35,973 bases of DNA from Bacillota bacterium (lineage in GTDB: Bacteria; Bacillota; Limnochordia; Limnochordales; ZCTH02-B6), in assembly GCA_017656145.1 (NCBI GenBank), contig JACDOI010000003.1:1-35973 (forward strand), in the 5' to 3' direction. How positions within the stretch are numbered: the stretch's first letter is position 1; the number at the start of each line of letters is the position of its first letter. Below the pieces are notes generated by a model. The model worked only from the letters and a program-made list of their open reading frames with translations, made no database searches and was not told the origin of the DNA. The translations under genes were made by a program, and so were the position numbers. Shown here piece after piece: positions 1-35,973 of the stretch.

Positions 1-130
1 CGCCGCCCCACACCCCCCACCGGGGGCGGGCCGGCCACACGGCCGAGGGGGCGGGGGCGGGGCCCGGTGGGGTCTCACCAGCCCCCCCGGGGCCCGCCCC
101 CCCCCCCGGCCGGGCGGGGGGGGGGCGGGC
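1..130. other. Low-complexity C/G-run sequence at window edge
   Basis: This stretch is almost entirely runs of C and G, including runs of more than ten of the same base around 96-125. It falls exactly where the D-threonine-aldolase-like gene loses resemblance to its family: the last translated residues become Pro-rich and then Gly-rich. I infer poor sequence at a contig end or homopolymer errors rather than biology. The stop codon and the C-terminal residues of the adjacent gene should therefore not be trusted. No separate gene is visible in bases 1-74. Confidence 0.6.
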
Positions 131-935
131 TGACGACGGTGGTCAGCACCGTGAGGGCGCAGTCGGCTTCGGCGGCCGCCCACCGTTCGACAGTGTTGCG
201 GTCGTTGAACACGTAGGTACCGGGACGAATTTCGGTCACCCCGCAAACCCCGGCATCAAACACAGCGCCAGGGGTTGAACCCGGGCTGACCTCCTCAATG
301 GCCAGCCCCCGGCGGCGAAGGACTTCCGCCGTCTCCACCAGGGCCTGGGCGGCCCGCCGGGCCTCTTCGGTCAGGGCAGTTTGGGACGACGCGCCCGCGA
401 GGTGGCCCGCGTGAGACATGAGGCCGACGACCTCAACCCCCGGGACTCGCGCAATCCGCTCGGCCAGCTCCACCGTCGCCGCTCCCGGAGCTTGGCCCAA
501 CCGCCGGTGGCCGGTGTCCACATCCACGTAGACTCTGACCCGTCCCCGGCCGCTTTGGCGCCCCGCCTGTCCGGCCGCTTCGGCCGCTTCCACCGAGTCC
601 ACCGAGATGATGAGGTCCGCTTCTTCCAGCAACCGCTGCAGGCGGCGGAGCTTGAGTTCCCCGACAATCGGGTAGGCCACCAAGATGTCGGTGATGCCTG
701 CATCGAGCATCACCTCCGCTTCGCCGAGCTTCGCCACAGTGATGCCCGCGGCGCCGGCCCGGATCTGCCTGTGGGCGATCCAGGGGGACTTGTGGGTCTT
801 GGCGTGGGGGCGCAGCCGGACGCCCGCTTCCCGGGCGCGGGTCGCCATCCGCTCGATGTTGCGGTCCATCACGTCAAGATCCACGACGAGGGCCGGGGTG
901 TCGACCTCCTCAAGCAGGGGTCGCTCATCTCGCAT
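75..935 (-). CDS. D-threonine aldolase-like / alanine-racemase-fold PLP enzyme, C-terminus damaged
   Basis: The N-terminal 270 residues fit the fold-type III PLP family that includes D-threonine aldolase, D-3-hydroxyaspartate aldolase and D-serine dehydratase-like proteins. The family opening DTPALVVDLD is at residues 12-21. The PLP-lysine motif RPHAKTHK is at about 42-49, with K46 the likely Schiff-base lysine. The family acts on D-beta-hydroxy amino acids with PLP and a divalent metal in the cytoplasm. I chose the ATG at 935 because GGGAGGG lies about 7 nt upstream and the family motif begins just after it; the open frame continues upstream with no family resemblance. The protein is 286 aa against roughly 370 for the family. 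The missing metal-binding C-terminus cannot fit in the 74 bases left, and the final residues are low-complexity, so the end is artefactual or truncated. It is the last gene of the CUT2 module, and its exact substrate cannot be called. Confidence 0.72.
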   Translation of the reverse strand: MRDERPLLEEVDTPALVVDLDVMDRNIERMATRAREAGVRLRPHAKTHKSPWIAHRQIRAGAAGITVAKLGEAEVMLDAGITDILVAYPIVGELKLRRLQRLLEEADLIISVDSVEAAEAAGQAGRQSGRGRVRVYVDVDTGHRRLGQAPGAATVELAERIARVPGVEVVGLMSHAGHLAGASSQTALTEEARRAAQALVETAEVLRRRGLAIEEVSPGSTPGAVFDAGVCGVTEIRPGTYVFNDRNTVERWAAAEADCALTVLTTVVSPPPPRPAGGGGGPRGGW

Positions 936-1003
936 ACGTTTCCCTCCCACCTGCCCGCTCGGGCCCGGGTCCGGACGTACTTTCGCCGGAAGACCGAGCT
1001 GGC

Positions 1004-1291
1004 TCATACCAAGAACACGCACACCAGCAACAAAAGGAGAAACAGCAGACTGGTCGCCCGGTCGACGGCAGTTTCCCACAATTCGGCCGCGCCCGGGCTG
1101 GGAGCCCGTTTTCGGGCCCCGCGCTTGAGCAAATCCTCGGCAGGGCCCGCGATGACGACCGCCAGCGCGATCAGCAAGGCCGGCACAGATCCCGCGATGA
1201 CGTAATGAATCAGACCAAAGAGAACGACCGCCCCGCCCACCACCGCGCCGCCGGCCGTCATCGCATTGATCAGGACGTGCACCGGAACCAC
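1004..1291 (-). CDS. Small membrane protein, unknown function
   Basis: This 95-residue protein is strongly hydrophobic, with likely membrane segments at about residues 10-27, 30-49 and 77-95. A basic stretch (KRGARKR) lies at about 56-62 between the second and third segments. I do not recognise the family. The start is GTG at 1291 with a weak GAGCAGGG just upstream; an in-frame ATG at 1261 has no visible ribosome site. It sits 68 bases before the aldolase-like gene on the same strand and about 250 bases after the phosphotriesterase-family gene, behind a hairpin, so it may be expressed separately from the upstream operon. It could be a small membrane partner of the PLP enzyme or a transport accessory, but nothing shows this directly. 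Confidence 0.55.
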   Translation of the reverse strand: MVPVHVLINAMTAGGAVVGGAVVLFGLIHYVIAGSVPALLIALAVVIAGPAEDLLKRGARKRAPSPGAAELWETAVDRATSLLFLLLLLVCVFLV

Positions 1292-1395
1292 CCCTGCTCA
1301 AGTTCGCTGCCCGCTACCTAGATGATACCGGCTAGCGGGCCGGGCTCCTGCCTGAACGCCGCCGCAACCGGCCTTCTGCCTGGACGGGTTCATGG

Positions 1396-1409
1396 CCGGC
1401 GCTCGCCGG
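1396..1409. repeat. Short GC palindrome
   Basis: CCGGCG-CT-CGCCGG forms a 6-bp stem with a 2-nt centre in the gap between the small membrane protein and the phosphotriesterase-family gene. It shares its CCGGCG/CGCCGG core with the larger hairpin at 1463-1491. Its function is unknown. It may be a binding site or simply a chance product of high GC. Confidence 0.3.
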
Positions 1410-1448
1410 TGGCTGAACAAACGCCCCGCTTAGGCTCGCAAACCGCCG

Positions 1449-1491
1449 AAAAGGGCGTGCCCCCGGCGCTCCTGGTAGCCGGGAGCGCCGG
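1449..1491 (-). terminator. Hairpin downstream of the phosphotriesterase-family gene, possible terminator
   Basis: CCGGCGCTCC (1463-1472) and GGAGCGCCGG (1482-1491) form a perfect 10-bp stem with a 9-nt loop, about 50 bases past the stop codon at 1543. Read on the minus strand, TTTT follows about 10 nt after the stem (1449-1452). That is weaker than a classical U tract, so this may be a partial terminator or an RNA-stabilising 3' end. It separates the sugar operon from the last two genes of the module. Confidence 0.45.
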
Positions 1492-1542
1492 CGGCGTTTG
1501 CGCGAGCCGATCATCTTTCTCCTCTCCGCCTCAAGGCAATTT

Positions 1543-2460
1543 TTAGAACGCGAGCCACCGGGCGGGATTATGAATCCAGATCTGGTCTATCTCTTCCTGC
1601 GTCAACCCCTCGTCCCGCAGGCGGGGAATGAACTTCTCCAGGATGTACCGGAATCCCGGGCCGCCCCCGTACGCTGTCAGGTACGAGCGCCGACCCATAT
1701 CCCCTGAGATGAGCAACTGCTTTCCGTACCCGGCTTCCAGCATCCCTTTGATCAGCTCGACGCGAACCGAGTCGGGATAATACTTCACCTTGCTCGGCCC
1801 GTCGTAACCGACGAACGCCCCTCGCGCGGCGATCTTTCGGTGCAGCCACAGGTCGGCGTTCCGGTCGCAGTGACCGATGGTGACTTTGGACAGATCAGCG
1901 CCTTCCTGCTCCAAGATGTCGAGCTGCTCCAGCGCCATAGTACCGGCTTCCGTGTGAACCCAAATCGGCGCTCCTGTAGCCTTGTGCGCCCGGGCGACCG
2001 CGCGCGTCACCTTTTCCTCCTGCGGCGTGATGACGTTATACCAGGATCCGCACTTCAGCACGCCCGGCCGGGCGCCTGTGCCTTCAGCGCCCTCTTCGAT
2101 CTCGCGGATCATGAGATCTCTCAGCTCGTCGACGGACGCCTGAATGACCCAATCGGGGTAAAACCGGCCTTTATTGAAGCCGGTTGTAAACACGATGTGC
2201 ACCGGGGTTTGCCGGCTGATCTCGATCAGGGCTTTCACGTCCCGGCCGTAGTCGATGGCGGTACCTTCGACCAAGCACCGGCCCCCGGCTTGATAAAACA
2301 AGGCCAGCTCCTCAACGGCCTTATCCACCCGAGGCAGTTCGAAGTCGGCATCCTCCCGCATGACAACCGGCGGGGGAAAGCAGATCAAGTGCTCATGGGT
2401 GTACGTGACGCCCAAATCCTTCGGATCAACCTCGCCTTGAATCGTCAGAACCCGTGCCAT
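1543..2460 (-). CDS. Phosphotriesterase-family metal hydrolase (lactonase-like)
   Basis: The 305-residue length and order of motifs match the phosphotriesterase branch of the amidohydrolase superfamily. The complete metal site is visible: H22 and H24 in THEH, bridging K136 in GVLKCGSW, H169 in WVHTEAG, H197 in IGHCD and D254 in SGDMG. The C-terminal NPARWLAF is also typical. Family members hydrolyse phosphotriesters, N-acyl-homoserine lactones or sugar lactones with a binuclear metal centre. In a sugar transport and catabolism operon, a sugar-lactone or phospho-sugar-lactone substrate is the more likely role; this is inference from context. The gene follows the short-chain dehydrogenase by 14 bases, which fits lactone production followed by ring opening. 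The start is ATG at 2460 with AGAAGGTGG just upstream. Confidence 0.85.
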   Translation of the reverse strand: MARVLTIQGEVDPKDLGVTYTHEHLICFPPPVVMREDADFELPRVDKAVEELALFYQAGGRCLVEGTAIDYGRDVKALIEISRQTPVHIVFTTGFNKGRFYPDWVIQASVDELRDLMIREIEEGAEGTGARPGVLKCGSWYNVITPQEEKVTRAVARAHKATGAPIWVHTEAGTMALEQLDILEQEGADLSKVTIGHCDRNADLWLHRKIAARGAFVGYDGPSKVKYYPDSVRVELIKGMLEAGYGKQLLISGDMGRRSYLTAYGGGPGFRYILEKFIPRLRDEGLTQEEIDQIWIHNPARWLAF

Positions 2461-2474
2461 GAGACCACCTTCTG

Positions 2475-3323
2475 TTAAGTCGTCGTCCGTTGCAGCCGCT
2501 CAAAGAGCTTTCTTCGGTAGTTCACGTCCTCCCGCCATACCTTGCCGTTGATCGCCTCCCCTGTCAGAGATCCCGGAGGCAGCGAGGCCAAAAACAGCGC
2601 CGGTTCATCGATCACCGAAGGCGGCTCCAGACTTTCCCGCTCTCGAAGAGGAAGGCGGGCAAAGAATCCGGTATTGACCTTCGCCGCGGGGAACAGCGTG
2701 TTGATGTTCACCCCGTACGGGGAACATTCCGCCGCCGCGACTTCCACCAGCCCCTCCACGCCGAACTTGGAAGCGCAATACGGACCGTCGTTGGCCTTGC
2801 CGTACCCGCGCTGGCCGAGCAACGACGTAATGACGATGACATTTCCCGACCCGCGACTCATCATCGGGGGCAAAACGTGCTTGAGGGTAAGAAACGTCCC
2901 CGTCAAGTTGACCCGGATGATCCGCTCCCACACCGGAAGCGGGAGATCGACGATCCGGCGGTGATCCGGATCGGTCACCCCGGCGTTCGCGACGACGACG
3001 TCCGGCACGCCCAGCGCGGCTATTGTGCCAGCGACAAAACGGCTCAACGCGTCCTCGTCGGTGATGTCGCACCGCTGAAAGAACGTCCGGGGCTCACCCG
3101 CCTCGTTCGCCCCGGGCCGCTCCCGCAGCAGGCGCTCGGTTTCGCCCAACTGGTCTTCTTCCAAAGCGCAGCCGGCCACCCGGGCGCCCATCGTGCCCAG
3201 CGCGAGCGCAAGCGACCTGCCAATGCCCCGTCCCGCACCGGTCACGAGCGCCACCCGGCCCCGCAAGTCCGGGTTCGGACGCCAATCCCAGCTAGGACGT
3301 TGAACCGGAGCCGCTCCTTGCAT
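2475..3323 (-). CDS. Short-chain dehydrogenase/reductase (SDR)
   Basis: This is a classical SDR of 282 residues. The nucleotide-binding TGAGRGIG is at 28-35, NAG at 113-115, and the catalytic Ser, Tyr and Lys at about S167, Y182 and K186 (YCASK). It probably oxidises a hydroxyl of the imported sugar or its derivative with NAD(P)+. I place the start at 3323: AAGGAGGG at 3331-3338 lies only 2 nt from an upstream in-frame ATG (3329) but about 7 nt from this one. It has an unusual 20-residue Pro- and Trp-containing extension before the Rossmann fold. It follows the second permease gene by about 18 bases and precedes the phosphotriesterase-family hydrolase by 14, so the three are very likely co-transcribed. 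Confidence 0.85.
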   Translation of the reverse strand: MQGAAPVQRPSWDWRPNPDLRGRVALVTGAGRGIGRSLALALGTMGARVAGCALEEDQLGETERLLRERPGANEAGEPRTFFQRCDITDEDALSRFVAGTIAALGVPDVVVANAGVTDPDHRRIVDLPLPVWERIIRVNLTGTFLTLKHVLPPMMSRGSGNVIVITSLLGQRGYGKANDGPYCASKFGVEGLVEVAAAECSPYGVNINTLFPAAKVNTGFFARLPLRERESLEPPSVIDEPALFLASLPPGSLTGEAINGKVWREDVNYRRKLFERLQRTTT

Positions 3324-3341
3324 CAACATGCCCTCCTTCCT

Positions 3342-4382
3342 TCACCGCCCCGCCGGCGCCTGGCGCCTTCTCATGAGGAACGACCACTGGGCCGGCGCGG
3401 CGTAGATGGCAACCATGGCCACGATGACCACGCCCCGCATGATCAACTTGCCCGACTCGCCCACGCCAAGGGATGTCATCAAGCTGGTCACCTGGGTGAT
3501 GATGAAGCTTCCGAGGACGCTGCCCAGGACGCTTCCTTGCCCGGTGAACGTATTGCCGCCGACGACGGCGGCGGCCACGGAATTGAGCGTGTACGCCTCG
3601 CCGCCGATGTCAAAGTTCGCGATGCGAATATAGCCCGACAGAACAAACCCAGCCATGGTGGCCAAAAGCCCGCTGGTTCCATAGGCGAACAAAAGCCGCG
3701 CCTTGACGGGAATGCCCGAGTAGTGCGCCGCCTGGGGGTTATTTCCTATGAAGAAGACCGACCGCCCCCAAACCGTACGGCGGGTGATCAAGGCGAAGAG
3801 CAAAATGACGGCGATGTACAAGAGCAACGAGACTGGAATGATGCCGATCCGCTCAGCCCCGATGGTGCGCAATAGAGGGGACACAGACCCCTTGGGCGTC
3901 CCGCCGCTGTAGATGAGGTAAAACCCCCGCACGATGAACGACATGCCAAACGTCATGACCAGCGGCGGCACCCGCGTATAGGCGATGACGGCGCCGTTCA
4001 GCACCCCGATCAAGGTACCAAGCCCCAGCAAAAGACCCATGACCGGCAAGGCCGCCTCCGGGCGCCCTCGCATGAGATCGGTGCCGATGATGTTCGTCAT
4101 CGTGATGATTTCACCGACCGACAAATCGATTCCCCCGGTGAGGATCACAAACGTATGCCCGATCGCGGTGAGACCGAGCGGCACCGCCTGGCGACCGACC
4201 TCCAGCGCGTGGGAAAGCGTCAGGGTGCCCGGGGCAAGAATCCCCGACAAGAAAAACAAGATGATGATGACCGCCGCCAAAGAGAGGGCGATCCTCCCCT
4301 CGCGCGTGAGGTGCCGGCGGCGCCCCGGGGAGGCCGAAACATTTCGTACACCCCCGGGCCGGTTGGTCGTCGGCTCGGACAT
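3342..4382 (-). CDS. CUT2-family sugar ABC transporter permease (RbsC-like), second copy
   Basis: This is a hydrophobic permease of about 346 residues with the RbsC/BPD_transp_2 pattern. Typical stretches are the GLTAIGHTFVILTGGIDLSVG motif region near residue 75 and, near the C-terminus, AAAVVGGNTF followed by GSVLGS. It forms half of the membrane channel that imports a monosaccharide or polyol. I place the start at ATG 4382 because GGGGAGG lies 10 nt upstream. An ATG at 4406 overlaps the preceding stop as ATGA but has a poorer ribosome site, so that longer form is an alternative. The first permease lies immediately upstream and the SDR follows. Confidence 0.88.
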   Translation of the reverse strand: MSEPTTNRPGGVRNVSASPGRRRHLTREGRIALSLAAVIIILFFLSGILAPGTLTLSHALEVGRQAVPLGLTAIGHTFVILTGGIDLSVGEIITMTNIIGTDLMRGRPEAALPVMGLLLGLGTLIGVLNGAVIAYTRVPPLVMTFGMSFIVRGFYLIYSGGTPKGSVSPLLRTIGAERIGIIPVSLLLYIAVILLFALITRRTVWGRSVFFIGNNPQAAHYSGIPVKARLLFAYGTSGLLATMAGFVLSGYIRIANFDIGGEAYTLNSVAAAVVGGNTFTGQGSVLGSVLGSFIITQVTSLMTSLGVGESGKLIMRGVVIVAMVAIYAAPAQWSFLMRRRQAPAGR

Positions 4383-4402
4383 GACCCGTTCGCCTCCCCT
4401 GC

Positions 4403-5398
4403 TCATTTCCGGATGGAGCTGTAAATGACGGCCAGGACTACGATAACGCCGGACAACACGTCCTGCACGAACGGCGAAACGCCGAAAATGTTAAGGGAGA
4501 CCGTCAAAAGCCCCATGATCAGCACGCCCATAACGGTGCCGGGAATGCCTCCCCGCCCGCCTTCGAACGTCGTTCCGCCGATCAGGACCGCCGCCACGGA
4601 GGTGAGCGTGAATGGGTGACCGGCCACCGGATCGCCGGAGTACATGCGGGCCGCCAGAGCCAGGCCGCCCAGGGTCGCAAACAGCGAACTCACAAGATAT
4701 ATCCCCACGGTCACCCGCCGCACCGGGACCCCGGCCACCCGGGCATGCTCTTCGTGCCCGCCGACCGCGTACACCCACCGGCCGAAGCGGGTGTAGTTCA
4801 TGATGAACGCCATCAGAATCGCAAAAACCGCGAAGTACACGAACGACAAGGGCACAACGTCCCCGATCCGGTACAGCAATGCCTGCGTAAACGGCCTCGG
4901 GACGTAGCCTCCCGGGTGGGGGAGGATAATCAAGGCCACCCCGCTGATGACGCTCATCGATCCGAGGGTCGCGATGAGGGGCGGCACGTTGAGCCGCGTG
5001 ATGACGAGCCCGTTGACAAGGCCCACGGCAAGCCCGGCGGCCAAGCACACCGCCAGGCCCCGCAAAACGCCCACCGTGTCAAACCCCATCATGGTCGCCG
5101 CCAACACGGTGGTCAAGCTCACCAGCGGCCCCGCGGCCAGGTCGATCCCCCGCGTGAGGATGGGCAGCGTCTGCCCGAGAGCCACAAGGCCGATGGGAGC
5201 CACCTGGCTCAACACGTTGGTCACGTTTTGGGGGCTGCGAAACGCCGGCGACCACAGGGCGGGTATCACGGTCATCAGAACGACCACGCCGAACAGCATG
5301 AGCATGTCGCGCTGCATCGCGGTCCGGGCCGAGCCTCCCTGAGGCCGGCCTTTGGGGCGATTGGGGCTCGAAAGGCGGGCCCGGTTTCCGTCTGTCAC
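4403..5398 (-). CDS. CUT2-family sugar ABC transporter permease (RbsC-like), first copy
   Basis: This is a permease of about 331 residues in the RbsC family, with multiple membrane segments from about residue 31 onward. It has the family stretches LVALGQTLPILTRGIDLAAG and, near the C-terminus, VAAVLIGGTTFEGGRGG. It should pair with the second permease as a heterodimer energised by the double ATPase. The GTG start at 5398 overlaps the ATPase stop as GTGA, with GGGGGG about 9 nt upstream. The longer open frame reaching 5506 lies inside the ATPase gene. Two distinct permeases, rather than one homodimer, are common in CUT2 systems for less usual sugars. Confidence 0.87.
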   Translation of the reverse strand: MTDGNRARLSSPNRPKGRPQGGSARTAMQRDMLMLFGVVVLMTVIPALWSPAFRSPQNVTNVLSQVAPIGLVALGQTLPILTRGIDLAAGPLVSLTTVLAATMMGFDTVGVLRGLAVCLAAGLAVGLVNGLVITRLNVPPLIATLGSMSVISGVALIILPHPGGYVPRPFTQALLYRIGDVVPLSFVYFAVFAILMAFIMNYTRFGRWVYAVGGHEEHARVAGVPVRRVTVGIYLVSSLFATLGGLALAARMYSGDPVAGHPFTLTSVAAVLIGGTTFEGGRGGIPGTVMGVLIMGLLTVSLNIFGVSPFVQDVLSGVIVVLAVIYSSIRK

Positions 5399-6882
5399 TC
5401 TCGTGTTCCCCCCGTCATGGCATGCAACACGGCCTCTTGAGTCGCTTCCTCGCGACCAAAGGCGGCTACCAGCCGTCCCTCCCACATCGCGATGATGCGA
5501 TCGCACACCATGAGAAGCTCCGGCAGTTCCGACGACGCCATCAGGATTCCGACCCCTCTGGCCGCCAACCGGTTCAAGACCTGATAGATCTCCGCTTTCG
5601 CCCCGACGTCGACGCCCCGGGTCGGTTCATTCACCAGAAGCACCCGCAGTCCGGTGGACAAAAACTTCGCGAAGACGACTTTTTGGCGATTTCCCCCGCT
5701 CAGGTTCTTGACCGCCTGGCGAATGGAGGGTGTGGCAATCTTCAGTTCTTCGACTAAACCATGGACGCGCTCAGGAACCCCGCGCTCGCGTATCCATCCG
5801 GCCTGCGCCTGGAGCTCCGCGGCCGTCACATACACGTTTTCCTTCACATCGAGATCGAGAAACAGCCCTTTCCGAACCCGATCTTCGGGAACGTAGGCGA
5901 TGCCGGCCCGAATGGCGTCCCGGGGGATTCTCGGGGCGTAGGGGCGCCCGTCGAGGATCATCTCGCCCGCTCGCAACAAAGACGCGCCGAAGATGGTTTC
6001 CAAAAGCTCCGTCCGCCCTGCGCCCCGCAACCCGGCGAGCCCCACGATTTCGCCGGCCCGCAGCTCAAAAGAGGCATCTTTCACGCGCCTGTTGCCGGAA
6101 AGACCGCGAACTTCCAACAAGACACGGCCTGGACCGTCGTTGGCCTTCTTTAGGCGGGCCGGAACGCTGCGACCGACCATCATGCGCACCAGTTCCTCGT
6201 GGGTCGTCTCCGCGGTCGGACGGGTTCCGATGTAGCGACCGTTGCGCAGGACGGTCACGCGATCGCTCAACTGGAAGATTTCTTCCATGCGATGGGAGAT
6301 GTAGATGATCCCCTTGCCTTCCCGCTTGAGCCTCCCGATGAGATCAAACAGCACTTGTGTTTCCTGAACGGTGATGGCCGACGTCGGTTCGTCCATGACG
6401 ATGATTTGGGCTTCGAACGCCAATGCTTTCGCGATCTCCACCATTTGGCGCAGCGCCATGGGGAGATCCGCGACCCGGTCATCGGGATGAACCGGTATGG
6501 ACAACTCTTCCAACACCCGCCGGCAGCGGTCCGCAGCCGCTTTCCAGTCGATGACGCCCCAGCGGTTGACGAGTTCCCGCCCGATGAAGAAGTTCTCTTT
6601 CACGGATAACGGTTCGATCAAGTTCAGTTCCTGGTGGATGAACGCCACGCCCGCCGCTTGCGCATCGACCGGCCGCCGGATGAGGCGGGGGCGGCCGTTG
6701 ATGAAGATTTCCCCGGCATCCGGAACGATGACGCCCCCCAAGATGTTCATGAGAGTGCTCTTGCCCGCGCCGTTCTCGCCCATGAGGGCATGGACTTCTC
6801 CCGCCCTCAGCTCAAAGTCGACGGAGTCAAGGGCCTGCACGCCCGGAAACGCCTTAGAAATCCCACGCATCTGCAACAGCAC
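5395..6882 (-). CDS. CUT2 sugar ABC transporter double ATPase (RbsA/MglA-like)
   Basis: Two ABC domains lie in one chain of about 495 residues. The first has Walker A GENGAGKST at 35-43, the Q-loop region HQELNLIEPLSV and Walker B VMDEPTSA; its signature is degenerate (PMALRQ). The second has the family's unusual Walker A (GLRGAGRTE) and a good LSGGNRQ signature. Its Walker B is LLVNEPTRG, where N418 stands in the position that is Asp in E. coli RbsA. The protein energises import by the two following permeases. I prefer the GTG start at 6882, which follows GGAAGAGGGG by about 11 nt; a TTG at 6921 and an ATG at 6870 are alternatives. The start lies about 75 bases after the binding-protein gene. 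Confidence 0.9.
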   Translation of the reverse strand: MLLQMRGISKAFPGVQALDSVDFELRAGEVHALMGENGAGKSTLMNILGGVIVPDAGEIFINGRPRLIRRPVDAQAAGVAFIHQELNLIEPLSVKENFFIGRELVNRWGVIDWKAAADRCRRVLEELSIPVHPDDRVADLPMALRQMVEIAKALAFEAQIIVMDEPTSAITVQETQVLFDLIGRLKREGKGIIYISHRMEEIFQLSDRVTVLRNGRYIGTRPTAETTHEELVRMMVGRSVPARLKKANDGPGRVLLEVRGLSGNRRVKDASFELRAGEIVGLAGLRGAGRTELLETIFGASLLRAGEMILDGRPYAPRIPRDAIRAGIAYVPEDRVRKGLFLDLDVKENVYVTAAELQAQAGWIRERGVPERVHGLVEELKIATPSIRQAVKNLSGGNRQKVVFAKFLSTGLRVLLVNEPTRGVDVGAKAEIYQVLNRLAARGVGILMASSELPELLMVCDRIIAMWEGRLVAAFGREEATQEAVLHAMTGGTRE

Positions 6883-6959
6883 GATGTCGGCCGCCCCTCT
6901 TCCTGAACCTCGACGGATCAAGGCTCTCTGCCTTGTCCTATTTCCTAGTCACTCCGGGC

Positions 6960-8057
6960 TTATTGGCCCCACAGCTCCCGGACCGTCTCCTCGGACAAGG
7001 TGTGGCCCACCCAGTACCCCTCAGCCAGATCGGGGCGGGCGTAGCGCTGCGCCTGCTCCAGGCTGAGGACATAAGGAGCCGTCGCGTGCACTTCCTTGGG
7101 AAGCGGTTCCCCGCGCAGGGCCATGAGCGCCATGCGAAGACCGATGGCCGAGTGGCTCGTGGGGTTGCTGAAGGCGATGCTCTCAAAACCGCGTTCCGCG
7201 TAGCGAATCCAGTCGAGCAGGAACCCGTTGTTGGCCTCGCCGACCATGGGGACCAAAGGCCTTCCGGCATCGACGAAGGCTTCCATCGCGCCTTGGGTCA
7301 TCGCTCCGCCGCCCGACCAGATCCCGTCAATCTGCGGGTACGCAGGCAGCAAGTTGGCCACGGTGGCCTTGGCTTGGGCAAATCCCCAGTCCGCGTATTG
7401 CCGGGTCAGCACCCGGATTCCGGGATATTGATCGAAGACTTCCTTCGCCCCGCGCCAGCGCTCCTCGGCCACAGGATTGCCGGCGATGCCGGAGAGGGCG
7501 ATGATGTTGCCGCTCTCGCCCAATTTCTCGATGAGCCACAAGGCCGTCACCCGACCGTATTCCGCGTCGTCCCGGCCCACCCAGGCGGTCACCTGCTCCA
7601 GCGGGACCTGGCTGCTGACCGCGATGACCGGGATGTTCCGCTGCTTGGCCAGCTGGAAAACGCCCTCCAAAGCGCGCGGCGAGATGGGGTCGATGACGAT
7701 CGCGTCGACTCCCCGGGCGATGAGGTCCTCCACGGCCGCGATCTGGCGGGGAATTTCGCCCTGGGCGTCCAGATGGATGACCTCGCTGATGAGATCCCCG
7801 TGCCGCGCGGCTTCATCCATGAATTCGTGAGTAAACTGAACGGCCCATGTGTTCGCCTGGAAGATGGTCACAAAGCCGATGCGGTACGGGCCTTCCTTCT
7901 TGTAGGCGCCGGTGTCGACGAACTCGTCGCTGACCGAAATCACGTACGGCCAGCCGAGAACTTCGACCTCCGAACTGCGTTCGGCCGCCGATTTGGCATG
8001 CACTTCGCCGGCAACGGCCAAAAGGGCGACGAGGCTGAAGGTGTACAGCCTTCTCAT
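6960..8057 (-). CDS. CUT2 sugar ABC transporter substrate-binding protein
   Basis: This 365-residue secreted binding protein belongs to the periplasmic-binding-protein-like sugar group (Peripla_BP_4). A signal peptide covers about residues 1-21, with a hydrophobic core and VHA before the cleavage site and no lipobox Cys. The mature protein has the family opening YRIGFVTIFQANTW and, in the middle, VDAIVIDPISPRAL and IPVIAVSS. It captures the substrate outside the inner membrane and delivers it to the RbsC-like pair. ATG at 8057 has GAGGT upstream. The ligand cannot be read from the sequence. The gene follows the creatininase-family gene by about 76 bases and precedes the ATPase. Confidence 0.88.
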   Translation of the reverse strand: MRRLYTFSLVALLAVAGEVHAKSAAERSSEVEVLGWPYVISVSDEFVDTGAYKKEGPYRIGFVTIFQANTWAVQFTHEFMDEAARHGDLISEVIHLDAQGEIPRQIAAVEDLIARGVDAIVIDPISPRALEGVFQLAKQRNIPVIAVSSQVPLEQVTAWVGRDDAEYGRVTALWLIEKLGESGNIIALSGIAGNPVAEERWRGAKEVFDQYPGIRVLTRQYADWGFAQAKATVANLLPAYPQIDGIWSGGGAMTQGAMEAFVDAGRPLVPMVGEANNGFLLDWIRYAERGFESIAFSNPTSHSAIGLRMALMALRGEPLPKEVHATAPYVLSLEQAQRYARPDLAEGYWVGHTLSEETVRELWGQ

Positions 8058-8133
8058 GAGACGTCAACCTCGCTTTCCTGTTTCCCGCTTCCCTTGCTGT
8101 CTGTCGTACCCAATCGCGGAAACAACCCTGCCT

Positions 8134-8913
8134 TCATTGTCCGAACCCGTCGCAGGCATCCAAGACCTGAACCATATAGTCAACGAGCTCTTCCAACATC
8201 ACCTCCCCCTTCTTTGCGCTGGCCGCGGTAGCGTCGCCGAACACGCCGCTTTGGCTGAGGGCCCCCATGGGCACCGACGAATGATGATACCCTTGGGTAA
8301 GCGGCGTTTGCGGATACTCTCTGACGGCCTTGCTCATATCGACAAGGTCCGGGCGAACTGCGAGCATCCAGGACGTTTCCAGTTCACAGGCGTGCACCAT
8401 CCCCTCCCAAAGGGGCGTATCGGCGTGTCGCGCCGCGGTTTGCTTGAGGCCCGGATAGGTGAAGTGGAAACACCGGACAGGAATTTCGTCCGCCAATTCC
8501 CTTACCGCGTACTTCATGGCCGAACTGTTAGCCCCATGTCCGCTGATCACGATGAACCGGCGGATGCGGGACGAGCGGTAGAGGCTGCGGGCTGCATCCT
8601 TGATGATGTTTTTCACCAGCGCCTGATCGATGCTGACCGTGCCTGGGATGTCGCGCCAGACCCAGGAATATCCGATAGGCAGCGCCGGCAACACCACAGC
8701 GCCGACGCGCCTGGCCAATCTTAGAGCCAGGTCCCGTGCGAGAAAGTTATCGGTGCCCAAAGGCAAATGGTGCCCGTGCTGCTCGGTGGCACCGATCGGA
8801 AAGATCGCGGTGTCCACCCGGGCGAACGCCTCCGCGGCTTCATCCCGGGTGAGCAGTTCCAATTCGTAGCAAGGAGCTGCATGCTCCCCTCTCGGCACGC
8901 CCGACGAACCCAC
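8134..8913 (-). CDS. Creatininase-family metal-dependent hydrolase
   Basis: The 259-residue protein carries the creatininase-family metal motifs: E44, H46 and D55 in EQHGHHLPLGTD, H126 in SGHGAN, and the HACELETS stretch with E179. The family opens cyclic amides or formamides and includes creatininase, mycofactocin MftE and arylformamide-type hydrolases. Sugar clusters often hold uncharacterised members. A role on a lactone or cyclic amide in this module is inference. The start is chosen as GTG 8913, 9 nt after AAAGGGG and just before the family region. The open frame runs back to 9213 inside the kinase gene without family resemblance. It lies 29 bases after the kinase and before the binding protein. 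Confidence 0.82.
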   Translation of the reverse strand: MGSSGVPRGEHAAPCYELELLTRDEAAEAFARVDTAIFPIGATEQHGHHLPLGTDNFLARDLALRLARRVGAVVLPALPIGYSWVWRDIPGTVSIDQALVKNIIKDAARSLYRSSRIRRFIVISGHGANSSAMKYAVRELADEIPVRCFHFTYPGLKQTAARHADTPLWEGMVHACELETSWMLAVRPDLVDMSKAVREYPQTPLTQGYHHSSVPMGALSQSGVFGDATAASAKKGEVMLEELVDYMVQVLDACDGFGQ

Positions 8914-8942
8914 CAAAGCCAACCCCTTTCCCAGCGTCAAGC

Positions 8943-10472
8943 TCAACCGGCGCCGGCCAGCCGGTGAAACACGGGTTGCAGAGCATCGTACGCCTGCTTG
9001 TACACCGCATATCCCCGGTCGTATACAGCCCGCACCGCGGGATCCGGCGCGACGGGAAAACCGGTTTGCACAGCGATCTGCACCGCCTCCTGGACGTCCC
9101 TCCACACGCCGGCGCCCGCTCCCGCGATGCAAGCTGCTCCAAGGGCCGAGCAATCCAGTTCCTTCAGGGGAACAATCTCGCGGCCGAGCACATCGGCCAT
9201 GACTTGCCTCCACAGCAAACTGCGGCTTCCGCCTTCGCCGGTGCGCACGTCCGTCACGGGAAAGCCCAGCGATTCCACAACTTCAAAGGAATCGCGGAAG
9301 TTGTACGCGACACCCTCAAGCACCGCCCGCACAAAGTGCGCCTTGCCGTGGCGGGCCGCAGCGCCGATGAACGCGGCCCGGGCGAACGGATCGTTGTACG
9401 GGGTGGCGGCGCCGTCCAGAAACGGCAGGAACAAAAGGCCGTCGCTTCCCGGCGGAACGTTGCCCGCCGGCTCCAGGAGCAACTCGAAGTGATCCCGTTC
9501 CACCAAGTCCGACGCCAAGCGCTCGGCTTGTCCGAAGCGCCGGCGAAACCAGTCCAGGCTGTAGCCGCCGGTGAGGACAAGCCCGTGCCAAAAGTAGCGC
9601 CCGGGAATCGCGTGGCACATGAGCCACAGCCGCTCGTCCAAAACATCCGGGGCTTCCTCCAAGTGGACCGCGACGTGACCCGCCGTGGCAATGCTCGCGC
9701 AGCCGGTGCCGGCGCTGGTCACTCCGGTGCCTACGGCCAGCGCGGCCATGTCCCCCGCGCCGGCCACCACCGGGATGCCCGGCAGCAAACCCAGCTCGCT
9801 GGCCGCCTCAGGTGTCAACGTCCCGATGACGTCCGGAGATTCGTGCACCGGCGGCAACCATTGGGCGGGCACGTTCAGTTGGTCAAGAAGCTCCATGAAC
9901 CAATCCCGGCGGCGCATGTCCAGCATCCCCGTAGCGCCCGCGTCGCTGGCATCCGTTGCGAACTGCCCCGTCAACCGGAAGTTGATGTAGTCTTTGGGAA
10001 ACAGGACGCGGTGAACATGGCGCACAAGGTCCGGCTCTCGCTCCATGAACCAGAGCAGCTTCGCCAGCCCGTGAATGGAGCTGATCCGCCCGTAGGTCGC
10101 CCGCCGCAACAGTTCTCCGAACCGTTCTTCAAGGCGGTCGGCCTGCCCGGTAGCCCTTTGGTCGAGCCATATGGCCGCCTCCGTGAGCGGACGCCCTTGG
10201 GCGTCGACCAGGACAATCCCGTTCAGCTGGCCGGATAGCCCGATGGCCTTGACCCGGCTGCGATCGAGATCCGCAAGACTTTCCCCCAACGCCCGGGAAA
10301 CGGCTTCCCACCACTGCTTCGGGGACTGCTCGGCATGTCCGGGCGCCGGGCGCCGGATGCCGTACGCCGAACGCGCTCGGCCTAAGACGTTGCCGCTCTG
10401 GTCGACGACGACAATTTTGGCGGTCGATGTGCCCAGATCGATTCCTACAACAAGGTCGCTGCCCGCGTTCAC
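8943..10472 (-). CDS. FGGY-family carbohydrate kinase, xylulokinase-like
   Basis: This 509-residue protein aligns along its length with xylulokinase. It has the phosphate motif GIDLGTST at 10-17, LFPKDYINFRLTG in the middle, the catalytic-Asp motif GAGDMA (D241) and, near the end, GEGGSRSLLWRQ and ALGAACIAG. It phosphorylates a ketose or polyol with ATP in the cytoplasm. In E. coli XylB the substrate loop reads GQMHG (M77, H78). Here the same place reads GQLNG (L83, N84), so the sugar may not be D-xylulose. The GTG start at 10472 overlaps the regulator's stop as GTGA, with AAGGGGGG 8 nt upstream. It is the first enzyme gene of the operon. Confidence 0.87.
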   Translation of the reverse strand: MNAGSDLVVGIDLGTSTAKIVVVDQSGNVLGRARSAYGIRRPAPGHAEQSPKQWWEAVSRALGESLADLDRSRVKAIGLSGQLNGIVLVDAQGRPLTEAAIWLDQRATGQADRLEERFGELLRRATYGRISSIHGLAKLLWFMEREPDLVRHVHRVLFPKDYINFRLTGQFATDASDAGATGMLDMRRRDWFMELLDQLNVPAQWLPPVHESPDVIGTLTPEAASELGLLPGIPVVAGAGDMAALAVGTGVTSAGTGCASIATAGHVAVHLEEAPDVLDERLWLMCHAIPGRYFWHGLVLTGGYSLDWFRRRFGQAERLASDLVERDHFELLLEPAGNVPPGSDGLLFLPFLDGAATPYNDPFARAAFIGAAARHGKAHFVRAVLEGVAYNFRDSFEVVESLGFPVTDVRTGEGGSRSLLWRQVMADVLGREIVPLKELDCSALGAACIAGAGAGVWRDVQEAVQIAVQTGFPVAPDPAVRAVYDRGYAVYKQAYDALQPVFHRLAGAG

Positions 10473-11233
10473 TGAGACCGCCCCCCTTCAGCCGGCCCGG
10501 GCGCCACCGCCCGGTTGATGTCGATGTGAATTTCGTATCGATCCCCTCGGATGTAGCTGAGGGCGAACTCCACCGCCCGGCCGTCCGCCAGGTACGAAAC
10601 CCGCTCGCTGTACAAGACGGCTGTCCCGACAGGAATTTGCAGCAACGACGCGACATAGCGGGTCGCACTTCTCGCGGTATACATGTCGTGGGCCCAGTCC
10701 GGACGCATGCCGTAGCGGGCATCCAGCGTCTCGTACAAGGACGTCATGACGTCTTCTTTTCGCAATCCGGGAAACAGCGATTCAGGCAGAAACGAGGTGG
10801 AAAGCAGGACCGGCTGGCCATCCGCCGTGCGGATTCGCTCGATCTTCCAGACCGGGGTGTCTTTGGCCAGATTCAGGTGGCGGCACACTTTTTCACCGGC
10901 CAGCTCGACGCCGAAGTCCACCAGCTCCACGCCGGGCGCAAGGCCCCGGCGGCGAATATCGTCGCTGTAGCTGGGCAACTGTCCAAAGGAGCGCAAGATG
11001 CGGGGCGGAGCCACAAACGTGCCTTTGCGCGGCACCCGGTACAGCACGCCCTCATAGACGAGCTCATCAAGCGCGTGTTTGACCGTTCCCCGGCTTACGC
11101 CGTAGCGCAAGGCCAGCTCAGGCTCCGACGGGATCTTATCGTGTTCCTTTGAAGACCGGATATGCGCGAGCAGATCCCGTTTGATTCGCTCATAAAGCGG
11201 CAAATGGCTTTTTTGCCCCGGCACGACGCCCAT
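10469..11233 (-). CDS. GntR-family regulator, HutC type with UTRA effector domain
   Basis: An N-terminal winged helix-turn-helix (about residues 12-78) has the GntR core IPSEPELALRYGVSRGTVK. A UTRA-type ligand domain follows to residue 240 and includes PVWKIERIRTADGQPVLLSTS. HutC-type regulators usually repress an adjacent operon until a sugar phosphate or other pathway metabolite binds. It heads the minus-strand operon and faces the aldolase gene across 186 bases that hold overlapping promoters and repeats. The ATG at 11233 has AAGGAG only 2 nt away. An in-frame GTG at 11224 has a better 11-nt spacing and may be the real start. Confidence 0.88.
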   Translation of the reverse strand: MGVVPGQKSHLPLYERIKRDLLAHIRSSKEHDKIPSEPELALRYGVSRGTVKHALDELVYEGVLYRVPRKGTFVAPPRILRSFGQLPSYSDDIRRRGLAPGVELVDFGVELAGEKVCRHLNLAKDTPVWKIERIRTADGQPVLLSTSFLPESLFPGLRKEDVMTSLYETLDARYGMRPDWAHDMYTARSATRYVASLLQIPVGTAVLYSERVSYLADGRAVEFALSYIRGDRYEIHIDINRAVAPGPAEGGRSQ

Positions 11234-11257
11234 CGCTCCTTGTTGATTGGGAATCGT

Positions 11258-11307
11258 TGCCTATACAAGGCATTCTTTCTTGACTATACAAGCTCTCGAT
11301 TGTATCG
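11258..11307. promoter_or_regulatory. Candidate GntR operator cluster
   Basis: CTATACAAG occurs twice (11261-11269 and 11284-11292), 23 bp apart. The first copy sits in the dyad TGCCT-ATACA-AGGCA (11258-11272). An inverted, palindromic CGATTGTATCG lies at 11297-11307. HutC-type regulators bind AT-rich dyads of the TGTATA/TATACA kind, and these elements overlap both divergent promoters. Autoregulation plus control of the aldolase is inferred. Confidence 0.6.
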
Positions 11308-11308
11308 T
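11280..11308 (+). promoter_or_regulatory. Candidate sigma-70 promoter for the aldolase gene
   Basis: TTGACT (11280-11285) and TATCGT (11303-11308) are separated by 17 bp. This gives a good -35 and a moderate -10, about 110 bases before the GTG start at 11420. It overlaps the opposing promoter and the CTATACAAG elements. Confidence 0.45.
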
Positions 11309-11312
11309 TCAA
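11283..11312 (-). promoter_or_regulatory. Candidate sigma-70 promoter for the GntR-kinase-transporter operon
   Basis: On the minus strand, TTGAAC (11307-11312) and TATAGT (11283-11288) are separated by 18 bp. The start of transcription would fall near 11275, about 40 bases before the regulator's start codon. One CTATACAAG element lies on the -10 and the other just downstream, positions that suit repression. Confidence 0.5.
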
Positions 11313-11419
11313 GACGACAGTACAGACTCCTGCTGCCTTTTGCCGGAGACGAAAATTCGCTTGGGGCAGCAAAATCGCCGTAGCGCCTTGGCGTGGCGGC
11401 CACGGGAGGTTAGACAGTC

Positions 11420-12055
11420 GTGAAAGCTCGCGTTTTGGATGCGCTCTTTCGCATCGGGATCATCCCCATCGTCCGCGTTGCCTCGGAAGAAATGGCCGTA
11501 CGAATCAGCGGCGTTCTCCTCGAAGCGGGCATGGGAACGGTGGAAATCCCTTTTACCAATCCAGCTGCCCCCCGCATCATCGAGGCGCTGCGAAAGCGAT
11601 ATCCCGATGCCATCATCGGAGCGGGCACGATTCTGGATGAAGCGTCGGCCCGGGCTGCGGTAAACGCCGGCGCCCAGTACATGATCAGCGCCGGATTGGT
11701 CGGTTCAATGATCAAGACGGCTCACCGGTACGGGCTGCCCGCTATCCCCGGCGTCATGACGCCGACAGAGGCCGTCCTCGCCCTCGAACAAGGGGCGGAT
11801 GTCCTCAAGCTGTTCCCGGCATCCGCGCTGGGACCGTCCTATCTGAAGGCGCTGCGAGCCCCTTTGCCGCAAGCAAGATGGTGCCCGACCGGCGGGGTCG
11901 ACTCGACCAACTTGCATGAGTGGGTGAACGCCGGCGCCGACCTGGTAGGTGTGGGAAGCCCGCTGCTGAAGGACGTATCCTCGACGGGCGACTTCAGCGC
12001 TCTCGCAAAGCGGGCCCGCCGGTTCGTCGAAACGTGGCGGCAAGCGAAGACGTGA
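11420..12055 (+). CDS. KDPG/KDPGal-type 2-keto-3-deoxy-phosphosugar acid aldolase
   Basis: This 211-residue class I aldolase keeps the family's catalytic Glu (E42 in VEIPF) and Schiff-base Lys (K130 in LKLFPAS), plus GAGT at 67-70 and PTGGV at 156-160. It would cleave a 2-keto-3-deoxy-6-phospho acid to pyruvate and a phosphorylated aldehyde. E. coli Eda has R49 in EVTLRT; here the segment is EIPFTNP, without that Arg. The surrounding FPASALGPSYLKALRAPLP is closer to E. coli DgoA (FPSSAFGPQYIKALKAVLP) as I recall it. A 2-keto-3-deoxy-6-phosphogalactonate aldolase-like activity is therefore favoured over classic KDPG. The start is GTG with GGGAGG 10 nt upstream. It is divergent from the GntR gene and probably part of the same pathway. 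Confidence 0.85.
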   Translation: MKARVLDALFRIGIIPIVRVASEEMAVRISGVLLEAGMGTVEIPFTNPAAPRIIEALRKRYPDAIIGAGTILDEASARAAVNAGAQYMISAGLVGSMIKTAHRYGLPAIPGVMTPTEAVLALEQGADVLKLFPASALGPSYLKALRAPLPQARWCPTGGVDSTNLHEWVNAGADLVGVGSPLLKDVSSTGDFSALAKRARRFVETWRQAKT

Positions 12056-12061
12056 CGTTGC

Positions 12062-12089
12062 CGGAGCGCGCGATCGCCCGCGCGCTTCG
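12062..12089 (+). terminator. Strong hairpin just after the aldolase gene
   Basis: An 11-bp stem (12062-12072 with 12079-12089, one G-U pair) encloses a 6-nt loop, starting 7 bases after the stop codon. The core AGCGCGCG/CGCGCGCT is perfect. No U tract follows, so it is either a non-classical terminator or a 3'-end stabiliser. It marks the end of the aldolase transcript and separates it from the FadR-type regulator. Confidence 0.5.
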
Positions 12090-12226
12090 AAGAGAAATCC
12101 CAGAAACGGCATACTTGGACAGCCCCACGGAGTTTTTGCACGCCATCAGTTGCGGAGTAAGAAATTCATTGACAGTCTTAGCAGGATTTGCCTTTCGACC
12201 ACCGAAAACCGCCCATTGATCATATG

Positions 12227-12252
12227 TATGACATCTTAATGGACTCGTCATA
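12227..12252. promoter_or_regulatory. Candidate operator upstream of the FadR-type regulator
   Basis: TATGAC (12227-12232) and GTCATA (12247-12252) are inverted 6-bp arms 14 bp apart, immediately before the regulator gene in an AT-richer patch. Spacing of the arms by two helical turns suits a dimeric FadR-type repressor. No convincing -10/-35 pair was found here, though a TTGACA lies at 12169-12174. Confidence 0.35.
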
Positions 12253-12260
12253 TTCGCGTC

Positions 12261-13136
12261 TTGGCAACAGGTTCGGGCCCAGGGCGAATCAGCGATAGGG
12301 AGGGGTCGTCCATCGACACGCCCTTCACATCCGTGCAAGGCCGACACCTGGTGCAGGAGATCATCGGGCAGGTGGAGGCACTGCTTCGGGAAGGCGCGCT
12401 CAAGCCGGGAGACAAGCTTCCTCCCGAAGCCGAGTTGTGCCAGATCTTCGGCGTGAGTCGTCCCGTACTGCGGGAAGCGTTCGCGGGCCTTCGCGAGCTC
12501 GGCATCCTGCGCATCGAGCGCGGATCCGGCACGTTTGTGGCCAACCCGGTGGCCGAGGCGACCGGGCAACGGCTTGCCCGCCATTTGGCCGGCTCCGCGG
12601 GGAACCTGCTGGCCTTGATGGAGGTGCGGCTCGCTCTTGAGCCGGAAGCAGCCCGGCTGGCGGCCGAGCGGGCGACCGCCGACGACATCCAAGACATCGA
12701 AGCGGCCTTTCGCGCCATGGAACAGGCAGTGGTCCGGGGTGACGTGGGAAGCGATGAGGACTACCGCTTCCACCACACCCTCGCCGCCGCCACGCACAAC
12801 GAAGTATTCCAGAGAGTTATCGAACTGATCGGGGACCTCTTCATCCGGTCCCTCTGGGTGAGCCGCCAACGGTCCATGCGCTTCGTCGAACGGCCCCGTC
12901 AGGCTTTGGAGGAGCACCGGGCGGTCCTTGAGGCGGTCCGGCGCGGGGAGGCCGCTTCTGCCTGGCAAGCCATGCGGGCCCACCTGCTCGGCGCTCGCCA
13001 GCGGCTGATCGACGAGCGTGGCATCCGGGTGGCCGAGATCGAGCCCGAAACCTTGCGTACCGACGGCCCCCCAGAAGCGGCGAGCCTGCCCATGAGTGAG
13101 AAACCTCAAGCGGCGCCCGGCAAAGCCCAGGGCTGA
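12261..13136 (+). CDS. GntR-family regulator, FadR type with FCD domain
   Basis: A winged helix at about residues 28-95 (LPPEAELCQIFGVSRPVLREA) is followed by an all-helical FCD domain. The FCD domain includes DYRFHHTLAAATHNEVF and later EEHRAVLEAV, whose Asp and His residues resemble the family's metal and ligand site. FCD regulators commonly sense organic acids or sugar acids, which fits the TRAP and SLC13 genes downstream. The start is uncertain. TTG at 12261 is the farthest canonical start but has no ribosome site and lies directly against the candidate operator. The best ribosome site (GGGAGGGG, 12298-12305) points at an ATC codon at 12312, about ten residues before the fold begins. GTG 12333 is a third option. 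Confidence 0.85.
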   Translation: MATGSGPGRISDREGSSIDTPFTSVQGRHLVQEIIGQVEALLREGALKPGDKLPPEAELCQIFGVSRPVLREAFAGLRELGILRIERGSGTFVANPVAEATGQRLARHLAGSAGNLLALMEVRLALEPEAARLAAERATADDIQDIEAAFRAMEQAVVRGDVGSDEDYRFHHTLAAATHNEVFQRVIELIGDLFIRSLWVSRQRSMRFVERPRQALEEHRAVLEAVRRGEAASAWQAMRAHLLGARQRLIDERGIRVAEIEPETLRTDGPPEAASLPMSEKPQAAPGKAQG

Positions 13137-13181
13137 AAAGGGTGAAGACCGCAGGTGCCGCAAGACCGAGGAGATGAACGG

Positions 13182-14066
13182 ATGAACCGGCTGGGATACG
13201 AGCTGATCCGGGATGCGGTCGACTTGCACGTCCACAGCGGACCGAGCCATTTCCCGCGCCGGCTCGACGACGACGAGCTGGTCGCGGCGCTGGAGGAAGC
13301 GGGCCTGCGCGCGGCAGTGCTCAAGGCTCATGAGGGTTCGACGGCCGAAAGGGCTTACCTGGCCCAAAAGCGCGCAAGCCGGCTGCGGATCTTCGGCTCG
13401 ATCACCCTAAACCGCTTCGTGGGCGGGCTCAACCCATACGCAGTCGAGAGCGCGCTGGCGCTGGGCGCCAAGATCGTCTGGTTTCCGACGGTTCATGCGG
13501 AGAACCACCTGAGGTTTTACGGGGGCGCGGGCTATCGCGAGATGCCTCGCCATCCCCAGTTGCGATTGCCCGTGGAGGGGATCACGGTCCTGGGGGAGGA
13601 CGGGCGACTCGTGGAGGCAGCCCAGAACATCCTGGAGCTTTGTGCTGAGAGGCGCGCCGTAGTGGCCACGGGGCATCTCCATCCTTCCGAAACCCGGGTG
13701 CTGGTAAAGGAAGCCCGGGCCCGGGGTGTGGAGCATGTGCTTGTAACGCACCCGCACCTTCCGGTCACTCGGATTCCCCTGGAACTGCAAAAAGAGCTGG
13801 CCTCTTTAGGAGCCTGGCTCGAACACTCCTACTTGCCCACCACGGAGAAGTGGGGCGGTTTCCCGCTCGAGACGCTGCTGTACGACGTCAAGGAGGTGGG
13901 GCCTGAACGCTGTGTGCTGCAGTCGGACTTGGGCCAGGTCTCCCTGCCGTCCCCGGCAGACGGCCTGGCGGCGCTTTGTGAGGGGCTGGTGAGAAACGGT
14001 CTCAGTGAAACCGACGTGCGGCGGATGATCGCCGACAATCCGGCCCGCATCCTGGGGCTTGATTGA
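13182..14066 (+). CDS. DUF6282-type amidohydrolase-like protein
   Basis: The 294-residue protein has the layout of an amidohydrolase-superfamily barrel. It shows DLHVHSGP with H16 and H18, FPTVHAENH with H104 and H109, ATGHLHP with H165 and H167, VTHPH with H190 and H192, LQSDLG with D249, and a terminal NPARILGL. I recognise the family as DUF6282, which has no established reaction. A metal-dependent hydrolase of an amide, lactone or cyclic ester is inferred. ATG 13182 is chosen because GAGGAG lies 8 nt upstream; the frame reaches a GTG at 13155. It follows the FadR-type regulator by 45 bases and precedes the TRAP receptor by 95, so its substrate or product is probably the TRAP ligand. Confidence 0.78.
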   Translation: MNRLGYELIRDAVDLHVHSGPSHFPRRLDDDELVAALEEAGLRAAVLKAHEGSTAERAYLAQKRASRLRIFGSITLNRFVGGLNPYAVESALALGAKIVWFPTVHAENHLRFYGGAGYREMPRHPQLRLPVEGITVLGEDGRLVEAAQNILELCAERRAVVATGHLHPSETRVLVKEARARGVEHVLVTHPHLPVTRIPLELQKELASLGAWLEHSYLPTTEKWGGFPLETLLYDVKEVGPERCVLQSDLGQVSLPSPADGLAALCEGLVRNGLSETDVRRMIADNPARILGLD

Positions 14067-14161
14067 TGGATACCGGCGTTGCCGCAGCTTGCTGGCGGGC
14101 AGGTTGCCCGGGGCGAGCGGGCGTCGCGCCGGGGACTGGCGAACGAGGGAGGTAAGCGCTG

Positions 14162-15172
14162 ATGCTGAAGGACGCACTGGCCAGAACGCCCCTGGTGATG
14201 CTCGCGATACTGGGGGTGCTCGGCGCCGCGATCGTGACGCCTGTCGATGCCCAGACCACCTTGCGGCTGGGGTGGACGACCGCGGACGCGCCGCAGGATC
14301 CTTACGCAATCACGGCTCGCCGCTTCAAAGAGCTGGTGGAGGAAAGGACCGACGGTCGCTACCGGATCGCGCTGTTCCCCAACAACCAGTTGGGTGACGA
14401 GCGGGCGATGATCGAGGCCATGGGCATCCTCGGCACGCTCGATATGGGCGTGATTACCAACGCGCCCATCTCCGGCTTCGTTCCGGCCTTCCAAGTCCTT
14501 GACATGCCGTTCCTCTTCGCGGACGCCAAGCAGGCGCACAAGATCTTGGACGGCCCCATCGGCCAGGAATTGCTGGCCAAGCTTGAGCCGATCGGCATCA
14601 AAGGCCTGGGCTTCTCCGAGGGCGGGTTCCGGTACATGATCAACAACGTCCGCCCCATCAAGACGCCTTCAGACGTTCAGGGAGTCAAGTTCCGGGTAAT
14701 GGAAAACCCCGTCTACATTCAGATGTTCCAGGCGCTCGGTTCCAACCCGACCCCCATGGCCTGGGGCGAAACCTTCACCGCGGTGCAGCAGGGGACCATC
14801 GACGGCCTGGAGATTCCCATCCCGGTCATCCACCAGAACAAGTACTACGAGGTCACCCGGTACCTCTCGCTGACGCGCCATACCTACTCTCCGCTGGTAG
14901 TCATGGTCTCCATGCAGACGTGGGAGCGTCTGCCCGAAGAGGATCAAGTCATCTTCCAGGAGGCCGCCCGTGAAGCCATCGAGTACACCAGAGTGCGGAA
15001 CGAGATGACCACTGCCCGGCTGCTCAAGGAGTTGCAGGATCTAGGCATGCAGGTGAACGACATCGAGAATCCGGCCCTCTTCCGGGAGATGGTGCGTCCG
15101 GTTTACGAACGCTTCCGGGACCAGGTGGGACCGGATCTCATGGACCGGGTTCTGGCTGCAGTCAGCGAGTGA
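14162..15172 (+). CDS. dctP: TRAP transporter solute receptor, DctP family
   Basis: This 336-residue secreted receptor has a signal peptide over residues 1-30 ending in VDA before QTTLRLGW, without a lipobox. The mature part shows the DctP pattern GIKGLGFSEGGFRYMINN, then VQGVKFRVMENP with R178 at the position of the conserved Arg that pairs with the ligand's carboxylate, then AWGETFTAVQQGTIDGLE. It binds an organic acid in the periplasm and hands it to DctQM for sodium-driven uptake. GGGAGGT lies about 8 nt before the ATG. The ligand is likely a carboxylate, since the Arg is present, but cannot be named. Confidence 0.88.
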   Translation: MLKDALARTPLVMLAILGVLGAAIVTPVDAQTTLRLGWTTADAPQDPYAITARRFKELVEERTDGRYRIALFPNNQLGDERAMIEAMGILGTLDMGVITNAPISGFVPAFQVLDMPFLFADAKQAHKILDGPIGQELLAKLEPIGIKGLGFSEGGFRYMINNVRPIKTPSDVQGVKFRVMENPVYIQMFQALGSNPTPMAWGETFTAVQQGTIDGLEIPIPVIHQNKYYEVTRYLSLTRHTYSPLVVMVSMQTWERLPEEDQVIFQEAAREAIEYTRVRNEMTTARLLKELQDLGMQVNDIENPALFREMVRPVYERFRDQVGPDLMDRVLAAVSE

Positions 15173-15182
15173 GCCATGGCTT

Positions 15183-15217
15183 GGGTGGTGGGACCTGGCG
15201 GTCCGGTCCCACCGCCC
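15183..15217 (+). other. Intercistronic stem-loop between dctP and dctQ
   Basis: A 13-bp stem (15183-15195 with 15205-15217, one G-U pair) encloses a 9-nt loop. The core GGTGGGACC/GGTCCCACC is perfect. It begins 10 bases after the receptor stop and no U tract follows. Such structures after binding-protein genes often protect the upstream mRNA or let only part of the transcription continue, giving more receptor than membrane subunit. Here that role is inferred. Confidence 0.6.
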
Positions 15218-15299
15218 GGCCTATTGCGCCGCGCCGTTGCGCCGGTCTTGAGTCGCCTGCCGCCGTTTGCGGTCGTCGCGAGAAAGGAGGTCCCAGAGC

Positions 15300-15839
15300 A
15301 TGAGGCTCGCACGTATCCTTGTGGCCGCCAGTGAGCGCGTGGCGCGCCTGACAGAGTACCTCGGGGCAGGCGTCTTCGGCATCATGGCGCTCCTCATTAT
15401 CATTCAAGTCTTTTTCCGCTACGTCATGCAGAGCTCCCTGTCTTGGAGCGAAGAGGTGGCCATTTACCTCTTCATCTGGCTCGTCATGCTCGGAGCGAGC
15501 GTGGGAGTTCGGCGGGGTTTCCACGTTTCGGTCCGCTTCGTCGCAGACCGGCTTCCGTCCGGAGTTGCACGAGCACTCCGCCTGGCGCTTGGACTCTTGA
15601 TGCTCCTTTTCTTTGGCGTCCTGGTCACCGAGGGATTCTCCCTGGCACAACGGATCAGCTTCCAGCTCTCGCCGGCGGCCAGAATTCCGATCCGCTGGGT
15701 ATACCTTTCCGTGCCCGTTTCGGGAGCTCTTTCCTTTCTCCATGTGGTCGCCCATCTGATGGACGACTGGTTTCTGAGCGGCGAAAAGACACAAGCGCAG
15801 ATGTCTAAGGACGCAGTACGGCAGGAGGTCTCGGGATGA
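15300..15839 (+). CDS. dctQ: TRAP transporter small permease, DctQ family
   Basis: This 179-residue protein has four predicted membrane segments. The family stretch FFRYVMQSSLSWSEEVAIYL lies after the first segment, and VRRGFHVSVRFVADRLP after the second. It is the small membrane partner needed with DctM for TRAP transport. ATG 15300 is strongly supported by AGAAAGGAGGT 8 nt upstream; the frame extends back to 15267 but that start has no such site. The gene ends by overlapping the dctM start as ATGA. Confidence 0.88.
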   Translation: MRLARILVAASERVARLTEYLGAGVFGIMALLIIIQVFFRYVMQSSLSWSEEVAIYLFIWLVMLGASVGVRRGFHVSVRFVADRLPSGVARALRLALGLLMLLFFGVLVTEGFSLAQRISFQLSPAARIPIRWVYLSVPVSGALSFLHVVAHLMDDWFLSGEKTQAQMSKDAVRQEVSG

Positions 15840-17116
15840 TCGCAGCGGGCACGGTGCTCATCGGTTCCTTCTTCCTCCTCCTCTTCCTGGGAATGCCTAT
15901 CGCTTACGCCATGGGAGTCTCCTCGCTCTTCGCGTTGTGGACGGCGGACCTGAACCCGCTGCTGATACCTCAAAGACTCATCTCCGGAACCCAGTCTTTC
16001 AGCCTTCTGGCCGTCCCGTTCTTTGTCCTGGCCGGAGAGCTGATGCACACAGGGGGCCTCTCGCGGCGCCTGGTGAACGTAGCCCATCAGCTGGTCGGGT
16101 TTGTGACGGGAGGCATGGCGATGGTGACGGTCCTGGCGTCGATGTTCTTTGCAGCGTTGTCGGGCTCGGCGCCGGCGACCACGGCCGCCATCGGTTCGGT
16201 GATGATTCCGGAGATGGAGCGGCGAGGCTACCCGCGGGCCTTCGCTGCCGCGCTGGCCACCGCGAGCGGGCCTTTGGGACAGATGATCCCGCCCAGCATC
16301 CCAATGGTCATTTGGGGCGTCATGGCCAATGTCTCCATCACCCGTCTCTTCCTGGCCGGCATCGGCCCGGGCCTGGTCATGGGCGCCGCGCTGATGGCCG
16401 TTTCCTATGTGATTGCCCGGCGCCGGGGCTATACCGGCAGCGGCGAGCGGCCGAGTCTCCGGCAGGTGGCGCGAGCGGTCTGGGAAGCGAAGTGGGCCCT
16501 GATGGCGCCGCTCATCATCCTCGGCGGCATCTACGGGGGTGTCTTCACGCCGACGGAGGCCGCCGCGGTGGCCGTGGTCTACGGGTTAATCGTAGGGGCG
16601 TTCGTTCATCGGGAACTTCGGCTATCGGAGCTTCCGCGCATCTTCATCCGGGCCATGGCGACGACTACCATGGTCGTCTTCGTGATCAGTACTGCCTCTG
16701 TCTTCGGATGGCTGGTGGCCGCCGAAGAAGTGGCACAGCAGGTGGTCTCGTCGGTCTTCGCCGTCACGACAAATCCGGTGGTAATCCTTCTCCTGATGAA
16801 CGCCGTGCTGCTGGTATTGGGCATGATCATGGACAACATCGCGGCGATGGTGATCCTCTCCAGCGTCCTCACCTCGGTCGCTGCGAGCATCGGCATCGAC
16901 CCCGTCCAGTTTGGCACCATCGTGGTCATCAACTTCGCCATCGGCATGGCCACGCCGCCGGTAGGCTACTCGCTCTTCGTCGGGGCTTCGGTCTCCGGGC
17001 TCTCCATCGAACAGGTTGCGGGTGCCATCTGGCCCTTCTTGCTCGTGATGGTGGCCGGACTCCTGGTGATCACGTTTGTTCCGCCGGTCACTCTTTTCTT
17101 CGCCGGGCTGGTGTAA
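15836..17116 (+). CDS. dctM: TRAP transporter large permease, DctM family
   Basis: This 426-residue, highly hydrophobic protein has the DctM pattern: SLLAVPFFVLAGELMHTGG near residue 60, FFAALSGSAPATTAAIGSVM near 105, GPLGQMIPPSIPMVIWG near 145, and PPVGYSLFVGASVSGLSIE in the C-terminal third. It is the channel-forming subunit carrying the substrate with sodium or proton symport. Its start overlaps the dctQ stop, so the two are translationally coupled. Length and motif order are normal for the family. Confidence 0.92.
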   Translation: MIAAGTVLIGSFFLLLFLGMPIAYAMGVSSLFALWTADLNPLLIPQRLISGTQSFSLLAVPFFVLAGELMHTGGLSRRLVNVAHQLVGFVTGGMAMVTVLASMFFAALSGSAPATTAAIGSVMIPEMERRGYPRAFAAALATASGPLGQMIPPSIPMVIWGVMANVSITRLFLAGIGPGLVMGAALMAVSYVIARRRGYTGSGERPSLRQVARAVWEAKWALMAPLIILGGIYGGVFTPTEAAAVAVVYGLIVGAFVHRELRLSELPRIFIRAMATTTMVVFVISTASVFGWLVAAEEVAQQVVSSVFAVTTNPVVILLLMNAVLLVLGMIMDNIAAMVILSSVLTSVAASIGIDPVQFGTIVVINFAIGMATPPVGYSLFVGASVSGLSIEQVAGAIWPFLLVMVAGLLVITFVPPVTLFFAGLV

Positions 17117-17249
17117 GAGGGACGCCGCGGGCCTGCCGGTGGAGTATCCTCGTGAAGGAGAGGGCAGCTTCATCATCAAAGTCATAAACGGTACGGGTGC
17201 GCGGACCGGGCGCGAACCGAGCCAATGAAAACAGGAAACGAGGCCGCGG

Positions 17250-19079
17250 ATGAACACCGATCTTGCCATCGTCCTTCTCCTTCTTTTCGCCACGACCGCC
17301 ATGTTCGCCCTGAATTGGCCGCGGATGGACATCGTCGCGCTCATCATGATGACGGCGTTGCCCTTGACCGGCGTCGTTACCATGTCCGAGGCGCTCTCGG
17401 GGCTGAGCGACCCAAACATCGTCCTGATCGCAGCGCTGTTTGTAGTCGGCGAAGGGCTTGTCCGGACGGGAGTCGCGCATCGGTTGGGGGATTTCCTGGT
17501 GCGCCGGGCCGGCAAGCGGGAGCCGCGGCTCATCGCCCTCTTGATGGTCGTCGTCGCCGGCCTGAGTTCGGTGATGAGTTCAACCGCAGTCGTGGCCATC
17601 TTTTTGCCCGCGGTGTTGCGCATGGCTCGCAACGCCGGGATTTCCCCCAGCCGGCTGATGATGCCGGTCAGCGTCGCGGCCTTGATTAGCGGGATGATTA
17701 CTCTTATCGGGACGCCGCCGAATCTTGTCGTCCACGGCCAGCTCGCTCGGGCAGGCTATGAGGGATTCGGTTTCTTTTCCTTCACCTGGTTCGGAATCCC
17801 CGTTTTGGCCACGGCCATCGGGTACATGCTGATCGCCCGCCGGTGGTTGGCACCCCAGGCGGCGCCCGCAGCGGGAGAAGACACGCAACCGCGGCTTTCC
17901 AAGTGGATCACGGAATACGGGCTTGCGCAACGCCACTTCCGGCTCCGGGTCGCGGCCGGTTCGCCGTGGGCGGGAAAATGCCTCCAGGACCTCAATCTTC
18001 GGGCCGAGCACGGCATCAGCGTGCTGGCCGTCGAGCGCCACCGTCCGTTGTCCGCATCGATCCTCGAGCCCGGAGCGCAAACGATGCTCCGGGTCGGGGA
18101 TGTTCTCGTCGTGAACTTGCGGGAACCGGTTCCGGACAGCGAGGCGTTCTGGAGACGGTTCGGGCTGGTGCAGTTGCCGTTGCCCGGCGATTACTTCACC
18201 GATCCCTCTCAGGCCGTCGGCATGGCTGAGCTTTTGGTCCCCCCAACTTCCCGCTTCATCGGTCAGACGGTCGCGAAAACGCGCTTTCGCTCGGTCTACA
18301 AGCTCAGCGTCATCGGAATCAGGCGAGGCAAAAGGCCGCTTGTGGGAAACATTCAAGACGAGCCCATACGATTCGGCGATACGCTTCTTGTGGCAGGACC
18401 GTGGCGGGCCATCTGCAGGCTGCGCAACGACGCCAACGAACTGATCGTGTTGAACGTCTCAGGGGAACTCCAAGACGTTATCGAGCGCCCCGCCCGGGCC
18501 CCGTTCGCTCTGGCCGCGCTGGCGGTTACGGTGGCGCTGATGATCACGGGACTCGTCCCAAACGTTCAGGCAGCGCTCATCGGTTGCCTCCTCCTTGGTC
18601 TTTTCAAGTGTCTCGACATCAACACCGCCTACCGCTCCATCCAGTGGCCGACCGTCTTCCTCATCGTCGGCATGTTGCCGTTCTCCGTGGCGCTGCAAAA
18701 GACCGGAGCCATCGATGCGGCGGCGGGCTCCTTGCTGGGATTGGTCGGTACCGCGAACCCGACCGCGGTGCTGGTGGCTTTGTACGGGCTCACGGTGCTC
18801 CTCAGCCTCTTTGTCTCCAACACCGCTACGGCAATCCTCATGGCGCCCGTGGCGCTGGCCGTGGCCGGGGAGTTGGGACTGTCGCCGTACCCCTTCGCAA
18901 TGACCGTCGCGCTGGCATCCTCCACCGCGTTTCTTACTCCTGTCTCCTCGCCGGTGAACGCGCTGGTCGTCGGTCCCGGCAATTACCGGTTTATGGATTT
19001 CGTCCGGGTGGGCGGTCCGCTTACTGTGCTGGTGACGGCCGTGAACATTCTTCTCATTCGACTGCTCCTTCCCTTTTGA
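17250..19079 (+). CDS. SLC13-family permease with two TrkA_C-like domains
   Basis: This is a 609-residue membrane protein of the SLC13/DASS type. Half-signature motifs SSTAVVAIFLP (about residue 110), IGTPPNLVV (about 155) and VSNTATAILMAP (about 525) are present. The soluble middle (about 200-400) holds two segments resembling TrkA_C domains, the ligand- or cation-sensing modules found in bacterial SLC13 proteins. It would carry sulfate, di- or tricarboxylates, or related anions with sodium. It begins 133 bases after dctM on the same strand, with GAGG about 6 nt before the ATG. A second anion transporter beside a TRAP system suggests exchange or export of a related acid; this is inference. 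Confidence 0.85.
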   Translation: MNTDLAIVLLLLFATTAMFALNWPRMDIVALIMMTALPLTGVVTMSEALSGLSDPNIVLIAALFVVGEGLVRTGVAHRLGDFLVRRAGKREPRLIALLMVVVAGLSSVMSSTAVVAIFLPAVLRMARNAGISPSRLMMPVSVAALISGMITLIGTPPNLVVHGQLARAGYEGFGFFSFTWFGIPVLATAIGYMLIARRWLAPQAAPAAGEDTQPRLSKWITEYGLAQRHFRLRVAAGSPWAGKCLQDLNLRAEHGISVLAVERHRPLSASILEPGAQTMLRVGDVLVVNLREPVPDSEAFWRRFGLVQLPLPGDYFTDPSQAVGMAELLVPPTSRFIGQTVAKTRFRSVYKLSVIGIRRGKRPLVGNIQDEPIRFGDTLLVAGPWRAICRLRNDANELIVLNVSGELQDVIERPARAPFALAALAVTVALMITGLVPNVQAALIGCLLLGLFKCLDINTAYRSIQWPTVFLIVGMLPFSVALQKTGAIDAAAGSLLGLVGTANPTAVLVALYGLTVLLSLFVSNTATAILMAPVALAVAGELGLSPYPFAMTVALASSTAFLTPVSSPVNALVVGPGNYRFMDFVRVGGPLTVLVTAVNILLIRLLLPF

Positions 19080-19178
19080 ACTCCCGCGGCGTTGGCCAAT
19101 CTGCGATCGCGCCCGAATCGGGGTCGCCCGGCCTGTGCCGTTTAGGGACGTTCGGCCCTCTTTTGAGCGCCATCCGGA

Positions 19179-20393
19179 TCAGCCCAAACGATCGGCAATG
19201 AGCCCGGCGATGTAGTGCCCGATGGCCAGCGACGCGGTGGCCGCGGGGGAGGGGGCGTTGAGCACGTGCAAGCTAGCCTCGCCCTCCATGATGACGAAGT
19301 CGTCCACCAAGTTTCCGTGTTCGTCGACGGCTTGGGCCCGAACGCCGGCACCGGCCCGCACCAGGTCTTCTTGCCGGATTTCGGGAAGCAGCCGGCGAAC
19401 TGCCCGGGCAAACGAACGGCTGCTCACCGAGCGGACGAACTCTTCGATCCCGACTCGCCACCACCGCCGGGCCATGGTCCAAAAGCCCGGATAAGTGAGG
19501 ACGTCCCACAACTCCCCCGGATTCACGCGGCCGAGGCGGTAGCCTTCCCGGGCGAAGGCCAACAGCGCATTGGGCCCGGCTTCCACTTCACCATGGATCG
19601 TCCGGGTGAGGTGTACGCCTAGGAACGGGAGCCTGGGGTTCGGCACGGGGTAGATCAGTCCCCGCACAAGGCCGGCGCGCTCGGGCCGGAGCCGGTAGTA
19701 CTCGCCGCGGAACGGCATGATCCGCACAGGCGGGTTCAAACCCGCTAGCCGGGCTACGCTGTCGCTGTACAGCCCGGCGCAGTTTACAAGCAGCGCCATC
19801 CGGAACCGGCCGCGGGGCGTCACCGCCTCAAGAAGGCCTTGAGCGGTCTCCAGGGCCGTCAACCGTGCCCCGGTCACCAGCCGGACGCCCCGCTCCGCAA
19901 GGAGACGGGCGATGGCGCCGGCGACCGTCCGGTAGTCGACGATCGCGGTCTCCGGCGAATGGAGCGCAGCCAGGCCCCGGGCATGGGGCTCGATGCGCCG
20001 CAGGGCGCGATCATCGATGAGCTCAAGACCCGGCACGCCGTTGGCCTGGCCTTGCCGGTACAGGGCTTCAAGGCGCGGCAGTTCATCTTCCGACACAGCC
20101 ACGATGACCTTGCCGCAATCCTCGTACGGTATCCCGTGCGTGCGGCAGAAGTGTTTGAGCCGGGCCACCCCCTCGACGCACAACCGGGCTTTGAGCGACT
20201 GGGGCCGGTAGTAAATGCCCGAGTGGATGACGCCGCTGTTGTGCCCGGTCTGATGGCGACCGACGCCGGGCTCCTTTTCGAGCACGGTTATGGTGGCGCG
20301 GGGCCGGCGCTCGGCCAGTGCGAGCGCCGTCGCAAGTCCGACAATCCCTGCCCCGGCGATGACGACGTCCGAGACGGCAGAATCTTCCATCAT
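19179..20393 (-). CDS. lhgO: L-2-hydroxyglutarate oxidase-like FAD-dependent oxidoreductase
   Basis: This 404-residue protein has an N-terminal FAD-binding GAGIVG (about 14-19), the family stretch TGHNSGVIHSGIYY (about 48-61), and further family segments such as GKVIVAVSEDELPRLE. It would oxidise L-2-hydroxyglutarate, or a similar 2-hydroxy acid, to the 2-oxo acid and pass electrons to the quinone pool at the inner face of the membrane. It is the last gene of the minus-strand operon, 44 bases after the epimerase-like gene, and converges on the SLC13 gene across 99 bases with no clear terminator. The symbol rests on similarity; the operon suggests the substrate may be another hydroxy acid. Confidence 0.82.
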   Translation of the reverse strand: MMEDSAVSDVVIAGAGIVGLATALALAERRPRATITVLEKEPGVGRHQTGHNSGVIHSGIYYRPQSLKARLCVEGVARLKHFCRTHGIPYEDCGKVIVAVSEDELPRLEALYRQGQANGVPGLELIDDRALRRIEPHARGLAALHSPETAIVDYRTVAGAIARLLAERGVRLVTGARLTALETAQGLLEAVTPRGRFRMALLVNCAGLYSDSVARLAGLNPPVRIMPFRGEYYRLRPERAGLVRGLIYPVPNPRLPFLGVHLTRTIHGEVEAGPNALLAFAREGYRLGRVNPGELWDVLTYPGFWTMARRWWRVGIEEFVRSVSSRSFARAVRRLLPEIRQEDLVRAGAGVRAQAVDEHGNLVDDFVIMEGEASLHVLNAPSPAATASLAIGHYIAGLIADRLG

Positions 20394-20437
20394 CGAGCTC
20401 AGCTCACCTCAACGGTCCTGCCCTGGGATCAACTCAC

Positions 20438-21379
20438 CTAGAGGACTTTTGGCCTCTCGTCAGAACCCGGATTATCCCGCCAGATCCGGAGGGTTTCGCG
20501 CAAACCTTCCTCAAATGACCGGAACGGGAACGGGCCGAAATCCTCTTGAAAGCGCGCGTCGCTCAGATCCGCCGCGATCGGGATGGGGGTCGGCTCGTAG
20601 CTGATGAGCCCTTTGGTGCCCGTTAGCCGCTCGATGGTTTTAATCGCATCGTCAACGGACGCCACTTCGCCGCGGAGGTTGTACACCCGGGCGCCAGGTT
20701 TCGGGTTGAGGGCGGCTGTGACGAAAGCGCGCGCCACGTCCTCGGCATACTGGAGGTCCACAGTGCCGGAAAACCGGATCCGGTAAGGCTCACCCCGCAT
20801 CGCATGCCAAAGAGCCAATGTGATGTCGCCGGTCATGCCCGCATCCCGCCCGGGACCATAGACCACCCACGGGCGCAGGCCCGCGCAGGTGACTCCATAC
20901 TCATGCGCATAAAGGCGAGCCATGTCCTCGTTGGTCCGCTTGAAAACCCCATAAAGGCTGTGCGGGTTGATGCCTTCGTCCTCGGCCAGCGGCCCGGATG
21001 GGCCAGGCCCGTACACGGCCGCACTTGAGGCATAAACAAGAGGCAACCCGAACTTCCTCGCCAGCTCCAGCACGTTGCCCATGCCACCCACGTTCACCTC
21101 GGCGCACCGGAACGGGTTCGCACGGCAGCTGGGAATTTGGAGGGCAGCCAGGTGCACGATGGCTGTCGGGCGCCGCTGTCTCACCAGCTCCTCAAGCCCG
21201 CTCCGGTCCCGCACATCCACGTCCTCCAGGGCAAAACGCCCGTCCACGCCGAGCCTTTGCAGCCGGTGGCGCTCGCCGGAAACGTCAACCCCGATGACCG
21301 TATGTCCTTCGTCCAAGGCCACCCGCGCGATCCACGCGCCGATGCACCCCAATACCCCTGTGATCAGCAGCCGTTCCAT
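20438..21379 (-). CDS. NAD-dependent epimerase/dehydratase (extended SDR)
   Basis: The 313-residue protein has the extended-SDR nucleotide motif TGVLGCIG at 7-14, the Ser region VYASSAAVYG with S118-S119, and the catalytic pair Y143 and K147 (YGVFK). UDP-sugar epimerases, dehydratases and uronate or aldose dehydrogenases share this scaffold, so the reaction cannot be assigned. Being inside a catabolic operon rather than a polysaccharide cluster favours a small-molecule dehydrogenase role. AGGAGGAG lies just before the ATG. It follows the zinc dehydrogenase by about 106 bases holding several short GC hairpins, and precedes the LhgO-like gene. Confidence 0.8.
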   Translation of the reverse strand: MERLLITGVLGCIGAWIARVALDEGHTVIGVDVSGERHRLQRLGVDGRFALEDVDVRDRSGLEELVRQRRPTAIVHLAALQIPSCRANPFRCAEVNVGGMGNVLELARKFGLPLVYASSAAVYGPGPSGPLAEDEGINPHSLYGVFKRTNEDMARLYAHEYGVTCAGLRPWVVYGPGRDAGMTGDITLALWHAMRGEPYRIRFSGTVDLQYAEDVARAFVTAALNPKPGARVYNLRGEVASVDDAIKTIERLTGTKGLISYEPTPIPIAADLSDARFQEDFGPFPFRSFEEGLRETLRIWRDNPGSDERPKVL

Positions 21380-21485
21380 CGAACTCCTCCTGCGCTCGTC
21401 TTGGCGGCCCTGCCACAGCTTCTCTCAGCACCCGTACTCGGGCCTCGGCCTGGCCCAAACCAGGACACGCGGCAGCCTGCCGGCA

Positions 21486-22496
21486 TCAGGGTACAAGGAG
21501 CGCCTTGACGATGCTCCCATCCGTCAGGTCGGCAAAAGCTCGAGCCGCCTGCCGCAACGGATACCGGGCGACCAAGGTGTCCGCATCCACCATCCCGGTG
21601 CCAAGAAGCTGTAGGGCGATTTCGTAATCCCGGTATGTCGATCCGTAACTGAAAGCCACCGTAACCTCATCTCGGACCGCCCGGTTGAGCGGAAGCTCCC
21701 ACGCCGTGGGGTACAGGCCCACCACTACTAGCTGCCCGCCGGGTATCAGCAGCTCGAATGCATCGTCCAGGGCAGCCGTCGACCCGGAGGCTTCGATCCA
21801 CCGGTTGGGGCGACGGCCGATGCTCTCCCGGAGCGGGCTTCGCTCGACATTGACCGTGCGCAGCCCGTGGCGCCGGGCGGTTTCCAGCCGCAAGGGTTCG
21901 TCCCGCTCGACACCGGTCAGGACCACCTCGGCCCCCCATTTCTGCGCGACCAGCGCGCAAAACAGTCCGATGGGCCCGGGGCCTGAGACCACCGCTACAT
22001 CTCCGGGACCTAGGCGGGCCCTGGCCACCGCGTGCACGGCTACGGAAAGCGGTTCAGCCAGCGCCGCGGTTTCAAGCGGCAATTCTTCGGAAACCGGCAG
22101 CAAATATTCCTCGCGGACGATCGCGAATTCCGCCATGGCGCCGTCATGGCTTAGACCCATGACGCGCCGTTGCGGGCACCGGTTCGTCCTGCCCGCACGG
22201 CAGTCGCGACATTGCAGGCAACCCTGGACCGAGATGGGAACGACCCGATCCCCGGGCCGGAACCGGGTCACCCCGGGACCGGCTTTCGCCACGGTTCCGG
22301 CGCACTCGTGACCAAGTACAACGGGCGGGTTCACCCATTCGTATCCCGGGTCCGCCCGGAAAACATGCAGGTCGCTGCCGCATATCCCGCAGGCGCTGAT
22401 TCGAATGCACACCTCGCCCGGTCCGGGGTGGGGGTCGGAGCGGTCCACAAGGCCGGCTTCGCCCGCGCCGCGGCCGGTTTTGGCGAAGGCAATCAT
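21486..22496 (-). CDS. Zinc-dependent alcohol dehydrogenase (MDR family)
   Basis: This 336-residue medium-chain dehydrogenase has catalytic-zinc C36 in ACGICGSD and H63-E64 in LGHE. The structural-zinc cysteines C93, C96, C99 and C107 are all present, and a GPGPIG nucleotide-binding motif follows. Its closest look is to threonine, sorbitol and galactitol dehydrogenase-type enzymes that oxidise secondary alcohols with NAD+. The ATG at 22496 overlaps the LivF stop as ATGA, so it is coupled to the transporter genes and likely acts on the imported compound or a close product. Confidence 0.87.
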   Translation of the reverse strand: MIAFAKTGRGAGEAGLVDRSDPHPGPGEVCIRISACGICGSDLHVFRADPGYEWVNPPVVLGHECAGTVAKAGPGVTRFRPGDRVVPISVQGCLQCRDCRAGRTNRCPQRRVMGLSHDGAMAEFAIVREEYLLPVSEELPLETAALAEPLSVAVHAVARARLGPGDVAVVSGPGPIGLFCALVAQKWGAEVVLTGVERDEPLRLETARRHGLRTVNVERSPLRESIGRRPNRWIEASGSTAALDDAFELLIPGGQLVVVGLYPTAWELPLNRAVRDEVTVAFSYGSTYRDYEIALQLLGTGMVDADTLVARYPLRQAARAFADLTDGSIVKALLVP

Positions 22497-23221
22497 TCAG
22501 AACTACCCCCGCCAGCCGCTGCACCGAGATAAAGACTTTGAAAGTGGATCTGATCCGCCAGTTCCCGCGCCGGTCCGAACTTCACCGTTCGCCCTTTCTC
22601 CAGCACACACGCCCGGTCGGCAATGCGGATGGAATGGCGGATGTGCTGCTCAACCAAGAGCACACTTACACCCGCACGCACGATCTGACCAACCGCCTCA
22701 AACATCTTTTGAACCAAAACAGGGGCCAACCCCAATGACATCTCGTCGATCATGAGCAGCCGCGGCCTGGCCATAAGCCCGCGCCCGATGGCGCACATCT
22801 GCTGTTCGCCGCCTGAAAGCGATCCCGCCAGCTGCGACTGCCGTTGCTTTAAGACGGGAAAGAGCTGAAACACCATTTCCATGCTTTCCGATGCCCGGCG
22901 GCGCGCCCGGGCCGTGTAAGCGCCGAGTTCCAGATTCTCACGCACCGTCAACGTGCCAAACAGCCCCCGTCCCTCAGGCACGTGGACGATGCCCAGTTCC
23001 ACGATATCCTCGGCCTCCAGCTTGTGGATGGGCCGGCCGTCGTACGTAATCGTGCCGGACCGAGCCGGAACGATCCCGCTGATAGCCCGCAAGGTCGTCG
23101 TCTTGCCGGCACCGTTGACCCCAAGCAGCGTCACCAGTTCACCCTCGTTCACCTCGAAGGAGACGTCGGTGAGCGCTTCGAACTCGCCGTATGATACGGC
23201 GATGTGCTCCACCTTAAGCAC
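22493..23221 (-). CDS. livF: Branched-chain-type ABC transporter ATPase, LivF-like
   Basis: This is an ABC ATPase of about 242 residues. It has Walker A GVNGAGKT at 34-41, VPEGRGLFGTLTVRENL, the signature LSGGEQQ and Walker B LLMIDEMSLGLAP, all in the LivF style. It forms a heterodimer with LivG to power the LivHM channel. I place the start at GTG 23221, which overlaps the end of livG by 8 nt and has GGAGG about 9 nt upstream. The longer frame to 23350 lies inside livG without family resemblance. Translational coupling is likely on both sides, since the stop also overlaps the zinc dehydrogenase start. Confidence 0.9.
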   Translation of the reverse strand: MLKVEHIAVSYGEFEALTDVSFEVNEGELVTLLGVNGAGKTTTLRAISGIVPARSGTITYDGRPIHKLEAEDIVELGIVHVPEGRGLFGTLTVRENLELGAYTARARRRASESMEMVFQLFPVLKQRQSQLAGSLSGGEQQMCAIGRGLMARPRLLMIDEMSLGLAPVLVQKMFEAVGQIVRAGVSVLLVEQHIRHSIRIADRACVLEKGRTVKFGPARELADQIHFQSLYLGAAAGGGSSE

Positions 23222-23981
23222 CCGGCACTTCCTCCCCCAAGTACGCTTGGATGACGGCGGGGTTCCGAACGACCTCCCCGGGGCTGCCGTCGGCGATGAG
23301 ATGGCCCTGGTCCATGACAAGCACCCGGTCGCACACCGACATGACCGCATCGACGATGTGCTCGATCATGAGCACCGTGATGCCTTTGTCCCGCAGGACC
23401 CGGATCAACGGCAGCTGCTGCTCCACTTCGGTCGGGTTCAACCCGGCCAAAACCTCGTCCAAGAGTAGGAGCTTGGGCCGAGTGGCCAAGGCCCGGGCGA
23501 CCTCCAGCCTTTTTCTCATGGCCAGCGTCAAGTTTTCCGGCCGCTCGTTCGCCGCGCGGTCAAGGGCGACGAGCTCCAAGATCTCTTGAGCGGCATCTTT
23601 GGCCCTGGTCGGATTGCCGTCCCGCGCGAGGATAGGTACCATGACGTTTTCCAGCACCGTCATGGCAAAGGGGCGCACAATTTGAAATGTCCTTCCGATA
23701 CCCAAAAGGCTGCGCGCGTACGGGGGCAGAGCAGTGATCTCCCGGCCGTCGAGCAGGATGCGGCCCTGGGTCGGACGATGAAGACCGGAGATCAGGTTGA
23801 AGAGTGTCGTCTTGCCCGCTCCGTTGGGCCCGATGAGCCCGACGATCTCACCCGATTCGAGCACTGCGTTGACATCTTGGACAGCCACAAGGCCGCGAAA
23901 CGCCTTCGTCAATGCGTGCAGCTCAAGAAGCGGCAGTGTAGGAGCGCCCCCTTTCGTTCGCGCCCGAGCCCCGATCGTCAT
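23214..23981 (-). CDS. livG: Branched-chain-type ABC transporter ATPase, LivG-like
   Basis: This 255-residue ATPase has Walker A GPNGAGKT at 51-58, GIGRTFQIVRPFAMTVLENV and Walker B LLLLDEVLAGLNP, as in LivG. The ABC signature is LTLAMRKRLE instead of the usual LSxGxxxR, a departure I believe occurs in part of this subfamily. It overlaps the end of livM by 59 nt if ATG 23981 is used; the ribosome site there is weak and an internal start cannot be excluded. It pairs with LivF. Confidence 0.88.
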   Translation of the reverse strand: MTIGARARTKGGAPTLPLLELHALTKAFRGLVAVQDVNAVLESGEIVGLIGPNGAGKTTLFNLISGLHRPTQGRILLDGREITALPPYARSLLGIGRTFQIVRPFAMTVLENVMVPILARDGNPTRAKDAAQEILELVALDRAANERPENLTLAMRKRLEVARALATRPKLLLLDEVLAGLNPTEVEQQLPLIRVLRDKGITVLMIEHIVDAVMSVCDRVLVMDQGHLIADGSPGEVVRNPAVIQAYLGEEVPGA

Positions 23982-24924
23982 TCCGGGCCCGGACTCCGGT
24001 GATGATGCTCATGAACCCTCCCGGCAACACCCTGACGATGACCAGCAGGACCAAGCCGTAGACAAGGAAGTGCAGGCCCTGTTGCATGGCGCCCAGGAAC
24101 GTCCGCAAGTACTCGCCCAAAGGCGTCATGACCAGCGCCCCGAGCACAGGCCCCCAAACGGTTCCCACGCCGCCGATAATTCCGTTCAGCGCCGGCTGCA
24201 GCGAGAAAAGCTCCATCGAGAAGAACGTTGTGGGTTCGATAACATAGATGAAATACGCATAAAAAACTCCAAGCAGCCCAGTCATCCCCGCGCTCCACAA
24301 AAGCGCCGCCGCCTGCGCCCTCTTGATGTTGACTCCGAGAGCTTGACACGCTTCCTCATCGGAAGAGGCCGCCCGGAGGAAATAACCGGTGCTTGAATGG
24401 TACAACCGGTGGCCCAACCACACACTGAGAACGGCTAGGGCCAGGGCGATATAGTAATAAGGCTCCTTGCTGGTGAACGTAAGGTTCTGCCATCCGGGTC
24501 GGAACGGGATGTGCAACCCTACGCTGCCGTCGGTAAGGCTGCGCCAGTGGGTGGCCACAAGCTGCAAAACCTCCGCGAACGCGATGGACGCCAGGGTGAA
24601 AAACGGCCCCCGCAGGCGAACCATGACAAGCACCATGAGCAAGCCTCCCAAAAGCGAGACCACCACCGCGACCGCCGCGCCGATGACCGGCGGGATCCCC
24701 GCTCGGACGAACAGAAGGGTGGCTGTGTACGCGCCCAACCCGAAGAACGCCGCATGACCTAGGGAGAGCCTGCCACTGAACGTGACAAGGTTCCAAGCTG
24801 CCGTAAGGCCCACATAGAAAAGAGTCAGGATCGCCATATCGAGGGCAAACTGGGAGCGCACGAACACGGGAAGCAACACGGCCGCGGCCCCGGCAAGGAC
24901 TGCCGCTACCCGCTGCCGCTTCAC
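23923..24924 (-). CDS. livM: Branched-chain-type ABC transporter permease, LivM-like
   Basis: This 333-residue permease has the LivM pattern, including FSGRLSLGHAAFFGLGAYTA near residue 50 and GGVGTVWGPVLGALVMTPL in the C-terminal third, with about ten membrane segments. Its GTG start overlaps the livH stop as GTGA. Liv-type systems carry branched-chain amino acids but many family members carry amides, aromatic acids or other small organic acids. The surrounding dehydrogenases make a non-amino-acid ligand likely here. Confidence 0.9.
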   Translation of the reverse strand: MKRQRVAAVLAGAAAVLLPVFVRSQFALDMAILTLFYVGLTAAWNLVTFSGRLSLGHAAFFGLGAYTATLLFVRAGIPPVIGAAVAVVVSLLGGLLMVLVMVRLRGPFFTLASIAFAEVLQLVATHWRSLTDGSVGLHIPFRPGWQNLTFTSKEPYYYIALALAVLSVWLGHRLYHSSTGYFLRAASSDEEACQALGVNIKRAQAAALLWSAGMTGLLGVFYAYFIYVIEPTTFFSMELFSLQPALNGIIGGVGTVWGPVLGALVMTPLGEYLRTFLGAMQQGLHFLVYGLVLLVIVRVLPGGFMSIITGVRARNDDRGSGANERGRSYTAAS

Positions 24925-25811
24925 TTGAGCCCCACCTCCTCGGTGCCCTTCCCCAGCCCGAAGAATCCCTGGGGCCGGATGAGGAGGATCACGATGAAGA
25001 GTCCGAAGTACGCGATCTCCTTCACGGCGGGCGAGATAAAGGTCCCCGTCAATGTCTCGATGAGTCCTACGGCCAGCCCCGCAACCACGGTGCCCTCCAT
25101 GCTGCCCAAGCCCCCAAGCACTACTACGACAAACGCCAGCAAGGTGTAAATCGTTCCCACCGTCGGGTAAGCCGAGGCAAAAGGCATCATCAAAACCCCC
25201 GCGATGCCCGCCAGGGCTGAACCCAAACCGAACGCGAGCAAATAGATGCGTTCGACGCGGATGCCCATCAACCGGGCCACAGTTCGGTTTTCCGCCACAG
25301 CCCGCAGCGCTTTGCCGACGTATGTGTACCGCAGAAACAGGAAGAGACCGGCAAACAGCAAGATCGAGGCCGCGAACGCGATAAGGCGCGGAACACTGAC
25401 CAAGACCGGACCGGCGTCCAGCACCGCTATCGAGTAACTAGTCTGCACGGACCGGAAATCGCCCTGAAACAGCATTAGAGCCAGGTTTTGCAGCACGAGG
25501 GACACGGCCACCGTGGCAAAGATGATCATCAGCGGCGAACTTCCTTGGATGGGCCGGATCACCACCCGCTGAAGAAATACCCCAAGCAAAAACAAGGCCG
25601 GGGCGACGACCAGTACCGCCACATACGGGTCAATACCGCTTAGCGTAAACAGCCAGTAGACCGCGTACATGGCCACCATCATCAAGTCGCCATGGGCGAA
25701 GTTGATGATCCTGACGACGCCGAAGATGAGGTTGAGCCCGGCGGCCATCAGCGCGTAAACACCGCCCACCAAAAGCCCTGATACGATCGCTTGCAATGTC
25801 AGCTCAAACAT
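24921..25811 (-). CDS. livH: Branched-chain-type ABC transporter permease, LivH-like
   Basis: This 296-residue permease shows the LivH opening SGLLVGGVYALMAAGLNLIF, then GVVRIINFAHGDLMM and, later, GGLGSMEGTVVAGLAVGLIE. It is the first channel subunit. GGGGGAA lies shortly before the ATG. It follows the binding-protein gene by 87 bases containing an 8-bp inverted repeat. Confidence 0.91.
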   Translation of the reverse strand: MFELTLQAIVSGLLVGGVYALMAAGLNLIFGVVRIINFAHGDLMMVAMYAVYWLFTLSGIDPYVAVLVVAPALFLLGVFLQRVVIRPIQGSSPLMIIFATVAVSLVLQNLALMLFQGDFRSVQTSYSIAVLDAGPVLVSVPRLIAFAASILLFAGLFLFLRYTYVGKALRAVAENRTVARLMGIRVERIYLLAFGLGSALAGIAGVLMMPFASAYPTVGTIYTLLAFVVVVLGGLGSMEGTVVAGLAVGLIETLTGTFISPAVKEIAYFGLFIVILLIRPQGFFGLGKGTEEVGLK

Positions 25812-25829
25812 CGGCTTCCCCCTAGGCTA

Positions 25830-25869
25830 CCGCGGGGAGGGATGGCCAAAAGCGGCGCCCGCCCCGCGG
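25830..25869 (-). other. Inverted repeat between livK and livH
   Basis: CCGCGGGG (25830-25837) and CCCCGCGG (25862-25869) could pair as an 8-bp stem with a 24-nt loop. It lies between the binding-protein gene and the first permease gene, the same relative place as the stem-loop after dctP. No U tract follows. A role in raising the level of the binding protein over the membrane subunits is inferred. Confidence 0.4.
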
Positions 25870-25898
25870 TCCGGGTTCACTCGTTCGTGCCGTTTCGT

Positions 25899-27113
25899 TC
25901 ACTCAATCAGGACTGGGGCCATCACAGCGGCTTGCTCCGGCCAAACGGTCACGAGCTTTCCGCCGCGCCACTGGGTCACTAGCGGCGTCGCGCCGACATT
26001 CTGGCCGGTTTCATCAAAGCGCACGCCCCAACCGGTGGCAAGCTGGCCGGGTCGCACCACATACGACAGGGTGCTTGCACGGATCCGTTCCGGATCGAGG
26101 CTACCCCCAGACCTCTCGATGATGTCAAAGAGCACGTGGGCCCCCATGTAGTTGGCCAGGGAGTGCCCCGAGCGGGGCTCCTCGCCGAACGTCGCCCGGT
26201 ACCGTTCCCGGAACTCCTCAAGCCCTGGCGTGAATGCTGTGTTCACTTCGTACTGGGTGAAGTCCACGTTGAACACGCCTTCTGCCAGGTCTCCAAGGGC
26301 TTCGTAGAAGCTGGACAGGCTATGCCCTCCGCCGGTGCCGACCACCTTCGACCGCAGTCCAAGCTCGTGCGCTTGCCGCTGGAGCAGGATCGCGTCCTGG
26401 GCATAGGAAACCGCGACGATGACGTCGGGTGACGCGGCCCGCAACCGCAATATCACCGACGACAAGTCTGTGGAAGTGCTGCTGTACGGCTGGACGGACA
26501 CGAGGTTTAAGCCGAGCCGCTCGGCCTCGCGCCGCATGTTTTCCGCAACAGACGTACCATAGTCGGAGTCCTCATGGGCGATGGCCACCCGGAGCTGTTC
26601 CGGCTCCTTGCCCATCTGGGGCGCCATCCAATCCCGCAAAAACGCCATCTGGGCCGCCACGAACATGGAGGCGGTGGGATTGGTCCGAAAGACGGTCTTG
26701 TAACCCCGTTGGGTAATTCCGTCAGATATCGCTCCAAGCTCGAAGAACGTGACGCCGCGCCTGGCCGCTGCCTCCGACGCCGCCATGGACAGGGCGCTCG
26801 AGTAGGTGCCGATGAGCAGTTGAACCCCTTGCTGGCTGATAAGCCGTTCGGCCTCGGATCGGGCCGCGTTCACGTTGGGCGCGTCCGCGTTAACGAAGAC
26901 GATCTGCCGGCCAAGGATGCCCCCGGCTTCGTTGCGCTCCTGCCTAGCGATCTCAGCCCCGCGCCAGCTTTCCTCCCCAAGCAGTGCGAGGCTCCCAGAG
27001 CGCGGGTAGATGGCGCCAATCCGGATCTCCTGCTGCGCGAGGGCCGCAGGGCTCAACAATAGTGCGCCCAAGAGCAGTATCAGAACCCCTGCAATGGTAC
27101 CAGCTCGCTTCAT
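25899..27113 (-). CDS. livK: Branched-chain-type ABC transporter substrate-binding protein, LivK-like
   Basis: This 404-residue type I binding protein has a signal peptide over about residues 1-26 ending in ALA before QQEIRIGAIYP, with no lipobox. The family stretches GSLALLGEESWRGAEIARQE and VQLLIGTYSSALSMAAS follow. It binds the ligand outside the inner membrane. I use ATG 27113, which has GGAGGG 6 nt upstream, rather than the TTG two codons earlier. The ligand is not recognisable. It follows the SDR gene by 86 bases. Confidence 0.9.
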   Translation of the reverse strand: MKRAGTIAGVLILLLGALLLSPAALAQQEIRIGAIYPRSGSLALLGEESWRGAEIARQERNEAGGILGRQIVFVNADAPNVNAARSEAERLISQQGVQLLIGTYSSALSMAASEAAARRGVTFFELGAISDGITQRGYKTVFRTNPTASMFVAAQMAFLRDWMAPQMGKEPEQLRVAIAHEDSDYGTSVAENMRREAERLGLNLVSVQPYSSTSTDLSSVILRLRAASPDVIVAVSYAQDAILLQRQAHELGLRSKVVGTGGGHSLSSFYEALGDLAEGVFNVDFTQYEVNTAFTPGLEEFRERYRATFGEEPRSGHSLANYMGAHVLFDIIERSGGSLDPERIRASTLSYVVRPGQLATGWGVRFDETGQNVGATPLVTQWRGGKLVTVWPEQAAVMAPVLIE

Positions 27114-27199
27114 GGCCAACCCTCCTCAAGCTTGCTCGTACGTCGCGCGTGCTGTCATCTTCGCCCAATCAGACTCCACAACGTGAAGTTCCAGCCCCA

Positions 27200-27997
27200 T
27201 TAACCGGACCGGACCGTTTTTCCACGGAGATCGGACCCGGCCAACCACCCCCCGTCCACAAAAAGAGCTTGACCCGTGACGTAAGACGACGCCGGTGATG
27301 CCAAAAAGACTACGGCACCAGCGAGGTCTTCGGGTTTCCCGACCCTGCCCATGGGGATCCGGGCAACGAGGGCCGCGCGGGTCTCCGGATCCCGGAACAG
27401 ATCCTCGGTGAGCTGGGTGTGGAAATAGCCGGGACCGACGGCGTTGACGCGAATTCCATACGGGGCCCACTCGACAGCCAGCGTCCGCGTAAGCCCCAAG
27501 ATCCCCGACTTGGCCGCCGAATACGGGGCGATGCGGGGGATTCCCGTCAAGCTGGTCAACGACGCTACGAAGACGATCGATCCCCCTTCCCCCTGTTGGC
27601 GCATCCGCCGGGCCGCTGCGGTGGCCAGGAAGAAAGCGGCCTTCAGGTGGATCTGGTGAATCGCGTCCCACTCGCCGGGCTCGACCTCCATCGCGGGCTT
27701 GCGCACCTGGACCCCGGCCGCATGGACGACCACGTCCAGCCGGCCGAACGCCTGGACGCTGCGGTCGACCAGCTTGTCCAGGCTCTCGACCTCCGAGACG
27801 TCCCAAGCCAAGCCAAAGACCCGCCCTCGTTGCATGGCTTCGATGGCGCGAACGGTGTCTTCAAGCCCGGAGGACGAACGGCTCACCGCCACCACATCGG
27901 CCCCCGCTTCCGCAAGAGCCTCGGCCATGCCGCGGCCGAGTCCTCGAGACGCCCCTGTCACCAGCGCCACTTTCCCTCCAAGGTCGAAGCGGTTCAT
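27200..27997 (-). CDS. Short-chain dehydrogenase/reductase (SDR), second in window
   Basis: This is a 265-residue classical SDR. It has TGASRGLG at 14-21, VHAAG in place of the common NNAG at about 91-95, and catalytic S146, Y159 and K163 (YSAAK). The C-terminal pattern VTGQALFVDGGW is typical of gluconate 5-dehydrogenase and 2-keto-3-deoxy-gluconate dehydrogenase-like members. It probably oxidises or reduces a small hydroxy or keto acid with NAD(P). ATG 27997 overlaps the stop of the ThDP enzyme as ATGA. The longer frame to 28261 lies inside that gene. Confidence 0.87.
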   Translation of the reverse strand: MNRFDLGGKVALVTGASRGLGRGMAEALAEAGADVVAVSRSSSGLEDTVRAIEAMQRGRVFGLAWDVSEVESLDKLVDRSVQAFGRLDVVVHAAGVQVRKPAMEVEPGEWDAIHQIHLKAAFFLATAAARRMRQQGEGGSIVFVASLTSLTGIPRIAPYSAAKSGILGLTRTLAVEWAPYGIRVNAVGPGYFHTQLTEDLFRDPETRAALVARIPMGRVGKPEDLAGAVVFLASPASSYVTGQALFVDGGWLAGSDLRGKTVRSG

Positions 27998-29733
27998 GTC
28001 GAGCTCACAACCCCGGTCTTGGTTACGGCCTGGCGGTTGCGCAAGGCCTCGCGGTAGCTGCGGATGGGTGCCTCCCACACTGCGGATTCCACATCGATAA
28101 CGGTGGATTCGTCCGCCCTCACTGCCTCCGACAAAGCGTCGGCAAGGCTGCCGGCATCCTGAACCCGGACGCCCCGCAAGCCCGCGGCTTGTGCGATCCG
28201 GGCAAAGGGAACGTCGGGCAGGGCGAAGTACTCCTGGTCGAAGTTCAGTTTCGCGACCCACTCCATCCAGCCCCAGGACCGGTTGTTGAGAATGACGGCG
28301 ATGACCTTGATGCCGTAAGTTTTCAGCGTCAGGAGCTCGCTGAGGCTGTACGCAAATCCTCCATCACCGGCCAACAGGAACACTTGCCGTTCAGGTGCCG
28401 CGACCTTCGCCCCGATGGCCGCTGGCAGCCCGAACCCGAGTCCCGCCATGCCCCGGGGCAACAATACCTGCCTGCCAGCCTCCTTGAGCTGGTAGTACAC
28501 GGCGGCCCAGCCGCTGGAAAAACTTGCGTCTCCCACGAGCACATCGCCGGGTGTTGAAACGCGGCCGATCTCCGCCACGACCCTCTGGGGGGCCAACGGC
28601 CTGGCATCTGATCTAGTCTCCGCCGCGAGCTCTTTCTCCCAGGCCCGCTTGTACTCGGCGACCTGCTGGTTCCAGGCCTCCCGGCCGGTCGCGCGTTCTT
28701 GTTGTTGAGATCGCTCCAGCAACACTTCCAACGTGGCCCGGGCATCCCCGACCAACTCCACGTCGCAGGTCGCAAACCGCCCAGGCTGCTCGGGATCGAT
28801 ATCCAGATGAACGACTCGCTGCCCGGGAAGCGGCAACGTCCAAAAAAGCGTGGAGTTTTGAGCGGACCGGAAGCCGATGAAAAACAGGAGGTCGGCGGCC
28901 CTGGCCGCCTGCTCCGCAGCAGTGGTTCCCATGCCACCTAACACCCCGAGGGCCAGCGGGTGGGTTTCCGCGATGGCCCCCTTCCCCGTCAACGTCGTCG
29001 CGACGGGAATTCCGAACCGCTCGGCAAAGGTCAGAAGCGCCGCGGTCGCCTGGGAATGGAGGACGCCCCCGCCTGCGACGATCAGGGGGCGGGAGCTCTC
29101 GTTTAACAGCCGCAGAGCGGCCTCCACCGCGTCCGGATGAGGAATGGACCGCTGCCGGGGATATCGCCCGTGATGCGGCTGAACTCCCCGGGCAAGCTCG
29201 TGCGCTTGCGCCGGATCAGGCCAGTCGGCGAAGAAAACGTCCCGGGGAACGATGACGGCGCTCGGCCCGGGGCGGCCGCTCGCCGCGTGGAGCATTGCCT
29301 GCCTCACCAGGATCGGAACGTGATCCCGGGCGAGAGCTTTTCCGACCCACTTGACCGCGGGTCTGAGCAACAGGGGCTGATCCGTGCCCTGGGAAGCGGC
29401 CCCCATGTAGGTCATCGGATGCACATCCGTTTGGAGATCGCTGATAATGGCCAAAAGCGGGGTAGTCGAATGCAGCGCCTCCAACAGGCCTAGCGTCAGC
29501 AGGGCCGCCCCGGGACCAACAGTGGCGTCAAGAACCCCGATCTTTCCCGACAGGCGGGAGTAGGCGAGGGCGGCATAGGGCAAGTTTCTCTCATCGCGCA
29601 TCACGATGTGCTGGATGGCCTCACGGCGTGCGACCGCGTCGTAGAGGGGCAGCGTTTGTTCCCCGGGAACGCCGAAGATGTGCCTGACATCTAAGGCTTT
29701 GAGGAGCTCTACGATGACGTCTCCGGTGTGCAC
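27994..29733 (-). CDS. ThDP-dependent enzyme of the acetolactate synthase / benzoylformate decarboxylase superfamily
   Basis: This is a 579-residue three-domain ThDP enzyme. The N-terminal domain has the family opening VRHIFGVPGEQTLPLYDAV and the catalytic Glu, E48, in MRDERN. The C-terminal domain has the ThDP/Mg motif GDG at 456-458 ending with NN at 483-484. Members decarboxylate 2-oxo acids or ligate the resulting carbanion. Next to a flavin hydroxy-acid oxidase and an aldehyde dehydrogenase, a 2-oxo acid decarboxylase is the simplest idea, but a synthase cannot be ruled out. The start is GTG 29733, about 10 nt after GGGGG. No partner small subunit of acetolactate synthase is nearby, which argues against a role in valine synthesis. 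Confidence 0.83.
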   Translation of the reverse strand: MHTGDVIVELLKALDVRHIFGVPGEQTLPLYDAVARREAIQHIVMRDERNLPYAALAYSRLSGKIGVLDATVGPGAALLTLGLLEALHSTTPLLAIISDLQTDVHPMTYMGAASQGTDQPLLLRPAVKWVGKALARDHVPILVRQAMLHAASGRPGPSAVIVPRDVFFADWPDPAQAHELARGVQPHHGRYPRQRSIPHPDAVEAALRLLNESSRPLIVAGGGVLHSQATAALLTFAERFGIPVATTLTGKGAIAETHPLALGVLGGMGTTAAEQAARAADLLFFIGFRSAQNSTLFWTLPLPGQRVVHLDIDPEQPGRFATCDVELVGDARATLEVLLERSQQQERATGREAWNQQVAEYKRAWEKELAAETRSDARPLAPQRVVAEIGRVSTPGDVLVGDASFSSGWAAVYYQLKEAGRQVLLPRGMAGLGFGLPAAIGAKVAAPERQVFLLAGDGGFAYSLSELLTLKTYGIKVIAVILNNRSWGWMEWVAKLNFDQEYFALPDVPFARIAQAAGLRGVRVQDAGSLADALSEAVRADESTVIDVESAVWEAPIRSYREALRNRQAVTKTGVVSST

Positions 29734-29770
29734 TTGCCAACACCCCCGATTGTGTCTGCAAACCGCCGCC

Positions 29771-31237
29771 TCAAATTCCCATCACCTGCATGGCGACGCT
29801 TTTGACCCGGGTGTAAAACTGAAGGGCTTCAAGGCCTTGTTCCCTAAACGCGGAACCGGAGTCTTTGAATCCGCCGAAGGAAATGTGGACGTCCCAGCCC
29901 GCGGTCGGCACGTTGACGCCTACACAGCCGACGTCGACTTCCGCGGCGAACCGGTGAGCCGATTCGAGGCTGCGGGTCACCACCGAAGCGGAGAGGCCGT
30001 AACGGGTGCCGTTGACGACCTCAACGGCCTCATCGAAGCTTCCGACCCGCATGACCGCGACGACCGGACCGAATACCTCCTTTTGGGCGATGGTCATCGA
30101 CGGCTGCACATCGGTAAAAATCGTGGGCTCGACAAAGTATCCCCGGTCGTACGGTTCGCCTGTTAAGCGCCGCCCGCCGACCGCGAGGGACGCGCCTTCC
30201 CGGCAAGCCCCCTCCACGAACTCCAGCACCGTGTCGAGTTGGCCCTGATCCACCACCGGGCCCATATCGGTCCGTTCATCAAGGCCGGGCCCGATGCGCA
30301 TAGCCTTCGTTCGTTCTGCCATCTTCTCGAGGAACGGGTCATGAACCGCATCCTCCACAATAATGCGGCTGGTGGCCGTACACCGCTGCCCAGCCTGGGC
30401 AAAGGCGCCCGTCACGGCGAGATCCGCCGCCAGGTCCAGATTCGCGTCCCGCAGGACGACCAGCGCGTTTTTCCCGCCCATCTCGGTCTGGACCCGAATG
30501 TTCCGGCCGGCCGCCATCTTCTGTAGCTGGAGCCCGACCTCAGTAGATCCGGTGAACGTAACCGCGCGCACCTCGGGATGGCCCACCAGAGTCTCTACCA
30601 GGGACGAGCCGGATCCGGTGACCAGATTGGCCACGCCGTCCGAAACGCCCGCGTCGTGAAGCGCTTTGATCAAATGCCACGCGGAGAGCGGAGTCAGCGA
30701 GGAAGGCTTCAGAATCACGGTGTTCCCCGCCACCAGTGCCGGGGCCAGCTTCCGAGCCGGTGTGAGGAGAGGATCGTTCCACGGTGTAATGGCTACAACC
30801 ACGCCGAGGGGTTCCCGGGTCGAGATGGTCGTCACTCCCGCCCGGGCGTCCGGCAAGAGATTCCCCACGGGCAGGCGACCCAGGCTGCCGTAATACTCAA
30901 AGAAATCGGCGGCTTTGACGACTTCGGTCCGCGCCTCGCGAAGCGTTTTGCCCATCTCGCGCGCAAGGTCCCGGGCGATGGACTCGGCCCGCTCTCTCAG
31001 CAGTTGAGCCGTGCGCTTCAGAAACTCGCCCCTCTTGACCCAGTCGGCCGCCCGCCAGGCCGGGAAAGCCCTGGCCGCGGCGTTCACGGCGTTCTCGACG
31101 TCGCTCCGCTGCATTGCGGGAAATAGTGCCACAACATCGCCTACATCGGCAGGGTTGCGGTCTTCCATCCAATCCTCGCTTGCGCCCGCGGTCAAGGTGC
31201 CCCCGATCCAGGCAAGGTACTTCTCGGTCTCGCTCAC
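29771..31237 (-). CDS. NAD(P)+-dependent aldehyde dehydrogenase, 2-oxoglutarate-semialdehyde dehydrogenase-like
   Basis: This is a full-length 488-residue ALDH with N154 (TPWN), K177 (ILKPSS), E252 (TEMGGKN) and the catalytic C286 in GQRCTATSR. GQRCTATSR and the stretch IAQKEVFGPVVAVM resemble Bacillus-type 2-oxoglutarate-semialdehyde dehydrogenases used in glucarate and arabinose breakdown, as I recall them. It would turn an aldehyde from the pathway into a carboxylate with NAD(P)H. The start is GTG 31237 with GGGAGGG about 9 nt upstream. It lies between the iron dehydrogenase and the ThDP enzyme, with a gap of only 37 bases to the latter. Confidence 0.86.
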   Translation of the reverse strand: MSETEKYLAWIGGTLTAGASEDWMEDRNPADVGDVVALFPAMQRSDVENAVNAAARAFPAWRAADWVKRGEFLKRTAQLLRERAESIARDLAREMGKTLREARTEVVKAADFFEYYGSLGRLPVGNLLPDARAGVTTISTREPLGVVVAITPWNDPLLTPARKLAPALVAGNTVILKPSSLTPLSAWHLIKALHDAGVSDGVANLVTGSGSSLVETLVGHPEVRAVTFTGSTEVGLQLQKMAAGRNIRVQTEMGGKNALVVLRDANLDLAADLAVTGAFAQAGQRCTATSRIIVEDAVHDPFLEKMAERTKAMRIGPGLDERTDMGPVVDQGQLDTVLEFVEGACREGASLAVGGRRLTGEPYDRGYFVEPTIFTDVQPSMTIAQKEVFGPVVAVMRVGSFDEAVEVVNGTRYGLSASVVTRSLESAHRFAAEVDVGCVGVNVPTAGWDVHISFGGFKDSGSAFREQGLEALQFYTRVKSVAMQVMGI

Positions 31238-31330
31238 CTCTGCGTCCCTCCCTCTATGGGCCTGGCCCCTTTGGGCTGCCCATCGACCTTCGCCGGTTTG
31301 CGGGCCGTTTCGCTCACGCGCACCGCCGGG

Positions 31331-32527
31331 CTACGGCAAAACGTCGTCAAGATTGCCGCGCCACAATGCGCGGTACAGTCTCAATAGCCGCTCCCGTTCC
31401 ATGGGCCGGGGATTGTTGGGCCGCGGGTAGGCGGCAAGGCACTCGGCCACCATGCCTTCGAGGTCGCGCTCCTGGATGCCCACGGCCTCAAGCGAAACCG
31501 GGAGGCCTAGTCCCGCCGCAAGGTCGCTGACCCAACGGGCCAGGCCCGTACTCCCCTTTTCTGGGCCGATCCCCGCCGCCTCAACTGCAGGCAACAGGCG
31601 GTCCGACGCGTCGGGCAAACTGTATGCAATGCAGTAGGGCAGCGCCATGGCGCAAGTAACTCCGTGCGGCAGGCGGGTACGGTTCGCGATGGTGTAGGCG
31701 ATGGAATGCCCGAGGATCGCCCCCGCGTTCAAGCTGAGGCCGCCAAGATAAGCGGCGAACAACATGGCCCGCCGCGCCTCCAGGTCATCGGGCTGCTCGT
31801 ACGCCCTTGGAAGCCAGTGCGCGATAATGTCCACGGCCATCACGGCCGCGTGCTGGGTAAACGGGTTCGAACCGGTGGACAGCAGCGATTCCACCGCATG
31901 GCTCAAGGCGTCGAGGCCGGTGGCTGCCGTGACGGCGGGCGGCAACGTTCGGGTGAGCAAGGGGTCCAGCACGGCTCCTCCGGGGACGAGAAACGGGCTG
32001 TTTATGAAGACCTTGCGCCCTTCGACGATGAGCATCACCGTGCGAGTCGCCTCAGCCCCGGTCCCGGCGGTGGTAGGAATGAGCAGCAAGGGGGCGCAGG
32101 GGCGGATGAACTGCTTTGTTCCGAGGTAGTCCGTTACGTCCCCGGAGTGGGTGAGCATGCCCGCGGCCAGCTTGGCGGTGTCCAGGGCGCTACCGCCGCC
32201 AAGGCCGACCACCGCCGCAGGCTTGTGGTTCCTGGCAAAATCCACGACGCGGCGGGCAATTTCAAGATCGGGCTCGCCGGCGATGTCTGAGAAAATCTCT
32301 ACCCGGAACCCTTCGCCGTCCAGGGCATCCACGGCGGGCGCCGTCAAGCCGATCCGGGAAATCTGCCGATCGGTGACGAGAACGACGCGCGCCCCGGGCT
32401 CAAGGCCCCAGGACCGGAGAATGCGGCCAATCTCGGCGCTCGCACCATCTCCCATAGTCCACGAACGGGGCGCGTACGCGGTGGTGACCCGGCCGTCAGC
32501 AAACGTAATCGTATAATTCTGCGGCAT
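31331..32527 (-). CDS. Iron-containing alcohol dehydrogenase
   Basis: This 398-residue group III dehydrogenase has the nucleotide motif GGGSALDTAK at 110-119, TTAGTGAE at 152-159 and the metal set D206, H210, H274 and H288. The group includes lactaldehyde reductase, 4-hydroxybutyrate dehydrogenase and maleylacetate reductase-like enzymes, which interconvert alcohols and aldehydes or ketones with NAD(H). It is the first enzyme of the operon, 40 bases after the IclR regulator gene, with GGGAGG about 10 nt before the ATG. Whether it makes or removes the aldehyde used by the following ALDH is open. Confidence 0.87.
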   Translation of the reverse strand: MPQNYTITFADGRVTTAYAPRSWTMGDGASAEIGRILRSWGLEPGARVVLVTDRQISRIGLTAPAVDALDGEGFRVEIFSDIAGEPDLEIARRVVDFARNHKPAAVVGLGGGSALDTAKLAAGMLTHSGDVTDYLGTKQFIRPCAPLLLIPTTAGTGAEATRTVMLIVEGRKVFINSPFLVPGGAVLDPLLTRTLPPAVTAATGLDALSHAVESLLSTGSNPFTQHAAVMAVDIIAHWLPRAYEQPDDLEARRAMLFAAYLGGLSLNAGAILGHSIAYTIANRTRLPHGVTCAMALPYCIAYSLPDASDRLLPAVEAAGIGPEKGSTGLARWVSDLAAGLGLPVSLEAVGIQERDLEGMVAECLAAYPRPNNPRPMERERLLRLYRALWRGNLDDVLP

Positions 32528-32567
32528 CCACCATCGCCTCCCTTAGGCCGTGCACCGGCGAGGTATT

Positions 32568-33404
32568 TCAGTTGCACTCGGCACCGGACGAGTCGGTTGA
32601 GCCCGGCCAAGATGCCGGCACGTGCCCGCGGAAACCCAGACGGGACGAGAGCTCGTCGGCAGCTTTTCGGACGGCTCTAATGAGCCCCGGCATCCTCTCC
32701 GGATCCGCGCGCAACGCCGGGAAGATGACTCCGATCGAAGCGACCACCTGACCCCCGGCGCGAAAGACCGGAGCAGAAATCCCTCGCGATTCCGCGATGT
32801 ACTCGCCGTAGGTGACGGCGTATCCTTGCTCCGAAATGTTGCGGAGCTGCTGAAGAAGCGCCTGAGGATCGGTCGTGGTATGCTCGGTAAACCGCTTGAG
32901 AGGTCGCCGCACGTACTCCTCGATGAATGCCCGGGGCATGAAGGCCAAAATGGCTTTACGGGTAGCGCCGCAGTGAAGGGGTACCCGCGCCCCCAGGCGC
33001 TCGACGATGCGCAGGTGTTGGGACCCCCCGACGATCTCCAGGAACACACCGTCGTAACCGTCCGGAACGGTCAGATAACAATCTTCGGTGGTCTGCTCAA
33101 CGAGGCGGGACATGATCGGGACGGCCTCTCGCCTTAGGTCAGCCGCAGCGCTCACTTGCAGCCCAAGGGTCAGCAGGTGCGAGCCGAGCCGGTACGTCTT
33201 GCGGCTCTCATCCTTCTGGACCAGCCGGTGGCGCTCGAGGGTCTTGAGCAGCCGGAATACGGTCGGCACCGGGAGACCCAGCTGTGTAGCCAGTGCGGTC
33301 AGGGTGCCCTCACCGTTTGGCATCTCAAAGGCCAGAGCCTCCAACACTTGGATGGCCCGCTCCACACTGCGGTTAACGGAAATTGAGGTCTCTTCTGCTC
33401 GCAT
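32568..33404 (-). CDS. IclR-family transcriptional regulator
   Basis: This is a 278-residue regulator. An N-terminal winged helix at about residues 15-75 includes LTALATQLGLPVPTVFRLLKTL, and an effector-binding IclR domain (about 90-265) contains the family ending EYIAESRGISAPVFRAGGQVVASIGVI. IclR proteins usually bind organic or aromatic acids or sugar-acid derivatives and control the adjacent operon. The start is ATG 33404 or GTG 33413; neither has a strong ribosome site. It heads the minus-strand catabolic operon and is preceded by an AT-rich region with a TGAAA/TTTCA dyad close to the start codon, which suits autoregulation. Confidence 0.88.
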   Translation of the reverse strand: MRAEETSISVNRSVERAIQVLEALAFEMPNGEGTLTALATQLGLPVPTVFRLLKTLERHRLVQKDESRKTYRLGSHLLTLGLQVSAAADLRREAVPIMSRLVEQTTEDCYLTVPDGYDGVFLEIVGGSQHLRIVERLGARVPLHCGATRKAILAFMPRAFIEEYVRRPLKRFTEHTTTDPQALLQQLRNISEQGYAVTYGEYIAESRGISAPVFRAGGQVVASIGVIFPALRADPERMPGLIRAVRKAADELSSRLGFRGHVPASWPGSTDSSGAECN

Positions 33405-33417
33405 TGTTTTCACTGTA

Positions 33418-33440
33418 TGAAATTCATTCTCACATTTTCA
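33418..33440. promoter_or_regulatory. Candidate IclR operator
   Basis: TGAAA (33418-33422) and TTTCA (33436-33440) are inverted arms around a 13-bp centre, beginning 5 bp upstream of the GTG and 14 bp upstream of the ATG of iclR. IclR-family operators are often AT-rich dyads with GAAA/TTTC arms. Binding here would block expression of the regulator and the operon behind it. Confidence 0.45.
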
Positions 33441-33520
33441 GCGACATGGTTCTACTGGTTACAATAAATTCCTTCTCAAAGATGTAAGTTTTTTGTTTGC
33501 ATGACCCGGGGAAAACCTAT

Positions 33521-33548
33521 AGGATTAATTCACAGAATTCACTATCCT
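33521..33548. repeat. AT-rich dyad with direct AATTCAC repeats
   Basis: AGGAT (33521-33525) and ATCCT (33544-33548) are inverted arms. Between them AATTCAC occurs twice as a direct repeat (33527-33533 and 33536-33542). It is about 110-140 bases upstream of iclR on the minus strand. It may be an upstream binding site for IclR or another regulator, or a folded element at the end of the MATE transcript. Confidence 0.35.
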
Positions 33549-33776
33549 GTTCTGACCGATTGTTCTGCATAGGTGAGCCCTGAACCTCGGCTGAATGGCT
33601 TCCCCGGCATTCCTTACAGAAGTCTCGTTAACCGCGGGAGGTTGTCGGGAAAGGCGCGAGAGCAGAAGACTGACAGGAACTGCAGGATAGAGCGAGGGCG
33701 CGGCAAAGGCGGGCAAAGAACTTCGAGCCCGGCCGCCGCCATGGCCTGGCTGCTCCGGTGGGCATTGGCAGGCCTG

Positions 33777-35144
33777 TTACGCCGGCGACAGCCGGGGCCG
33801 AACCACAACTTTGCGCTGCCAGTTGCCTGTCCGGTAGTACCACCAGTGGAGCAACAGGCTGAGGATGGTGCTGATCACAATGGCCCACCATGTGCCCGTT
33901 ACGCCCCAACCGAGACCGTACGAAAGAAGCCAGGCCACCGGAAGCCGCACGATCCACAAGGTGACAAAGCTGATCGCCATCGAGGCGACGGTGTCGCCCG
34001 CCCCCCGAAGCACCCCGGTGAGGATGAACATGAGTGCGAGCGGAACATAGTTCAGGCCGACGATGCGCAAATAGCGCGCCCCCTCCGCCAGAACCGTGGA
34101 GTCCTCTGTAAACAGCCGCATGAGAACGGTCGGCCACGAAATTGCGAGAACGCTGATGGCTCCGGTGATCAGGACCGTCAGCACGCTCGCGCGCCGGACA
34201 ATTTCCCGCACCCGGTCCTGCCGCCCGGCGCCCAAGTTTTGACCGACGAGGGCGGTCACCGCCAAGCTGATGGACATGGCCGGCAAGAAAGCAAACTGGT
34301 CCAGCCGCCCGGCCGCGCCGAACGCCGCCACCACCTGCGCTCCGAACGTGTTGACCAAAGCCGCGACGACCACCATGCTAAAGGAGACGATGGTCGATTG
34401 CAGCCCCGCGGGAAGGCCGATGGTAAACAATTTGCCCGCCAGGGCCCAATCCATCTGCCACTCGTCCCGCCGCCGCGGGACGAGGTCGGTAGCGCGCATG
34501 ATATGGATGAATGCTAGGACTGCCGACAGCCCTTGGGAGATGACCGTAGCCCATGCAACCCCGGCGATGCCCATGGCCGGAATGGGACCCGAGCCGATAA
34601 TGAAGAACGGATCAAGGATGATGTTGATCACCGTCGCGTAGATGAGATACCGCAACGGCGTGCGGGAGTCGCCCAGTCCCCGCAGGATGGCGCCCAGCAC
34701 ATTGAACACGAACATCGGCAAAAGCCCCAACAGGAAAATGCCCAGGTACAGCGCCGCGGGTTCCAGAATTTCCTCGGGCGTTCGCATCAGGCGCAAGATT
34801 GGCACCCGCCAGACGATCCCCGCGACAGATGAAACGAGCCCCGATGCCGCAATGAGAATCAACGAGTTGGCCACTGTGCGCCTCACCTGGACGTCGTCCC
34901 GGGCGCCGCGGTACTGAGCAACCAATGTCGTCGTCGCCATGGTTAGGCCCATGATCAAAGCGACTAGGGCGAAGATGACGGGAAAACTGATGGACACCGC
35001 CCCCAGGGCCTCGGGACCGATATAGCGGCCGACCCAGAAGCTGTCGACGGTGTTGTACAGCGCCTGAAACAAGTTGCCGACGAACATCGGCCAGGAAAAC
35101 ACGAGAATATGCTGCCAAATACTTCCGGTAGTGAAGTCCCTCAT
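33777..35144 (-). CDS. MATE-family multidrug/metabolite exporter
   Basis: This membrane protein of about 455 residues has two similar halves of six predicted segments. It begins with the MATE-typical ILVFSWPMFVGNLFQALYNTVDS, with GAILRGLGDSRTPLRY after the first half and TGVLRGAGDT in the second. These proteins export cationic drugs or metabolites using a sodium or proton gradient. ATG 35144 best fits family length; an ATG at 35189 adds 15 residues and follows GAGGAG at a rather long 12 nt. Its link with the neighbouring catabolic operon is not evident. Confidence 0.85.
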   Translation of the reverse strand: MRDFTTGSIWQHILVFSWPMFVGNLFQALYNTVDSFWVGRYIGPEALGAVSISFPVIFALVALIMGLTMATTTLVAQYRGARDDVQVRRTVANSLILIAASGLVSSVAGIVWRVPILRLMRTPEEILEPAALYLGIFLLGLLPMFVFNVLGAILRGLGDSRTPLRYLIYATVINIILDPFFIIGSGPIPAMGIAGVAWATVISQGLSAVLAFIHIMRATDLVPRRRDEWQMDWALAGKLFTIGLPAGLQSTIVSFSMVVVAALVNTFGAQVVAAFGAAGRLDQFAFLPAMSISLAVTALVGQNLGAGRQDRVREIVRRASVLTVLITGAISVLAISWPTVLMRLFTEDSTVLAEGARYLRIVGLNYVPLALMFILTGVLRGAGDTVASMAISFVTLWIVRLPVAWLLSYGLGWGVTGTWWAIVISTILSLLLHWWYYRTGNWQRKVVVRPRLSPA

Positions 35145-35253
35145 GTGTCCCCCGCCGCTGGGGCTTGGACGCGGGTCGCTCTCCGCCATGGATCCGTCGA
35201 ACTCCTCATCGAGCCGAGATTTTGAGACCGGCCCCTGTGCAGCCGATAGTTTC

Positions 35254-35259
35254 AGTATA
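35254..35259 (-). promoter_or_regulatory. Extended -10 promoter for the MATE gene
   Basis: On the minus strand, TGG directly precedes TATACT (35254-35259), giving an extended -10. No good -35 is visible 16-18 bases upstream, as is common for extended -10 promoters. Transcription would start about 60-105 bases before the possible start codons. Confidence 0.5.
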
Positions 35260-35400
35260 CCACGCCACGAGCCGGGTGGCGGACGTCTAACCAGCAAGAA
35301 ACCGCAAGGGCAACGGCCTATGCATGGGCCGCAGCCGGGACCGTTGTGACGTCCGCAAAGGCTTCAAGTCCATTCCGGATGGTACGCTGGGTTAACCAGG

Positions 35401-35973
35401 CTAGGGCGCCGTCCCGCCCGGACGGGCGCCGCCGGCGAGACTCTTCAGGAAGGCAACCACTTGCCACCGCTCTTCTTCGGTGAGCTGGGCTTTCCACGCG
35501 GGCATCCCCCGGCGCGATCCTTCGCTCACGGCCCACATCAAGAACGCGGCGCTGCGGGTGCGGGCTGACTCTACAAGACTGGCAGCCTCCACCCGGCCGA
35601 CGGTTTGACCGGTCAAGTCCGTTCCGTGACAGACCGTGCACCGGCTCACGACCAGGTCGCGCCCGACTTCCCGGGCCCGTGCATCGCCGAGGGGAAAGGG
35701 ACTCGTCATCGTGCGGTACGCGGTCGGCACGTCCGCCTCGGTCGCTTCAGCAAGCACCACCGGACGCGCTGTCCCGGAACCTTGCTCAACTCCCGCACCT
35801 GCGAGTCGCCCAGAGGCGATGACGAGACAACCGGCGCCAAGGATCACCGCCAGGCGGGCCGCCCGGGGGGGGCCCGCCTGGGCGAAGAGCCGCCACGACG
35901 CTCTCGCCAGATACAGCGCCCCCCCGAAGATGAGCAGCGCGTTGGGCGCGTGGAATGCCCGCAGGAAGCGAAA
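35401..35973 (-). CDS. Membrane-anchored c-type cytochrome, 5' end outside the window
   Basis: The frame is open from the stop at 35401 to the window edge (190 codons), so the N-terminus is missing. Two hydrophobic segments come first (around NALLIFGGALYLA and LAVILGAGCLVIA). A periplasmic linker follows, then a monohaem domain with CTVCH and a likely axial Met in RRGMPAW, and an ending EERWQVVAFLKSL typical of class I cytochromes c. It would carry electrons at the outer face of the inner membrane, perhaps in an oxidase or quinol-oxidising chain. A GTG at 35847 could start a shorter form, but it lacks a ribosome site and the residues before it are also protein-like. An 8-base G run at 35865-35872 is a possible indel site. 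Confidence 0.75.
   Translation of the reverse strand, partial: FRFLRAFHAPNALLIFGGALYLARASWRLFAQAGPPRAARLAVILGAGCLVIASGRLAGAGVEQGSGTARPVVLAEATEADVPTAYRTMTSPFPLGDARAREVGRDLVVSRCTVCHGTDLTGQTVGRVEAASLVESARTRSAAFLMWAVSEGSRRGMPAWKAQLTEEERWQVVAFLKSLAGGARPGGTAP
35850..35881. repeat. GC-rich inverted repeat inside the cytochrome gene
   Basis: The arms 35850-35860 and 35871-35881 are perfectly complementary over 11 bp, around a 10-base centre that ends in a G run. It lies in the linker between the two membrane segments of the cytochrome. It could fold in RNA or merely reflect the high GC content. It also makes this spot prone to sequencing error. Confidence 0.45.

Follow-up and report, generated by a model that had tools for sequence, protein, structure and literature searches.

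The window, which is the whole analysed stretch of 35,973 nucleotides of Bacillota DNA, contains a gene cluster in which nearly all genes form one conserved unit, and which is the transporter-plus-kinase version of a PTS-type cluster present in Listeria and Bacillus. It probably represents a catabolic operon, in which a sugar (or a sugar lactone) would be handled as a phosphorylated lactone with an Entner-Doudoroff-style finish. No assignment of this gene set was found in the literature search, and an Rfam search of the window gave no match. The cluster and its surroundings comprise the following features:

131..935, minus strand: PLP enzyme (Ala_racemase_N/BhcC-like/D-threonine-aldolase-like), incomplete, not a member of the unit
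1543..2460, minus strand: PTE-family protein, predicted phospho-sugar-lactonase (PF02126; best PDB relative 3PNZ)
2475..3329, minus strand: SDR dehydrogenase (PF00106; YxxxK present)
3342..4406, minus strand: CUT2 permease 2 (conserved position)
4403..5350, minus strand: CUT2 permease 1 (AraH/RbsC-like; conserved position; start inferred)
5395..6870, minus strand: CUT2 ATPase (RbsA/AraG-like; conserved position; start inferred from homologues)
6960..8057, minus strand: CUT2 sugar-binding protein (PF13407)
8134..8913, minus strand: creatininase-family metalloprotein (PF02633)
8943..10472, minus strand: FGGY sugar kinase, XylB-like (TIGR01312, 407 bits)
10469..11233, minus strand: HutC-type (GntR/UTRA) regulator (PF07702 and PF00392)
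11257..11292, no strand: tandem operator-like repeat, two copies of CTTGTATAG[GT]CAA, 23 bp apart
11420..12055, plus strand: KDPG/KDPGal-type aldolase (PF01081), divergent from hutC

Conservation of the gene unit

All families named in the initial annotation were confirmed by HMM in the window, which holds HutC, FGGY, creatininase, SDR, PTE, and aldolase genes as well as four CUT2 genes. Nine of them lie on the minus strand in the order HutC–FGGY–creatininase–CUT2 (sugar-binding protein, ATPase, two permeases)–SDR–PTE. The same order is repeated with 49–81% identity in three other Bacillota genomes (G024, G045, and G050; one of these sister clusters is split over two contigs), a degree of clustering far beyond chance. 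The sugar-binding protein is 70–81% identical in the three sister clusters and the SDR 53–56% (43% in a Trueperaceae cluster), and the regulators heading the clusters of G024, G045, and G050 are 65, 55, and 52% identical to the window HutC, respectively. Moreover, the creatininase-PTE pair is present in 30 of the 31 clusters compared, which come from Bacillota, Poribacteria, Latescibacterota, Gemmatimonadota, Coprothermobacterota, and Deinococcota; in Poribacteria and Latescibacterota the clusters consist of creatininase-PTE-FGGY only. Conserved co-occurrence of the kinase, creatininase, PTE, and aldolase genes, which had been proposed as a test for a single pathway, was found across several phyla. 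Homologous clusters with an established sugar substrate were not found, and also for the Listeria PTS versions (lmo1968-1973 and the lmo2648-2649 region) the literature searched gives no substrate.

The PLP enzyme, which had been regarded as a member of the pathway, does not belong to this unit. The window starts at a contig end with long G/C runs over the first ~130 bases, and of the PLP gene ~267 plausible residues are readable compared with open frames of ~350–405 aa in its relatives. Its N-terminal part reaches 142 bits against NF045642 (cut-off 690), the C-terminal part being lost at the contig end. A membrane-protein-like ORF of 92 aa (1004-1282, minus strand) separates it from the PTE gene. 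No relative was found in G024, the best-matching genome, and the homologues in G045 and G050 are located on contigs other than that of the cluster. A function as D-glucosaminate-type ammonia-lyase is chemically attractive, but was rejected since the gene is not conserved with the cluster.

The aldolase (PF01081, 147 bits) has the Schiff-base lysine (LKLFPA) and the phosphate loop (PTGG...GVGS), and its closest group includes the KDPG-type aldolase that directly follows the PTE gene in the sister cluster of G024 (57%). Against its membership speak the location outside of the operon on the opposite strand and an unlinked, equally close paralogue on contig 18 (61%); in G045 and G050 no aldolase is present beside the cluster. 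Across the clusters the aldolase slot is variable and occupied by separate Eda-type clades or by DagF (PF07071).

Predicted route via a phosphorylated lactone

3PNZ is Lmo2620 of Listeria, reported as a phospho-sugar lactonase with a distal phosphate site formed by K242, K244, R275, and Y278; we know of no report on its natural substrate. The window PTE has the binuclear metal ligands H22, H24, K136, H169, H197, and D254 (HxH, Lys, His, His, Asp), and its residues K224, K226, R257, and Y260 align with the phosphate-site residues of Lmo2620, so that all four are kept. They are also kept across the aligned PTEs of window-type, PTS, and triad clusters, and the more distant proteins, namely the G024 paralogue and those of Deinococcus and Mycoplasmopsis, have Arg at the position of K224. 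Furthermore, in one PTS sub-type the encoded PTE is the close Lmo2620 orthologue (full-length match with 586 bits). The window protein may work like a phospho-furanose lactonase, but with 205 bits it is far under the cut-off of 630 of the respective model NF045706 and is not established as its equivalog.

In Bacillaceae, Listeria, and Coprothermobacter an ascorbate-type PTS is present in place of CUT2 and kinase, and hence both versions deliver a phosphorylated compound. This exchange, together with the PTE residues, argues for phosphorylation before ring opening. Oxidation, ring opening, phosphorylation, and retro-aldol cleavage had originally been suggested in this order; the logic of lactone, phosphorylation, and retro-aldol cleavage fits the cluster and the steps can be retained, but not their order. 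The kinase passes the XylB model TIGR01312 (cut-off 380), and has GQLNG where XylB has GQMHG (compared with 2ITM). Among nine aligned cluster kinases eight have GQ[LM]NG and one GHMNG, with the Asn in all nine. The kinases of the Alicyclobacillus and Deinococcus clusters do not contain the GQ[LM]NG motif, and the Alicyclobacillus cluster combines CUT2 and FGGY without an SDR, which points to a probable repeated recruitment of kinases. The SDR, which is predicted to oxidise the sugar to the lactone, is present in all four window-type CUT2 clusters, whereas the PTS operons do not contain it. The best PDB relatives of the sugar-binding protein are diverse ribose/polyol binders with low scores, and thus uninformative on the ligand. 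The only two exact copies of TTGTATAGNCAA that the entire 2.57 Mb genome contains are located upstream of the regulator gene, at 11257..11292, and the same tandem repeat, with a spacing of 24, also precedes hutC in G024. As judged from the sequence, this repeat is a putative HutC operator.

From these observations we infer the reactions, their order, and the substrate class. CUT2 would import the sugar, which the SDR would oxidise to the aldonolactone, and the FGGY kinase would phosphorylate the terminal hydroxyl. The phospho-1,4-lactone would then be hydrolysed to the phospho-aldonate by the PTE-family protein. The creatininase-family step would lead toward the 2-keto-3-deoxy-phospho-acid, either by dehydration or, in case of an N-acyl amino sugar acid, by amide removal, and the KDPG/KDPGal-type aldolase would yield pyruvate and a phosphorylated aldehyde. 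The tandem operator would be the site where HutC represses the unit. The nine-gene order, the creatininase-PTE pairing, the PTS replacement, the phosphate residues, and the exchangeable aldolases support this pathway, as do the distribution of the SDR, the tandem operator, and the Mycoplasmopsis lactonase beside an ascorbate PTS. Against it count the lack of a linked dehydratase or ammonia-lyase, the divergent aldolase with its unlinked paralogue, the clusters of G045 and G050 with no adjacent aldolase, the deviating Alicyclobacillus and Deinococcus kinases, the SIS, NagA, and NagB genes of some PTS versions, and the NF045706 score of the PTE.

The creatininase-family step and alternative readings

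Two different ring-opening hydrolases had been assumed for the cluster, but the creatininase-family protein is probably not one of them and rather acts between the phospho-aldonate and the aldolase. It has kept EQH...D and GH, while the Glu of NGHYEN is replaced (GHGAN), and it stays under the cut-offs for creatininase (TIGR04448, 121.6 bits versus 235), MftE (TIGR03964, 122.8 versus 172), and the 3-dehydro-scyllo-inosose hydrolase IolN (NF041098, 96 versus 245). Nearly all clusters compared have no linked dehydratase and none has a linked ammonia-lyase, so either the creatininase-family protein or an unlinked enzyme would have to form the aldolase substrate. A possibly incomplete Coprothermobacter MAG of 1.2 Mb that contains the whole PTS version encodes no IlvD/Edd protein and gives only a sub-threshold enolase-like match. 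In an Enterococcus PTS-PTE cluster the creatininase gene is absent and a DgoD-type dehydratase is present instead. These three observations favour a dehydratase function, and it is conceivable, if still rather doubtful, that the protein represents a novel type of phospho-aldonate dehydratase or performs an equivalent step making the 2-keto-3-deoxy-phospho-acid. The phospho-lactone pathway would then be complete and Entner-Doudoroff-like without an IlvD/Edd or enolase-type dehydratase.

Alternatively, the substrate might be an N-acylated 2-amino sugar or a lactone thereof, which we regard as unlikely. The PTE would open the phospho-lactone and the creatininase-family protein, a member of an amidohydrolase family, would remove the N-acyl group, before ammonia is lost via an unlinked lyase or the SIS protein and KDPG is cleaved by the aldolase. 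In some Bacillaceae and in Coprothermobacter, SIS, NagA, and NagB genes come after the cluster, and their presence in some PTS versions suggests amino sugars rather than plain sugars. G024 contains a second PTE cluster, with a BadF-type kinase and a SIS protein, and amino-sugar regulators occur among the HutC/UTRA regulators. Moreover, the D-glucosaminate pathway uses DagF as its aldolase (PMC9529869). However, most clusters, among them every CUT2 cluster, have no NagA and NagB, an ammonia-lyase is present in none of the clusters, and the PLP gene of the window is not conserved with the cluster. It is quite improbable that two functions are only loosely joined here, with CUT2, kinase, creatininase, PTE, and SDR feeding the pentose phosphate pathway and the aldolase belonging to a TRAP/FadR operon. 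The aldolase indeed adjoins FadR, DUF6282, and TRAP genes on the opposite strand, the kinase exceeds the XylB cut-off, and the Poribacteria and Latescibacterota clusters have no more than the triad; but in G024, Bacillaceae, Listeria, Coprothermobacter, and Alicyclobacillus the cluster contains or adjoins aldolases of several different kinds, and this linkage together with the altered XylB motif weakens the xylulokinase/pentose phosphate reading. Least probable is a cyclitol pathway, in which the protein would hydrolyse oxidised inositol like IolN in Thermotoga inositol breakdown. IolN is of the same family, and CUT2 and SDR are usual in cyclitol uptake and oxidation, but this reading was set aside due to the low IolN score, the Gfo/Idh-kind inositol dehydrogenase not seen in window-type clusters, and the ascorbate-type PTS and phospho-lactonase features, which do not fit a carbocycle. 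Muramic delta-lactam recycling by a lactam hydrolase and a SIS protein was likewise rejected, as the cluster occurs in Poribacteria and Latescibacterota and contains a lactonase-like protein and an aldolase.

Significance and relation to known systems

The creatininase-PTE pair, found across several phyla in combination with exchangeable aldolases and uptake systems, is the signature of a single nutrient pathway of wide distribution. The phospho-lactone pathway would give the orphan phospho-lactonase Lmo2620 a physiological setting and place a creatininase subfamily in sugar metabolism. Expression of lmo2649, the Listeria PTS gene of one version, increases in soil (PMC3179493), so that a compound of soil or plant debris may be the nutrient. 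Since the PTS versions are present in easily grown bacteria, the question is directly testable.

The Salmonella D-glucosaminate (Dga) pathway also starts with phosphorylating import, followed by a KDG-6-P aldolase (PMC9529869), but differs from the window cluster in using a PLP ammonia-lyase and in having neither lactonase nor creatininase-family protein. The Mycoplasmopsis cluster shares a PTE-family phospho-furanose lactonase, which adjoins an ascorbate PTS, but continues with UlaD-E-F and has no creatininase or KDPG aldolase; an ascorbate pathway as in Mycoplasmopsis was rejected, since UlaD-E-F were not seen near the clusters. The plasmid cluster of Alicyclobacillus dauci has CUT2, PTE, creatininase, GntR, and FGGY like the window, but DagF instead of Eda, no SDR, a divergent CUT2, and another kinase motif. 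The Lmo2620/3PNZ cluster (BglG-PTS-PTE-creatininase-KDGP aldolase-SIS) differs in its PTE (~41% identity), the PTS, the DagF-type aldolase, and the SIS protein, and has in common the PTE-creatininase pair, the phosphate-site residues, and the aldolase slot. In Listeria monocytogenes lmo1968-lmo1973, which encode creatininase, KDPG aldolase, PTE, and PTS IIC-IIB-IIA, and in the matching Bacillaceae clusters, an ascorbate-type PTS replaces CUT2 and FGGY and the SDR is absent, whereas the GntR/HutC-family regulator, the PTE (55%), the creatininase (49%), and the Eda-type aldolase are shared with the window.

Gene content and conservation of the cluster

Contig 3, of which bases 1-35,973 form the window, belongs to a genome of 2.57 Mb in 116 contigs. 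HMM searches confirmed all families named in the initial annotation, which had proposed a sugar or sugar-lactone pathway:

11233 down to 1543, minus strand: SDR, PTE, CUT2, creatininase, FGGY and HutC genes
11420-12055, divergent from the minus-strand genes: aldolase

The search for relatives of the creatininase and PTE proteins covered the window genome's class, where 61 genomes have a creatininase and 73 a PTE. Close relatives, at 62% or above, come from G024, G045 and G050, three other genomes that have both and are publicly recorded as Bacillota MAGs. Genome-neighbourhood comparison bore out the co-occurrence of kinase, creatininase and PTE, with the unbroken order HutC-FGGY-creatininase-SBP-ATPase-permease-permease-SDR-PTE in G024 and G050 and the same nine-gene order divided between two contigs in G045, where the break lies inside the ATPase gene. 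The cluster proteins are 49-81% identical between the window and these genomes; in G024 an aldolase 57% identical to that of the window directly follows PTE. When 399 genomes were sampled evenly across the phylum, the window genome was the sole one with a strong creatininase match, and therefore the cluster is rare and specific rather than a common background neighbourhood. It is real, conserved and catabolic.

The PLP enzyme, initially counted as a pathway member, is excluded, since it has no relative (E < 0.001) in the best-matching genome, G024, and its relatives in G045 and G050 (41-46%) lie on other contigs than the cluster. The gene, separated from PTE by a small membrane-protein-like ORF, is truncated by the contig start, with degenerate sequence over its final ~130 bases. 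These long G and C runs (window 1-130) do not look genomic but suggest a degraded read or the end of an assembly. At the start of another contig of the same genome (G000:C32:1-600), unrelated sequence is followed by the apparent C-terminus of a D-threonine-aldolase-like protein (VVDAGSK...HIIPNHVC), and this contig matches window 9-180 with 72% at the DNA level. On the plus strand, 12261-17116 holds a second unit of a FadR-type regulator, a complete TRAP transporter (DctP-Q-M) and a DUF6282 amidohydrolase-like protein, for which we know of no function.

The hutC-aldolase intergenic region contains CTTGTATAG[GT]CAA in two copies 23 bp apart, and G024 has the same tandem pair ahead of hutC with a spacing of 24 bp. 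There are exactly two copies of TTGTATAGNCAA in the window's genome, both in this region, and the repeat core fits the HutC-type operator. The tandem repeat lies nearer to hutC than to the aldolase, which favours, for this putative operator, autoregulation of the operon over control of the aldolase.

The PTE protein and the proposed order of steps

A genome-collection scan based on the creatininase alignment, together with Bacillales searches, revealed the creatininase-PTE pair in three settings. Setting (i), HutC-EIIA-EIIB-EIIC-PTE-(Eda aldolase)-creatininase, is that of Bacillaceae and of one Listeria cluster. Setting (ii), PRD/BglG regulator-EIIA-EIIB-EIIC-PTE-creatininase-(DagF aldolase)-SIS-(NagA-NagB), was seen in Bacillaceae and a second Listeria cluster, and its PTE is orthologous to Lmo2620 (3PNZ; 586 bits). 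Setting (iii) is a creatininase-PTE-FGGY triad, which occurs in Poribacteria, Latescibacterota, Gemmatimonadota and Trueperaceae; the Trueperaceae triad has an SDR as well. An Alicyclobacillus plasmid carries CUT2, PTE, creatininase, DagF, GntR and FGGY. Of the 31 clusters compared, 30 have both creatininase and PTE, the exception being an Armatimonadota contig (L067). The EIIC proteins of the PTS clusters score as ascorbate-type. In one Listeria strain of setting (i) the aldolase frame is incomplete (L197, 9910-10535) between intact PTE and creatininase genes. A CutC-family gene, annotated as copper homeostasis, follows PTE-creatininase-SIS in two PTS operons (L176, 7032-7715; L177, 6828-7511), a place that hints at a possible metabolic role.

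In the alignment with Lmo2620, K224, K226, R257 and Y260 of the window's PTE match K242, K244, R275 and Y278 (positions counted in the alignment), which reportedly bind the distal phosphate in the published Lmo2620 structure, and they are maintained across window-type, PTS and triad clusters. Lmo2620 reportedly acts on D-lyxono-1,4-lactone 5-phosphate and L-ribono-1,4-lactone 5-phosphate. Since an importing phosphotransferase can stand in for transporter and kinase, the substrate of the downstream enzymes must be phosphorylated. In Mycoplasmopsis gallopavonis (L202, 6989-12922) a PTE relative, a phospho-furanose lactonase, adjoins an ascorbate PTS and UlaD-E-F and sits where UlaG, for which no gene is annotated, would be expected; this neighbourhood suggests ascorbate 6-phosphate as its natural substrate. 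From the residues, the PTS swap and this neighbourhood, PTE is read as a predicted phospho-lactonase, with phosphorylation preceding ring opening.

Two PTE-family loci differ in composition: a second cluster in G024 (C245, 398-6296) with a HutC-type regulator, a BadF-type kinase, SIS and a FAD_oxidored protein, and a similar FAD_oxidored/PTE/Eda/SIS set plus FGGY and SDR on a Deinococcus aetherius plasmid.

Proposed route and role of the creatininase protein

The SDR occurs in window-type CUT2 clusters and is missing from PTS operons, a pattern compatible with import of an unoxidised sugar by the former and of a ready lactone by the latter. After phosphorylation, PTE would open the lactone ring to a phospho-aldonate, which would be converted to a 2-keto-3-deoxy acid and cleaved by the aldolase. 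The aldolases are non-orthologous (three Eda-type groupings and DagF), and that several such enzymes fill one slot speaks for retro-aldol cleavage to pyruvate as a genuine step. On balance, the general phospho-lactone logic is likely to hold.

No dehydratase or ammonia-lyase is linked to the clusters apart from two Poribacteria triads, which have enolase-superfamily genes alongside, and an Enterococcus faecium plasmid (L201), where a DgoD-like dehydratase stands beside a distant PTE (EIIB-EIIC-dehydratase-PTE, 232-3922) and the creatininase gene is absent. In a Coprothermobacter MAG of 1.2 Mb that carries the PTS version, there is no IlvD/Edd protein and a sub-threshold enolase-like match only. 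Therefore, the creatininase protein is a candidate for forming the 2-keto-3-deoxy acid from the phospho-aldonate. Alternatively, it may remove an amide from an amino sugar acid, as SIS-NagA-NagB genes occur in some cluster versions. The Enterococcus set has IS elements nearby and is possibly a mobile sugar-lactone locus.

Relation to known gene sets

Our literature search, largely outside subscription literature, which may hold such a paper, found none assigning the pathway. In the Listeria pan-genome, lmo1968 (creatininase-like), lmo1969 (KDPG aldolase-like), lmo1970 (PTE-related) and lmo1971-1973 (PTS) are among the lineage-specific or unevenly distributed genes, with no substrate given (PMC2996996), and expression of the PTS gene lmo2649 is up in soil (PMC3179493). 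The underlying gene set is already known, though uncharacterised, and its transporter/kinase/SDR version is new.
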